A stretch of 64,000 nucleotides of DNA, from positions 183,127 to 247,126 of the forward strand of contig NBIV01000091.1 in NCBI GenBank assembly GCA_003194525.1. The letters run 5' to 3'. The DNA is from Gracilariopsis chorda. Lineage: Eukaryota > Rhodophyta > Florideophyceae > Gracilariales > Gracilariaceae. Both the position numbers and the translations under genes were made by a program. The notes beneath the pieces are model-generated. The model had not been told where the DNA came from and ran no database searches. It saw only the letters and a program-made list of their open reading frames with translations. Below, piece by piece: positions 1 through 64,000 of the stretch (position 1 is the first letter of the stretch; each line of letters opens with the position of its first letter).

Positions 1-242
1 TGTGTAGAATGTGGCCACCAGCGTAAATAATTCAATGTCTGTATCAGTCTGAAAAACCACCATGTATCCTTTTTAACGGATAGCAATGAATGTGTTGGTC
101 GGATACGATATGCGGTTGACATCTGCCTGAATAGCGCGGTAGGCAAAAGAAAACAGGCACAAAAGGCTCAGAGGTCTTTCTCTGAGTTCTGCCCCCTTCC
201 TTCAGAGCTCTCTCCGAAGGCAGGGTTATTTCTTCTCTAGTT

Positions 243-695
243 CTATTGCGCACAGACTTCTTCTGAAAGCCCACCTACGACTGCGTAGGTTGCGTGTGCA
301 CTGCGTGGGCTATCACGCGATTCAAACTGCTTCAGTTTGAATTTTGGTGCTTCTTCCGGAAACAGCTGTTTCCACTTTGGGAAATTGCTGCAATAGTTAA
401 CAGACTGAAAGCGGTTGCACTTTTTTACTGGAATACATTCAACTTTTTCGAGAGATATACTGCGTCTTTTTCCAAACCATGTTCCTCGGCATTTCAGTTT
501 CCCCGTTCCTTTCACCTCGACGTGTTGGCCGTTGCCTACAAATACTTCGATAAGTAATGGATTCTTGATAGGACCGTCAGGTACTTCAATTTTATTGACC
601 ACGTGCTGGTATGCTCCTAGGTAAAGATACCACTTCTGTTTCCCCAGCGCATACCTGCGCTCTCCTCCATCCAGTCCAGCGGCTATGAATGACAC
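243..695 (-). CDS. Unrecognised 150-residue open frame
   Basis: The minus strand is open for 150 codons from an ATG at 695. The product is basic and has several cysteines (KCNRF, NYCSNF), with no domain, signal peptide or membrane segment that I recognise. No neighbouring gene supports a function. It may be a fragment of a longer broken gene, because the next minus-strand frame (44-274) is in a different phase. Function unknown; that it is coding at all is only modestly supported by its length. Confidence 0.25.
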   Translation of the reverse strand: MSFIAAGLDGGERRYALGKQKWYLYLGAYQHVVNKIEVPDGPIKNPLLIEVFVGNGQHVEVKGTGKLKCRGTWFGKRRSISLEKVECIPVKKCNRFQSVNYCSNFPKWKQLFPEEAPKFKLKQFESRDSPRSAHATYAVVGGLSEEVCAQ

Positions 696-2129
696 CTACT
701 TCTCTTGCTGTAGCTCATTCCATTCCTTTCCTTGCGGTTTATCCGTCGTTTGAGAACCATGAGCATTATATTGAGATTTCCTTCTTGGATTGGATGACGC
801 TTGATTTGACTCTCCTTTTTACACAAAAAGCATCTTTTCTCACTGAAGGGCGTCCGTGGTTTGGCAAGAAATGCAATAGTTGAACATTAATCCCTGCTTT
901 GAATCAAATAAAGCTGAGTTCCTTTAAGAATTATCATAGGTATTACAGTTCTGATTGTTTCGATCGCTGCACGTATCACTTCAGACGTCACAGGAAATTC
1001 CTTGCTGAGCTTCAGCAGCACTCTGAGCTTTTCTTCTTGTTTTAGGCATTTTCCACTGCTCTTAAGTCTCTACTAAATATCTGCCAGTTTTTACATGTAT
1101 TCAAGAACAGATTCTCGAGCTCTACTCGAATCTCTTGGTAATTTCTAGTAACCATTCAATACTGGCCTGTGACATCATTTTAAAGTTGTGCTTCAAAGCA
1201 AAGGAAAGGAGGGTTTCTGGTGTCATTGACTGACGCCAGAAATTATTCTCTAACTGACAACAGCACACATGATAAAGCAATTCCCTTCCCGTCCTAATAC
1301 TTTTTTCTCTTCTATTTACTAGGCTCCTCTTCCAGAACATCAGTGCCATTCACAACATTCCAGTCGACGTTACTGGGAAGAACAAGTTCCATTTTCCGGT
1401 ACCACATGTAGTAGTTCTCGGCGTTAATTAGAAGACCGCATACGTTACAAAGTTCAACAAAAGCGCTTTCCGTCGTTCTACTTCAGCATGACGCGTACAA
1501 AAGCCCACAACCTATTAGAAACAAAGCTGTGCAGGGTATAGTGTACATGCAGATAGAAAATAGTTGGTAGTAAGAGCTACTATTTTCATATTACTGAGAT
1601 GAGGCTAGATCTATCGCTACTTATAGTGTTGCTAGACATAGTCTACTGAGCTCTTAAACTATGTATTACATCGTGCTCAGATGTGACCTTTTTGAAGAAC
1701 TCTTCCCGTAGATTTTAGAACCATGCGGCAGACTGGCAGGCAATGACCAGGCCTCAAGGTCTGACCAGACTCCCTGCAAATGGGAGAGCGACATTGTCCG
1801 AAGTGGAAAGCGGCGCAAATGCGTCAACCAGTATATGTCAAAATATCCAGATGTTTTGCTTTCTGCAACATTAACTTCAGATGATTGAATGAGAACGATA
1901 CAGAAGATGGCTGTTCAGTAACGTACTTAATTTCGTTTTCTTCCTGTTCTGTGCTCACCAGTGCGTAAGATGAATGAGTAAATGTGGACGCCATGGTAGA
2001 TGAATCGTTTGGGAGGTGTAACCTCGCGTAGCAGTGATAACTGGGCGCAAGTTGGCTGTATAGGCACAGCGATGATGAAAATTCATGAGTTTGATGACCC
2101 CCAAAAGTTTACTGATAGGGAGTGCATGA
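696..2129. other. No supported gene
   Basis: AT-rich stretch with only short frames. The best is a 75-codon minus-strand frame at 1122-1349 with no recognisable motif. I see no repeat pair, RNA gene or LTR here. Confidence 0.5.
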
Positions 2130-3236
2130 GTGGGTTTTATACCGTTTGAATGTTCCGAATGTAGAAAAACTCTCTTCTACCGGCTGCCGGAACAAAATTA
2201 TACGTTGCGTTACGTTTCCAACGCGATCTATTGCTTTGCCAGAGGTTTCCTTGGCATGGCCTGGACTGAAAAGAAACTGCTTCTAAAACGGTGGGTTGCG
2301 GTATCTGCGAATAGCTGATTGCAAACAAACCGCTACACCGAGATTTATCTACTTCCAGAAGACAACAAGCTGCATATTCGAGAGCCACCCGTCCATCTAC
2401 AGCATGATGGGCACAAATCCATATTGCAGTTTCCTGGTTCCATCTAGTTCAGAAAGAGCACACTCTGGACTTCAGAAGCCCGGCTCTGCCCACTGCAGGA
2501 TGGGTACAAAACCCATTTTCTGGTGTCTCAGGTCCTTTCAGATTAGGAAGCCCACAAGTTCCATATTCTAGTGGCGCAATTCCATCTACACCACAATTGG
2601 CATATTCTCGTATCCCAGGCCCATCTGGTACAGGATGGACAGAACTTGCGTCTCCTAATAGTGCTGGCCCATCTGTAAGTGGTGGAACACAACCTGCGGC
2701 CTTTCAAAAGCGACCATCCTCCTCGTCTGATCCACCAGAAGCCCAGGAATCCCAAAAGCGTAGGAGCGAAGAGCGTGAAAGGTTCTTGTGCTCATCTATG
2801 CATTAGCGTATAGCTGCAATAAGTGTAACTACTTAACAACTTTTGTCGCAAAAAGGCAACCTTATCGAACGAATCATGCAGAAAGGCAATGTCCTGAATG
2901 TAACGAAAGATTCAGTTCCGAAGATTCTTTTCACAGTCATGTGCAACGACAACATAGGCAACCGTAAATATGTAACTGTGAACACTGTGGAAAGTTTTAT
3001 TCAAACGCGGACACTTTGCGAACGCATATTCGGAACAAGTACTCCGACATGATTCAGGGGCCATTTGAATGTCCTAACTGTCATCTAAAGCTTTCCACTA
3101 TTCGGCTTGCGAAGCCATGTTTCCAAAAAGTACCCTGGGCTGTGGCCAAAAGAAGAATACAAATGCGACTTTTTATGGATGTGAATTCAATAGCGATAGA
3201 TACAGCAATCTCACGAGGCATAAACGGAATGTTCAC
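2130..3236 (+). pseudogene. Decayed C2H2 zinc-finger gene
   Basis: Pieces of C2H2 fingers appear on the plus strand in different frames. Around 2148 a frame reads FECSEC. At about 2887-2960 there is a full finger with the CPEC pair and the H-x4-H side (FHSHVQRQH), followed by an in-frame TAA. A second finger follows at about 2970-3045 (CEHCGKF...THIRNKY), whose last histidine is replaced by tyrosine. A third starts FECPNCHLK at about 3065. A fourth, ending NLTRHKRNVH at about 3200-3230, lies in a shifted frame. The region between 2400 and 2800 is proline/serine-rich. Stops, a frameshift and a lost zinc ligand show that the gene is dead. It could be a host transcription-factor-like gene or a transposon-encoded finger protein. 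Confidence 0.5.
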
Positions 3237-4421
3237 AATACTTACAGTTAACTTCGCAATGTGTATGTGGGAAGCAATGCTTTGCACGAACTAAGAAGGT
3301 AAATGGATATGCTTTTCTTTAAGATTTGATAGGTTCAAAGAGCACTGTGGTCTCATATACTCGATTCTCAACACCCAATGCCTCCCGAACAGCTTGGAAC
3401 GTTCAGAAAAGCCCACAACTCCGCATTCCCTCCAGAAACTTTTCAAAGGCTGCCGCTGTTTTCAATGAAAGCAGAAAAAGAACTTTCTAAGAGTAATTGT
3501 TGATATTGAAATCTTTCCCGCCGTTAGCGCCATGGCCACAGGGGACCGCTCTCAGCACTGCAAATGAAAGGCACTGACTCTCGGTTTTCTAGGCCCCCTA
3601 AGAAGTGGATTTATTTGAGCCAGTTTTGGTTGTGAAGGGATACAGGATACCTGGCCGACGCCACTTCTACAGAGGCGATATTTCTTAGGTGTTCTGATGA
3701 GCAAAGACTGTATCAGTATTGTTGAATGTATGATATCTTGGAACACTTCGAAATTCTTCGAATGAAAGTATGAGCCCTCATGGGTTTGCGAATCTAAGCA
3801 TTTCAACGAGATTTGTGCTGCAATGTAGCCAGCTCCGCCTGGCTTTAAATCCTGAGCAGCTTCTCTCTGTTCGGTTACAATACTTACAGTAGCATAGTTG
3901 CCACGTGTAGGTATCATTCACGACTTGCATAGTCGTCCCCCTGTTGGTAATTGACAACGAACACCGACTCGGTCGAGAAAAAAAACAGTCTGTTAGGGCC
4001 GTTCTATGACTTTCTTTACGCAGAAACAGTTAACGCAAAATCTGAAGACGTCCAATAAAACGACAGCACGTTGCAAGACCTGGAAGCCAAATTTCGTTTC
4101 CGTCTGCAGCTCAAACGTTTCCGCAGTTATGTCAACAACATTTTATCTCACCTGAATGCTCTTGTTTAGTGAGTAAGCTCCTACACATCACTTTAGACAT
4201 CATACCAAGATGGATGAAAACTACATGCAAAGAACAAGCTCAAACAGGCCTCAAAAGCATTGCGAACATCACGTTTTGTCGGATAATGGTTTTTAATCTG
4301 GAAGTAGCCTGCTTGATGAAATGCAGCGTCCAAATGCAACCGTTCGAAACACCGTCACCGAAGCACAAGAGATAATAACAGCTGCTGTACTGGATAATCA
4401 CACACCAAAAGTAATACTCAA
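3237..4421. other. No supported gene
   Basis: Only short overlapping frames, the longest a 121-codon minus-strand frame at 3552-3917 without a recognisable domain. Nothing repetitive is visible at this scale. Confidence 0.45.
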
Positions 4422-4633
4422 ATGCTTGAAGATTGTAGGAGCTCAAAATGCTTGATTACCAACAAAGCATCTCCTTATACCGCACAAAATGCTCAGAGAT
4501 CAGAATTCATGGCGGAAATACTGAAGAAAGTGAGCAACACGAACGCCATTGTTGAGAAACGATGGACTCAAAATCTTCGTTCAACTACGGTCAGAAGTCT
4601 TCGAACCAAAAAAGGGAGTGAAAAATTGGACAT

Positions 4634-5569
4634 GTGAGAGGAAACATATCAGTTGTAAGTAATGGAATTATATCAGTAGTTTTACCGAGTACTGTGTCCC
4701 ATGGCCAGATTGTTACTCTGAGTGGTGAAAGAAGATTTCCATTTGAAGCAGGAGAGTACTGCCGCCTACGTTATGTTTCGGCAGATGTGCGGATGACTGC
4801 AGCCAGACAAAGTCTAATGCAATGCATGTCAAGAAAAGAACTGGACAAACAGCATGATTTTCGGTGGTCAATTTCAATTGCACCACTATTTGATGACGAG
4901 CAGTTTACTCCGCAAGCCAATGCAGTTTTGTGTGGTGGCATTACTTTGGATGACATAAGAATGATTGATCTGGCCCTTTGCCCTCATTGGGGCGATGGTG
5001 GGGCACTGAAACATAAGTTTGGTGAATTCAAAAACCTTTACGGAACATGTGTGTCACGATTTCAAGCATCTGGACAAGGCGATCCAGATGCATTTGCGAA
5101 CTTTGCTCATGGTAATTGCTACATTATGTATGCTTACTGTTTTCTACAGGTCAACCCCATCCTTCAACCGTTAGCCACGCGTGCTTTAAGTACTGATGTA
5201 CAAAGGGAAGAAGGTGTAGGAGATTCTGTATCTCCTTATCGATTTGGTGGACAACCATTTTCGTATCATCCAGAGAAGCGGCGGAAAACAAAAGCACGAG
5301 AAGTAAACATTGTCGGGGTCGAGAGCCTCCTTTCCGCGCTTAATTCGAATGAGGAGAAGCGAGATGCTCACTCCAAAGAGTCCGAAACAAGAAAACGGTG
5401 GTTCGAAGAAAGTGATGCAGCGTCACGGGCTACCAGATGTACTCTACAGGCCCTGAATGAAGCAAAGCAAATGCATTCGTTAGCAAGCACAGAAGAAGAG
5501 AAAAGCCTATTTCAGGGTATAATTCACAAGCTTCTCGGACAGCGTGCAGAAGCCGAAGCCGCCATGTGA
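4634..5569 (+). CDS. Open frame of about 310 codons, unknown, possibly transposon-associated
   Basis: The frame is open for 312 codons including the stop, but it starts with GTG and the first in-frame ATG is more than 50 codons in, so the true start is unsure. An upstream frame (4422-4637) has a basic segment resembling a Myb/SANT helix (RWTQNLRSTTVRSLR) and overlaps the start out of phase. The middle has an aromatic and cysteine pattern (about residues 115-175: LCPHWGD, FKNLYGTC, NFAHGNCYIMYAYCFLQ). The tail is charged and probably helical (about 225-310). The overall form recalls accessory DNA-binding proteins of Harbinger-type transposons, and a Harbinger transposase lies 5 kb away, but that link is conjecture. 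I do not recognise the family. Confidence 0.45.
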   Translation: MRGNISVVSNGIISVVLPSTVSHGQIVTLSGERRFPFEAGEYCRLRYVSADVRMTAARQSLMQCMSRKELDKQHDFRWSISIAPLFDDEQFTPQANAVLCGGITLDDIRMIDLALCPHWGDGGALKHKFGEFKNLYGTCVSRFQASGQGDPDAFANFAHGNCYIMYAYCFLQVNPILQPLATRALSTDVQREEGVGDSVSPYRFGGQPFSYHPEKRRKTKAREVNIVGVESLLSALNSNEEKRDAHSKESETRKRWFEESDAASRATRCTLQALNEAKQMHSLASTEEEKSLFQGIIHKLLGQRAEAEAAM

Positions 5570-6343
5570 AATTCTTGCAAAGGGAATGGGGCCTTCGCAA
5601 ATTTGTGCACGAAGTTTTCAGTGCTTGAAACAAAAAGTGAGCCATCAGCCTCAACCTCGCAGCACCACATCGCAACGTTTATTAAAGCTTCACTGACTCT
5701 TCACCCAAGGTCTCAGAAATGTTCTATTCAGCCAGGGAAAAGAGAGTACTCAGTTAGCTCAGCAGTGCTGTAGTGAAGTCTGTTCAGGATCTGACGTATA
5801 GCAGGGACAAAGCTGAGCCAAGAGGCAAAGCTTGCCTACCAGCAGATACCTCTTTGCAATTATTGACTTGTAGATGCGCGAAGACGGATCTTTATGACGA
5901 TGATTGTCCTCTCATTATTCATTTGCGCGGAAGCGGCACAGGTAAGTTCACTTTGATCTTCAGTGGTTTGGTCTCAGTTCACCTGGCACTGATCTGGCCC
6001 GGACCCGTGCAACGTACCATTGCTGAGAGAAGAATGAGGAATAGAACCTTTCTCCTCAGCATAGCGGAAGATGCTGTCAGTAGCGCTTCCTCAAGTGGAA
6101 ACTGACGTGCCATCACGTGTTTTGTTGTTTCTCCATCGTACAGAACCTAGAATCAAATGCTACGCAAAGCTCCGGACTACGGCCGAAGAGTACAAGAGTG
6201 GGTCACCTGAGCGATTCTTGAATCATGCCGTACTACTTGCGCCGATATCTGTTCGGGGACTATCAAACAGGAATTCTAACATCAGCTGACCTGAGAGGGT
6301 GAATTGCAATACCGAAGGGATAAAGAATCAACCCCGTGAAATC
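5570..6343. other. No supported gene
   Basis: A 110-codon plus-strand frame (5773-6105) and shorter ones have no recognisable motif. The stretch may hold the promoter side of the EF-hand gene that starts at 6344. Confidence 0.4.
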
Positions 6344-7819
6344 ATGCCCTCTTCCGACGTAAGATCTGCTGACTCAGCAGAAGCACGCTACAAAGAACTT
6401 TTTGACGCCTTGGACCTCGATTCTTCAGGGTACATCACTGCCGCCAAGCTCTGCCATGTCATGACAAGTCTAGACATGAGCAGCGTAGATTGTGTTGTGG
6501 ATGAAATGATCGCCGTGTATGACATTGATGGAAACGGTTGCATCACGTTTCCTGAATTTGTCAAACTGATGAACGAACGGGGGGGCTGTTCTCCATCTTT
6601 TCGCACACAGAAACAGTACTCTCTTATATCTAACAACTCCGGTCCTGCGGACGCATGTGTAGAATCCTGCATTTCTGCAAATGATGCGAAGGCCGCTGGA
6701 ACTGGATTATTTTTCAATGAAGAAAACGACGAAGGCCATTGTGTCATTCACATTGCAGATATGCTGCAGGCATTGCAAGATGTACTGAAATTGTTTGACT
6801 TCAACTCCCACTCTAAGGTTACCATTTCTGATTTGGAACATGCTGCGAAGTTACTGGAAGCAGAACGGAACGCGCCTCGTAACCCAGATGACAACCCGTT
6901 TTTGCATTGGTCTGAGGGACGCGAGAAACGTGGTTTGGGGAGCCTCGTTTACAAATCAAACCATATCGCACTAATCGTCAGTGACGTTGGGCGAAGCGCG
7001 GCTTTCTATTCAAACGTGCTTGGATTTCAGCAGATTCGTCGCCCGAACTTCGATCTTCACGGGGCTTGGTTCACAATGGGTAATCTTGAACGGCGCTTGA
7101 TTAAGGGAACGCCGATAGTGCCAAGCGGAGATGATCTTATCGTTGCTCACATTAGCGTCGAGACCTTAGAAATTGAGAATATGCCAGAGATCTTGCGAAG
7201 GATGCAAGTTCCATTCCAACAGAACGTCTCCGTACCGAAGGCTGCCGATGCTGGTCAAGGCACGAACTAGAGTAATACCAGTGACAAGATCGTCAAGCAG
7301 TACTTCATTCGAGATCCGGACCGTTATTACATTAAGATATGCAACTGCGATATCCTAACTTCCTACTGTCTTGAACCAGACAAAAACGATGCAAAGGGCG
7401 GGCATCTGTCTGCGTAAAACAACGCTCCAGTGGTGGAGTTAGTGGAAAAGTGGGCCAACTTTCGTTAAGCTCGGAGATGTAGAAGGGCACAGATGATCCG
7501 TCGTGCCCGTAAGACGAACGTTAGCATTGAGACCTTGGCTCAAATCCTGGGATGTTCAAAGGCCGACAGAGCAGACCCTGAAAAACTGAACAAACTCTTG
7601 ATTCGAAAAACAGTGTATGGAGATATATGTCAGAACGAGACCCCCGACAGTTTGGCAGAAATTCTCCTTTATTGTGGAAATGATATTCCTAGCACGTCAG
7701 ATTTGATGAAGCTTATAGCTATTGCACATGGAACGCGTGTGCTGCAACCTCCTCCATTTTACGAAAACGGTACCGTGAAGATTATTCCACCATCATTCGA
7801 GAGAGCGGCTGAGCTCTGA
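6344..7819 (+). pseudogene. EF-hand plus VOC (glyoxalase-fold) fusion gene with three in-frame stops
   Basis: The first ATG is at 6344. Residues 24-35 form an EF-hand loop (DLDSSGYITAAK, with Lys instead of Glu at position 12). Residues 60-71 form a canonical calcium loop (DIDGNGCITFPE). A third, degenerate EF-hand (FDFNSHSKVTISD) follows. Next comes a vicinal-oxygen-chelate/glyoxalase-I-like domain that starts NHIALIVSDV, where the His is the usual first metal ligand, and runs through GAWFTMGN. TAG at 7268-7270 interrupts it. The same frame continues with the typical C-terminal VOC strand (YFIRDPDRYYIKI), then TAA at 7415-7417 and TAA at 7466-7468, and stays open to TGA at 7817-7819. The last part is about 115 codons of unknown kind. 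No indel breaks the frame. Calcium-regulated methylglyoxal or dioxygenase-like chemistry would be the guess for the intact ancestor. Confidence 0.6.
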
Positions 7820-8267
7820 GACATCGAGACTGCTGAGTTTTCTGTATTAAGAGTACACAACAGGCTTTGTACATTTAGACTTGATAGCTTTGTATCAAAA
7901 CTTTCGTTTATAACACCTCTACATGCAGCGTATTCGTTTGAAGAGATGTTTCTACGGTAGCTATCCTGGTCCTTTGCAACCTCTACACAACATGCCTCCT
8001 TTCTGACCACCGCCACACAAAATCGTGGAGCGGGCAGCGACATTTTTTACATTTCCCGGTAACAGCAGGAGCGTCCTGGGAATGTACAACGTCCTTGTGA
8101 AGAGTTTAACAGTCGGCTCCAGCCCCACGAACAAGTTCCGGAGGGTTCCCCGCATCCTGGCTAGGCTGGGACTCCAAAATTCGACTGTCCCCATCTTCTT
8201 CCCGCTCTGGATAAGCCTGCGCTGGCTATTCAGTTACTGGAAGTTGTTTTTCCACTTCATCAGTCTG
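7820..8267. other. No supported gene
   Basis: The stretch lies between the stop of the EF-hand gene and the truncated end of the valyl-tRNA synthetase pseudogene. Frames on both strands are short. I could not find the missing anticodon-binding part of the synthetase here. Confidence 0.45.
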
Positions 8268-10226
8268 TCAAAAATCAGAAATAGCAACTGTAGCAAGTTC
8301 TTGTCGCTCTTCATCTGATATCTTGTCCAGGTTATCGATGATGAACATAGAAGCATTCCATAGCTTATTAACAAAGTTACGATTGGATTCAATCCTTTCT
8401 TTCGATATTTGGATGTCCTGACCTGGCGTACTACCAGTTAAAAGCGTGTAGCGCAAAGCGTCAGTGCCGTATGATGATATGACATCAATCGAATCAATAA
8501 AATTGCCAAACGTCTTGCTCATTTTTCTTCCGTGCTTATCGTGAACCAACCCATGCAAATAAACAATGTAAAACGGGACTTCACCCGTGAACCATGGGCT
8601 GAACATGATCATTTGCGCTACCCAAAAGAACTAGATGTCGTATCCAGTTTCCATAATTGAGCCAGGGAAGAAAGTCTTCAGGTCCTCAGCATCCTCGTTT
8701 GGCCAGCCCATTGTCGAGAAAGGCCATAGACCAGACGAGAACCATGTGTCCAAAACGTCGGTCTCTTGCTTCAAAGTGACTGCCTCTCCATTGTATTTCT
8801 CGCTGACTATCTGCGCCGCTTCTTCGTCACTTCTCGCAACAATATATTCTCCGGAGTGCTCTTCAACAAACCATACAGGAGTGCGGTGACCCCACCACAA
8901 CTGGCGCGAAACACACCAGTTTCGAATATATTCAAGCCAATTGAAGTACACCTTCTCAAATCTCTGCGGTTCAATAACAATATCACCATCTCGCACCTTG
9001 CCAATATCTTTTTCGGCGAGAGATTTCATCTTGACAAACCATTGAGTAGAAACAAGTGGTTTGACAATTTCCCAGCCCTTCTGACTTCTCGGCATTTGAT
9101 TGACATGGTCTTCCCCTTTTATGACAAGACCTTCCTTATCCATTGCATCCCAGAGTTTCCCTCGTGCTTCAAACCTATCCATACCTGCCAGGTTCCCTCC
9201 ATTAGAGTTCAGATTAGCATCTTTGTCCAAAATGTTGATTATTGGTAGGTTGTGCTTCTTTTCCAGTTCATAGTCGTTGTGATCATGACCAGGTGTAATC
9301 TTTAGTGCACCAGTACCAAACTCTCGATCAAAGTATTCATCCGCAATGACTGGGATATCTCGTCTGGTAACTGGAACACGCACAGTTTTCCCAACGTACT
9401 GACTGTACCTCTCATCAGCCGGATGAACACAGAGAGCGGTATCACCGAGCATGATCTCCGGAGGAATTGTTGCGACCGGGATGAATCCACTTCCATCGCT
9501 AAGGGGATACTGAAAGTACTACAGTTTTCCATTGTCTTCGGAGAACTCAACTTCTAGATCGGTCACCACCGTGCGCAGCGTTGGACTCCAATTAACCATG
9601 TAGTCACCTCTGCAAATCAGTTCCTGACCTTGCAGACCCTCAAAAGCGTCTGCGACTGCAGCAGACATATGTCTTCCAGTGTGAATCAAGAACGGTCCCA
9701 GTCACAACTAGCGCCGAGTCTTCGCATCTGGACGTTAATGGAATCACCCTCTCTTCTTTCCATTTCTGCACACGCTTCAAAAAGTTCTCTGGTCCAAGTT
9801 GATCGCGAGTCAATCCGTCTTTCGTTATTTCTTTCTCGACAACTAGTTGGTGGCAATTCTGGCATGATCGGTTCCAGGCAGCCACAAGGTAGGCCTTCCG
9901 CGTATACGATGAAAGCGTGTCAAAATATCTTCGATGGTAGCGAACATTGCATGTCCCATATGCAGACCACCTGTTACATTCGGCGGAGGCTTAAAAATGG
10001 TAAACGGTTCTTTGCCGTTTGGAACGCATGGCTTAAACAAGCCTGCAGATTCCCACCACTGGTACAGAACCTGCTCAACAGCCTGCGGATCATAGCGAGG
10101 TGGCATTTCGCGCTGTGGTTGCAGCTCCTCTGGTAACGGTGGCAGTGGGTCGGACTTGGGCGGCACACAAATGGATCTGAAACGGTCGAAAGATGGCGAG
10201 ACAGCTGATGCACATGGTGTATTCAA
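8268..10226 (-). pseudogene. VARS: Valyl-tRNA synthetase, frameshifted and C-terminally truncated
   Basis: Class I synthetase reading on the minus strand. The N-terminal frame (10226-9843) carries the HIGH-type motif HMGHA (about 9948-9962) within [15 protein letters not shown]. After frameshifts near 9.85 kb and again before 9.45 kb, the editing/CP1 region continues as TMLGDTALCVHP-like sequence (from 9452), and the tRNA(Val)-type segments RDIPVIAD, GRLKITPGHD-like and WWGHRTPVW are readable. TAG at 8631-8633 interrupts the frame just after ETGYDI. The same frame then continues to the KMSKS-type motif, here KMSKT (8511-8525), and stops at 8268, so the anticodon-binding and tRNA-arm domains are absent. 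Protein similarity is still high, so the loss looks recent, or some single-base shifts are assembly errors. An intact copy must exist elsewhere if this is a nuclear genome. Confidence 0.85.
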
Positions 10227-10646
10227 AAATCGGGAAGTAGTTCGAGTTCAAAAGTTAAGACGGTGCTCTCGAAATCCTTCTAACTTCGGTGATGAAAGTC
10301 TGGGCGATGCGTAGACGGCAGGGGACCTATGGTGTAATGAACGGCGTATTTGTCAGCATTCACATGCTCCGAGAGTGCAAGAAGCAAGTAGCTGCGGTCC
10401 ATGTCGGGATTGAAGAAACCTTGCCTTTGGAAGATGTCGGTCATTCTGTTGTGATGTGTTCACCAGGCAAAGCAGGGCTGATATTATGAAGATAATGGCG
10501 AACAGAATCCATCCAGGTCTAGCAGATCTGTATTTCCACGCCTTACAACTCCACCACCAAGTGTCCCTTTCAGTACCTCAAGTTGATACCCATATAATCC
10601 ACCACTTACTGGCTGGGATTCTGTTCGCAACACTTCAAAATAAAGC
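10227..10646. other. No supported gene
   Basis: Short frames only. It separates the synthetase pseudogene from the Harbinger transposase; terminal inverted repeats of the transposon could lie here, but I could not identify them by eye. Confidence 0.4.
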
Positions 10647-11675
10647 TCAGCATGTTATTCTTCGTACAAAGCCCTGTCTTTGAAGATGATTTGCAAGTTC
10701 ATCTTTCAAATCAGAAACTTCTCTACCAGGGTTTCTTGCACGCATGTTATCTCTCTCATTGTTCAACCCATCTTGAAAATGCACAGCAGTACTGCCATAA
10801 ACCTGATTGTCTTCATGCGCAGCAATGAATTCGTACGAATTATCGTCAGACGTATCAATGATAAAGTTGTGTAACTTACAGGCGACAAGAATGATTACAG
10901 CGGTGTGGTGCAAAGAATAGCGTATTGCAGACCAGAACACTCCAAAGCGACATACTATAATCCCGAATGCTTGTTCTACGCATGCCCGAGTAACAGAATG
11001 ATAAGCGCTATATGTGTCTTCTCTCTGTGGTAAATGTTGACCCGGAAAGGGCGTCAAAACTCAGGCTTTGTTACTATACGCATCGTCCGCAATGACGGCT
11101 GCCCAAGAATGTAATTCATCTCCATGTACTAAGTCATAGAGTTTTGTCTTACTAAAGGCTATGGCGTCATGCGTTCCACCAGAATGACGTGCAGACATGA
11201 ACGAAAAATTATAGTCCGCTTGTACGGTTGCTTGCACGCATAGAGCAAAGAATTTCTTTCGATTGTAGTACTTCATGCGATCTGGAGCTTCTCTCAGAGA
11301 AGGGCACCTAATAGCAATGGCTATTCCGTCCAGTACCGATATAAAACCATGTATTGGACTGTTTCTTAGGCTTCGAAACATACTTGCTAGTTTCATACAC
11401 TCTTTCTCTCTGCGCAGAAATCTGATCTTCGGAAGTGTCTGATCAAGAACGATTAGGGTTTTCGTGAATGCATAGTAAAATTTTGAGGAGCCAACCCCGT
11501 ATGGCCACGATATATTTAAGTAACTTGCTTTTGCTAGAAGTCGCAATGTAAGAAATAACATAACAGGTGGAGTAAAAGAAACTGCAACTCTAGAACAATA
11601 TTTCTGCGTTCGTTGGAGAAAACCTTGCACAGTTGAGAGAAGAAGGCTGTACTGAGATCTTGTAATGCGATACAT
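10647..11675 (-). pseudogene. PIF/Harbinger (DDE_Tnp_4, HARBI1-like) transposase with one in-frame stop
   Basis: The first frame (11675-11061, 204 codons) has the helical N-terminal part and the DDE core start: GFISVLDGIAIAIRCP (the usual V/I-D-G-T/I), YYNRKKFFALCVQATVQAD, and AVIADDAYSNKA for the second aspartate region. TGA at 11061-11063 follows. The same frame continues VLTPFPGQ and then HSVTRACVEQAFGIIVCRFGVF, the classic Harbinger block with the third acidic residue, and ends at 10647. Total length of about 340 codons fits the family. No indel is needed to read it. The second Harbinger ORF (Myb-like protein) is not obvious next to it; the 4634-5569 frame is a remote candidate. The transposase is probably inactive, because the stop separates the second and third catalytic acids. 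Confidence 0.75.
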
Positions 11676-12468
11676 TCTGGTAAAAAATGTAAGAAAGGGA
11701 CTCTATGTGCGCTTGTGTGTTAAACGGAATTCAGGGGAGCACGCAACGGAGTGCACGGTTATCTTGTTCCATCATTTTTGCGCATATTGCACTGCAAATG
11801 ATATGCAAACACATCTTGCTAAAAAGCGCCTTCGTTTGCTTCTTTTGCTCGACTGGACGGTTCTATTGTGAAAAAGTTGAAGGACATGGATGGTGCGCGA
11901 CGAAAGAGTGATTTCCACAATGTTGTTGCAAAGTCGCATGCATACTCTTCGCGATGGGATGGCTTTGTCCTCTTATACTTTTCATTTGTTTTTCGTAGTG
12001 TACGAAACTGGACCAAAATCGAAAACTTTTTAAATGAGAGTTAACCGTTCTCAGATTAAGAAAGTCATAAAACGGCCCTTAGCAAAGCTGTAGGTTTTGA
12101 ATAATTCGGAACCGTTTGCTTGCGGACTGAAATGGGAGCTTTTGAAATCTGTGGTTGCGACCAGGTCTGAGCCCATTCTCCTCATCAGCTGGCACCGTCC
12201 TCCAACCCACAATCGCACCCTCTTTGTAACACGACCGTACTCCTGCATGACCAAAGTGGTCTTCTCCTTGATATATTATCTTAGTTTCTATCTTGGCTGC
12301 CCCTGTTATCATAACTGGTCTCTTTCATGTACATCGCCTTCTTTCAAGACTCAAATGTAGGACTCTATTGCTCGTAGTGGGCTCTAAGTCCACCTCAAAC
12401 TGCACGAAACGTGAACGCACCCCCCTTAAGTGATTGTTTGAGAGTTGTGAGCATACGAAACTCTCAAT
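11676..12468. other. No supported gene
   Basis: Only short frames on both strands; no motif or repeat recognised. Confidence 0.45.
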
Positions 12469-13389
12469 ATGTCTCTAGTAACAGCTTTTTATGGCTTAAC
12501 AATGCGCTTTGGCCGATCGAACGCTGAAAAAACATGTATGGTCGATACAACTTTTCCTTGTAAGAATGCGTGTCTTAACTACTTGATTGGACCAATACAT
12601 GTACCGGGCTTAGCTTTATCAATTACTAAATTTCACAGTGACGGCAGCACGTGCCGATGGGGATGCTTTGGTTACAGCATTAGTGGTCATAATGAAATGA
12701 TACTTCGGAATGGTAAAGAAGCTAAGGTTGTGATTGGGCGAGATCTCGTAAGGAAACTATATTGGAGGTATCTCCAAGCACGAAACCACATAGTGGAACC
12801 TCGTTCCGTTTATACTCGCGCCCCGTTTTGCAAACTGTGCACACATTGCAATGCAGAAGTGCTACCAGGATACAGAGACAGCTCGTTTCTACTCCGTTTT
12901 TGCGAAAATGTCTGTAGCAAGTTCAGTGCAAGGTTACATTCAGGAGCGCGAATTGTTAGTCCTGACTTGTACTCGTTGTGGATTTTGACATCTCATATTA
13001 CTGTTGATTTTTTCGCTGACTGTTTGAACGAGAGTGAGGTCGCTCGAAACTACTGCAGATTGGATAAAAAAGACGTTCGTTTTGGATCTTTGGGTAATTG
13101 GGAAGAGAATGAGAGGGTTGTGGAAGGTGCAGCAGAAAATCCACCGTTCGACACAGATTGCATACAACGAATAATGTATGAATTTGATGAAGGCGCCCGT
13201 GGTTTTTCTCCATACTGTCGGTGCGTTCTGTTACCTCTCTGCCAGAAGCACAAGGTACTTTCTACTATCAGAGAAATCTGTTCAAAAGGAATATATCTTT
13301 TACGCATACCATCAGGCAGTACTTTTCAGGCACACATTCTTTGGATCTGTGAATCCATTTCAAGATTTGGGACTTTTTGTATGGCGTAA
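12469..13389 (+). CDS. Intact 306-residue unknown protein, cysteine-rich
   Basis: An uninterrupted ATG-started frame, unusual in a region where nearly every other gene has stops. The protein has many cysteines, including FCKLCTHCN at about residues 121-129, a possible zinc knuckle, and further scattered ones (CENVC, YCRCVLLPLC). There is no signal peptide and no clear membrane helix. I do not recognise the family. It stands between a Harbinger transposase and the CXC ORF of another transposon, both on the opposite strand, so it may be a host gene or a passenger. Its intactness suggests either function or recent arrival. Confidence 0.45.
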   Translation: MSLVTAFYGLTMRFGRSNAEKTCMVDTTFPCKNACLNYLIGPIHVPGLALSITKFHSDGSTCRWGCFGYSISGHNEMILRNGKEAKVVIGRDLVRKLYWRYLQARNHIVEPRSVYTRAPFCKLCTHCNAEVLPGYRDSSFLLRFCENVCSKFSARLHSGARIVSPDLYSLWILTSHITVDFFADCLNESEVARNYCRLDKKDVRFGSLGNWEENERVVEGAAENPPFDTDCIQRIMYEFDEGARGFSPYCRCVLLPLCQKHKVLSTIREICSKGIYLLRIPSGSTFQAHILWICESISRFGTFCMA

Positions 13390-13651
13390 CTGAGAGTGTC
13401 TGGAGAAACGTTCCCCACCGTTGAATGTAGAACTATTGTACTTCAACTGGGTAGCGCAGGCCTGTCGCAAGCCGTCCCTTGTCGAAGATTTATCAGAGTT
13501 TATGAAAGCTTTTCCGATCTTTTTGAGGTCCAAAACGTCCACCCTCTCCAAGTTTGTTCACAATGAAGGGTAACCGAGCACTGTTTATTTCTTTAGTGTA
13601 GTTTAGATTCGAAGGTCTTACTCGAACTGCCCTTGAGAACAGAAACGGTTG

Positions 13652-15711
13652 TTACAGCAAATGTAACAGATTTTCACCCCCGAGCATATCAATAAACGCA
13701 TTTCCGTCCAGTATTTCTTCAACATCAATCTCTTCATTTATCTCACACTCATCATTTTGAAATCGTTCTTCTTCTCCGTCGACATCCACGTCATTTGTTC
13801 TTCCGTCCGATGTAGAGACAGCGGGAACTTCAAATGGTACGAATGATACCTTATTCTGGCACTTTGAAGAATCACAATCACATCCTATGCATCGGTCACC
13901 CCGTTTGATACAAGAGCATTTTCTCGTATTGCAGTTGCCCTTACAGCCACATTTTGCCACCAACAACTGCATCCTTCTCTCAATGGAAAGCATATCCTCA
14001 TCTTTTTCCATTATTGCTTTCCAGTTTTCATCGTCTCCATTTACTTCATCACATCCTTTCACATCTGTAGTCAGTAAGCTCTTCGAGGTTGCGTTCAACA
14101 ATTATCTGTAAACCACGAGTTTGACTCGTTGCGCTTGCAATTTAAAGTGTTCTCGCAGCGGAACCAGCTGACATGTCGTTGTAGCCATGTCAGCAATTTG
14201 ATTCTTCACCTCTAGTCTCCATTCGTCTGAGCCAACCACATGGTCACGTACAAACATCCCTTTAGCTCTTTTCCTTATTTCATTCTCGGGTGTTCCTATT
14301 GACAGCCAATGTATTCGAAGCGAGTTCTTTTCGGTACTCGTCACCAATCGTGTGAATCCTTTTCTTTCTACGTAGGCCAACATAGTAATCATCTCAAACG
14401 ATCTTTCATCTGAAGATACCTCAATGTTACCCACTAAATCGCAGTGACATGTAAAACCACGCATATAGTACTCATGAGACACTCCATATGTATCTCATGT
14501 GAATTCACAACCGGCCAAAATGTACAAACATGCCAAAGAAGGGAACGTAATACCTCCGACAGACAATGTACTCGTCAACTTGTCAATCTCGATGAAATTG
14601 TTTGCAATAACATGCAGGACTCCATAGCCGTGCATTTCCTCGGCAAGGGATAGAATAATTGCAACGTCTGTGTCTTTCGAGATTATGACGCACGCACACC
14701 TTGTTTTTTGTGGGGTAAGTGTGCATTTCTCTGCTTCATTGGTAGATGGCCCCTGAGTTGTAGTATCGTTCACAGATTTCACCGGTTTCACATATGTAGC
14801 GAACGCCGCCACAACTCTCGTCTTGGCCTCACCATGTGCATGCGAATCACCGGGTATTTCCAACCCCCTTCTATTCGAAAGCCGGAGCACAGAGGTTCTT
14901 GGTACTTGGAGAAAGAAATCACTGTGATGTCGTCGTACCGAGCCATTCATACTCATATTTTTTTTGTTCGCTGGCGCTAGCACTACTTCACCATCTCGCA
15001 GGTTTTCAAAAATGTCGTTTGTAATGGCCAGCTCTGGAAACAGCGTTTTGGGGCTTTTTCCAACGCTACTGATATCAAAGCAGAAGCAACCCCCGTGGAG
15101 ATAAATATCTACATGCCGACCATTCTCTTCACTCAGCTCAAGAGCTGCAACAGCTCCGCAGAATAGATGCACACTGCATATAGCGTCTCGATTGTTCCTC
15201 GAACTGATAAGCGTAGACCAGGGCGCGTTGATGAGCAATTGGAACCCAATTTTTCGTAGATCTTCCTCTGCGTTCAACTGTTTGTAGCCATATATACCAC
15301 CAGTATTATCTCGTCGGGTTTGCTCCTCATACTTCTGCGTAATAACCAAATTCGGATCATCTATATGCAGATGAATCTGCTTGACCAGTTCACCTCTACT
15401 GCCAGGAATCCGGTGCCACGAGTCCATATATGATTCATGATATCAATAATAACTAAAACGTATGGTGCTATATCAAAATCGTAATTAAAAGAGACACATC
15501 TTGAACCGCTCTGGTGGTTTGCAGCAGCCTGATGCCTTCCTTGTACCTGTTGTGTAGCAGAACTGGGTTCATTATCGTCGATGTTCAGGATTGGTATCAT
15601 CTTGCTTTTGTTTGCGTGCCGCATGGAAGACCGCAAGACTCTGTACGCATCGGCACGAGCAGATAGAAGATAACGGGAAGAGTGCAAATCACTGCACCTC
15701 CGTGGAGCCAT
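13652..15711 (-). pseudogene. Transposon ORF2: nuclease-like core with C-terminal CXC (tesmin/TSO1) zinc domain
   Basis: The frame from 15427 to 13652 is open over 592 codons except for TGA at 14495-14497 and TAA at 14102-14104. The middle carries a PIN/FEN-like pattern known from repeat-associated animal proteins: VIISKDTDVAIILSL, then SLACLYILAGCEFT (animal copies end GCDTTS). The C-terminus holds a cysteine-rich CXC motif, CGCKGNCNTRKCSCIKRG followed by CIGCDCDSSKCQN, then an acidic tail. Upstream, another frame (15711-15361) reads PYVLVIIDIM, probably the first strand of the nuclease fold, so one frameshift lies near 15.42 kb. It forms a pair with the DUF6589-like ORF upstream on the same strand, as in the animal elements. 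The family name of the transposon is uncertain to me. Confidence 0.55.
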
Positions 15712-15715
15712 TTCA

Positions 15716-16286
15716 GCGCCTTCGACATCTCCTCCACCCGCAGCTGCATTAGCCTGATAGTCAGTCTCGCGCGCTTACTGTAGGCTTTTCGTGGATCTCT
15801 CTCTGCAGTTGTGATCAACTTACTTCTCGATTCTTCATTGCTCTCTATCACGGTCCCCACCGTAAGAAATCGCCTTTTCCTTGTCCATTTTCAACTAAAC
15901 CTTTGTCCATTGAAGTACTTCTTATAATATTCATCAGAAAGGTGTCCGAATACTTCTGGAAACATTGCTGACGCATGAATCTCAGCGCTTTTGCGACCGA
16001 GCTTGTCTATCTCCAGTATTTTGCTTTGAATATTCTCGTCGCTCAGTTCTTGTACAGAACTACTCAGAACGTTAGCAAGTTTTTCTTGACTTCTATGGGA
16101 AAGAGAGACGAAACCTTTTGGCCGCATGATCTGAACCATAGTGTTCACTGTGGTGACACGGGCGTTATTACGGTCGTAACCATGTATTTCTTCACCCTGT
16201 TGCTCACTATGCTCATTTGTTCTTTCCTGTCTGTATGAGCGTGTCGCTGCTGTGACACTGCGCAATATCATCCTCGCCCTCGACAC
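15716..16286 (-). pseudogene. Remnant between the two transposon ORFs
   Basis: Two frames in the same phase, 16286-15891 and 15860-15597, are separated by a stop and a short gap. The first has a mostly helical, charged sequence (SLSHRSQEKLANVLSSSVQELSDENIQSKILEIDKLGRK). They probably belong to the N-terminus of ORF2 or the C-terminus of ORF1 of the surrounding element. No domain recognised. Confidence 0.35.
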
Positions 16287-16416
16287 CCGCCAGCAGCCAT
16301 GGACCTGACGATTCCAGGAATGGAAGCATTGTGACGTTCAAATCCTTCACTAATCATACAATAAACATTTCATCCAAGTGAAAATAGTTCATTCCTCGCT
16401 TGTCGTAACCCCCTCC

Positions 16417-19071
16417 CTATGCAGACGTAAACATTGGTATATGGGTAGCAATAGCACCAGATTTGTTTTGAAACAGGTCATTGAACGTAATGTTAGGCAT
16501 AACGGAACGGAAAAAGGCGTACTCGAGGTAGAGCTCTTGATAGTTCAGATGTCCTGAGCTATGCAGAATTCTTGTTAGTTGCAACCAGAAGCTATCAAGT
16601 ATATCAGTGTGGCCTGTTCTAGACAGAATGTGAAGGCCAAGAATAGGAAGTAAGCAATTGAATAACACAATCCCCACTATATGATTTCCATTGGGACAGT
16701 AGGAGAATAATTCAGATACTCTCTCTCGCAAGAGCTTCCCTGCCTAGACTGTAGCCTCGGTTACACGCTCACTTGTGCATCGCAACAGAGTTGTCGTCAA
16801 CGAATTGCGATCTGGAGAGTTTTGACAACAATATACGTTCTTAATAGAATCTGCCAAACCAGGAGACTCGGATAAAAGAAGGTCCGATGTATGTATCAGC
16901 ATTGTAGTGCAAATGCTGAACAGAAGGCCCCTGTTGTTTCGAGCGTGTGCATGCTTTAAAATATTATCAATCTGACTATCTGACAGCCCTGAGCTTGATG
17001 CCAACTCCTTAAGCCCCATTCCATGACGCATCTCTTTACAAAGAGGAAAGAGACTTTGCTTTTCCACGCGAAACAAGCCAGGAAACCGCACAAGCCATTC
17101 ACATATACGAATCTGCTCTGGCTCGGCAGACACCCTGCCGCTGTTCTTATCGTAGATTTCCTTGTACGACTGTCTCCATATTTTAACCAAAATTCTATAC
17201 GTGAGTTGATCACCGCAGACAATTACGTATCGTGGGCTACCTAGTCTCCCGGGTTTAAGTCACGCATTGATGAGGGCCATTTTCTGATGTATTGTGAGTA
17301 TGTCAGCGACACTGTCTCGGCTAATATCCATAAACAAAATTTCCTGGTCAGACAACGAGGCATCTGTAGCTTCTAGGCCGCCATGGTGTTTGAATGAAGC
17401 AAACAATAACCTTCTTGGACTAATTCCCTGATCTTTGTAGTCTAAGGCAGTATTGCGCCGCTTGTAGCTTTGTTTTCTGGCTGGAACTCCAAGCAGCATA
17501 TCTCGATGCTCATAAGCAACGCCAAAGGCGACGTCAAAGAAATCACTCAGGATTAAATTGTCGTCTTTGGAGTTCAAGTTGGCCACAAATTCCTCTCTTG
17601 AACGAAGCACAAGACGAAGATCACACCACTCTGAAGGTTCTGTAGATTGATTTGTCGCCTTTGTGTGCAAGGGTGGCCGAATAGCTTCATTTTCAGATCG
17701 TTAGCGAGGACCACGCTCGTTCAAACGACGTTTCCTACGGATTTGAGTCACCGCTTGGGTAACAGTACCACTAATAATGGGAGTAGTCTTCCCAGCGGCC
17801 TTAACGCTATGCAGTGGTAACATATCAAAGCTACCTATCTGGACGGTGATAACTCTGTTGTTCAAATTAGCTTCCGAAAACGCACCGCACTTTGCCTCCT
17901 CTCTTTCACATATTAATTGCTTACGGAACCTTTCCATACAGTCATAAGAAGAAACGAGACCGAGCGCATGCAAAACACTCGTCCATGATGGCGAACTTTC
18001 TACAATCAAAGAAATAGAGAGTAAAACCTGTAGCGGTCCAACTGCCGTTCGACAACGGGAGAACAAAATCTGCTCAATAACCTTTCATAATCGAATACAA
18101 AGCAAGAAGTCATACCTTGACACACTGTTTTCAGAATCAGCTCCAGTCATTGAATTCTCTGCAAAAGTGTCCAATACCTCACAAGGCAGCTCCGACTCAG
18201 AATTAAACACTGGAAATATGTCTTTCAGGCTCTTTCCCTGCGAGGCAGCACAAGCTTTCCAACATGCTATCAGTTTCGCAGATGGCATTTTCAAAACAAA
18301 AGCGGACCACAAAGGGGTTGGGATGGCAAGAATTTCTTCAGAGAGAGATTATGTTGCACGGTAGTAGTCATATTTTCGTGATCAAAAACGGTTCGAAACG
18401 ATTGACAGCCTTCTTGCCCTGTTCGTCGAAGATAGTGTAGCTTCATCTTCAGCACCGAGATGAATAGACTGAAAAACTGTTTCTGTAACAGAACTGCCCA
18501 TACTGTAGCACCTTAATTTTCTTGATAACGAAAACAAGTGGACGTCTTTAGCTGCAAAGACAGGTCCAAGGCGCGACACTAAGGTCTTGATTGTAATTGA
18601 TTTAGATGACGAACTTCCTATATGCAATAAGTCCTTTCTAGCCACATATACTGCTGACAATGGCAGGAAGCCGGCTGTAGGGGTTTCTTTGAAAAGTGTC
18701 AAAGCTTTTGACCTCAACTCACTTGCAACTCTGTTTGCATCGTTGTTAGCTTCAATAAACGGAGAACCGTTAGCGTTGCTATGCAGCGCTTAAAAAACGC
18801 AGTCTACCAAGCACCTATTGAAAACATCCGTAACCTTGATGCTCTCCAAATGGGGTTTGGATCCGTTCTTGTCTTTTGAAATAATGTACCGACAAGTTGA
18901 ACAAGCCTGCAATCCAGTAACTTGCTCAAGGCGTAGTGTTCCTTCACAATGGCTGGCGATCGCCTCATTTAATGCAAAAAACCGTTCTGCGTCCTCAAGA
19001 GTATTAGTTGTTATACCAGATAATGGTCTCAAAACTCGCTCCGAACCACAACAGCCTCTGTTAGTAAACAC
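16417..19071 (-). pseudogene. Transposon ORF1: DUF6589-like protein with seven in-frame stops and no frameshift
   Basis: One reading frame runs 2655 nt (885 codons) on the minus strand. It is interrupted only by TAA 18790, TGA 18382, TAA 18349, TGA 18085, TAA 17701, TGA 17260 and TAG 16744 (plus-strand left coordinates of the stops). Family-like blocks keep their order: an N-terminal cysteine cluster (TGLQACSTCRYI), a central LHALGLVSSYDCMERFRKQL (animal relatives have a LHxLGFCxSYxEVxRFE pattern), and the diagnostic VIVCGDQLTYRILVKIWR, which matches the VGDQLT block of DUF6589 proteins. A helical C-terminal part follows. DUF6589 proteins occur in fungi and animals next to transposon ORFs. 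The role is unknown; presumably it acts in mobility. Assignment rests on recalled motifs, not on a search. Confidence 0.5.
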
Positions 19072-19320
19072 ACAAGATCCTGCTTTCTTTCCATTTTTCG
19101 CCGGATCTTCTTTCTCGGCAACATCACAGGAGTGTCTTGTTTGATTATAGTGATATCGGCAAAACTTTGACTCCGCAATTCGAGAGAGCAGAAATCGTGC
19201 ATCTTCAATTGTAATGCCGGAGCGATGGCTGAGATTTGTGCAAAATAACTATTGAATCTGTGTAGGAAATAGTAAGACTTTAAAAAGAAAAGAGTTTCTT
19301 ATGACAGATTTCATTGTATC

Positions 19321-20128
19321 TGTGGTGCAATGCCCCAAAGGGGAAAAACACCGAAAGACGTCCGGGATCTTCCTCTCACGAGGTGAACCCAGTTCGGTAG
19401 AGCCCTCCCAGAGGTGTCACGGCGAAGCCGGTTTGTAAGACCAGGGACACCTGTCGCGACTCGCGCAGGGAGGTGAAGGCGAAGAATCGGTATCCGCGTG
19501 AGCGGGGTGTGATCCTCAGTAGAGGTATGTTTCCACGTAAGTGGGGGGGGTGTGAGCGGATGCGCACACGAGGGCCGCGGATAGCGGGAGGTGCTACCCT
19601 AAAAAGGGGAAAGAGGAAGGACGAAGTGTGTCGCGAGAGCGACGAGCAGATACGGCAATGCCGGTGGACAGGACTCCCTATACAGGGCGAAACACCAATA
19701 TGATTGGAATAATTATACTCCCAATGATGGGTCTCTTTTAGATGTGCAAGGGGGGTGAACTTCCGTACACTACGGTGCTTCCCTCCAAGGAGGAGTTGAG
19801 AACACGCGGAGGCGGTAAATCTCAGAGCCAATTCCCCAGGTTGGGGTCCCTTGTTGGGGAAGGTTTACTGGTGCGACGGCAGTGCGCCGTCGCACTAAGT
19901 ACTAGCTTCCCAGAAATGGGTGTGAAAATAATAAATAAAATTAACTAAAATACTCCACATTCCGTGGCAACATCCATTACTGTGGCCAACCGCCAATTGA
20001 CCCAAAACCGTGTCCCACGTGTCCATACCCACCATTGTGGGGCGTAGTTCATATACACACTACACAACCGATAATATCGGGAAAGCGTTCAAGTACCCAG
20101 AATCCCTCCCTCAGGGCGTTGCACTACA
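19321..20128 (-). repeat. C1 3' LTR (808 bp)
   Basis: It starts TGTAGTGCAA and ends TTGCACCACA on the element strand. It differs from the other LTR at about five positions: three transitions and two C/G transversions, and both transversions lie inside hairpin stems. Hairpins are regularly spaced, for example CCCC-AAA-GGGG 19333, CCTC-TCAC-GAGG 19372, CCGC-GTGA-GCGG 19495, CCTC-AGTA-GAGG 19514 and CCAC-GTAA-GTGG 19533. Confidence 0.95.
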
Positions 20129-20140
20129 TATCCCCCCCTA
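20129..20140 (-). other. C1 polypurine tract
   Basis: On the element strand the sequence just upstream of the 3' LTR is TAGGGGGGGATA. It is in the expected position for priming plus-strand DNA synthesis. Confidence 0.8.
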
Positions 20141-20383
20141 AGACGGGAAAACGACCGCGGACGCGGAGGGTTCCCAGACGAAAATGGGTGATAAAAGCGC
20201 GTATGCCGTCTCCGGTTCTTCTTTCCTGGCATAGCCGGCTATTGTAGTATAGTGTTGTGGGGGGCTAGCTGCTCCCTTAAATAAACTTTCCCGTTTAGAA
20301 CGGTGATTCTCGTTTGAGTTCCCCGTCTTCGACGGACCTTGCCTTGTTATCCTTTCCTTTCGCTCTCCGCTCGCGCGGCAACG

Positions 20384-23224
20384 TTACCCAACTTGGGCAT
20401 TAACCAGCGTGGCTGGGGCTGCAGTTCCCGTTTGACGGTGGTATCGCAGGACCTGCGACCGCGGGAGGTGTTCAATTGGCTCCCACGTATCCCCACTGGG
20501 GTCGTACCCGTACCAGCGGACGCGGTATTGTAGAATACCATCCTGGTCCCAGGTGTGTCCGACAAGTCGGTCTACTACGAACTCTCGTTCGTAGACCTGC
20601 CGGCCGTGCCGGGTGGTGGTTGTACTTCCCTGCGGGGGCTGCCCGCTGTGCGGTATAATGTCCCTTAGCAGGGTGTTCGGCGATAACTCCGACGTTGCAG
20701 TGCGCTGTCCTAGTGGCCGCTGCTCATGCGGAAAAATATCCCTCAAGAGGGTGTGTGGTGTCACGGTTTTCCCCGGCAAGTCACTCCCCATTGGGGTGTC
20801 GTTGTTCCCGTCTTCACGGTAGGCCGGGCGAACCGCCAGTCGGCGGGGGACTTGGGCTCCGCCTTCGCGGTTGAGCTCACGAACCGCGAGTTTGCGGGAA
20901 GATGACCGCTCCTGCGGGATCGGCATTTCCACAATCCCCTGGGGGTTCCCGTGCGACACGGTGATTGGGTGGCAAACCGCCTCCCTGCCAGGCGCACGAG
21001 CGCTCTGCACCATACGTTCCGGCGACGCCGTGGTGTCCCCGGCTACTGACGGGTTGCCTGGGGCTAACTCCGGTACACCGGTATTTTGGTCAAAATTCCC
21101 CTTTGGGGGGTTCTGGGCAGGTGCCGATGACACCCTTTTCAGGGGAATTGCCGCTGAGCGCAGTGCACCATCTCCGTGAGGAGGAGCAGCGTCCGGTACG
21201 ACCGGTTTCGAGCGTGCGATGGCGCACGTTATTCCCGAGTTCCTCGGTTCTTCGCCGCAGCGATGTGGGGGTTGGCGCAAATTATTCCCTGTAGCGGGGG
21301 CTTTGATTCCGTCAACGACGGGAGGCGTTTCCGGTGCTTGCGAGCCAGGGCTTAAAGCTTCGACTGCAGCTTGGCCGCCTTTTTCCCCAAGAGGGGTGTG
21401 GGTATTCCCCTGTGAGGCCGGCGTATCTAGGCGCCCCTTCTCCGCAGGGCGCAGGTCTGATCGGCCTGATTGAACCGCTTCCGCGGTGACTTCCGCCAAC
21501 GGCGGCTTCGAGGCATCGGGCGATTGCCTTTCCGCTGCTGCGGTATTGGAGTGAGGCTTCTCGTTTTCCCGTGACAAACGGTGTATTTGCCGCTTTTGCG
21601 GGGCCTGCGCGTCTGGTTCCTGTTGCACAGCACTGCCCGGGAACGGGGGATTAGTGTAGCGTGACATACTCCGTGCTCCACGGTCAGTGTTCCGTATGTT
21701 ACGGTGTGTTTCCCGTTGCGACGGTGATATCGTTCCTCGAAAACGAGTGTTCTCCTCCCCCTCCTTAGACGGAGCGGCGGGATAAGGGATAACATTCCCC
21801 GCCTGGCGGGTATAGATGCGCACCAGTGGGGCAGACGTGGTAGGGGCGGGCGCTGAGGGGCCCGAATTACCCGGCTGAGCCGGTGAGTCCGGCAGAGTCG
21901 GTAGGTCTGAGAGTCCCCAGCTGGGATGTGGTAAAACCGTAGGTCTAGTACTCCCGGATTGTTCCGGTGTAGCGGAGTCCGTAGAAACGGGGTTGCCTGG
22001 ATCCAGGACTACCTCTGACGAGGGAGGAGGGGCAAGGACAACATGATCACGGGAAATCCGTTCGTGCGTGTCCCCCATCTCTACCACGACAGTGTCGGCG
22101 TTAACAGAGATCACCTTGAAGGGTCCATCCGCCACAAGCGAGAGTTTGTGACGCTTCTCCCGTTCCGGGTTGTAGTATTCCTTCCTGATGAAGACGTAGT
22201 TATTTGCCCGAATCGGGGACGGTTTTCCTCGCACGCGAGCGTCAAAATCCCGCTTGTAAGCGGCTTGGGCCCGTGCCATAGACTTCCGCGCAGCGGGGAC
22301 CAGCTTGGAAAGCCATTGCTTCCATTGCTGCCGGTAGATACCCACAGATGGGAAATTGTCCAAGGTAGCTTGGGGTTCCAGCGCCACAGGCGGGGGTCTT
22401 CTAGATAGAACCAACTCGAATGGCGAAACTCCGGTAGTCCGTTGTACCTGCGTGTTGTACGCGTAGGTTAACGAATCAGCGTACATGTCCCAGTTCTTTG
22501 GGTGGTCTGCGACGTAGGAACGTAACGCCGCGAGTAACGTCCGGTTAAACCGTTCAAATTTCCCATTACACTGGGGGTGGTAGGTAGTCGTGAACAAGTT
22601 CTTGACATCCAGGATGCGACAAACATCCTGGAAGAAGTTGCTCACGAACTGCTTCCCGTTGTCAGAGAGCACCTCTACAGGGGGACCGTAGACAAAAATC
22701 CAGTGCGTCACCAGAGCCTGGGCCACCGTGAGAGCGGTTATCCTCCGAAGAGGGACAGTCCGTACCAGCTTAGAAAAGCGGTCGGTAATGACAAGTAGAA
22801 ACTTGTTTCCACGTTTCGTGGTAAGTAATGGTCTGAGAATATCGATCGCGATAAACTCGAGCGGCGCCCTTGCGGGGAATAGTTTCATCTTCTTCGCATT
22901 TTTGCGGTGTTTGACGCGATTCTTCGCGCATTCGCCACAAAACCGCACAGTTGCGTAGCAATCCACCGCCATTGCGGGCCAATAGAAATCCCTTCGCAGG
23001 GTTAGGTAGAGTTTCCTCCCACCTGGGTGACCTCCAATGTGGGCGTAGTGTGATAGATGTAACACCCGCGATTGCAGGGAATGTGGTACCACAATCTGTG
23101 GGCGGGCTTCGACCTTTCTTACGAGGTAGCCTTTGTCGTTTACCCCGAAAGGGAGATCTTCACCACCGTTGATACGGGCCCGAATTCTCGTACAGAATGG
23201 GTCGCCGAATTGTTCTCGGATCAT
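20384..23224 (-). CDS. C1 integrase with C-terminal chromodomain (pol, 3' part)
   Basis: A 946-codon frame. It opens with the HHCC zinc region (HYAHIGGHPGGRKLY then CGECAKNR). The DDE core follows: FIAIDILRP, VEVLSDNGKQF and GKFERFNRTL supply the D, D and E. The GPF-type tail (GPFKVISVNADTVVVE) comes next, then a long proline/serine-rich linker of roughly 400 residues. The chromodomain comes last (YEREFVVDRLVGHTW, LQYRVRWYGYDPSGDTWEPIEHL), keeping the aromatic cage residues Y/W/W. It would direct integration into chromatin carrying methylated histone. The frame is in phase with the RNase H ORF upstream; only TGA at 23279-23281 separates them. The linker is the most hairpin-dense coding part. 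Confidence 0.9.
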   Translation of the reverse strand: MIREQFGDPFCTRIRARINGGEDLPFGVNDKGYLVRKVEARPQIVVPHSLQSRVLHLSHYAHIGGHPGGRKLYLTLRRDFYWPAMAVDCYATVRFCGECAKNRVKHRKNAKKMKLFPARAPLEFIAIDILRPLLTTKRGNKFLLVITDRFSKLVRTVPLRRITALTVAQALVTHWIFVYGPPVEVLSDNGKQFVSNFFQDVCRILDVKNLFTTTYHPQCNGKFERFNRTLLAALRSYVADHPKNWDMYADSLTYAYNTQVQRTTGVSPFELVLSRRPPPVALEPQATLDNFPSVGIYRQQWKQWLSKLVPAARKSMARAQAAYKRDFDARVRGKPSPIRANNYVFIRKEYYNPEREKRHKLSLVADGPFKVISVNADTVVVEMGDTHERISRDHVVLAPPPSSEVVLDPGNPVSTDSATPEQSGSTRPTVLPHPSWGLSDLPTLPDSPAQPGNSGPSAPAPTTSAPLVRIYTRQAGNVIPYPAAPSKEGEENTRFRGTISPSQRETHRNIRNTDRGARSMSRYTNPPFPGSAVQQEPDAQAPQKRQIHRLSRENEKPHSNTAAAERQSPDASKPPLAEVTAEAVQSGRSDLRPAEKGRLDTPASQGNTHTPLGEKGGQAAVEALSPGSQAPETPPVVDGIKAPATGNNLRQPPHRCGEEPRNSGITCAIARSKPVVPDAAPPHGDGALRSAAIPLKRVSSAPAQNPPKGNFDQNTGVPELAPGNPSVAGDTTASPERMVQSARAPGREAVCHPITVSHGNPQGIVEMPIPQERSSSRKLAVRELNREGGAQVPRRLAVRPAYREDGNNDTPMGSDLPGKTVTPHTLLRDIFPHEQRPLGQRTATSELSPNTLLRDIIPHSGQPPQGSTTTTRHGRQVYEREFVVDRLVGHTWDQDGILQYRVRWYGYDPSGDTWEPIEHLPRSQVLRYHRQTGTAAPATLVNAQVG

Positions 23225-23278
23225 TTCTTCCGGTGATACCGGTACAAAGTTTCCCGGTAACGGGTTCTCTGATTTATC

Positions 23279-24898
23279 TCACGATGCGAGTAGTTCGTCA
23301 AAATCAGCATCCTTGTCCAAGGTTTCTGGCCTAGCCTCGACGGCATATTCCGGATCATCCGGGTCTATAGCCATGAAGCATGGGACTTCATCATCCTCCG
23401 TTGGGAGTGCTTTCCCACTTGTGGGTAACCGCGATAAAGCGTCGGCCTGGGTGTTCTGCGCACCCTTTTTATAAATGACTTGAAAGTCATATTCCGCGAG
23501 GCGGAGTCTCCAGCGCATGAGGCGTCCCGACGGGTCGGAGATATTCATCAACCACCTCAATGAGGAATGATCCGTGTACACGGTGAAGTGAATTCCCATA
23601 AGGTAGGGGCGCAGAGTGGTCATCGCCCATACGACGGCGAGGCACTCTTTCTCCGATACGGAGTAGTTCCGCTCATGAAAATTGAGCGAACGTGACCAAT
23701 AACCAATTGGATGTCGTTCCCCCTCGGGGGTGGTTTGAAAAAGAGCACACCCGACTTGGTACTCGCTCGAGTCCGTATCTACGGAGTATGGCAACCCAAG
23801 TTTTGGGAGATGTAGGATTGGTGCTGATGTGACAGCCTCCTTTAAGGAGTTAAAAGCTTCCGATTGCTCGGGCGTAAATGTTCTCAGTTTTGGGGGTTCC
23901 CCTTTCGCAACAACGCGTTCAGGGGCGCTGCAGTATCCGAAAAGTTCGGGATAAACCGTCGATAGACGTTGACCAGCCCCAGAAAGGAGCACAGTTCCGT
24001 TTGAGTACGGGGTTCTTTCGCCTCAACGAGGGATTTGACTCGAGCTTTCTCGATCGCTAACCGTCCAGGACGGATAATGTGACCCAGATACTTCACAGTA
24101 TCTGTGAAAAACTCGCATTTCCTCAACTTGAGGGTAATTCCTGCATCGCGGAGTACGGTCACCACGTCTCGGACGTGAGTGAGATGGTCGTCCAACGAGT
24201 TGGAGAAGATGATAATATCATCAAGGTAGACCAGACAACTCCGCCACTTAAAGCGGTTGAGTAGAATATCTACTGCACGCTGAAAGGTGGCGGGGCGTTG
24301 GTTAACCCAAATGGCATCCGCTTGAAGCGGTACGTTCCTGCATGGCAGGTGAATGCGGTTTTGTCGCGATCCTCCTGTCTGACAGGTACTTGCCAATATC
24401 CCCAATTGGCATCAAGGGCCGTGAACACGGTGGCGTCTCCAAGGGAGTCAATGCACTCGTCCATACGAGGGATGGGGTACGTGTCCCAACAGTCACGGCA
24501 TTGAGCCGGCGGTAGTCGACACAGAACCTCCAGGTTCCGTCGGCCTTTAAAGCCAGTACAACTGGGGATGCCCAGGGTGATTGAGCGGGCTCAATCACAC
24601 CTGCGCGGAGCATCTTGTCCACCTGGGACTGCTCCTCTTCCCGAGCTTTCGGACCTGCCCTGTAAGGGGGTTGTGCAACCGGTCGCGCACCGGGGATTAA
24701 ATTGATCCGGTGTTCCGTTGCATCAATCTCGCCAAGCGAGCCATCCCACATTGTGGTGAATTCCCGTAACATAGTACGGAGTTTGTCGCGGTGCGACTCG
24801 GGCACGTGGCTGAAGTCCAGCGCTTCAAGTGCTTTTTCCGGATCAATCCGGTCATTGCTCGATGGAGCATTGTCCTGTGGAACAGGTGTGGTTCGCAA
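23279..24898 (-). pseudogene. C1 reverse transcriptase and RNase H, three single-base frameshifts
   Basis: RT domain 1-3 is read from 24898: QSPWASPVVLALK and WRFCVDYRRLNAVT, after which a one-base shift breaks the frame. The second frame (24464-24270) has MDECIDSLGDATVFTALD and MPFGLTNAP. A further one-base shift leads to the third frame (24405-23884) with LVYLDDIIIFS, where YLDD is the catalytic box. A third shift near 23.9 kb leads to RNase H (23992-23279), with VDTDSSEYQVGCAL, TVYTDHSSLRWLM and NTQADALSRL. All catalytic motifs are present, so each shift is a single recent lesion or a sequencing error. Confidence 0.85.
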
Positions 24899-25071
24899 TT
24901 CCTAGTTACTCGGTATGTTCGGCGCTGAAGTAGCGGTTTCCTCCCCCTCCTTAGACTTGACGTCTTCGGACGGCGGGGCGAACTCCTCAGAAGAGGTGGT
25001 AACTCCGAGTACATCGGCGGCTGTCATCTTTGTTGGCAGCATTCCCATAGGATGGGGGGTTACACTCCCAA

Positions 25072-25941
25072 TTACTTGGTGTTTGACCAGATACTGGGGT
25101 GTTTGCCAAGGTTGGCAACCAATATCCGGAAAGGGACATCCGGGGAAATGGAGATAATTCCATTAGCCAGCGCCAGCTGGGATTTCTCGTACAACGAGGC
25201 GAGGGGTTGTATAACCCGAAGACCGTGTTGACGGGAATTTACCTGCACCCAGACTTGGGACTCAGGTGGTATAGAAACCGAGGCAGTGACGCGGAGCTTA
25301 GTGGACTCGCGGGACGCGGGCGGTGGTTCCTGCGCAGCAGGGAGCGGAACTTGTTTCCGAGAGGACCGCTTTAGCGGGCAGCGAACAATCGGAACCGACG
25401 ATCCGTCTTCAAGTTCTACACCCCTGAGGCGGGGCCTGATTGCGTGGACAAATCTGTCGCAGTAATCACATCCCAGTATGACTGGTGCTGCCAATGAACG
25501 GCAAACGATGAAGTCCAACTTCACCACAGAGGTACCAAGTCTCACGACGAGGTCCACTGTGCCCACCGTTTGTAACGGATTGTTGTTCGCATCCGAAATG
25601 TCGGGGACCGCGTCAGAGCGGATACGCGACCGCACAAGCGGGGGTAACAATGATTCCACAACAAAGTTGTGGCCTGCACCTGTATCCAGGACGGTGAGAA
25701 ACCTCACCATAAACTGGGGGTCAAGGCCAAGGTCGGCATAGACCTTATAATTGCGCTTGGCCAAGACCAAGACTCTACCGGGAATCCGGGGATTTTTACT
25801 CCGTATCCACGGGCGACGCAACACACCGAGGTGCGCAGAGTCCGCGTCAGCGGTGTCTTTCCTCGAGAGGACTTTCACCGGGGAGCGAGGCGACGACGCC
25901 TCGGGCGCCAACAGCCTCGTTCTTGAGGACGCCTCTCCCAA
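25072..25941 (-). CDS. C1 aspartic protease region
   Basis: A 289-residue frame with the retropepsin triad context LTVLDTGAGHNFV (D-T-G) at about residue 87 and the second conserved block VILGCDYCDRF. It lies in the -1 phase relative to Gag and stays open upstream across the Gag stop codon, so a -1 frameshift at or before the Gag end (GGAAAAC at about 25962-25968) could make Gag-Pro. It is followed after a gap and phase change by RT. The first codon TTG at 25941 is not a plausible initiator. Confidence 0.75.
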   Translation of the reverse strand: MGEASSRTRLLAPEASSPRSPVKVLSRKDTADADSAHLGVLRRPWIRSKNPRIPGRVLVLAKRNYKVYADLGLDPQFMVRFLTVLDTGAGHNFVVESLLPPLVRSRIRSDAVPDISDANNNPLQTVGTVDLVVRLGTSVVKLDFIVCRSLAAPVILGCDYCDRFVHAIRPRLRGVELEDGSSVPIVRCPLKRSSRKQVPLPAAQEPPPASRESTKLRVTASVSIPPESQVWVQVNSRQHGLRVIQPLASLYEKSQLALANGIISISPDVPFRILVANLGKHPSIWSNTK

Positions 25942-25958
25942 AGGGGAGACTCCCTCAG

Positions 25959-27332
25959 TTAGTTTTCCGCCTTCGGCGGTGGGTTGGTTTCCTCGACAAA
26001 GAGTGCTTCATCCCGTTGACGGGGGTTTCTATCCGCATAAGCGGGGGTTGCAACGGATGGTTGCGTGATCTCCCGAATCGGGGTGCATGAAGCTTGCCGC
26101 GCACGCGGGGTCTGTGGTAGGGCGTGGGAAAAGTCCGTTTTAGCACGGAGGTAGGAAGCCGTCGGGACGGAACGTTTCTCCTCTGGAGTGAGGGCCTCAT
26201 AATTTGCCACCACCTTGGCCATATCCTTCAGTGAACAAATACACTGAGGAGAGGTATGGCCATGGGCATAGCACAGGTGGCAAATGAGAGCCAGCACCGC
26301 GACACGCGGATTATTATTCCGAGTATCGGAGAAGCGAACCGCAGGGCGGGTGTCAGTCCATCCAGGCCGTTGATAACGGGATTGACCGTTTGAAAACGGG
26401 AGTCGTTGGGGTTGAACCCGACTTTTACCACCGTATAGAACGGGATCTTCTGTTCCCGTATCATGGGTCATCTCCGTCGTTGACGGTAACTCACTGGTGG
26501 GTATCGACACACCATCCCCCTGCGCTAAACGCACGGTATCAAATCCCTGTCCAGGGTTCCCATCCGCGGTGAGCGGGAGAGAGGAAGCTTCGCTTTCCAG
26601 CAACAACGCCTTGGCGGATTTAGACCGATTGTTCGGAGTTCTTGCACGAAGTGCATCCCCTTCCGCTCGAGCGTGTTGGACCAGCTCGAGGTAGGTGATC
26701 CTTCGCTTGTCCTCCCGATAACGGTTAACTAAACTCCGGATTGCCGGGTCAAGACCATCAATGAACATGGTACTGCGCTCCCCAGCGGGGTATACGTTAC
26801 CACATCTGTGGAAAGCCTTGTTAAGGCGCACCGAGTAATCGGTCTCGGTCTCTCCAGCACGCTGGCGTGTATCTCGCAAAGTGAGGTTAGCCTGCTGAAT
26901 AGCGGTGTTGGTGGCGTAGGAGCGCAGAAGATACTGCACAGCCTCCGGCCAGCAAGTAACTCCTCCCTCGGAGGCGCGAGAAGATCCTCTGACAGAGGTG
27001 TATTGGTCCTCCGCCACTCCCCGTAAGAAATACGGTAAAGCCAAATAGGCTTGTCCCTCATTCATACCGAGGATATCGTCCTCCGCTACAAAGCGGGATA
27101 GGAAATCCAGTACTAGGACTGGGTCCTCTCCAGTAAAATACTGGTTGCGGAGCGAGAGCTGCATTCGCTTAATGCATTCTCGCACCTTTCCCGTACCACG
27201 GGGCGTACGTCCAAGTGGCGAATCTTCAAGCCGGTAGTACCGGTATGATAAAAGCTTCCGGTAATCCGGGTTTGTCGGTTTCAATTCCCGGAGACCGGGG
27301 TGTCTTCTCCCCTTCTGGCGGGTTCGGACCAC
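25959..27332 (-). CDS. C1 Gag, capsid and nucleocapsid part
   Basis: The 457-codon frame contains a helical retrotransposon_gag-type capsid region (about residues 40-225: YFTGEDPVLVLDFLSRF, AYLALPYFLRGVAEDQY, ETETDYSVRLNKAF). Near residue 360 there is one CCHC knuckle, CHLCYAHGHTSPQC (C-x2-C-x4-H-x4-C), for RNA packaging. The first codon is GTG. The same phase is open upstream to 28133 except for one TGA (27375-27377), so this and the next ORF were probably one Gag. Confidence 0.85.
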   Translation of the reverse strand: MVRTRQKGRRHPGLRELKPTNPDYRKLLSYRYYRLEDSPLGRTPRGTGKVRECIKRMQLSLRNQYFTGEDPVLVLDFLSRFVAEDDILGMNEGQAYLALPYFLRGVAEDQYTSVRGSSRASEGGVTCWPEAVQYLLRSYATNTAIQQANLTLRDTRQRAGETETDYSVRLNKAFHRCGNVYPAGERSTMFIDGLDPAIRSLVNRYREDKRRITYLELVQHARAEGDALRARTPNNRSKSAKALLLESEASSLPLTADGNPGQGFDTVRLAQGDGVSIPTSELPSTTEMTHDTGTEDPVLYGGKSRVQPQRLPFSNGQSRYQRPGWTDTRPAVRFSDTRNNNPRVAVLALICHLCYAHGHTSPQCICSLKDMAKVVANYEALTPEEKRSVPTASYLRAKTDFSHALPQTPRARQASCTPIREITQPSVATPAYADRNPRQRDEALFVEETNPPPKAEN

Positions 27333-27374
27333 ACCTTCAGTGGCCGATGACCGCTTCGAGCGGGAGGAGTAGCC

Positions 27375-28133
27375 TCACTTCTCGTCCTCCGAGTCGGAGT
27401 CCGAGGAGCTCGAGCTAACCGAATGGTTTCGGGGTGAATCCGACGATGTCGAAGAATCGGAGTCCGAATATTTTCGGTGGTGTTTCCGTCGGTGACGGCA
27501 TTTCTTCTTCCCAGCAAGCTGGTCGTTGTGCGATGCCTCCTTTACCGGATCACCCGGGGATGGTTTGTCCATGAGGAAGAACTGCTCCAGCGTCTCCAGG
27601 CGGGCACCAATCCGATCAAATCGGGCTTTAACTCCTTCGATGAAGGCGGCGGGTTGTCCCAAACTCTCCAACACGGAGTTGACGTCAGACCGTAAAATAC
27701 GGAGTTCCTCGGCGACCTCCTTTACGGGGGTTGCCGAGACCACCTCTTGGAGGGATTTTAGTTCCCCTACAAGGGTGTCATGGGCGGTCCACAGAGCGCG
27801 GACCTGGGATTCCAGGGAAGTCCCCTGGGGGGTGTTATCGCCCGTTCCACGGGGGCTTGAAGCCGCGACAGCGGGAGCAGGCCGCGGTGCCTGGGGCACT
27901 GCGGCAACAGCCGGAGTCGATGCTGCATTCCCCTGCGGGGGTGATGACGAGGGCAAAAGGAGGTTCCGGGGTTCCCGGTCGGGGGTATCATTCCGCGATG
28001 AAGCGGCGCCAGCACGGCTGGAACTTGTCCGTATAGGGATACGGGGTACGAACCGAACTCCGGAAGTGTCCGCGTTGTCGCAGGAGCGACTACGCATAAC
28101 CACTGGCTCCGCGTCGGAGGGATTTCTCGACAT
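27375..28133 (-). CDS. C1 Gag N-terminal part, coiled coil and Ser/Asp tail
   Basis: This 252-residue ORF starts with ATG near the 5' LTR. Residues 1-100 are Pro/Ala/Ser-rich. About 108-195 form a heptad-like helical region (SLESQVRALWTAHDTLVGEL, KARFDRIGARLETLEQFF), likely a coiled coil for assembly. The end has a basic cluster (KKKCRHRRKHHRK) and a Ser/Asp acidic run. The stop is TGA and the frame continues into the capsid ORF. Nearly every 20-25 bp of the coding DNA contains a perfect mini-hairpin, such as CCGAA-TGGT-TTCGG near 27419. Confidence 0.75.
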   Translation of the reverse strand: MSRNPSDAEPVVMRSRSCDNADTSGVRFVPRIPIRTSSSRAGAASSRNDTPDREPRNLLLPSSSPPQGNAASTPAVAAVPQAPRPAPAVAASSPRGTGDNTPQGTSLESQVRALWTAHDTLVGELKSLQEVVSATPVKEVAEELRILRSDVNSVLESLGQPAAFIEGVKARFDRIGARLETLEQFFLMDKPSPGDPVKEASHNDQLAGKKKCRHRRKHHRKYSDSDSSTSSDSPRNHSVSSSSSDSDSEDEK

Positions 28134-28214
28134 GAGAAAATACCGTTACGACGGGAAACGATCACGGAACTTCCGGTGAATGAAAAAAAACCTCGTAAGA
28201 GGGAAAACAAAAAC

Positions 28215-28235
28215 CGATTCTAAGTCAGGAGACCA
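28215..28235 (-). other. C1 primer-binding site
   Basis: Three bases inside the 5' LTR the element strand reads TGGTCTCCTGACTTAG. The complement ends ...CAGGAGACCA, a tRNA 3' end with CCA. The match to a tRNA shape can be drawn back through an acceptor strand (TCAGGAG), a T-stem strand (CTAAG) and part of the T-loop (CGATT), about 21 nt. I cannot name the tRNA. Confidence 0.65.
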
Positions 28236-28238
28236 CTT

Positions 28239-29046
28239 TGTGGTGCAATGCCCCAAAGGGGAAAAACACCGAAAGACATCCGGGATCTTCCTCTCACGAG
28301 GTGAACCCAGTTGGGTAGAGCCCTCCCAGAGGTGTCACGGCGAAGCCGGTTTGTAAGACCAGGGACACCTGTCGCGACTCGCGCAGGGAGGTGAAGGCGA
28401 AGAATCGGTATCCGCGTGAGCGGGGTGTGATCCTCAGTAGAGGTATGTTTCCACGTAAGTGGGGGGGGTGTGAGCGGATGCGCACACGAGGGCCGCGGAT
28501 AGCGGGAGGTGCTACCCTAAAAAGGGGAAAGAGGAAGGACGAAGTGTGTCGCGAGAGCGACGAGCAGATACGGCAATGCCGGTGGACAGGACTCCCTATA
28601 CAGGGCGAAACACCAATATGATTGGAATAATTATACTCCCAATGATGGGTCTCTTTTAGATGTGCAAGGGGGGTGAACTTCCGTACACTACGGTGCTTCC
28701 CTCCAAGGAGGAGTTGAGAACACGCGGAGGCGGTAAATCTCAGAGCCAATTCCCCAGGTTGGGGTCCCTTGTTGGGGAAGGTTTACTGGTGCGACGGCAG
28801 TGCGCCGTCGCACTAAGTACTAGCTTCCCAGAAATGGGTGTGAAAATAATAAATAAAATTAACTAAAATACTCCACATTCCGTGGCAACATCCACTACTG
28901 TGGCCAACCGCCAATTGACCCAAAACCGTGTCCCACGTGTCCATACCCACCATTGTGGGGCGTAGTTCATATACACACTACACAACCGATAATATCGGGA
29001 AAGCGTTCAAGTACCCAGAATCCCTCCCTGAGGGCGTTGCGCTACA
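28239..29046 (-). repeat. C1 5' LTR (808 bp)
   Basis: Same length and near-identical sequence to the left LTR. At the two C/G differences this copy keeps perfect hairpins (ACCC-AGTT-GGGT at 28305-28316 and CCCTC-CCT-GAGGG ending at about 29033) that the other copy has lost. The 151-codon minus-strand frame common to both LTRs is not considered a gene. Confidence 0.95.
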
Positions 29047-29051
29047 GTATC

Positions 29052-29931
29052 GGAGAAGTCTTGATGCAAAAGTTCACGTTTCTCAGATGAAAGTTTTGAA
29101 CATATGTATTATTGACTACGACACGACTGCGAAGGATTTGCATCACTGTTCATAACTTTTGTAACCCATGCGCGAAGTTCTGCTCTTGATTTTCTTCCGT
29201 GTATTTTTGGATCGCAAATAAAACCCCAACCCGTTTGGCTGGACCGGCATGCTGTGCAAAGAAGAAGCGGTTTATACTCAATTTTTTGGAATGGATTAGA
29301 AAGAGGACTGGTGTCAAACTGTTATCGGGTTGTCCATTGTTTGTATGTCTATGTCACTGGCACTGTTAGTCGGCGGTCCGAGTTGATACCACAGGCTTCA
29401 CAGGCTCCATTTTCTGAGCTGTTCCAAGGATCAGCAGAAATCGGTTTTTGTTTTGGACTCCCAAAGCTGTTTCTTGAGTTCATTTCTTGTACAGCTTCAT
29501 GTACGAGGAGAAACCGACACAAGAAGGTTTTTCGTCTATGGGGACGGTTGGATGTACGTTATCATAAGGACTGGTGAGCATGATCGCAATTTCGAGGCGC
29601 TTTGTGGCGAGAACATGAGCGCAAACAGTGGTTTTGACGTGGAGGCGCATTGACTGCAGGGACAATTTAAAACGGCTTTGGCCTCTGATTTCCGTATTTT
29701 TCCTGATACTCGCGAACTGAAAAAAGGTATCGAAGCAGGTACCACGACCCGAACTTATCATATGCAATCATAACCACGCAGTCCAAAACTTACCTGTCTA
29801 AGCATCGATATCCCTCGCGTTCGAGATCACTTTCGGCTCCACAGACTCTCTAATTCTAAACCAAATCCAGATCTCCACTCTCTTGCAAACGCTTCTTGTG
29901 TCACGCTGTAAACTGTTTGATGTAAACCGAG
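29052..29931. other. No supported gene
   Basis: Flank between C1 and the next LTR element. Short frames only. Confidence 0.5.
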
Positions 29932-29936
29932 AACCC

Positions 29937-30117
29937 TGAGACGAAGTATGGGGCTGGCAGAAAGCACAGATAGCGCCGCTGGCCGCTCCTTTATAGACTC
30001 TATCTCCTAATTTTTTGTAAGTCTAATTGAAGGAGAGTACCGAATGCAGTCTCAATCTGGAATTGCATTGGAATTTAGAGAGTTACAATGCAACCCTGTC
30101 TAATTCTACCTCGAACA
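29937..30117 (-). repeat. Old copia 3' LTR (181 bp)
   Basis: Paired with 35149-35329; same length, about 15% divergent. A related partial copy lies at about 44387-44480. Confidence 0.9.
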
Positions 30118-30525
30118 CCATCCTTCGCAGCAAACTCTAAATGCTTTGCGTGGGAAATAGAGAATACAAGATAATAATTATAGTAAAGTTTGTAGCATAG
30201 TAGCTACCTTTAAAAACATCTTGTACCAGTAAAAACCTAGTAGGAAAGAAATATGCGTACAATAGGAAAATATTTAGCCTTTGTTTAGTTTGATTTTCTC
30301 AAGGTCATTTTCCATAAGTTCTGCAAACGTTCACAACACAAAAAAGGGAAAGAAAAGGTTAAAAATGTAGTAAGAATAAAGTATCTCAAACCGCAAAGAA
30401 TAGAAAGCTTCTTTAAGTGGTCTTGAGACACAGCTTCTGTCATATTGTCCGCTGGTTAAACGTCGCTTCGTATCTGCGAGATACGTAGGACCCAGACTTC
30501 AAAAGTTCCCTAACATGATGGAATT

Positions 30526-31027
30526 TCAGTGCAATGTGTTTGTTCCTAACGTCCTGGACGCATTCAAAATAGAATTTGCAGTGGAGCGGTCAGTACTAAT
30601 ACGAATTGGATACATGTCATTCAGTTCATCTTCAAGAATGGTAGCATTTCGATGCTTCCAAAACAATCTTCGCAACCACGTTAGCAGCTTCCGACAATAC
30701 AAGAGAGCAATGTATTCACATTCTCCAGAAGACAAAGCAATGACTGTTTGCTTCTTCGTCGTCCAGAACACGGGTCCATCATGCACCTTCACTAGTATGC
30801 CAGTTGTATGCTTTCTAGTTTCGTGACAGCCAGCCCCAGTCAGCATCACAGAATGCTTCCATCAGAGCACGACTCTCCAACAGGAAGTTGAACCAATGTT
30901 TCTTTTTGCCTTTCAAGTGTCTTGAGACGCGTTTTGCCAGTGCAAGGTTCCTTTGACAAGGATTGTGTACCTGTCTCGCCAATATTGATGCCGCGAACAT
31001 AATATCAGGCCTCAATGCCCCTACCAA
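30526..31027 (-). pseudogene. Old copia RNase H
   Basis: Two frames in different phases. The first (31027-30815) reads LRPDIMFAASILARQV and AFCDADWGW, the copia Y-x-RPDI and D-A-D-W blocks. The second (30849-30526) reads FWTTKKQTVIALSSGECEYIAL, matching the copia W-x-S-KKQ..ALSS-x-EAEY block with the catalytic Glu. One frameshift separates them. Confidence 0.8.
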
Positions 31028-31146
31028 CTACATCAGCTTACCAACCTATTTACGCTATTTTGCGTGAAGCAATGATATAAGAATTGTTTCACAACTACCT
31101 GTCACTGAAACAGTACAAGGAGACGGTAATGGAGTCTTTGCTGGGT

Positions 31147-32192
31147 TCACATTGCAGAGATTGTATTCCCGAGTAGTTCTTCCACATACCTCTCTTGGCT
31201 TGCTCTAATGTTATTCTTATCTCTGTTTAGTTCCAGACCAATGAAAGCCTTGGCCTCACCAAGAAGTTTTACCGGAAACAGTTTTTTCATTTCGGCCTTA
31301 AAGTCTTCCCTGAGAGACTTTGAATCGAACAGAGTCAAAATGTCGTCTTGGGAGACGACAATAATTATTTTACCACTTCCTGACCTGTAAAGGTACAGGC
31401 TACTGTCCATCTTCGACTGCTTAAATCCCAAAAAAATTACCTCTGTGTGCAAGAGAGATCCCCAAATTTGTCCTGCTTGCTTTGCACCGTGAACGGATTT
31501 CAACAGTAAGCAAACTTTATCAGAAACATAAGAAGAGCCAGAGGCATTCTCAAGTTGCTCCGTTATCAACTGTTCTTCTAGGTCACCGTAAAGTGAGCGT
31601 TGCTTATATCCATTGTCTCCAAAAGCAGTTTCTGTGCGGCTGCCTTGGCCAACGCTAATGGGATTGTTTCGGGCCAAGCCGGAGGTGCGTACAGATTGTC
31701 AAGATCGTAGTGAAAATATGGTCTTTGCATGTCACCTCTTATGACACATCGAGCTTTGGGGAGAATTTCCGGAGAACTTATACTTATGTATTTTCTGTAA
31801 AAAGTCCACAGGAATGGAAGGGGTTTCATTCCTGCATTCATGTCAATGAGTCTCCAAGTTTTTTTAACGACAGTATTGTATTCCCTGCTGATTGCTTCTG
31901 CCCACACGGGAAAACGTCTTGCTACGCCGAAGTTTTTTGGTAGCTTAAACGAGTCATTTCCATCTCTCGAGTGAGATTGTGCAACTAAACAGTGCACGAG
32001 AGCGGCTTCATAGTACCACTCTTCTTCTTCATCGATTCGCTGCTCAGCTTCTGTCCGATCCAAGGACGAGAAGTCAAGTAGCGTGTTGATGGATGGTAGA
32101 TAGTCCTTTGACACCTTCACCTCTTTTTGCCTGACCATCGCTTTCTCTGTGGAAGGGGTGTAAACTCTATATAGCGTTTGAGTGCTTTGCAT
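31147..32192 (-). pseudogene. Old copia reverse transcriptase
   Basis: Frame 32192-31578 holds the RT N-terminus (EYNTVVKKTWRLID, KARCVIRGD, LLETMDISNAHFTV, where the usual DVxxAFL is altered). Frame 31677-31147 holds VHGAKQAGQIW (usual YGLKQAPR.W) and VVSQDDILTLF, where the usual YVDD has become SQDD. Frames overlap out of phase. Catalytic residues are partly preserved; the enzyme is dead. Confidence 0.8.
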
Positions 32193-32210
32193 TCCAACAA
32201 AGTGTCCCTT

Positions 32211-32674
32211 CTAGGATCGGGGTAGTAACATCTTGTTCGGTGCAGTATCAGAACGATAGATAAACGCATGTCCTTCTTGTCCGAACTTAAGTAGAGTGGA
32301 GAACTCGGGCATTTTACAAACCATTCCGTATAAGGGGCCTTCATGCGATTCTAGAATTTGATAGACGGTTCTGTATCCAATGTGCATGAGATATCTTCCC
32401 AAAGCTGTAGAGGTAGTTTGGATGCGTAGAGAAATGTTCAAGCCGTCTTCCACAAATCCTGGATGAATTCTTCAGCAGCGCCGTTCTACTCGTGTGCGTA
32501 AGGTGGTGTGTATTCAAGGATTATTCCGTTGTCCAATGCGTAAGTGACGAAATCGTTCGCTTTATTCTCGCCCGCTCCATCAAGGCGAACGCGGCATAGA
32601 CGGTTCCTTGGTTGTTCATTTTCTGCGAGAGCCTTGTACCACTTTATGGAGACGAAGAACTGTGATTTAGTCAA
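32211..32674 (-). pseudogene. Old copia integrase remnant
   Basis: Frame 32674-32486 contains CRVRLDGAGENKANDF and YTPPYAHE, corresponding to the second D (RSDNGGE) and the E (PYTPQQNG-x-E) neighbourhoods. Frame 32453-32211 contains the region after the core (usual KTPYE...P). Broken by phase change and degraded motifs. Confidence 0.7.
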
Positions 32675-33615
32675 TAGGAAGTAAAGCTAAGATGTTCTTG
32701 TGGCGTCAACAAGGAGTACCTGCATGTAATTGGACCCTTTTACTGACGTTGGGGTGATGGGACCCGTTAGGTCTGTATAGGTGAGCTCCAGTGGGGAAGT
32801 CGCTAAGGATGAGGATCGTTGCAGTGGAGCATGTCTCGATCCCGCTTCTAAGCATGATGTGCAATAGATGTTTTGAACATCGGATTTCGACAGATGGGGT
32901 TTACTGTTGCACTGGTGGACGGTGGAGAGTAGTCGGTCTTTTCCGGGATGTCCTATTTTTTCGTGCCAGTCTTAAGCTGTATCTCCGGGTGCTGTGAACT
33001 GGCCGGAGCACGAAGCGGAGGGACTGGGTTTGGTAGTGGATAAAGTTCGTTCTTCGCTGTGCATTGAGGAAGCAGTGCTTGAGTTCGAGAATCCTTTATG
33101 ATAAACCCGGTAAATGTATTATCACTGCTGAATGTGACAGTAGCATAATCTGCAAGTACCCATAGAGAGACGAGATTGGAATCCAATTAGGGAGTGTGTT
33201 TTGGAGGTAACGAGATTCCCTGTCCCAAAGGCACCGTGATCGTTCCTTTCCCTTTCATCTCAGACTCTCTGTCGCCTGTACGCACTGATTCATGCTCCAT
33301 GGCTTTATGATCCCAGAATAAGGCTTTATCGTTGACGAAAACATGACTAGCGCCACAATCCAGCCATGTAACTGCCTCATGTTCATGAGAAGGTAGTTTT
33401 GCCTGTGTTATAGCTATAAACCCACGAGGTTAGGTGTTCTGTCTATCGGGGTTGGACCTCTTGGAGTGTCTTCCGTTGGAGTCCCATTTCATCGATCTGA
33501 AGTTGTTATTAGGCTACCTGTTTGAAGATCGTTTACGGTAATCCTCGTTTGGCTTGGATATCTTTCTCCAACGATACTTGGGTCGAATATGGCCTAGTGT
33601 TTCACAATGCCAGCA

Positions 33616-34332
33616 TCAAACCGTTTTGGATCTTTTAACTGGCTTTATGATTGCGGTTTTGGACTTCAGCGCGGTTATATGGTGATATTGGGAACTCCTT
33701 TGTATACCAGCTGTTTTGATGGTACTAGTGGAATCACGGTGTTTGCCGCGATCCATTTCAGATCTTATCAACGAGACCACCTTGTTGTGCTCCATGTTAT
33801 TGGCATCTGCGAGTAATGTGATCTCCATTAATGAGTCCGGTAAGGTTCTCAATAAACAAGCTGCTCGCTCCTTGTTGGTTAATGGATCTCCGGGACGAGC
33901 AAGCTCAAGGAGTATTGTTTCCGTATCATGGAAATGTTCGAGAATGTCCCCGTCATCCTTTAACACAAGAGTATTGAGACTTTATCGAAGATTCATCTTC
34001 GTTTCAAGGTTGTCCTTTTTGTAAGTAGTCTCACACTTGGTCCAAACTACTAATGCAGAACATTTCGGTCTTCTTAGAAGCTCTGACACGGCAAAAATTG
34101 GCTGCGTACCAAGGTTCTGCACAATATGTGATCGTGCTTCTATATACGCGTCATCCCATCGACGGCGAGCTTTGGCAGAGATATCAATTTCTAATGGGCG
34201 TGAATCCATTAATACAAAGAGAATTTGATCAGAGTTTATTGAGTCTCGGACATTTATTCTACATGTGTAATATTCCGCGCATTTTTTAAGGCTTAAGATT
34301 GTTATCTTGCCTTCTTCTCTAATTTCAGTCAT
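33616..34332 (-). pseudogene. Old copia Gag with in-frame TAA
   Basis: One phase from 34332 to 33616 with TAA at 33982-33984. It has the UBN2-type copia Gag pattern: RRRWDDAYIEARSHIVQNLG, then DDGDILEHFHDTETILLEL and ACLLRTLPDSLMEITLLAD. The zinc-knuckle region downstream is not clear. No indel is needed to read the 239 codons. Confidence 0.7.
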
Positions 34333-35148
34333 CTGTTTGGATTAGAAGTAACACGAAGGTGATAAAATCTGATTAGCGAGATTACTTTTGAGTCTGCTTG
34401 TCTTCTAGCAAGCAAGGTTTCTTTCTGGAGTCTTTTTTTGTTCAGGCGCACTCACAGGAGAAACTAACTCCGTTACCCTAGATGTTTGACCTCTGGACCC
34501 AAGATACTCTCTGCGAGTCAGTCACGACTTTCTGCCGCCTGCTAAGCTCTGCAAAAACAAGAAATGTGTGCTTTAATTCTTTACAGAACTTCCAAGGCAG
34601 ATTAGTGACTAAAGATAAGTTTTCACCAATTGAGCCCTTCTAGGTCTTTGCAAAAATCGAGCACGGCGTTGTTGGTTAGTAAAGAAAAAGACTTATTGAA
34701 CAGCTCGAGCCAAAAGACGACACACCGTGTCACCAAATGCAGAAATAGCACACCCCAGCTGAGCCGGTTATCTAGTGTGATATCAAATCTTTAAGATTAG
34801 TACAAGTGCCCAATCGATTTCTGTCCCGGTACTCGGTTTAAGAGCTTTTCAGCCGGAGGCTGTGTGGTGGTTGAATGTCTAATATAGAAAGAGAAGTTGA
34901 ACAGCTGGGTAGTAACGACCAAGTATAGCCTGTAGGCTTCAAGTCCGAAAATGAATTCTACGGTCTCCAGAGGGTTTGCGATAAATGAGATGCGCATTGC
35001 GGAGCTTTGTTGAAGAGGGGCGTATGCGGTTGATGTTGGGAGGAAAGGCTTTCAAAAGGCGATGCTGAGAGTGGGCGGGTAGGGGGGTTGACGTGGAAAG
35101 AGGGATAGTTTGGGGTTGCGGTCGAGGGATGGGTGAGCGATGTGACCA

Positions 35149-35329
35149 TGAGACGAAATGTGTGGCCGGCAAAAAGCACAGACTGCGCCGGCGGCAGCTC
35201 TTGTATAGACTTTATCTTTTATTTTTTTGTATGTCTAATTGAAGGAGAGTACCGAATGCAGTCTCAATTCGGAGTTGCATTGTAATTTAAAGAATTACAA
35301 TGCAACTCTCTCTAATGCTACCTCTCACA
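35149..35329 (-). repeat. Old copia 5' LTR (181 bp)
   Basis: Pair of 29937-30117. The flanking AACCC duplication supports both ends. Confidence 0.9.
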
Positions 35330-35334
35330 AACCC

Positions 35335-37148
35335 GTCATGTTTTGGTCTTTCAAGGGATGTACCCTTGGTAGAAGGGAATTTATCCGGCGGAGTGCATGT
35401 GCCGCGATTGACACGTCTCGGCTCTCGGCGGTGCATGCGTACTTCTGCCAGGGAGCAGTCGAGCGCCGACGCCGAGACGCGACGCGGAGAGCCGGCGCCG
35501 AGAGCCGAGGAAGGCGGATGGCAAGGTTGCTTGCTGAGCATGGTTTGACACCACGGATAAACTTGTGATTCCGTTTGCAGTATTGCCAGGAACGCTATCG
35601 TAGGAGGGGCTGTGAACATCTTGCTGTATAGATTATTAACAATTCTATTACTATTTTCGTGTATTGCACGTACCGGGCACGCCGTCGCAATTATCTGCAA
35701 CATATTTGCTGCTGTTGGGCATGGAGCCTGAGATTCTTTATAACCTTCATTAAACGTGATGGAAAAGGAAACGGAGAGAAACAAATTTGGCCATGTCGTT
35801 TGACAAAGTTTTGTGCCACTGCATCTTCTAGACGACCGTTTGGGAGTGAAGTGGATTCGCGTCCGGAAAAATGGTAATTGCCGGACGTAATTCTCCACCA
35901 TAAAATTGAAACATTATCGTAGAGAAGGTGTTTCAAGAATAGGGGAGTAAACAGAAACCGTCAAGATGAGATGCTTTTCGTCTTTATGTAGCGCAGATGC
36001 CGGTCGAATTGTGATAGCCGTTTTTGATTTGAATTTGCGATGCATGATGAATTTGAGATATTGAACAGTTTAGCCGCATCTCGAATCGATCTTTGTTTTC
36101 TGCGGACATACACAATCGCAGCTATTGTGCTGGACTGAGAACGGGACGGGGCGAAGCACCGCGCCGAAACCATCTCAAAGTAACCAAGACTATCGCAGAC
36201 CGTGTTCCTGCACAGAGCGTGCCTTGGTTTATGTCTATTTTAATGGCTGGAAATGAGAGAGGGGGAAGCTAAAAAGCCCTCTATGGAGTAAACCAATTAC
36301 AAGAATTAGAATCTTGCGTCAAAAAGGGTCTGTTTTGAGCCGTTTCTGAAGCTCTGAACGTGTCACATTATATGCGACTGAAGACCTTCAAACTATATTG
36401 AAAATCAGTCCCAATTTACTGTGCAGTCCACTAATTCCACCGTGATGTTGGATGGTTAAGCTATATTAGCACATCTGCTTTCTGACCCGTTTGGTTCTCC
36501 GAGTAGACACCATCCCAGGAATTATAGAAGTAGAGCAGTCACTTGAAAGCGTTTGAAAAGATTGGGGAGCTCGAAAGTAGCAAACTGGAGTCAAGAAATA
36601 CTACAGTCAGTACTTGCCATGCATTTTCTACGAAACCTGCTCCAGTTCCACGCTGGTTGCTACGGAAGTCCCACGTTTCCCTTTGTAAGGAGTAAGGCTA
36701 ATTTTATGAAAGGCAATGGTCAAACTGCCTTGTAACTCATAAGATCTACTGATTTCCCAAAGATAACAGGGATGTTAGCAATGTAGGGTATTAGGGAGGA
36801 CAAGGGTTGTCCTTGATATCCTTTCATACGGACTTTGGTTGGTGCAGAACAAAGAGCTTTAGATTTAAAAAGCGTAACACTGGTTTCTGCATAGATTTTG
36901 GGAACTCCATTTCAATGTAGGCTCAGACAACAACACCGGATTGGTCAAGCACAGAGCAGATTGGGCTCTGAATTGTCAGTACATGGTCGAAGTGGGCTCA
37001 AGGTAAGCCCAGTCGAGTCTATGGGAGAGGATGGACCCGCAGTGGCATCTCAGTTCGTTAAAAGGAAGGCTAGCCCTTTCTAACTCCAGAAGGCTCACTA
37101 CAAGAGCTACTAGTCCGCCTGATTCTCGTTTCACTAAAGCGTTTTACC
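35335..37148. other. Mostly unassigned; one transposase-like helix-turn-helix fragment
   Basis: A GC-rich patch (about 35390-35530) gives long open frames on both strands that look like composition effects. On the minus strand at 36173-35961 a short frame reads RKQRSIRDAAKLFNIS, which resembles the N-terminal HTH (psq/CENP-B type) of pogo-like transposases; nothing else of such a gene is visible. The remainder to the secreted-protein gene holds no gene that I can support. Confidence 0.4.
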
Positions 37149-37166
37149 TTGTTCGTGAGCTCCGCT

Positions 37167-37757
37167 ATGAACGAAACTTGCTTCATTATTTCCCTCTTCT
37201 CGTTTCTCGCTGCAGCGAGCGCCTCCCGGAGAAATATTTTCCGCATCGACGGCCACGTTTCACACGGACTGAATACTTTCAATGCCAAGACGCTTGTTGA
37301 TCTGTCAAATGCTTCGAGTGTTTTTGAGTCTGTCGAACGGATCTATGAGATTGGCGTGCTAAACGAAAATGGAAACAACGCTTCGACCATAACAAACAAG
37401 ACTCCATTGTTCTCAAGGCTGGCCAAGATTGACGCATACGCTTACCAAACATCATTTGGGTTCCCGAAAGGAGTAGGTCCATTCAACGTTCCAATAACGA
37501 CTGTTCCAACTCTAATATTTCCATCGACGAACGTGAACGATAGAGCTTCCCCGTCTGTGTTCGAGGAGTCTTCAGATATTTCTGTGATTGGCGGCCCGTA
37601 CCTTTCCAGTTCAGCAAGTAACAACATAATACTAGGAGAATGGAACCGTATCTCGGCCAGAATAACTGGAAGATGCACGGACAATGAGGCAGTCGTTTTA
37701 GTACAAGTTAAGAACGCACTCCCGAATGGTTTGTACACCATGTGGGATGTCGGAGTT
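37167..37757 (+). pseudogene. Secreted-protein gene, 5' part, interrupted by LTR element
   Basis: ATG at 37167 begins a clear signal peptide (MNETCFIISLFSFLAAASA). The 197 codons before the insertion hold a secreted domain with several N-glycosylation sequons (NAS, NNAST, NKT), and end ARITGRCTDNEAVVLVQVKN then NGLYTMWDVGV. The frame runs into the LTR at 37758 exactly after a GTT codon. The second half lies at 43194-43517. Family unknown to me. Regular spacing of GLYTMWDVG and a following GPFGGLPN suggests a beta-sandwich extracellular protein. The insertion must abolish normal expression of this copy. Confidence 0.75.
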
Positions 37758-38123
37758 TGATGTTGAGTGTTGGCTGGCGGCGTCTACGTTACGGCGTGCT
37801 GTCAGGAAGGGAAGGGAAGGGATAGGAGCTAGACAGACAAAGAATGGGCACACCCACGCGGCTTTTTTTTCCTCTCGTGGATACCTCCGAAGCGAGTCGG
37901 AGGTTTTTATAGGCGCCCCATGCCATCTCAGTTGTCTGCCGAGATGACAAGAATAGACTATTGCGCAATCTATCAGTACTATTAAGCTAGAGTAGTTACA
38001 GTACTGAATTGACGTGTGCAAGATAATGACGTAAGAAATTCAGACGCATTTGTCGCCTAATTATACTTGTGCATTTGCGCCCAAATCTTGTGCGACGCGA
38101 CAGCCGCAGCAGATTACACAACA
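37758..38123 (-). repeat. Gypsy 3' LTR (366 bp)
   Basis: Identical in length to the right LTR; begins TGTTGTG and ends CAACATCA on the element strand. It includes an 8-bp hairpin ACCTCCGA/TCGGAGGT near 37889. Confidence 0.95.
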
Positions 38124-38159
38124 GCGCCCCGTAAGTTCTGAAGTGAGAACTGAAGATTC

Positions 38160-39827
38160 TTACATGACTGCAGCGGCTAAGTTGCGTTGCCGCTTCGTAC
38201 CAATCCGAGACAATTCTCCCAGATATTCCCTAACCAGTACAGGAACATCATCCCGCAGGGATACGATTGTGACCCAGTCCGCCTCTTCAGCCGAAAACCC
38301 CCGCCACTTTACCAACAACTCAACGGTACCTTGCTTTCTTCTGATGTCCTGAAAGCAATCGACCACCAGAAGTTCCCCTTGTTGGTAGGACAGGTAGTCC
38401 CGAAGTTCTTCGGTCACTTCAAACTCCTTGTTCCGAAAAAACTTCAGGCGCCTTCCGTGCACCTCTTGCTTCGTCCCACTCAGTAGCGACTCTACAACGA
38501 AAATGTACTCAGAACGACATTCCGCCACACGGTAGGGCCCCATCCATTTGAGAGATGGCTTTCGAGTGCGTTCTCTCTGCAGTACACCACGTAAGACAAA
38601 GTCGCCTTCTGAGAAATTGACGGCACGAACACTCGTCTTTCTTTTGTGTGATTCTACAGCCTTTCTTCGTTTCTCAGTGGATCGTGCTGCCACGTCCTTG
38701 TGCATATCCGAGAAGGCCTGTACAGTAGCGTCAATGTTATGTACTTGACGGAGGCGAATATTGTCCAGGGAGATAATGCAGCACTTCCCGTTTTCTTTGG
38801 GCGTAATTGCTGAAAGCGAAGTATCTTGCTTGTGCCCAGTGAATACTGTAAGAGGACAGCGATTACCGAGGCGTTCAAGGATGGAGCTATTCAGCGCGGA
38901 TTGTACCACCGGAAGGATACTCGGCCAGCAGTTCTGCGGAAGCTGGTACTCAGAAAGGAAAGCTCGACATGCTCGTAGCAGCTCGCGACACACCACTTCG
39001 ACAGTGCCATTCGACCAGGAGCAATACACTAGAGTGAAATGATGCGAAGACTTTGTTCTGTCCTTAAGATGACGTAAAACTTCATTCTTGAAGTGGGAGC
39101 CTCTATCGGAAACCCATTGTTGCACGACTCCAAATGCTGCAAACCACCTGATCAATTCATCGGCGACCACTTCGGCTGTAGTCTCCGTTGTAGGCACGAG
39201 CCAAATGTAGCAACTGTGGTCGTCTTTGAGCACGAGGACATAAAGAAAGTCATTCTCTGCAGGGGACATGTAGCAAAAATCGAAATGCAGCAGTTCGTTC
39301 GGCTGATTAGCGTGAAGAGCATGTCCCAACGGGCGAGGAATAGTCTTGGCTGGTTCTGTGCAAAGGCAATGGAGACATGTCTTCACAAATGACTTAAGAT
39401 CTTCATCCATTCCCTTCCAGAAGAAATAAGCCTTCGTGGTTGCTATGGTGACATTGGAGCTTCTATGCCCGCCAAGTCCGGTGTGTGCTGCGATTGCTAC
39501 GCGCAGCTTGAGAAGTTTGCAGTGCGATGGGATCCACAGAATGTCCTTATCGCTTCGCATGACGCCTTCTGACTTCCTGAAGCCCTTCGGCGGCACTTCC
39601 TTGCTCGATTACTGTGCCTGCTTGATGTCATTGAGATCAGGCCAGTCTAACTTGGGGTCTGTGCCAGGATTAATTGGTGCCACCATGAGAGCTTTAACAC
39701 GTAGAACATTGACTGCCCTTACTGTTAGCCTTGGGTTGACAGCCCAGCGGGTGAGCATGTCGGCCCACACGTTGTGATCCCCGGGCAGGTGCTCTACGAC
39801 ATACCGAAACGCACTGAGTTTGATGGC
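38160..39827 (-). pseudogene. Gypsy integrase with chromodomain, one in-frame TAA
   Basis: The frame continues from RNase H through the tether (LPGDHNVWADMLTRWA) to TAA at 39609-39611. A 478-codon ORF from 39596 follows. It has the HHCC region (AHTGLGGHRSSNVT, CLHCLC) and a DDE core (LHFDFCYM, WVSDRGSHFKNEV, WSNGTVEVVCREL). A tail domain follows (LKWMGPYRV), and a C-terminal chromodomain-like unit (LLVVDCFQDIRRKQG, LLVKWRGFSAEEADWV). Reading through one CAA/CAG-type position would restore the polyprotein, so the lesion is a single substitution. Confidence 0.85.
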
Positions 39828-41951
39828 CTAGCGCATCAATTTGCTAGCAGTCTGTCGAGCAATGCCTGGGTTTCTACCATAAGGATCGTACAGGTATACA
39901 AGGTTGGCGTGATCCGTGAAGATGTTCACTTCATGTCCGGTTACCAAATAATCCAAACGGCACATGGACTCTACTATTGCAAACCCTTCCTTCTCCGGTA
40001 CGGACCAGTTGACAGTTGATCCTGAAAACGAACCAGAGAGGAAGCATAAGGGTTCATGGTGCTGCTCTTCAATGGGCTTGCGTCGCTCTTCGATTGGCAC
40101 TTGAGTGAGAATAGCGGCCCAGTGTGAATAAGATGCGTCCGTAAAAAGGCACAGCTGATGGTTCTTCTTAGGATGCGCAAGTTTGACGGCAGCGGTCAGT
40201 TGGCGTTTGATGTCAGCGAAAGCTGCATCGTGTTCAGCGCCCCATGAGTCGGTGACGGAGAGGTTGCGCAGGGCACGTTTGGTTCTCTTTCCAACCTGCG
40301 AGTAGCAGCGTTCGAGTAATTGATGGAGAGGAGCGATGCGCTCAGAGTAAGATGGAATCGAATTTCGCATCCAGTTTGTGGGGCACACAAACTGCTGAAG
40401 CTCGCATGCCATAGTCGGCTTCTTCATCTGAACTAGGGCCTCGTAGTGACGTGGATGGTATTGTACTCCATCTGCGGAGATTATACGTCCACAAAATTGC
40501 ACTTGGCGCGCAAATAGAGTGGTCTTCACCGCATGAATCTTCAGCCCGATATCTTCGCATACGAGGAAAAACGCTTCGAGATTGGATAACAGCTCTTGCT
40601 CATTCTTCGCGTAGAACAAGAAATCATCAATCCACTGCAGCATCTTTTCTACTCGTCCCTGAAATTTGTCGGCCAGCACGGCCTGGAAGTGATTACCAGA
40701 GTCACTGCCGCCTTGTAGGAGACTTTTAGAGGAGTACACTCCAATTGGAGTCTGGATGGACATCATTTCCTGTGATTCTGCCGAAAGTGGTACTTGCCAA
40801 TAGCCGTGAGCCAGGTCGATATTGGCAAAGCACGTGCTTCCGGTGACGTCCTGGAACTTCGATTCCAGGTGTGGCATGGCGGATTGTATTCGTACAGTAC
40901 GCGCATTGGGGCCGCGGAGGTCAACCCTGAACCGTAGTTTGGTCGAACCAGGTTTTGCTACAGCGAGCGCAGGCGAAGCCCACCTGGCCGATGGGTTCTT
41001 GTAGATGGCTCCTACGGTCTCCAGTTCGCGAATGGTCTGCACGATGAAGTCTCTCTGCTGAGGCGCATAGCGTCTCTGTGTAGATCTGTAAGGGTTTGCG
41101 TTCTCAACAGGAGTGATCGTCAGGGGCAGAACGTCGACAGGTGGATCTGCGCCCAGTTTGATACGAAACACATCTCGATAGCGCTCAAGCATTGCTGTGA
41201 TCTTCTTCATACCGTTGGACGATATGCTTTGACCGTGGGCATCGGCGAGAATTTTCTCAAATGCCTTGTCAATAGACTGCTTGTCGTCCTTGCCAATACC
41301 AGCCGCCAGACATTCCGGCAAATCAATGGGGTCATCGTCAGCACTCATGTAGGACAAACCTTGATACTTGGCATTGGCAAGCTTGACGCGCTCTTCGTCC
41401 AGTTCGTCCACATGCTTGTCATGTATCTCGTTCCTGACACGAACGAGATGTTCGTTAAGGTTAAATCCAATTGAGTTGAGAAAAGGGCGACCAAGAAAAA
41501 TATCGTCCATTGGCTGCTCGACCACGAAGAATTCCACACCACGTACCCTGACAGGGATGTTCGAGCCTGGGAGAAAGATGGTAAAAGTGAGAGAAACGGA
41601 GCGAGAGGCGTGAACATTTGGGTCACCTTCCGTCTTGAAAGCACCAGCAAGTGGTAACGGCTTTTCAAAGTTCTTCACCGGAAAATCGGGTACTGCACTG
41701 AGCAGCTTACCGTAGACCACCTCATCGATGGCGCTGAAGTCTGCCCCAGAGTCGCCTAATGATACATCGAAGATGGTATCTTCCAATGCGACTCCAAAAC
41801 GACCGGCATTGCCATCAAGCGCCATGGCCTTACCAGTGCACGATTCCTTGAGTGTTTTAGCTCTCTTCGCATCCTTCTTACCGTAATCCTGCTCAAACAA
41901 TTCCTTCCTTCGTTCAGTTGATGTGTTCGGACAGTCTTTCAGGCGGTGCAC
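39828..41951 (-). pseudogene. Gypsy Gag C-terminus, protease, RT and RNase H
   Basis: A 707-codon frame. After the Gag zinc-knuckle end comes the protease with SLGDSGADFSAI (D-S-G) and DDIFLGRPFLN. RT follows: SARWASPALAVAK, RFRVDLRGPNARTV, TCFANIDLAHGYWQVPL, MLQWIDDFLFYAK (usual Y-x-DD box, here W-IDD). RNase H follows (LCLFTDASYSHWAAIL, NIFTDHANLVYLY). It ends at TAG 39828-39830, exactly where the homologous C1 sequence has Trp (LMRW). TGG to TAG is one G-to-A change. Length and order are normal for a single-ORF gypsy polyprotein. Confidence 0.85.
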
Positions 41952-41984
41952 GCCATTGCACTTGTCGTTAAGACATGGTTCAGA

Positions 41985-42761
41985 TCATTCAGTGTCCTTA
42001 CGTTTTCCTGAGCGTCGAAATTCTTTCCCAGATTCGTTGGAATTTTTGCTTGGCGCAGCTGTCCTCGTAGAGGAGTCATGCTTGCGTGCTCGTTCACGCA
42101 GTTGCTTAGACTTATGTGGATTAACTCGAGACAGAGCGGTCTCCGTCAGAGAGATTTCCAACGCGATGTTGGCCACTTCGTCTTTGAACAGCTTGATATC
42201 AGCCAATTGACTCCTCGTCCAACCACGCCGCAGCATCTTAATCCTCTCTCGCAAAACGTCTGGTTGGAATTTGGTAACTAGGCGATCCAGAAACGTCTTA
42301 GCCATGTCAGTGTCTTTGAAAACCTCTGACGCATTGTTCTGATCTAAGGCAGTGATCACTTGAATGATGAAGTTCACCACACCACCTCCGGGGTCCTCCT
42401 TGTTTGGCTTAAACGTGATGCTGCGCAAGGATGCGTCAATACGCTCAGAAAGGTCCTTTGGGGTCGACGTGGAGGCGTTGTCGAACCATTCTTTAACCAT
42501 GTCCGAGGTGGCTTTCTCCACAGTAGATGCCTCTCCAATTTCTCCAATGAGACAAAGAGCGTGCACTGTGGACGACTCCATGCAGTCTTTGATAGATGCG
42601 ACAGAAAGTTTGGAGTTGTCATCACGGTCCTTGTTGACATCGTCCACTTTTGCCTTGTACGCGGCGTGAGCAGTCTCAAATTTGATCAAGGACGGTTGAT
42701 GTACTGCTTTTAGCACGGGCGGCTGTATGACAGACATCACGCCATAGTTCGAAGCTGCCAT
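41985..42761 (-). CDS. Gypsy Gag
   Basis: The first ATG in frame is at 42761. Capsid-like helices follow (SVASIKDCMESSTVHAL, VVNFIIQVITALDQNN, LERLVTKFQP-like), then a basic C-terminal tail. TGA at 41985-41987 comes just before the knuckle PCLNDKCNGVHRLKDC, which is in the same phase in the next ORF, so this was one Gag-Pol frame. CGA to TGA would explain the stop. Confidence 0.75.
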   Translation of the reverse strand: MAASNYGVMSVIQPPVLKAVHQPSLIKFETAHAAYKAKVDDVNKDRDDNSKLSVASIKDCMESSTVHALCLIGEIGEASTVEKATSDMVKEWFDNASTSTPKDLSERIDASLRSITFKPNKEDPGGGVVNFIIQVITALDQNNASEVFKDTDMAKTFLDRLVTKFQPDVLRERIKMLRRGWTRSQLADIKLFKDEVANIALEISLTETALSRVNPHKSKQLRERARKHDSSTRTAAPSKNSNESGKEFRRSGKRKDTE

Positions 42762-42822
42762 GACCAGGATGATCAGTGTGAACCAGTTGAAACACACTTA
42801 CTCTTTCGAAAACAAAGCGCTT

Positions 42823-43188
42823 TGATGTTGAATGTTGGCTGGCGGCGTTTACGTTACGGCGTGCTGTCAGGAAGGGAAGGGAAGGGATAGGAGCTAGACA
42901 GACAAAGAATGGGCACACCCACGCGGCTTTTCTTTCCTCTCGTGGATACCTCCGAAGCGAGTCGGAGGTTTTTATAGGCGCCCCATGCCATCTCAGTTGT
43001 CTGCCGAGATGACAAGAATAGACTATTGCGCAATCTATCAGTACTATTAAGCTAGAGTAGTTACAGTACTGAATTGACGTGCGCAAGATAATGACGTAAG
43101 AAATTCAGACGCATTTGTCGCCTAATTATACTTGTGCATTTGCGCCCAAATCTTGTGCGACGCGACAGCCGCAGCAGATTACACAACA
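42823..43188 (-). repeat. Gypsy 5' LTR (366 bp) with TATA box
   Basis: On the element strand a TATA-like CCTATAAAAACC (about 42966-42977) is followed at once by the 8-bp hairpin, a plausible core promoter arrangement. Ends and length match the left LTR. Confidence 0.95.
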
Positions 43189-43193
43189 GAGTT

Positions 43194-43517
43194 ACAGATG
43201 CGCTCACCCCGAATGAATCGTTTTACGCCGGGCCCTTCGGGGGCTTACCAAATGTGATAACTACCAACGAATATGGAGACGGATCTATCAAGCGTCGTCT
43301 CAGGTACTTCCCGTTCGACAAGTGCGCTGGGTCAAATCGATGCACGATATATGTGAGTTTGTTCTACCATTTCGATCATGTGGTATATGGCGCATCTCCA
43401 GCTTTGGATTTTGGAGGCCAAGCTGTCGGTCACGCTGGCTCCAATCACGTTCAATTCTTTTTGAACGGAAAGAACTTGATCTCGCCACAGAACCCATTTC
43501 ACAGGTCGCTCTGGTGA
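43194..43517 (+). pseudogene. Secreted-protein gene, 3' part
   Basis: It continues the frame of 37167-37757 with one TSD copy removed. It reads TDALTPNESFYAGPFGGLPN, then KCAGSNRCTIYVSLFYHFDH and GHAGSNHVQFFLNGK, and stops at TGA 43515-43517. Total intact length would have been about 304 residues. Cysteines (KCAG..RCT) suggest an extracellular disulfide. A GTGAGTA at the end (about 43512) resembles a 5' splice site, so the true C-terminus might lie further right, but I see no clear continuation. Confidence 0.7.
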
Positions 43518-44937
43518 GTAGAACATGGCATCCGCTCAAGAGAGCTGAGTATATACACGAAAAAGGCAACAGAGTCTGTCTTCCCGTTCCACTGAGTTTG
43601 AGTTCCAACGACTCCCTGTATATGAGGATGAAGATGTGCGTTGTGCAGTAGTGATAAAAGATCCTAAATTAAACATATTTCGTTGTTTGTCTATGGGGGT
43701 ATTGTAATACTGAGAGGAGACCTCGGATGCAGGATGAAGGTATCAATCGGTTTGAGGTTTGACTCCCTGGCCGAGCTCTCAGAGGAGTAGGCCAGGTCGT
43801 GCCTCTTTATTTATATTGCTCCTCGAAGAGAACTTGTAGCTAAGATAGGTTACGCTGTGACGCTGTTCTAGCTTGTAGCGTCACGTGAAAGTATTGTCGT
43901 GAGAATAACACAGTCTAGCTTGTAGTATCAACTAGTTTGTTACGGGTATGCTGCTAATTCAGAAAGCGTGGCAGGAGCCTTATCAAGGTTTCTCTCTTAA
44001 TGTATTCCAACATTCTATGCAGCCAGCTTTTGAATAAGGCTGTTATGCGAATACTTGGCATTCTTTTTTTGATGCTAGGATATCTCCTCTCGCCTTGGAG
44101 CGCTTTGTCATGGTAGGGTGTTTTCCAAGCTATACCGGCATTCTAAGCGTCAAATGCATCTTCTTTCCCGCAAACAGGTCGACACGTACGTATACGTCAT
44201 CACCCGTCTGCAAGAAGATTTTATTCTGCCATTCCAAGAATATGATTGCCCTCGTAGCCGGGTGATAGCGTACAGACTTTACTATCCCAATGGCGTGACT
44301 TGTATACAATTTTGAAACAATGTTGTAACCTATGTTCTGAGACGGTGTCCAAACAGGCGTGAACAATATTGAACTAAGCCCATGCATGAGACGAGGTGTG
44401 TGGCCGGCAGAAAGAGCAGAATGCGCCGCTGGTCGCTTGTTTATAGTGTTTCTCTTCCAATTCTATGTAGGCCTAGCTAAACGAACGAAGATTGTCTGAA
44501 GTCGCTGCTTCGCGACCTATTTTGCTGCATTTGCTTGCACCCAATGGAAAAGCATTTGCCTGAGTCCCTTTCGGCTCGTTGAATCAGTCGGACTCTTCTG
44601 AATCTGTGATGCTACTTTACGTATCTACCTTTATCTAGAATGCTACTCAGTATTGGGTAGCTGTCACTCGACTCTAAGTACACCCCGTTCCGGGGACAGA
44701 CTGAACCGAAACGATGTTATTTAAGTTCCTGTGACCGATTGCTCTTTGTCTAAAGTTACTCTGCTTCCTTGTTGAGACTCCGCTCCGAATCCTCAATATT
44801 TATGGGCCCTGACCGAAAAAACCCAGATATTCTCTCTCGCCCCTGTTTTGCTTGGGATCTTCTCAATGTGCCGTTAACTGATGGAAATGGAGATCAAAAT
44901 CAGTATGCACGCTCCTTTGCTCTTTGGCGTTCCTTTC
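43518..44937. other. No supported gene
   Basis: Short frames only, apart from a partial LTR at about 44387-44480. The last plus-strand frame (44769-45011) runs into the next LTR and has no recognisable domain. Confidence 0.45.
44387..44480. repeat. Partial copy of the old copia LTR
   Basis: It starts TGAGACGA and shares the GTGTGGCCGGC..AAAG..GCGCCGCTGG..TTATAG series with 29937-30117 and 35149-35329, then loses similarity. Probably a decayed solo LTR or fragment. Confidence 0.5.
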
Positions 44938-45305
44938 TGTCGCCGAACAGACATAAGCGCGACATATGTGATTCATTTGCGTGCTCTGAGGTACTGAAAA
45001 GAACCGAGTAACGGACGTTTGGAGATTGCACAGTCCAAACTACTTTACACAAATATTGGTACTATAATTAGGAACTGCGACTTAGCTGCAGGGCGAATGG
45101 AGAACTGTGGCTTTGCTGAAGGGTGTATAACAGTAGATGCAGATTAGCTGCTACTCGTCACTTTGTCGACGAACAAGAACAATAAGAATAACCCAACACA
45201 GAACTAACGTCACACGACAATCCTTTGGCTTCTCAGGCATTTACCCCGGGAATTCCAACCTCCTGAAATAACGCTGATAGGTACCGCTTACGTGCTGATT
45301 ACTCC
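44938..45305 (+). repeat. Outer copia 5' LTR (approximate)
   Basis: Begins TGTCGCC; pairs with 55141-55506. The 3' border is uncertain. Confidence 0.7.
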
Positions 45306-45465
45306 GGGATACTAGCTAACCCTGGAATAGTAGACACTAGGGGTGTAGACAACGCTGAGTACTCCAGACTACCCGCGGGTCCTGAACTAACAGGTCTTCT
45401 ACAGACCAGTGTAGATTCTCGACAGTTATATTACTCGAGGTATAGCTACAAGACACACTGGTACT

Positions 45466-46375
45466 ATGAGCAGCAAGAACGAAGACCGAGTAGACGTCGT
45501 TTTCGATGAGCATGCTATTAACGACCCCCTACTTGTCTAACAGACAACCAGCGGAGTTACCCCAGGAGACAGACAGAACTTCTTGGAAACGCTTTCGTAC
45601 TACACTTTTGATTAATGCAAGAGCTACACCACGCTCAAGAACACAAACCCTGAAGTGTGATGGACTGATTTCAAGAACGATTTTTCTGGAGCTGGTCTGT
45701 TGAATATGAGAAACCCACTACTACTGATTGTCAGAGATACACTCATGAAGAACGGAGTTTATGTGGAATCAAGGAGAGGCTTGGAACGTCACGATGCCCT
45801 TTTGAAATGCCTGAAAGCAGTTAAAAGTCCACTGATCGCCACACAATAGAACGCCACACACCAGGAATCGGAAGTAGAACTGCAAAACGAGATACTTCAG
45901 CCGCAGATCGAAGATGAGCACGCAAAACAGCCCGTAGAAGGCATCAGACGCGAGGAATCCTACCAGCCAGACGTTGTAGGAAAGCCACCGGCACCCTGTA
46001 AGACCTCAGAAGACAATCACGATGACCGGAAAGCTCTTCCTATGCGCTTCAAAGCTTCTGCAAGGTATTCCAAGGACGCAAAAAAAATTCTCAGGGAGGT
46101 TTGATGAAGACTTAATGGGCACACTGCAAGTTTTCGAGGTAAAACTTCGCGCGTGCAGGGTACCTGACGGAGACCGCAAAGATGCAATAATTGCCATGTT
46201 AGATGACGGAGCTCTCACATAATTCGCCACTCATCTGGCACATCTACCGACCTATGAAGAAGTTGTGCCGGCACTCGTCTCGCGCTACACTTCACATAAA
46301 CAAAAGGCAAGACTTCTGCAGGATTTGCAAAGCATAAGACTGTCTACAGCATTCAAGGAGAATCCGAACATGTCA
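45466..46375 (+). pseudogene. Outer copia Gag, 5' part, four in-frame stops
   Basis: The ATG at 45466 opens a frame read for about 600 nt through TAA 45538, TAA 45613, TGA 45658 and TAG 45847 without indel. It is Glu/Lys-rich. Near an A8 run (about 46079-46086) the phase changes by one base and the Gag core continues (GRFDEDLMGTLQVFEVKL, VVPALVSRYTSHKQKARLLQDL). The nested element then interrupts it. Joining across the target-site duplication gives a continuous frame into 51437. Confidence 0.65.
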
Positions 46376-46380
46376 TGACA

Positions 46381-46588
46381 TAGGTATTGAATTACTTACG
46401 TTAGTGTCTACATTCTACACATTCTGTTTACAGGGTTACAGATTACGAGTCATATTGAATTGTTCAATGAAGTAATAATATGTAGTACATATTCTCTGTA
46501 AGCCCAAACTACATCGACATCTATATAAGAATACGTCTGGTGCCCCATGAGTAAAGAGTTAGTCAAGCTCATGGTTCGACCTGGAAGA
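46381..46588 (+). repeat. Nested copia 5' LTR (208 bp)
   Basis: Starts TAGGTATTG and ends CCTGGAAGA. A TATATAAGA box is near 46522. Followed immediately by the half-tRNA primer site. Confidence 0.9.
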
Positions 46589-46605
46589 GGTTATCGGCCC
46601 AGACC
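46589..46605 (+). other. Primer-binding site matching the anticodon arm of initiator tRNA-Met
   Basis: GGTTATCGGCCCAG directly after the LTR is complementary, with one mismatch, to the conserved CTGGGCCCATAACC anticodon-arm sequence of eukaryotic initiator tRNA-Met. Such half-tRNA priming is known for Drosophila copia and yeast Ty5. Confidence 0.8.
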
Positions 46606-46754
46606 TACTACAACAACCTCTAAGCTACTGTTGTTGAAACCGTTTTTTGTAAAATTCTCTGCTTCATTCGTTGTCATTAGTGTGAATCAAGTTTCCATTC
46701 GTCATGAGTTGCTTTGGTGATCCCTAGTCGTCTGCTGGGATTGATCTTCAGAAG

Positions 46755-47390
46755 GTGCGCTTGCCTCCGTTAACGTCGTCAAATTATTTCATGTGGTCGA
46801 AGAAGCTGGAAATCGTTTTGAAGGGCAAAGATTTGTGGGCTATCCTGAGCGGCACCAAGACTGAACCGGAACTGCAACATAACGACTACGACCAGTATGC
46901 TTGTCCCGGAGACCCTGCGTTATCTACAATGCTTCTCTTGGTGCATGATTGTTGTGTAGCACCGGTCTTAGAGATAACGGAGCCCTTACACGTCTGGAAG
47001 GCTTTCAAAGAGCAGTACCAGAGTGTCAGTCAGGCTAGGTGTGATGCTCTACTTGACAGGTATCAAAGCAAGAAGATGGGTTCTAATGAGTCGGTTCTGG
47101 AGTATCGCGCTCTTTTGGCGGAGCTAGAATCCACCCTAGTTGGCATTGGCTATTTTCTGGACGATGTAGGGAAACTGAGGGCGTTACTTCAAGGACTTCG
47201 GGAGGAGTTACAGGTAACTGCTAAAGTAATCCGCGGCATGGGAAAGATTCTACCAAATGCACTCGCTCTTTTGATTTCGAAGGAAGCTTCTCATCAGCGG
47301 GACGTGGTCGATAAGGACAGTGCAAAAGCGCTGAACGTCAGAGGTAATGCATCAAGAAGAAAGAAGTTCAAGTGCCACTCTTGTGATTGA
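46755..47390 (+). CDS. Nested copia Gag
   Basis: A 211-codon frame with the UBN2/DUF4219 pattern: PPLTSSNYFMWSKKLEIVL, LWAILSG, HVWKAFKEQYQSVSQARCDAL, LLQGLREELQ. It ends in the zinc knuckle, where KCHSCD is followed by TGA (47388-47390) and the frame goes on PKDKKADCY. So the stop destroys the CCHC box. The first codon is GTG-like upstream of the conserved PPLTSSNY; the true start is unsure. Confidence 0.8.
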   Translation: MRLPPLTSSNYFMWSKKLEIVLKGKDLWAILSGTKTEPELQHNDYDQYACPGDPALSTMLLLVHDCCVAPVLEITEPLHVWKAFKEQYQSVSQARCDALLDRYQSKKMGSNESVLEYRALLAELESTLVGIGYFLDDVGKLRALLQGLREELQVTAKVIRGMGKILPNALALLISKEASHQRDVVDKDSAKALNVRGNASRRKKFKCHSCD

Positions 47391-47529
47391 CCAAAAGATA
47401 AGAAGGCTGACTGCTATGACAATCTAACGAGCTCGAAGCATCTTCTCAAGAACCTGACAAATGTTACTGGGCGTGAGAAACACGTGAGTAATTCTGCAGT
47501 CGAATCACATGTAGTTCGAGCTCTTGTAG

Positions 47530-47690
47530 TTGTAGAAGCATCTAGAAGCTTCTAGGAAGCAACTAGAAACTGCTAATATCTAGAGACTTCTAGAAGGTTC
47601 TTTAGAAGAAATTATGTAGAAGTATTTTATGCTTTATGATAGAAACTATTAGAAGTTCTAGAAGACTATAGAACATTATGAGAACACTAT
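47530..47690 (+). repeat. TAGAAG-rich degenerate repeat in nested copia
   Basis: About ten copies of TAGAAG or TAGAAA, several as the palindrome CTAGAAGCTTCTAG, fill 160 bp between the gag and protease frames where coding sequence is expected. It looks like a local expansion or inserted satellite. Confidence 0.5.
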
Positions 47691-47721
47691 ATAAGAAAGA
47701 ATTGCAGACCAGGTTTGATGA

Positions 47722-48048
47722 ATGATAGAAGTCAAGCCGAGTCATCGAGATAAAACAACAGTGCGTTTACTCAAGTTTATCCTAAGCTCTGTACTACACC
47801 TACTTACAATACTTGTTGCTGGTATTCTGGGATCGTCAAGGAAGTGTTTTGTGAACTCTGGTGCTACCGAGCAAATGTGTAATAATTCATCTGCTTTTGA
47901 CTCGGGTACTTTGCAATCTTCCAAAACGCATGTTGAAATCTGTGATGGAACGAAACTTGATGTCACTGGAAAGGGTATTGTGCCGTGCAATTGTGTCTGG
48001 CAAGGAGATGTGTCTGAATCTCACGAAGCTACAGTTAGTGCTTGTTGA
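47722..48048 (+). pseudogene. Nested copia protease
   Basis: It contains KCFVNSGATEQMCNNSSAF, the copia retropepsin block DSGAT-x-HMC with the catalytic Asp replaced by Asn, followed by ICDGTKLDVTGKG. The frame ends out of phase with the integrase ORF. Confidence 0.7.
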
Positions 48049-48253
48049 GTTGTGCAGCTCCAATTGTAAGTTTGCCTCAACGGTCGTGAGCGCTGCTGGA
48101 CCAAAGCTTCTAATTAGATGGCGAAAGGTCATAAGGAAAACAGCAGCGTAGTTAAAAGGGCTAGTTGAGTAAAGGCAAGCCTACGAAGAGGGTAGAGCCT
48201 TTGTGCCCATCATTTTTTGTTTATGCTTGGAGTTGCTGACGTAAGGTGCAACA

Positions 48254-51207
48254 GTGCTGAAGCTCAGATGTAACCTACTGTCAGTCAGTTCCCTACAGAG
48301 TAAAGATTACAGCGTTCTGTTGCAGTTGGATGAAGGAGGGCAGAGACTTTGTCAGGTGTGCGATCGAAATACTAAGGAGATTGTTTTTGCAGCTATGGGA
48401 AGAGGTAGAAATGGACTTTATGAAGTGATTCTGCGTACTAGTTCTGAACAAGATACAACAAGAGCGCTGGTTGCGGCATCCGAGAATGAGAAGTCGATAC
48501 TATGGCACAGTCGTCTTGGTCATATTTGTGCATCCCATTTGAGAGCGACTGTTCCCCTGGTTCCTGGAGTTGGCCTCACGAGTGTCTCTGACCGGGATTC
48601 CTGTGAATCATGTCGAATTTCAAAGTCAGTTCGTGATGTAAGACCAAGATTGACTCGTGATCGATGCCATGCACCTGGTGACCTCGTACACACAGACGTC
48701 CTAGGTCCAGTGAAGTGCACATAATTCGGTGGAGCAAAGTATTACGTTACACTGTACGATGAGTTTACTGCATACTCTCTTGTTCGATTCTTAAGTCTTT
48801 GGTCAGAAGTTCCGCACGCTGTTAAGGAAATGATTGCAGAGTTTGAAGCCGCAGCCCAGAAGCTTTTCAGAGCAGTTCTTATGGACAACGCTAAGGAATA
48901 CATGTCTCAGGAGATGCAGAATTGGCTTAAGCATAGGAGAACATTCTCTGAACCTGCTCCGCCATACAGCCCTGAATCGAACGGCAAGGCGGAAAGATTG
49001 AACAGGACTTTGAACAACTCCGCCAGAGCAATTCTTCACAACACATCCGTACCTCGTTGTGAACAATTGTGGGCAGAGGCTGTCAGCACTGCTAATTTCT
49101 TGAGGAACCGAATGTATTCCAGCGTTGTTACGACTGGAAAGACTCCTTTTGAAGCTGTGTGGAAAAGAAGGCCAAATATGTCCCATGTCAGGATATTTGG
49201 ATGTACTGCATATTTTCAAATTTCTAAGAAGCGAAGAGGTGGAAAGTTCTCACCGACTGCAAGAAGAGGAATGTTAGTCGGCTTTGAGAGATGTAATTCT
49301 TACAAAATCTTCTACCCCGAGTCGAGAAGCTTTGCAATGTCTCGTGATGTGAAGTTTGATGAACGGTGCTTTGGCTGGAAGACTGGAAATGGAAAGGAAG
49401 AAGTTGTGGAACATTTCAACATGGAAACCCTCTTCGATGATCTAAAATCTGGAGTGGAAGAGCCCAAAATGGAAGATTCTGTGGGTGAAGGAGATTTCTA
49501 TGGAAGTAGCGATGCTGTTGAAGCAAATGAAGACCCGTTGCCACCATCTGATGCTACCCATGACCAACCTCCCAGACGGTCCACTCGCCAGCGTTCCGTT
49601 CCACAGTGGTGTTCGCCAGAGACGTTTATGGCGAACTGCATGTTAGGGGTGACTGAAGATAACTTACTAAAAACGTTTGAACAGGCTATGAACTCTTCTG
49701 AGCGGAAGGAATGGTGGGCAGCAATGAACAATGAAGTAAACAGTCTGATGAGTAGGGATGTTGTTGAACTCGTTAAGTGCCCTCCCAATGTTGTACCAGT
49801 TGAGTGCCGGTGGGTGTTTGATCGTAAGCGTAACTCGAGTGGAGTTGTCACGAGGCATAGAGCGCGAATTGTGGCAAAAGGCTTCATGCAACGACTCGAG
49901 ATTGACTATGATGAAATCTTTTTCCCCGTTGTCAAGTATGCTACTGAGCGACTGGCTTTGTCCATCATTGTTGACCAACAAATAGAATTCATTCATTTGG
50001 ATATCAAAGCCGCATTTCTGTACGGACAACTTGAAGAACAGGTATACATGCATCAGTTCCCTGGTTTTGAAATGCGAGAGCGAAACAAGAATGTGTACAG
50101 ACTCAAGCGTACTATTTATGGTTTGAAGCAAGCGTCAATGGCTTTTCGTAACTTCATTCATCCCATTTTGCTTCAATTTTGCTTTACGTGCTCTCAGGAA
50201 GATCCAGCACTATACTTCATACGTAACGATTCCTACTTGTTGATATTGATCATTTATTTTGATGATGTGCTGGTTGCCTCTCGAAGAGCAGAAGAGTTGC
50301 AGAGGGTGGCTTCTTTCTTGGAGAATCATGTTGATCTTCAAGTAGAGACCGATGATGTCAAGTTCCTCGGGATGATAGTGGTCCAAAGCGAGAGTGGTAC
50401 ACTGAAAGTTCACAACGCAGGCTTGATCAGTCGTCTGTTGCACCAATTTGACATGGAATCTTGTGCAATCATTAGAACTCCTATGGTGCTTCACTGTTCT
50501 CTGAGTTCAAGCACATCTAAGGAGGAGAACTGCCACCCATTCAAAGAACTTGTCGGTGCACTGATATACCTCTTGAATACCTGCAGACCAGACATCTCTT
50601 CTGCTGTGAGTTTCTTGAGCCGCTTTATGGGCAGGTTCAGTCAAGGGCATTGGAAGGCAACGAAGCGAGTCCTGAGGTAGTTGACAGGAACGCATAATGT
50701 CGGATTGGTGTTTTCAAAGCAGAGGAGCAAGATGTTGGGGTTCTCAGATTTTGATTTTGCAGGCGATATAGTTGATCGCAAGTCTACAGGCTGTTTGGTT
50801 TTCATTAATTCTGGCGCAGCTGTGAGCTGGAGGTCCAAGAAGCAACCTCTTATAGCACAGTCTACCGTTGAAGCCGAGTATGTTTCACTTTTTTATGCGG
50901 TTTGAGAAGCTCTTTGGTTAGGATCGATCATGAAAGAACTTGGTTTTTGCAAGATGAAGGCCATGGTGATTGGTTGTGACAATCAGTGTGCAATTCGTCT
51001 GAGCAGTAACAAAGTATGCAGCGAGCGCACGAAGCATATAGATGTACGTTTTTATTTCTTCGGGATCATGTAGAACGTGGTGATGTTGTCTTGGAGTATG
51101 TTGAGACGACATCCAATGCTGCGGATGTGCTCACAAGGCCGCTCAACGCCGTGAGTGACAAGAAACATTGCCGTAACAAGGGACTTGATGTTGATGAGAC
51201 TGTATGA
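48254..51207 (+). pseudogene. Nested copia integrase, RT and RNase H
   Basis: One phase from 48254 to about 51050. The pre-integrase block SILWHSRLGHICASHL and CESCRIS are followed by HTDVLGPVKCT. TAA stands at 48722-48724, and the DDE core continues (VLMDNAKEYMS, PPYSPESNGKAERLNRTL). RT follows (VECRWVFDRKRN, HLDIKAAFLYG, IYGLKQASMAF, IYFDDVLVAS). TAG stands at 50678-50680. RNase H follows (DRKSTGCLVFI, SWRSKKQPLIAQSTVEAEY). TGA stands at 50903-50905, then EALWLGSIMKEL, and after a frameshift near 51.05 kb DVLTRPLN. All catalytic motifs are intact; four lesions in 3 kb. Confidence 0.85.
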
Positions 51208-51223
51208 ATGGGTGGAAGTGGCA
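51208..51223 (+). other. Nested copia polypurine tract
   Basis: ATGGGTGGAAGTGGCA lies immediately before the 3' LTR, in the usual position and composition. Confidence 0.6.
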
Positions 51224-51431
51224 TAGGTATTGAATTGCTTACGTTAGTGTCTACATTCTACACATTCTGTTTGCAGGTTTATAGATTACGAGTCATATTG
51301 AATTGTTCCATGAAGTAATAATATCTAGTAGATATTCTCTGTAAGTCCAAAGTACATCGACGTCTATATAAGAATAAGTCTGGTGCCCCATGAGTAAACA
51401 GTTAGTCACGCTCATCGTTCGACCTGGAAGA
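51224..51431 (+). repeat. Nested copia 3' LTR (208 bp)
   Basis: Same length as the left LTR; 14 differences, of which 5 are G/C transversions. Confidence 0.9.
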
Positions 51432-51436
51432 TGACA

Positions 51437-52100
51437 CAAACGGAAGTATTCCGAATCCTCACGTACAAGTTAGTACGCATCCAAAACCAAATTAATGAAG
51501 ACTACCATAAAGACCTTTTCCTGAAGCATCACAAAGTAGCCGGAGCAGATATCCTAGACCTGGCGCGCACCCTGATTGAAAATCAGCCGGATTCGTCCGA
51601 GATTTCCATTCAGCGCACGGCAGCACTACTCGCTAGTGCACCAGGCTCGGCAGAAAGAAGCTTGGAGAAGTCCTCCGACGCACTGTACGGACTCAATACA
51701 AGATTTTCCGGGCAGGCCGCAACCAATAGGCATCACAGTCGACCGTTTAGGCGTGGTAGGAAGAAAGGGTTAGTAAAAGTACGAAGATGCTGGGTTTTTG
51801 GTGAGAACCATCTCGCTCGTGACAAACACAGTTTTTATGAAGCTCGCTCTGCACTCAAAAGACTCAAGAAAGAAAGGCATTTGTGTCAGCGGAGCAATTT
51901 GCAGATATCTTCCTCGCGGACGACAGCAGCAGCGATGAAGGATCTCAAGATAATGAGAACGTTGCGGAGCATGACAATCACGCACACATAGCTCTCGATG
52001 CAACAGAAGTGAGTTCAGCACTGGAAACATCGTTCTCTAATGCTTTTCTTCTTCACTAATGCGGTTTCTTCCTGGAAAAGTGGTCCATTGCACGCGATAC
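51437..52100 (+). pseudogene. Outer copia Gag, 3' part
   Basis: It continues the gag after the nested element (TEVFRILTYKLVRIQNQINED, LDLARTLIENQP). A basic region and a degenerate knuckle follow, CWVFGENHLARDKH, where the second Cys is Phe. The frame then decays. Confidence 0.65.
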
Positions 52101-52359
52101 GGAATCAGTAAATCGCAATGAAGGCGAAGACCCCCATCCATTCAAGGGTATCATCATCAAAACAGGCGCAAACAGAAGACTTCTCATCAGTCTGAGACAG
52201 TACCGCGCTTATTGCACATAGAATAAGGTACCGTTCGACGTCCAACCCTTCAAAAGCAGAATTCATGGACTGAATGGGAAAAAAGTCGACGTGGTAGGCA
52301 TCACCAAACTTTAGATACCCCTCCCAGACCTCGGTTTCGTTTTCGATATATCTTTCCAC

Positions 52360-53162
52360 GTGGTCTATAAGAAAGTTCCAACACTGCTCGGCCAAAGAGA
52401 TATCCAGCTCTCTGGACTCGATATGAGCGTTCAGCGGAACTGTTTCCTGTTCATGGGTAGAAGCCAACCTCTAAAGCTCATTATCGACTTCATGGTACTC
52501 AACTGGGACCCTGACGTAGCGCTCTACATAAAGCAAGAACTTTTCAAGTTACATCGCTCTTCTAGACATCCGAGGGTCAACGCCTTGGACAACTTTCTAC
52601 GGAAGGCCAGACCAGAAGACTATTCCACCGAGGTGAAGACGGCACTTGACGCCATTTTCAAGGAACTCAAGACGTGTGTAAAACATGCCCGAAATAGAGG
52701 ACGACTCAAGCTAACAACCAGACACGAGGGACTGCTTCCAACCATACTGTCGCGCTCGATATCATTTATATCAAAGGAAACCGGTACTGGACGTCGTGGA
52801 TGAAGCCAGGCAGTTTTCAAGCGCGATCTTTCTCAATAGGATGAGCTCCACTACGGTGTGGAACTTTTATGCGATATTGGAGCAACGTATACGCAGGACC
52901 ACTGGACATCCTTCGCGTGGACCAGGGATCCAATCTTGTATCCGAGGAGTTCCGAGGAGCCACCACGTCTTCTGGAATTGATATCGACAACGCTCCCTTC
53001 GAGAGTCCATCCCCTATGTCACATGTGGAACGCTATCATGGACATCTACGTACGGTATTAGAGAAATTGAAGGCCGAGCTTCCTAGGGAAGACAAAAAGC
53101 ATCTGTTGTTAATGGCTGCTTTTTGTCTAAACAGCCCAGTCTGCCCGGAGGGTCTCTGATGA
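52360..53162 (+). pseudogene. Outer copia protease-integrase region
   Basis: Three phases. Frame 52360-52803 includes the stretch before the integrase and LKLTTRHEG. The core reads VALDIIYIKGNRYWTSWM in another phase, and 52869-53159 reads DILRVDQGSNLVSEEF (second D) and PMSHVERYHGHLRTV (catalytic E). At least two frameshifts; no stop-only reading possible. Confidence 0.65.
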
Positions 53163-54365
53163 ATGTTGTGTGTTTTCGGAACTAATTCACGACCCAATCG
53201 CATGGCTCCATCCCTGAACACACTAGCCCGCGCAAAAGCAATCGACAACGCCATGAAGATGGTGGAGAAGGAACACGCGCCCCGGAATGTAGACTTCGCC
53301 GAAAAATACCGTGGACCCTACCGGAATGAACAAGAAGAGATTGACAGCCTACCATTCGCATCACCAGTCCTCGTCTACGGAGAGTCGAGCAAGACCTGGG
53401 AAAGACCACATCCGTTCGTCAGCAAGGAAGGGGAGAATGTATGCGTGCAACTGCCGCACGGACGAAAAATCTTTCGCAGTCACGTCGTGAAGCCCGTTAC
53501 CAATATAAGACGCGAAGAACTACTGCCTACAGACTCTGATTCGAGTGAGATGCAAACCACCGATTTTGCAGATGACAATGAAGATGGATTCCTGTTCGCA
53601 ACCAATGCCAACCCGGGAAGTTTCGTCGAAGCCAGAATGAAGAAACTCAAAAACCTTCAATACATCAATATTTTCAAGGTAGTCCACCGATCAGAACTGC
53701 CAGATGGAGAATGAGTGTACGGCATTCGGTTTGTAGATGTGCTGAAGCCCACTGATACAGGCGTCATTTACAAATCACAATTGATTGCGCAAAACTATCA
53801 AGACATGAACGGCAGGTTTATCCCGACGAAGGCCCTAACCATCTCCAAGCTCGGACAAAGGATTGGATTCACCATGGCCGCGACTCGGACGGACACAGAA
53901 GTATACGCTAGAGACATCACTGAGGCTTATGTACAGAGTCGAAGCTGCTTGGAACGGAAGATATTCCTGAAACCACCCTCAGAGATGAAACTGCCAGACC
54001 AAAAGATATTGTTGGCACTGAAACCTTTATACGGACAACCTGAAGCCGGGCAACATTGGTTCTTCACATACAGCGAGCAACACAAACGGGAACTCGAAAT
54101 GCAATCCTCTACCACCGACAAATGCGTACTTTACTGCGCATCTACTAGTTCTCCGTTACTAGATGTAGTAATACTACAGGTAGATGACTCGTACGAAATA
54201 GGAAACAAAGAATTCCTGGATCAACAGAACGCAAGTACTGACCAGTTTCGAACCAAGCCGCGGAAATTCCTGAAGCCAGGTGGAAGCTGTCTATTCAACG
54301 GTTACTGCATTGAACAGGAAGAGTATGGATCTGTCCGGATGCAACAAAAGAAGAAAGGCGAGTAA
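53163..54365 (+). pseudogene. Outer copia reverse transcriptase with in-frame TGA
   Basis: One phase across TGA 53712-53714: KIFRSHVVKPVTN, IFKVVHRSELPDGE, stop, VYGIRFVDVLKPTDTGVIYK, LTISKLGQRIGFTMAATRTD, YARDITEAYVQS, LKPLYGQPEAGQHWF and VILQVDDSYEI, where the usual YVDD is QVDD. Relatives have Arg at the stop position, so CGA to TGA is likely. Confidence 0.8.
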
Positions 54366-54503
54366 CTATGTGAGCCAAAAAACGAGAAGAAAGCTATCAC
54401 ACAACGCGCGAAACTGCAGGACATAGTGAAAAATACGTGACGAGAACTCTGCAGCGGGACACAGATGCTCACCTGAAGGATTGACGAAGGCTGCCCAACT
54501 GCA

Positions 54504-55159
54504 ATGGAGAAGCTCAATGAGTTAACACGCGACAAGAATCAAACTCTTTCACAGTGTATTCGTTTTATCAAGCTAGACCCGAGCTCATTGGAGATTGTTC
54601 TCTTCACAGACGCATCATTCGGGAACTCAGACAGGCTCACATCCCAGCTCGGTTTTCTCGTCGCACTCGAGACCACAATGGCAACCCAAATATTCTATCG
54701 TACGGAAGCAAGAAATCTGGAAGAGTAACCAGAGGTTTCATGGCTCCTGAGCTCCTTGCCCTAGTTCACGGCTATGATCAGTCCTACATCGCAAAGAACA
54801 TGCTCGAGGAGATGCTACAGAGGGAGATGCACATCGCTGCGTACATAGATTCCGGTACAGTGTTCAATAGTGTCGCCAAACACAAATCTACGAGCAAAAC
54901 ACTCCTAGCAGTCGATATGGCAGCGCTACGGGAGTAGTTGGCATGTGCAGAGCTGAACAGCATAGGCTGCATACGATCCGAGGACAACGTTCCAGATTCG
55001 TTTCCCAGGCTTGGGATTCGGAAAGCTGACAGTTCTATGCTTAGATTGATAGCTACAAACAAGCTATCAATTCGAACCGAGCGGTTAGCAGGCCCAATAA
55101 GGGAAGAAAACGATGCTCTTCACCAAAAAGAAGATGCTACTGTCTCCCAACAGCCATAA
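54504..55159 (+). pseudogene. Outer copia RNase H
   Basis: Frame 54504-54728 has EIVLFTDASFGNSDRLTSQLGFLV (catalytic D). After a frameshift the next phase has SGRVTRGFMAPELLALVHGYD and SKTLLAVDMAALRE, then TAG 54935-54937 and LACAELNSIGCIRSEDNVPDSF in the same phase. It ends at TAA next to the 3' LTR. Confidence 0.75.
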
Positions 55160-55506
55160 GCGCGCCATATGTGATGCATTTGCGTGCTCCGAGGTACTGC
55201 AGAGCACCGAATAACGGACGTTTAGGTATTACACTGTCTAAACTACTTTACACAAATATTGGTACTATAATTAGGAACTGCGACTTAGCTACAGGGCGAA
55301 TGGAGAACTGTGGATTTTCCGGAGGGTTTGTAAGAAAAGATGCAGATTAGCTGCTACTCGTCACTTTGTCGACGAACAAGAACAATAATAATAACCCAAC
55401 ACAGAACTACCGTCACACGACAAACCTTTGGCTTCCCAGGCAGTTACCCCGGATATTCCAATCCCCTGAAATAACGCTGATAGGTACTGCATACTTGCTG
55501 ATTACT
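55141..55506 (+). repeat. Outer copia 3' LTR (approximate)
   Basis: Pairs with 44938-45305; possibly truncated at its 3' end. Confidence 0.7.
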
Positions 55507-55699
55507 GCTAACGTGGTCCACAAATTGCGGTGAGCTATCCGAGGACATTGCAAATCGTCCGTATTGGAAATATGGTCCTCGAGATCATCTTATTGACGCC
55601 CGTAGAATACTGGGTTCTGTGTTGCTTACTGCGATTTCTGAAAGTGTCACAGCGCTGAAAATCCGTCATCGAGCTATTGAAGCCCGTCTCAGATGTTGA
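55502..55699 (+). pseudogene. Small coding remnant, unknown
   Basis: A 65-codon frame without ATG starts at the end of the LTR and reads NCGELSEDIANRPYWKYGPR and then a helical end (RRILGSVLLTAISESVTALK). It looks like the C-terminus of a real protein cut by the retroelement. No family recognised. Confidence 0.35.
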
Positions 55700-57000
55700 T
55701 GGGGCTAGATGTTACTCGGCCGTGTAATAACATTCAGATTGTGCATAATTCACCATAGCGTCGGCAGTGGGCATCGTCAGAGTAGGATTTATTGCACTTG
55801 CAGATCATGATGTACACTCGTACATCTCCTTTCAAGTATTCCTGGCACAAGGTTCCTTTTTCAATCGAGACGGGAAGCCCTCAATTTTCTGTGCCACAGC
55901 ACAGATCCCTAGCACTATCTCCAAGCCGAGAAAGATGTCATGGCTCAAGAAGAAGAAAAAGTAGACAAGGTGCACCAATATGTATATGGCCACTCGTTGT
56001 TCACAGATATCAAGACTTTGCAAGTTGTAGGTCAATTCCAGCACACATATATTCTAGGAGAAGTACATTATGGATGATTCAGTACCAAAGTGGCATAGGG
56101 TCAACACAGGTACGAGTGGACCCTTCGAAAGTTTGGGTGAAATTCGATATGAGTTTTATTTGGTATTTTGGAACCGTAGTGGGCACTTTCTATGATATTT
56201 GGGATAGATGGACGCGTGGTAAACGTACGAGCACCATTTATTGCTGGCATGAGTCCCACATGTCATGTTGCACAGTGGACGGCCGTGCCGCTCTGTTCTG
56301 AATTGTCATCATGTGCTAAGACATATTCTCTAATAGGTTACACTTTTAATTTTAATTAAACAAAATTACATTTATTAGAGGAGTCTCCAAAGCACTGCAG
56401 TAAAAAGTTCTATATGAAAAACCCGCTGTGATCGTCGGCACTCCGTCTCCCTCCTCCTTCGGCCAGCCCGGACTGGAGAAGACCGCCAACGTGCCTCCCC
56501 AGAACAGGTCAAAGTAGACAACATTTTTCATTCGTTCTGTTTTATTTGAATTTATTCTGAAAAGTAAGATAGTCCTTGATAACAGCACAATTTGGTAGCA
56601 TCGCCAACTACAGTGTAAAACATACTAACATTTGATTTTAAAGTGAATGTTAAAAAACCTGCACAAGTGCCCACGGAGTACAAAAACTGTCAGAAGCCAA
56701 AAACTGACAGTAAACCACAAGCAACAGCTGCCAGCGAGCATGACAGCAGTGCAAAAGCAGTAAGCCGCTGTTCAAGTCAGCAGTGTTGTAAATCGCAAGC
56801 GACAGCCTATGATAAGCCTATTAATGAAGGACGTATTCGAGACACACTTGAAGAAAAGGATTTAGTCCCCTAAGCCAATCAGAACCCTACAAATAAACAC
56901 GTGGATTCAACAACCAATCACAATTTGCCAGGTGAAAGGCAGATTCGATCAAATCTCACTACTAGGGAATGAAACTTTGTAAACGTGTCCAGCGCAACTG
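55700..57000. other. Mostly unassigned
   Basis: Short frames, among them a 76-codon Lys/Gln/Ser-rich frame with a cysteine cluster at 56643-56873 (plus strand). It may be the first part of the following gypsy element. An 8-bp inverted repeat CTCTAATA/TATTAGAG surrounds an AT-rich core near 56331-56380. Confidence 0.4.
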
Positions 57001-57031
57001 ATCATCCACGTGTATTTGGTTTACAAAGTTT
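56972..57031. repeat. 13-bp perfect inverted repeat
   Basis: AAACTTTGTAAAC at 56972-56984 and GTTTACAAAGTTT at 57019-57031, spacer 34 bp, with CACGTG in the spacer. Role unknown. Confidence 0.6.
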
Positions 57032-57159
57032 GGAGGAATCTCTAAAACTTTTGGGTGGAAAAATTTAGAAGCCTTTTTGAAAAAGGTTACCGCGGTCAAT
57101 CAGGGCTAAAAGGCTAAGTAAGCCTATTTCAGTCTTCTTGCCTTCCGATTGGGACCTAT

Positions 57160-57684
57160 TTGGAGCAATTGATCCAAGATATTTGGGCCGGGATACTGAC
57201 GTATGTAACCGTTTGGAAAAGATACTTTACTTCGGTGAACAAAGCAAGGGTCAATTGTGATCCCATCAACAGACCATCAGTTTCGCGTGACAGTGTCACA
57301 CCGCAGCCCCGTGACCTGTGTAACGTTTTTCACCGTCACCAGACGCGAACTACAGCGTGGACAGATCATAATTGAACTCCGGACTGCATTAGATCCGCAG
57401 TGAGCGAATTTGGATTTCGAGAAGCTCGGAAACCTGTATTGGTAAAGTACGTGGACAAATTGAAACTACACTGCCCCGTGTGCGACCTTTGGTGTAAGGA
57501 CGCCTTGGCTTACGTTCAACATCACCTAACAGAAGAACATCAGCACCGAGCGTCAGCATTTCTCGAATAAGCAAACGTTGCCACAGTCGAGGACGGTGAG
57601 CCAATTATTGGTGTTTCAAGGACTCCAGAGGAAACTTTTGACACTATAAGCACTGTTTTGAAACAAACATTTAATTGGTCCTAA
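57160..57684 (+). pseudogene. Zinc-finger ORF upstream of a gypsy gag
   Basis: One phase runs from 57160 to TAA 57682-57684, broken by TGA 57373-57375 and TAA 57568-57570. The middle encodes a C2H2 finger (CPVCDLWCKDALAYVQHHLTEEH, C-x2-C-x12-H-x5-H; positions about 57475-57543). After the second stop the sequence still looks coding (GEPIIGVSRTPEETFDTIS). It lies 56 bp upstream of the gag start in AT-rich DNA of similar composition and is probably ORF1 of the same element. Confidence 0.5.
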
Positions 57685-57740
57685 ACATCAAATAGTTGAA
57701 TAAATTACTCCTTTTTTAATTCTTTATTATTTTAACTAAA

Positions 57741-58607
57741 ATGGCCAATCAAAGTACTCCTTCTTTTGAGCAAGGGTTACAAGCCATACAAGAGCTGAGG
57801 CAACAAGTGACCAGTTTGGAACAACAACTTCATGATGCTAATCAGGCATTTGTTTATTTAAGCAACATTACACAACCCGGTAGCTCATAAAAGATTGGTA
57901 AACCAGATAAATTTACAGGTAAAGGAGTACGTACCTGGATTAAATGCCTGGAAAATGTGTACGCCAGTATGAAGAAACCTCTATGTGAAGAGGAAAAAAT
58001 TAAGTTTGCCGTCAGTTATATGAGTGGAGATGCTCTACAATGGGGGAAGCTTTTCACATTAGATGTTACCGAGCAAACCACATTTGAAACATTTAAAATA
58101 AAATTGATGGAGTACTTTGAGCCTGTGAACAGCGAGTTAACAGCTCAAAAAAAGTTATGTGAGTTAAAACAAGCTGGTAAGTCTAGCACTGTACGATCCT
58201 ATAATCAAGAGTATACAAAATGGTTAGTACAAAACCTGAAAATGACATGTGCTGAGCAATTATTCCACTATAGTCAAATACTAACAACGAGAACGAGAGC
58301 GGAAGTTGAAAAGGCAGAAATCAATACGGTACAAGAAGCAATGATAATTGCTGATAAAATCGATAATACCTTCAGAAATGATAGGTGGAGAGGATATCGA
58401 GGTGGAGGTAATCATAATAGTAGTAACCAAGGACCGACTCCGATGCAAATAAGAAACCTCAGAACTAGAAAATTCCCTCGCGTATTCGGAGAAGAGAAAA
58501 AACCATGCTCAGAGAATACGTTATGTTCCATTTGTAAAAGAATAAATTGTATGGCGAAAAATCATTATGTTACAAGTGATAAGAAGCAATATGTGCCAAA
58601 AAACTAA
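57741..58607 (+). pseudogene. AT-rich Ty3/gypsy Gag with one in-frame stop
   Basis: ATG 57741 begins a short coiled coil (LQAIQELRQQVTSLEQQLHD). TAA stands after PGSS at about 57888. The same phase continues IGKPDKFTGKGVRTWIKCLE and the retrotransposon_gag core (FAVSYMSGDALQWGKLF, FEPVNSELTAQKKLCELKQ). An arginine/glycine-rich region and a degenerate knuckle (CSICKRINCMAKNHYV) close it. The rest of the element (a frame from 58613 reads LLAQYKNPEYKSIID) is cut off at 58744 by C2. Confidence 0.75.
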
Positions 58608-58743
58608 CACAAGTGCTAACGGATACGTTGCTGGCGCAGTATAAGAATCCGGAATACAAAAGTATTATTGATAGTAAAAAGAACAAAAACAATATAAAAC
58701 AAGAAAAAGATAAAAATAATGCATACCCAAAGCAGGATAATAT

Positions 58744-59642
58744 TGTACTGCAATACCCGCAAGCGGGACAACACACGCAGACGTTCGGATCTTCCCCTCT
58801 GGAGGGTAAGAAAGCGAACAGAGGCTCTCCGGATGAGCACGACGAAGTCGGGTTGTAAAGCCGAGGCTCACCCTCACGCCAAGCGGGGAGAGTTGAAACG
58901 GTAAGATTAGGATCACCACGAATGGGAAAACAGCCCTTCCAAGGAGTACGAGTCCACGTAAGTGGGGGAAGACGTCACGGGATACCGGCACGAGAGACAC
59001 GCGTCAGCGGTGACGAGCAACCACACAAAGGGGTAGAAACCACGAGAGCGGGGTAATGGAAATACGGGGGATGCCCGATTGGGGGCGACGGGGGTGTGGG
59101 CCAACGGGACCACGAAAAAGGTACCAAGGAATCCTATACAGGGGTGAGAACATGGCGGTGGTGAATTAAGTGACAAGTGCCCACGGCGGTGATACTCCTA
59201 GTGACGCAGGGTGGATAGGTCTACCGTTAGTAACGCGGCTTTACCTCCGAGGAGCGTAGAAGACTCGCGAAAGCGGAAAAGACTTAGAGCCAAGAACCCT
59301 GGTTGGGGAAGTTTACGCAGTGTCCGGGCGAGGTCGCCGAGCCACTATATAGTATAGTAATCTCCCTACTGTAGCGTAGATAAATTATAACTAATAAATA
59401 TAAATTAAATAAATGTCCACACTGTGGTGCAAACCTCCTCCTGACGATCCTTGTCACACGTTGTCCACTCACGCCTTGGGCGGCACACGGCGCATGCACA
59501 GGTGTGCACCTGGTGCACAGTGCGGATCCGCTGAGGGCTGAGACACCCGCTAATAGCGGTAGTAATCATAAACACGCGAAAGCGTCAAAACACCAAGTCC
59601 ACAGGGCATCGCTGAGCCTTCCTCCTTGAGGATTGCACTTCA
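58744..59642 (-). repeat. C2 3' LTR (about 899 bp)
   Basis: Left end by homology to C1. The right end at CA (59641-59642) is followed by TATCCCCC, the reverse of a polypurine tract. It shares the hairpin CCAC-GTAA-GTGG (58954) with C1 and holds others such as CCCGC-A-AGCGGG (about 58757) and CGAC-GAA-GTCG. Confidence 0.8.
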
Positions 59643-59677
59643 TATCCCCCTTCTGAGGTGCGAATACGACATCCACG

Positions 59678-61485
59678 ATGGCAACGGAAGCACCGGGCAA
59701 GGTCCTTAAATGTAAGTCCGGCTCGCCAGTTCTCCATCCCACCCTTGGTAACGAGCACCTAGCTGCGAACAGTGAATCTGCGAGCAACTCTCACGAGGTT
59801 CTTCCAACAACACACACGCTTTCGCGACCTTCTTCTCTGATTACTCGGCTTCCTTCATCTACGATGAACAACAACAACAACGGCAACAACGGCAACAACA
59901 CACCGTTACAGTACTTCTCCGGATTTCATTCCGTGCCTCTACCGCAAAGCGGTCTCTCGACTCCGTCGCAACAAACAGGCGCAAATGCGAGTGCGGCTCC
60001 CGCGGGAGGGTATCTAATGGCAGCGTGGCCGTCGTACGACATGTTGGTCGGGCTGCAGCCTTCGCAACATGCGATTACTCTCCGGCTGGCGCCGTGGTTC
60101 CACCCGACTGCGGTGTTCAATGATGCGCTTCTGGCGATGTATACCGATGGAAACGGGATGCTCCCGGGTGACGTTCCGGCAATCGTGACCATTTCGTGGG
60201 ATTGGCGCAATCGCGTAGCGATACCGGTGCACACGGTAATCCGACGGGGTCGGGAATCAACAGCTTCCGCGCACGCGGCGTTGGTCTTACTTGCTCATCA
60301 ATGGCTTCGTCAGGCTCCCTTCGAGTATCCCATCCCCGGTGGTATGGGCTCCAACATCGGATTGTATCGCACCCAAGGTGAAATGGGGTACCTCGACCGC
60401 CTCGCGGGTTTAGAAACACTCTCGTGGAGAAGCAATCCCGTGGCGCGCCAAGACGCGGTGTGCTGGACACGACCGATCATTCGGGCTGAATTCCGCTATA
60501 TGCGTCGCTTGGCGAGGCCAACTTCTTGTCGATGATACGCTTTGAGCGAGAAGCACGGTCCCGATTCGGGTATTTGATTCTGTATCAGAACGTAGAAGTC
60601 GAACGCATCCGCGTGGTCAACCGACGGGGTCGGTACGTTCCGATTCCACCGTGGTGGTCGCATCTCGAATCGTGCCGAGGTTGCTACATCTAGTTGCCTC
60701 CCGTGATCACGTATTACGGCTCATACCTCATCGAGGATCCTCAGTCCGGGCTCTGGTCCGTGGTGGTCACCGAATGGGCGGTCCGCACAGCGGCTTTCAT
60801 CCTCTGGGAGGTTTATGACCAGTACAGACTGTGGTTCATCCCGTTGCAGGTCCGTGCCGCCATCCGAGCGCGGGACTTACGAATCCCACTAGGTGGTGAG
60901 GCAAACGCTGACGAAGTAGCGGGGCTCCTCGATTTCATCGACCAGGTTGACTGGGCTTCGGTTCCTCTAGAGCAGAGTGGGCGGGCTGCCGGTAGCAGGA
61001 TACAGGACCTGTCACCAAGGCGTCGAACTCCGCTAGCGGGTGATTTCATCTACTTCAACCCTTGGGAGGGGCATGAGATCTCCGCGGAGGAAGTGAACGA
61101 GCTCCGGTTTGCACCGAGATATATCCCCGAGGGGCATCCGACCGGTTTTGTTGACGCCGATGAGTACGACAACGTCTACGACGGTGAGGATCCGATGTTC
61201 GACAACGAGCCCAACGGAGGTGCCGGTCACGCCGAGGCGGAGGGAGAACCATATGGTATGGATGCTCCTGGAGTCGCCCCTGTGAGTCAGCCGTCCGATC
61301 CGTCGGTCGGTCTTCCCACTGGTGGGTCCTCTACGCCAGGTGAGGCAAACGTGGCCCCTGCCGGTCAGGCTGCCGTGATCTCTCAGTTGCTCCGCCAAGT
61401 GGGGCTGGGAGGTAACGAGGCCAGTGGCGATGTCACCGCGATGCGGGATGCTCTGATAGCCCGACTCCAGGGAAATAACCACTAA
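59678..61485 (+). pseudogene. C2 antisense ORF, about 600 codons, unknown
   Basis: It lies opposite to the element's own genes. Frame 1 (ATG 59678 to 60535) has an Asn/Gly-rich low-complexity run near residue 63 and then a globular part rich in Trp/Pro (AAWPSYDMLVGLQPSQHAIT, RLAPWFHPTAVFNDALLAMY). A one-base shift near 60.5 kb leads to a second phase that reads RFEREARSRFGYLILYQ. TAG at 60691-60693 follows, and the same phase continues to 61485 (VVTEWAVRTAAFILWEVYDQ), ending in an acidic, Gly-rich tail. An AATAAA at 61593-61598 would serve polyadenylation. Antisense ORFs at this place are known in some plant Ty3/gypsy lineages (Tat/Ogre/Retand), but this protein matches nothing I know. Confidence 0.6.
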
Positions 61486-61592
61486 GTTGGGGGCGGTTCC
61501 AACCTGTAAGGAGGCGTGTTCCCTCACCAAGGGGTGCAACCTTGTGACGTAGTGTAGTCCTTCGACTAGTCGGTGTTCCATCGATCGTATCG

Positions 61593-61598
61593 AATAAA
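61593..61598 (+). terminator. Possible poly(A) signal of the antisense ORF
   Basis: AATAAA 108 bp downstream of the antisense stop codon and just before the convergent chromodomain frame. Confidence 0.35.
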
Positions 61599-61689
61599 AT
61601 CCAATTTGACTTGTGTTCCTTCTTCTTTCCTTTCCTTTCCACACCACAACTCGATCCTTCATTTCCTTCCTTCCACCGCATTGGCTTGC

Positions 61690-62106
61690 TTATCCCACTT
61701 GGGCGTTTATCACCGATGCCGGGATTCCCGTTCGCGTTCTGCGATGATATGACACCACTTTCGAACGTGCGAGGTGCTCTATCGGCTCATCCGAATCATA
61801 TTCGGGCCCGAAACCGTACCAGCGTACGCGGTACTGGATGTAACCATCTGGATGGTAAGAATGTTCCACAATGTGGTCAACCACAAACTCCTGTTTGTAG
61901 ACTTCCCGGCCTCGCCGTGTTCGCATTATCGCGTCCTGCACGACAAGCTCTACCACCACTTGTGGGTGTTGGACAGTCTTCCCCGGAAGGGGCATGGCTT
62001 GGTACTGCCTTTCCATGCCCTTAGAGGGGTCATTAACCGGTTTTCGGGTAGGTTCATCCGCTTCGCGGGCCTGGAGGTCCTCGGCACGCCCGGTTGCGTC
62101 GACCAC
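61690..62106 (-). CDS. C2 chromodomain (pol end)
   Basis: The last 138 codons of pol. YKQEFVVDHIVEHSY and IQYRVRWYGFGPEYDSDEPIEHL align with C1's chromodomain, although the Trp of the WEP motif is Ser/Asp (DSDEP). The upstream linker is out of phase. Confidence 0.8.
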   Translation of the reverse strand: MVDATGRAEDLQAREADEPTRKPVNDPSKGMERQYQAMPLPGKTVQHPQVVVELVVQDAIMRTRRGREVYKQEFVVDHIVEHSYHPDGYIQYRVRWYGFGPEYDSDEPIEHLARSKVVSYHRRTRTGIPASVINAQVG

Positions 62107-62138
62107 TTGATGGTGCGTATCGGGACCCTTGCTGTGGG

Positions 62139-63067
62139 TTAAAGTATCCCGCTTCGCGGTTTCTCCACTCCTTGAGGGGCGTCTATTGACGACACCCTTT
62201 GAGGGGCTTCTAACGCATCTGAAAGATGAGCATCTGGGTCGCGAACCACAGGTTTGTGTGTAGATATCCGTCTTGACGGGGGTGCTCCAGACGACGAAGT
62301 CGGTTGCAACACGGTGCGTCGTACAGTACGCATCTGCTCTCCTCGGGCGGTGGTTGGTGCCTTTGCCGTCCGTACGGTGTCGGCGTCACGTGCCGTTTGC
62401 AACGGATGTTCGAGGGTTGTCCGCGCTGTGTCGCGTTCCGCCTCCTCACGTGAGGGTGGTTGCAACGGCGCTGCCGGTGTGTTGTCTCGCTTCGGCGACG
62501 AAGTATTTCCGTCTCTGACGTGCTTCCCTTGCGGAGTGACTGGTGCGACTTCGGCGACACTGTCGGGATCAACCGAGACACTCGGAGTGAGTTCGCGACT
62601 GCGCGATGGTCCTAAACCAGAATCCAGCTTGCTGGTCGTTTTCCTTCCGTCCTGTACGGTTTGCTTGCCCAGCCTGGCCGGTGTGTTCTGCCGTGCAGTA
62701 GGAGTTACCATGTCCGGTGTAGTCGGCTCAGAGGATCCCGCGAGGGCCTACTCTGCATTATCCAGCGTAGCTGTTGTTGACGAACCGTGACCCACGGAAT
62801 GTGGTTAACGCTCAACGGCACAGCCGGTTCAGTATCGCGAACGTGATTAGTTTCCTGCGATGATTTCACTTTGGCGAGAGACTTCCCACTGCGTGGTGCA
62901 TTTTCTAGAATCCCGGTGGGGAGTGCCATCTGGCGCAGATGCGGTAGAACTTCCTCAAGAGGGTTCAGCGGTAGCTGTAGCGCGCAAATGCGAAGATGGC
63001 ACGTCAGTAGACGGAACTCTTGGTCCACTATTATCCTTTTCGATGTGTCCGGAGGTCCGTGCAGCAC
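62139..63067 (-). pseudogene. C2 integrase-chromodomain linker
   Basis: Frames 62711-62139 and 63067-62705 lie in changing phases. They are rich in Pro, Thr, Ser and Arg, as in C1's linker, with little sequence similarity but the same hairpin density. Confidence 0.5.
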
Positions 63068-63093
63068 GGTTGTTATGACGCGACGAAGCGGTT

Positions 63094-63981
63094 TTAGGTT
63101 AGGGTCCTCCTCCCCCTACTTAGACGGAGCGGCATGGGAGTGGTAGAAGCGCCCAAACTGCGGGGACAGACACCGCGCGGTGGCTTTAGAGAAGAAAGGC
63201 CATTCGGGCCTGCGTCCGATAAGGACGGTATATCTGAGAGTCCCCTTGAAGGGTGTGGCAACACCGAAGGCCTGTTAACCACAGATGTGGGTTGTTCCAC
63301 TGGGGTGTGTTGGTTCTCATCTTGGTAAGCAACCTCTACGGAGGGTGGCGGTGCCATAAAAACGCGATCGCGGGAAATCCACTCATGAGCGTCGTTCATT
63401 TCCACCACTAAGGTGTCGTTATCCACTGATATGACCTTGTAGGCAGCGTCCGCGACGGGTGAGAGCTTATGCCGTTTTCTCCTTATCAGGGTTCCAGTGC
63501 TCCTTACGGACGAATACGTAGTTACCCTCCGTAATTGGCGGTGCTGTACCTCGTACACGAGAGTCAAAATCACGCTTGTACGAGGCCTGTGCTCGTGCCA
63601 TGGAGCTCCGGGCGATCGGGATTAACTTCGTAAGCCACGCTTTCCATCGTTGGCGATAATCCTTCACGGAAGGGAGGTTTGCCAGCGTAGGCTGAGGTTC
63701 CAACGCTACGGCGGGCGGATGACGCGAAAGTACCAATTCAAATGGAGTCAAACGCGTTGTACGGTGTACCTGTGTGTTATACGCAAACGTCAAGGCGTCA
63801 GGGTACAGGTTCCATTTTTTGGGTGATCAGCAACGTAAGAACGGAGAGAGGCTAGCAGCGTTTGGTTAACCCGCTCGACTTGCCCATTACACTGGGGGGT
63901 GGTAGGGAGTTCTTCCTCTTCTCGAGCTTTAGGGCCTGCCCTATAGGGGTGCTGAGCGATCGGCCTGGTATGAAGTAGCAA
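63094..63981 (-). pseudogene. C2 RT start fused to integrase C-terminal part
   Basis: From 63981 the frame reads RPIAQHPYRAGPKAREEEE, the conserved start of RT as in C1. It passes directly into PTTPQCNGQVERVNQTLLAS, the catalytic Glu region of the integrase. Then come TPFELVLSRHPPAVALEPQ (63793-63467) and, after a phase change, RHKLSPVADAAYKVISVDND and VLPHPSRGLSDIP (63573-63094). All of RT, RNase H and the first two integrase Asp residues are missing. Confidence 0.8.
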
Positions 63982-64000
63982 GTCAATCTGGTGCTCCGTT

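What the first reader, a model, noticed from the sequence alone, without database searches (positions are those of the whole stretch)
19321..29046. A retrotransposon carpeted end to end with perfect mini-hairpins
Reading C1 by eye, short perfect inverted repeats (stem mostly 4-8 bp, loop 2-6 nt) recur along LTRs, Gag, linker and chromodomain, often every 19-40 bp. In the LTR three follow at a 19-bp pitch (19495, 19514, 19533). In Gag they include CCGAA-TGGT-TTCGG, CCGAA-TATT-TTCGG, CCGTC-GGT-GACGG and CCTTC-GAT-GAAGG within 27.4-27.65 kb; in the linker CCGT-ATGTT-ACGG, CCGGC-TGA-GCCGG, CCGGA-TTGT-TCCGG and CCTGGATCCAGG. The flanking DNA and the copia elements lack this. Stems differ from each other, so these are not copies of one repeat. 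Possible causes: genome-wide ordered RNA structure protecting or packaging the RNA, a reverse transcriptase that copies snap-back hairpins (short template switches), or defence against or recruitment of dsRNA machinery. I know no described retroelement with this design.
Basis: seen in the sequence. Interest (0 to 1): 0.92.

Follow-up and report, generated by a model that had tools for sequence, protein, structure and literature searches.

The report
Retrotransposon family carpeted with CC-hairpins
A family of jumping genes in a red seaweed carries about two hundred tiny hairpins, all built on the same CC...GG clamp but nearly all different in sequence, along its whole length including the protein-coding part, which looks like a distributed code read by some protein.

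Summary
C1 (19321-29046) is a Ty3/gypsy chromovirus in the red seaweed Gracilariopsis chorda. It holds 218 hits of one motif: a hairpin closed by 5'-CC...GG-3', stem 4-5 bp, loop 3-6 nt. Markov sequences give 19 on average; the mirror motif GG...CC occurs 18 times. Other clamps are enriched weakly or moderately. Of 180 hairpins in one LTR plus interior, 179 differ in sequence. Synonymous-codon shuffles do not explain it (z 8.7-16.7). Related families with Gag DNA only 53-61% identical carry the same motif, mostly with other hairpins; 33 loci of other gypsy elements hold 0-2 each. Hairpin stems stay paired between families more often than chance stems. Spacing in C1 is quasi-periodic, about 20-21 nt. 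Templated mutation and general RNA stability explain it poorly. Best explanation, inferred: dispersed sites on the genomic RNA bound by the element's own zinc-knuckle Gag, like viral packaging signals but far denser. Binding, and which strand folds, remain untested.

The parts
19316..19320 (.). target-site duplication GTATC, left copy (right copy 29047-29051)
   Evidence: read directly
19321..20128 (-). 3' LTR, 808 bp, carpeted with hairpins
   Evidence: 5 mismatches to the other LTR; repeat family D1
28239..29046 (-). 5' LTR, 808 bp, carpeted with hairpins
   Evidence: 16 motifs in the 607 nt scored
20384..23278 (-). ORF of 964 aa: integrase, long linker, chromodomain; 60 motifs against 11.1 in synonymous shuffles
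   Evidence: Pfam PF17921, PF00665, PF00385
23279..24022 (-). RNase H ORF of 247 aa; 17 motifs against 2.8
   Evidence: PF17917
25959..27374 (-). Gag ORF of 471 aa: capsid-like domain and zinc knuckle; 34 motifs against 3.5
   Evidence: relatives with PF03732, model resembling Arc capsid domains
26241..26282 (-). zinc knuckle CX2CX4HX4C of Gag, residues 365-378
   Evidence: exact in 12 of 15 aligned Gags, one residue longer in 2, lacking in 1 (P0007)
27375..28145 (-). ORF of 256 aa before Gag in the same frame; 20 motifs against 2.5
19494..19544 (.). three LTR hairpins at 19494, 19514 and 19533
27419..27646 (.). seven Gag hairpins at 27419, 27464, 27486, 27511, 27545, 27612, 27634
20906..22023 (.). 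linker hairpins, 28 motif hits listed, among them 21692, 21871, 21954 and 21996
59600..64000 (-). C2, a second carpeted family cut off by the contig end: 45 motif hits, 3 mirror hits
   Evidence: Markov mean 6.9, maximum 14 of 200; chromodomain at 61690-62385

Best explanation
C1 belongs to a clade of red-algal chromoviruses whose whole transcript is written around one short sequence-structure motif: a hairpin of 11-14 nt whose base is 5'-CC...GG-3', with two or three further free but complementary pairs and a free loop of 3-6 nt. There are 201 non-overlapping copies in 9,726 nt, tending to follow each other at about 20-21 nt. Shown here: the motif, its enrichment over composition, codon and mirror controls, its presence in several diverged families that share one Gag type, and its conservation as paired stems. 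Gag would coat or condense the RNA as an ordered array and pick it out from cellular RNA, as dispersed packaging signals do in some RNA viruses, but at a much higher density.
For: One motif: CC...GG 12.7x in C1, 10.6x in C2, 8.9x in L073, GG...CC 1.2x, 0.7x, 2.3x. Synonymous-shuffle z 8.7-16.7 in 4 of 4 ORFs. Inner pairs are complementary only where a loop of 3 nt or more remains, so strands really fold. 179 of 180 hairpins differ. Same motif with mostly other hairpins in Gag loci L081 (37 vs 7 mirror), L087 (19 vs 1), L088 (8 vs 0). 0-2 motifs in each of 33 loci of other gypsy elements, 27 in 106,150 nt, mirror 67. Stems stay paired between families: 46/55, 17/52, 14/25 against chance stems 248/485, 46/444, 42/376. 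Inner pairs changed on both sides stay paired in 8 of 8 cases against 15 of 32 control pairs (P 0.013). The trait goes with one Gag type carrying a zinc knuckle.
Against: No binding data; packaging is inferred. Gag contrast rests on one unrelated Gag family (L085 and L086 are near-identical). Strand unsettled: A-C mismatches in otherwise perfect motifs exceed expectation (51 vs 22), G-U hardly (26 vs 16.6), other 98 vs 80; this would fit folding of the minus strand. Folding energy does not favour the sense strand. Clamp dinucleotides alone are kept significantly more than matched controls in only 3 of 8 comparisons of CC..GG pairs and 3 of 8 of single dinucleotides. Other short-loop stems also persist more than chance stems (83/118, 18/108, 21/81). 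The polymorphism test is inconclusive. Spacing order is not significant in C2. In Ty3 the interior of the RNA is dispensable in trans (PMC4974528, passage), unlike what a carpet of sites would suggest.
Confidence: 0.5

Rival explanations
1. The hairpins are RNA sites for a host protein (export, stability, translation control or escape from small-RNA silencing), and the element has evolved many of them to exploit or block that factor.
For: The motif also fills LTRs and untranslated parts and is fixed in sequence at the clamp only.
Against: Other gypsy elements of the same host, 33 loci, lack it, while carpeted families share one Gag type. Mere shielding by structure would not prefer CC...GG over GG...CC.
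Confidence: 0.25
2. The folded strand is cDNA: the hairpins act in single-stranded minus-strand DNA during reverse transcription or integration.
For: A CC...GG hairpin is possible on both strands. A-C mismatches (G-T on the other strand) are tolerated more than G-U: 51 vs 22 expected against 26 vs 16.6 (P 2e-5 and 0.12). Outer extension pairs: G-U 0.046 against 0.106 in control.
Against: Flanking bases differ between strands (chi-square 98), but so do those of non-hairpin CC..GG pairs (56), so this is weak either way. I know of no retroelement that uses ordered DNA hairpins in cDNA (recalled, not searched).
Confidence: 0.12
3. Templated mutation: reverse transcriptase switches template within small imperfect hairpins and makes them perfect.
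For: Perfect stems dominate and G-U pairs are not favoured. Double changes that keep pairing could also come from arm-to-arm copying.
Against: Copying should not care for the clamp, yet GG...CC stems are at 1.24x and CC...GG at 12.7x. Pitch and gap order are not predicted. The other gypsy loci of the genome lack it.
Confidence: 0.06
4. A double-stranded DNA signal (chromatin or helical phasing): CC/GG steps about every 10.5 bp.
For: CC to GG distances peak at 10-11, 32-33 and 53-54 nt.
Against: Inner pairs are complementary but free in sequence and obey the minimum loop of a folded strand; a protein reading duplex DNA would not need that.
Confidence: 0.05
5. Chance, base composition or codon usage.
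For: C1 is richer in G+C (0.49-0.61 in the kilobases 19-28) than most of the window.
Against: Markov, synonymous-shuffle, mirror-motif and long-loop controls all fail to reproduce it.
Confidence: 0.01

Closest known systems
Dispersed packaging signals of single-stranded RNA viruses (MS2 and others; PMC6281560, passages read)
   Same: Many stem-loops along a genome share one recognition feature while the rest of their sequence varies; spacing between sites matters in the reviewed model
   Different: Here an LTR retroelement; the shared feature is the base of the stem, not the loop as in MS2; about 200 sites in 9.7 kb; binding not shown
Genome-scale ordered RNA structure of RNA viruses (listing and abstract starts)
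   Same: Structure spread along a coding genome
   Different: Here one clamp-fixed mini-hairpin; C2 shows no lowered folding energy
Ty1 and Ty3 RNA packaging (PMC4974528, passages read)
   Same: Gag is thought to select the element's RNA; the review says that scattered sites may contribute
   Different: Known cis signals lie at the RNA ends and no hairpin carpet appears in the passages read
Ty3/gypsy chromoviruses
   Same: LTRs, gag, RNase H, integrase, C-terminal chromodomain
   Different: A chromovirus in the same window (37756-43120) has no carpet: 6 motifs, 5 mirror; C1 has a long integrase-chromodomain linker

Membership tests
Ty3/gypsy chromovirus | Paired LTRs with target-site duplication | tested here: met
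   808-bp LTRs, 5 mismatches; GTATC on both sides
Ty3/gypsy chromovirus | Pol order RNase H then integrase, with a chromodomain at the integrase C-terminus | tested here: met
   Pfam hits in this order; the RT domain is not detected in C1's broken frame, but is in the carpeted relative L073
Dispersed packaging signals | Multiple stem-loops sharing a recognition motif | tested here: met
   218 motif hits in C1, 18 mirror
Dispersed packaging signals | Motif bound by the capsid protein and promoting assembly | not testable with these tools
   needs binding and assembly assays
Genome-scale ordered RNA structure | Genome-wide folding energy below that of shuffles | tested here: inconclusive
   C1 mean z -1.19 in sense and -0.98 in antisense at 100 nt, C2 about 0 on both strands
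Quasipalindrome or snap-back template switching | Excess of perfect hairpins regardless of their closing pairs | tested here: not met
   CC...GG 12.7x, GG...CC 1.24x, no C in the outer two places 1.43x
Mobile hairpin repeats (GC clusters, MITE-like inserts) | Copies of one hairpin sequence | tested here: not met
   179 of 180 hairpins are distinct
Known RNA families (Rfam 15) | Match to a covariance model | tested here: not met
   no match with E up to 1 in 19000-29300

The most novel reading that the evidence does not exclude
A clade of retroelements writes a genome-long, quasi-periodic hairpin code over its protein code: about every 20-21 nt or a multiple of that, a CC-clamped hairpin docks one Gag molecule, so that the RNA itself specifies an ordered nucleoprotein array. 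Hairpins turn over while the grammar is kept by co-evolution with Gag. No such retroelement architecture turned up in the searches.
Probability: 0.35. Interest if true: 0.95.

Novelty: new variant of a known kind. Interest (0 to 1): 0.9.

Why it matters
How LTR retrotransposons pick out their own RNA is poorly defined; the Ty1/Ty3 review says that the sites of Gag binding are not precisely defined (PMC4974528, passage). Here each element displays about 200 candidate sites with a readable motif, a built-in mirror control and several diverged families, which makes the question directly testable by binding and probing. It also shows a second code laid over coding sequence at high density.

Tried and rejected
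All-stem covariation between C1 and L073 showed nothing (compensatory share 22 of 225 changed pairs against 12 of 122 in control); it appeared only after the test was limited to CC-hairpins, so that limit was chosen after seeing the first result.

Polymorphism test: clamp columns first looked protected (18 shared and 86 singleton variants against 381 and 702 in spacers), but CC/GG pairs outside hairpins behave alike (20 and 98 against 57 and 216, P 0.41). Inconclusive. L024 was left out of both for poor alignment.

Strand: G-U versus A-C counts, folding energy and flanking bases do not settle it.

Relatives elsewhere: no DNA in viral contigs or genome contigs, so the carpet in other species is untested; 73 protein relatives of Gag were found, 8 of them named Agarophyton chilense by a source. 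The first tree held a misoriented row (L055) and a long-branch row (the window chromovirus), and needed two changes for the hairpin label; rebuilt without both.

Literature: listings and abstract starts; passages of PMC6281560, PMC4974528 and PMC6811547. No paper on a hairpin-carpeted retrotransposon was listed. Gag model: mean pLDDT 63, best matches Arc capsid domains at E about 1e-4; it says nothing on RNA binding.

Full report
What is there. C1 lies on the minus strand at 19321-29046: two 808-bp LTRs with 5 mismatches, a 5-bp duplication GTATC on both sides, and gag, RNase H, integrase and chromodomain. The coding frame of this copy is interrupted. The window is the end of contig C91 of a 91.3-Mb genome. 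A protein that a source names Gracilariopsis chorda BWQ96_04085 is 100% identical to a stretch of that genome, so the host is this red seaweed. An LTR probe has 40 scored matches at 99-100% among 1,457 candidates, and the Gag piece 90 scored matches at 96-100% among 2,580 candidates. Both lists are capped; the family is recent and numerous.

More than chance? Yes. Perfect 4-bp stems with loops 2-7 number 645 words against 241 and 232 in first- and second-order Markov sequences. Direct repeats (287 vs 250-263) and mirror repeats (205 vs 243) do not show this; same-direction complements do mildly (364 vs 231-233). By loop length, 4-bp stems stand at 0.92x for loop 0, 3.3-3.6x for loops 3-5, and near 1x from 9 nt on. 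This is what strands that really fold would leave.

The key result is that the excess is mainly one motif. Among 4-bp stems with loops 3-5, those closed by CC...GG occur 63.0 times per loop length against 5.0 at control distances (12.7x); GG...CC stands at 1.24x and stems without C in the two outer places at 1.43x. C2 gives 10.6x and L073 8.9x for CC...GG. Weaker variants with one C in the outer two places, counted outside CC-hairpins, are moderately enriched: CG 10.0 vs 3.5, CT 5.7 vs 1.6, TC 6.3 vs 2.2, CA 3.3 vs 1.8. Inner pairs are complementary in 42-65% of CC..GG pairs of span 11-13 where a loop of 3 nt or more remains, and in 17-27% where it would be shorter. The loop is free; the third stem base is often G, and A often follows the hairpin. 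With the motif set as CC, at least two more pairs, loop 3 or more, GG, total 11-14 nt, the window holds 218 hits in C1, 45 in C2 and 35 in the other 49,873 nt, where Markov sequences give 28; mirror hits are 18, 3 and 28. Markov versions of C1 give 19.4 on average and at most 36 in 200. Of 180 non-overlapping hairpins in one LTR plus the interior, 179 are distinct.

It is written over the protein code. In four ORFs motif counts are 60, 17, 20 and 34 against 11.1, 2.8, 2.5 and 3.5 in 300 synonymous-codon shuffles (z 15.2, 8.7, 10.6, 16.7), while mirror counts are 3, 2, 1 and 4 against 6.0, 1.7, 1.6 and 1.9. Density per kb is 26 in the LTR, 24 in the gag region, 19 in RT-RNase H, 14 in integrase, 25 in the linker and 23 downstream.

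Spacing. Hairpin centres recur at 19-21 nt and again at 38-45 nt in C1, and at about 20-22 and 44-45 nt in C2; CC to GG correlations in C1 peak at 10-11, 32-33 and 53-54 nt. Gaps between neighbours in C1: 2 of 0-3 nt (18.5 expected), 65 of 4-13 nt (44 expected), 12 of 14-20 nt (24 expected), 47 of 21-35 nt (39 expected). In L081+L073 only the 4-13 nt class is significant (12 vs 5.9), in C2 none.

Distribution. Thirty RNase H loci of the C1 clade (L009-L038) hold 13.4-19.8 motifs per kb. Thirty-three loci of other gypsy elements (L039-L060, L062-L066, L068, L074, L083-L086; many are copies of a few families, and L074/L085 and L084/L086 are parts of the same two elements) hold 0-2 each, 27 in 106,150 nt with 67 mirror hits. 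L061 was set apart: it holds 21, nearly all in one stretch that contains hairpins identical to those of the C1 LTR, read as a nested LTR. The carpet begins and ends near the LTR edges (L001: 1, 0, 3, 14, 14, 12 per 550 nt). On an RT-RNase H tree the six hairpin rows stand on one side of a 100/100 branch from 17 others. In the same genome, Gag loci 53-61% identical in DNA to C1 carry the motif too: L081 37 vs 7 mirror in 3.4 kb, L087 19 vs 1 and L088 8 vs 0 in 1 kb each. Most of their hairpins are not those of C1 (motif shared at 11 of 44, 2 of 23 and 0 of 23 aligned C1 sites), so the grammar has outlived the single hairpins. Elements with an unrelated, two-knuckle Gag (L085, L086) have 1 and 0.

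Conservation. At 71% identity, motif starts of C1 coincide with those of L073 in 0.315 of cases against 0.022 after shifting. A 4-bp CC-hairpin stem stays fully paired in 46 of 55 cases (C1 to L029), 17 of 52 (C1 to L073) and 14 of 25 (L073 to C1), against 248 of 485, 46 of 444 and 42 of 376 chance stems with loops 20-59; against chance stems that also begin with CC it is 25 of 43, 5 of 39 and 4 of 31 (P 0.0065, 0.046, 0.0012). The other comparisons point the same way, L029 to C1 least (46 of 61 vs 229 of 427; CC chance stems 24 of 38). Other short-loop stems persist at an intermediate rate (83 of 118, 18 of 108, 21 of 81). CC..GG pairs alone are kept significantly more than matched non-hairpin pairs in 3 of 8 comparisons. 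In Gag, 12 of 44 against 18 of 322. Inner pairs changed on both sides stay paired in 8 of 8 cases (C1 to L029 and L073) against 15 of 32 control pairs (P 0.013). One hairpin has three states: CCAAGCTACCTTGG in C1, CCAACCTACGTTGG in L029, CCAGCCTACGCTGG in L073. At larger distance alignments are poor and double changes mixed: L087 to C1 gave 2 paired and 1 not, L087 to L088 gave 2 not Watson-Crick, L081 to L087 gave 1 not. A polymorphism test was inconclusive.

How it may work. A fixed clamp with free but complementary inner pairs, a steric loop rule and ordered spacing is what a structure-reading protein would leave behind. General stability does not explain why GG...CC is ignored, and C2 shows the motif without lower folding energy. 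The trait goes with one Gag type, whose capsid domain resembles Arc capsids and whose single knuckle CX2CX4HX4C is exact in 12 of 15 aligned Gags, one residue longer in 2 and lacking in 1. I therefore infer Gag-bound sites on the genomic RNA. Shown: motif, controls, distribution, conservation. Inferred: RNA as the folded strand, Gag as reader, packaging or coating as function. The A-C over G-U tendency (51 vs 22 expected against 26 vs 16.6) leaves the minus strand open.

Relation to known systems. It works like the dispersed packaging signals reviewed in PMC6281560 (passages), but I do not file it there, since binding was not testable. It differs in density, in the place of the shared feature and in being an LTR retroelement. 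For Ty3 the known cis signals lie at the ends and nt 429-4979 are dispensable in trans (PMC4974528, passages).

Noticed in passing
window 59657-60535 (+) and 60694-61485 (+): Two ORFs (292 and 263 aa) run antisense to the pol of C2 within its carpeted 3' part. No Pfam hit; the first has one relative, P0074, 57% identical over 50%.
   Followed up: partly
window 37756-43120 (-): LTR element that is a gypsy chromovirus by Pfam (RVT_1, rve, weak Chromo) and has no carpet: 6 motifs, 5 mirror.
   Followed up: partly
window 44937-55439 (+): Copia element with a second LTR pair (46376 and 51219) inside it, probably one copia nested in another.
   Followed up: no
G000 contigs C883, C819, C573, C1001, C516 and C509, C755: RNase H matches repeat at a period of about 5,680 nt, or about 6,349 nt in C509 and C755, as if gypsy elements stood head to tail in tandem arrays.
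   Followed up: no
Gag alignment A1, residues about 21-49 of window 25959-27374 (-): A basic, strongly conserved stretch (consensus KGRKHxGLKELKPTNxLY) precedes the capsid domain; a candidate RNA-binding part.
   Followed up: no
window 19871-19895 and 28789-28813 (LTRs); 24577-24598: Unusually long perfect hairpins with 10-bp stems and no CC clamp.
   Followed up: no
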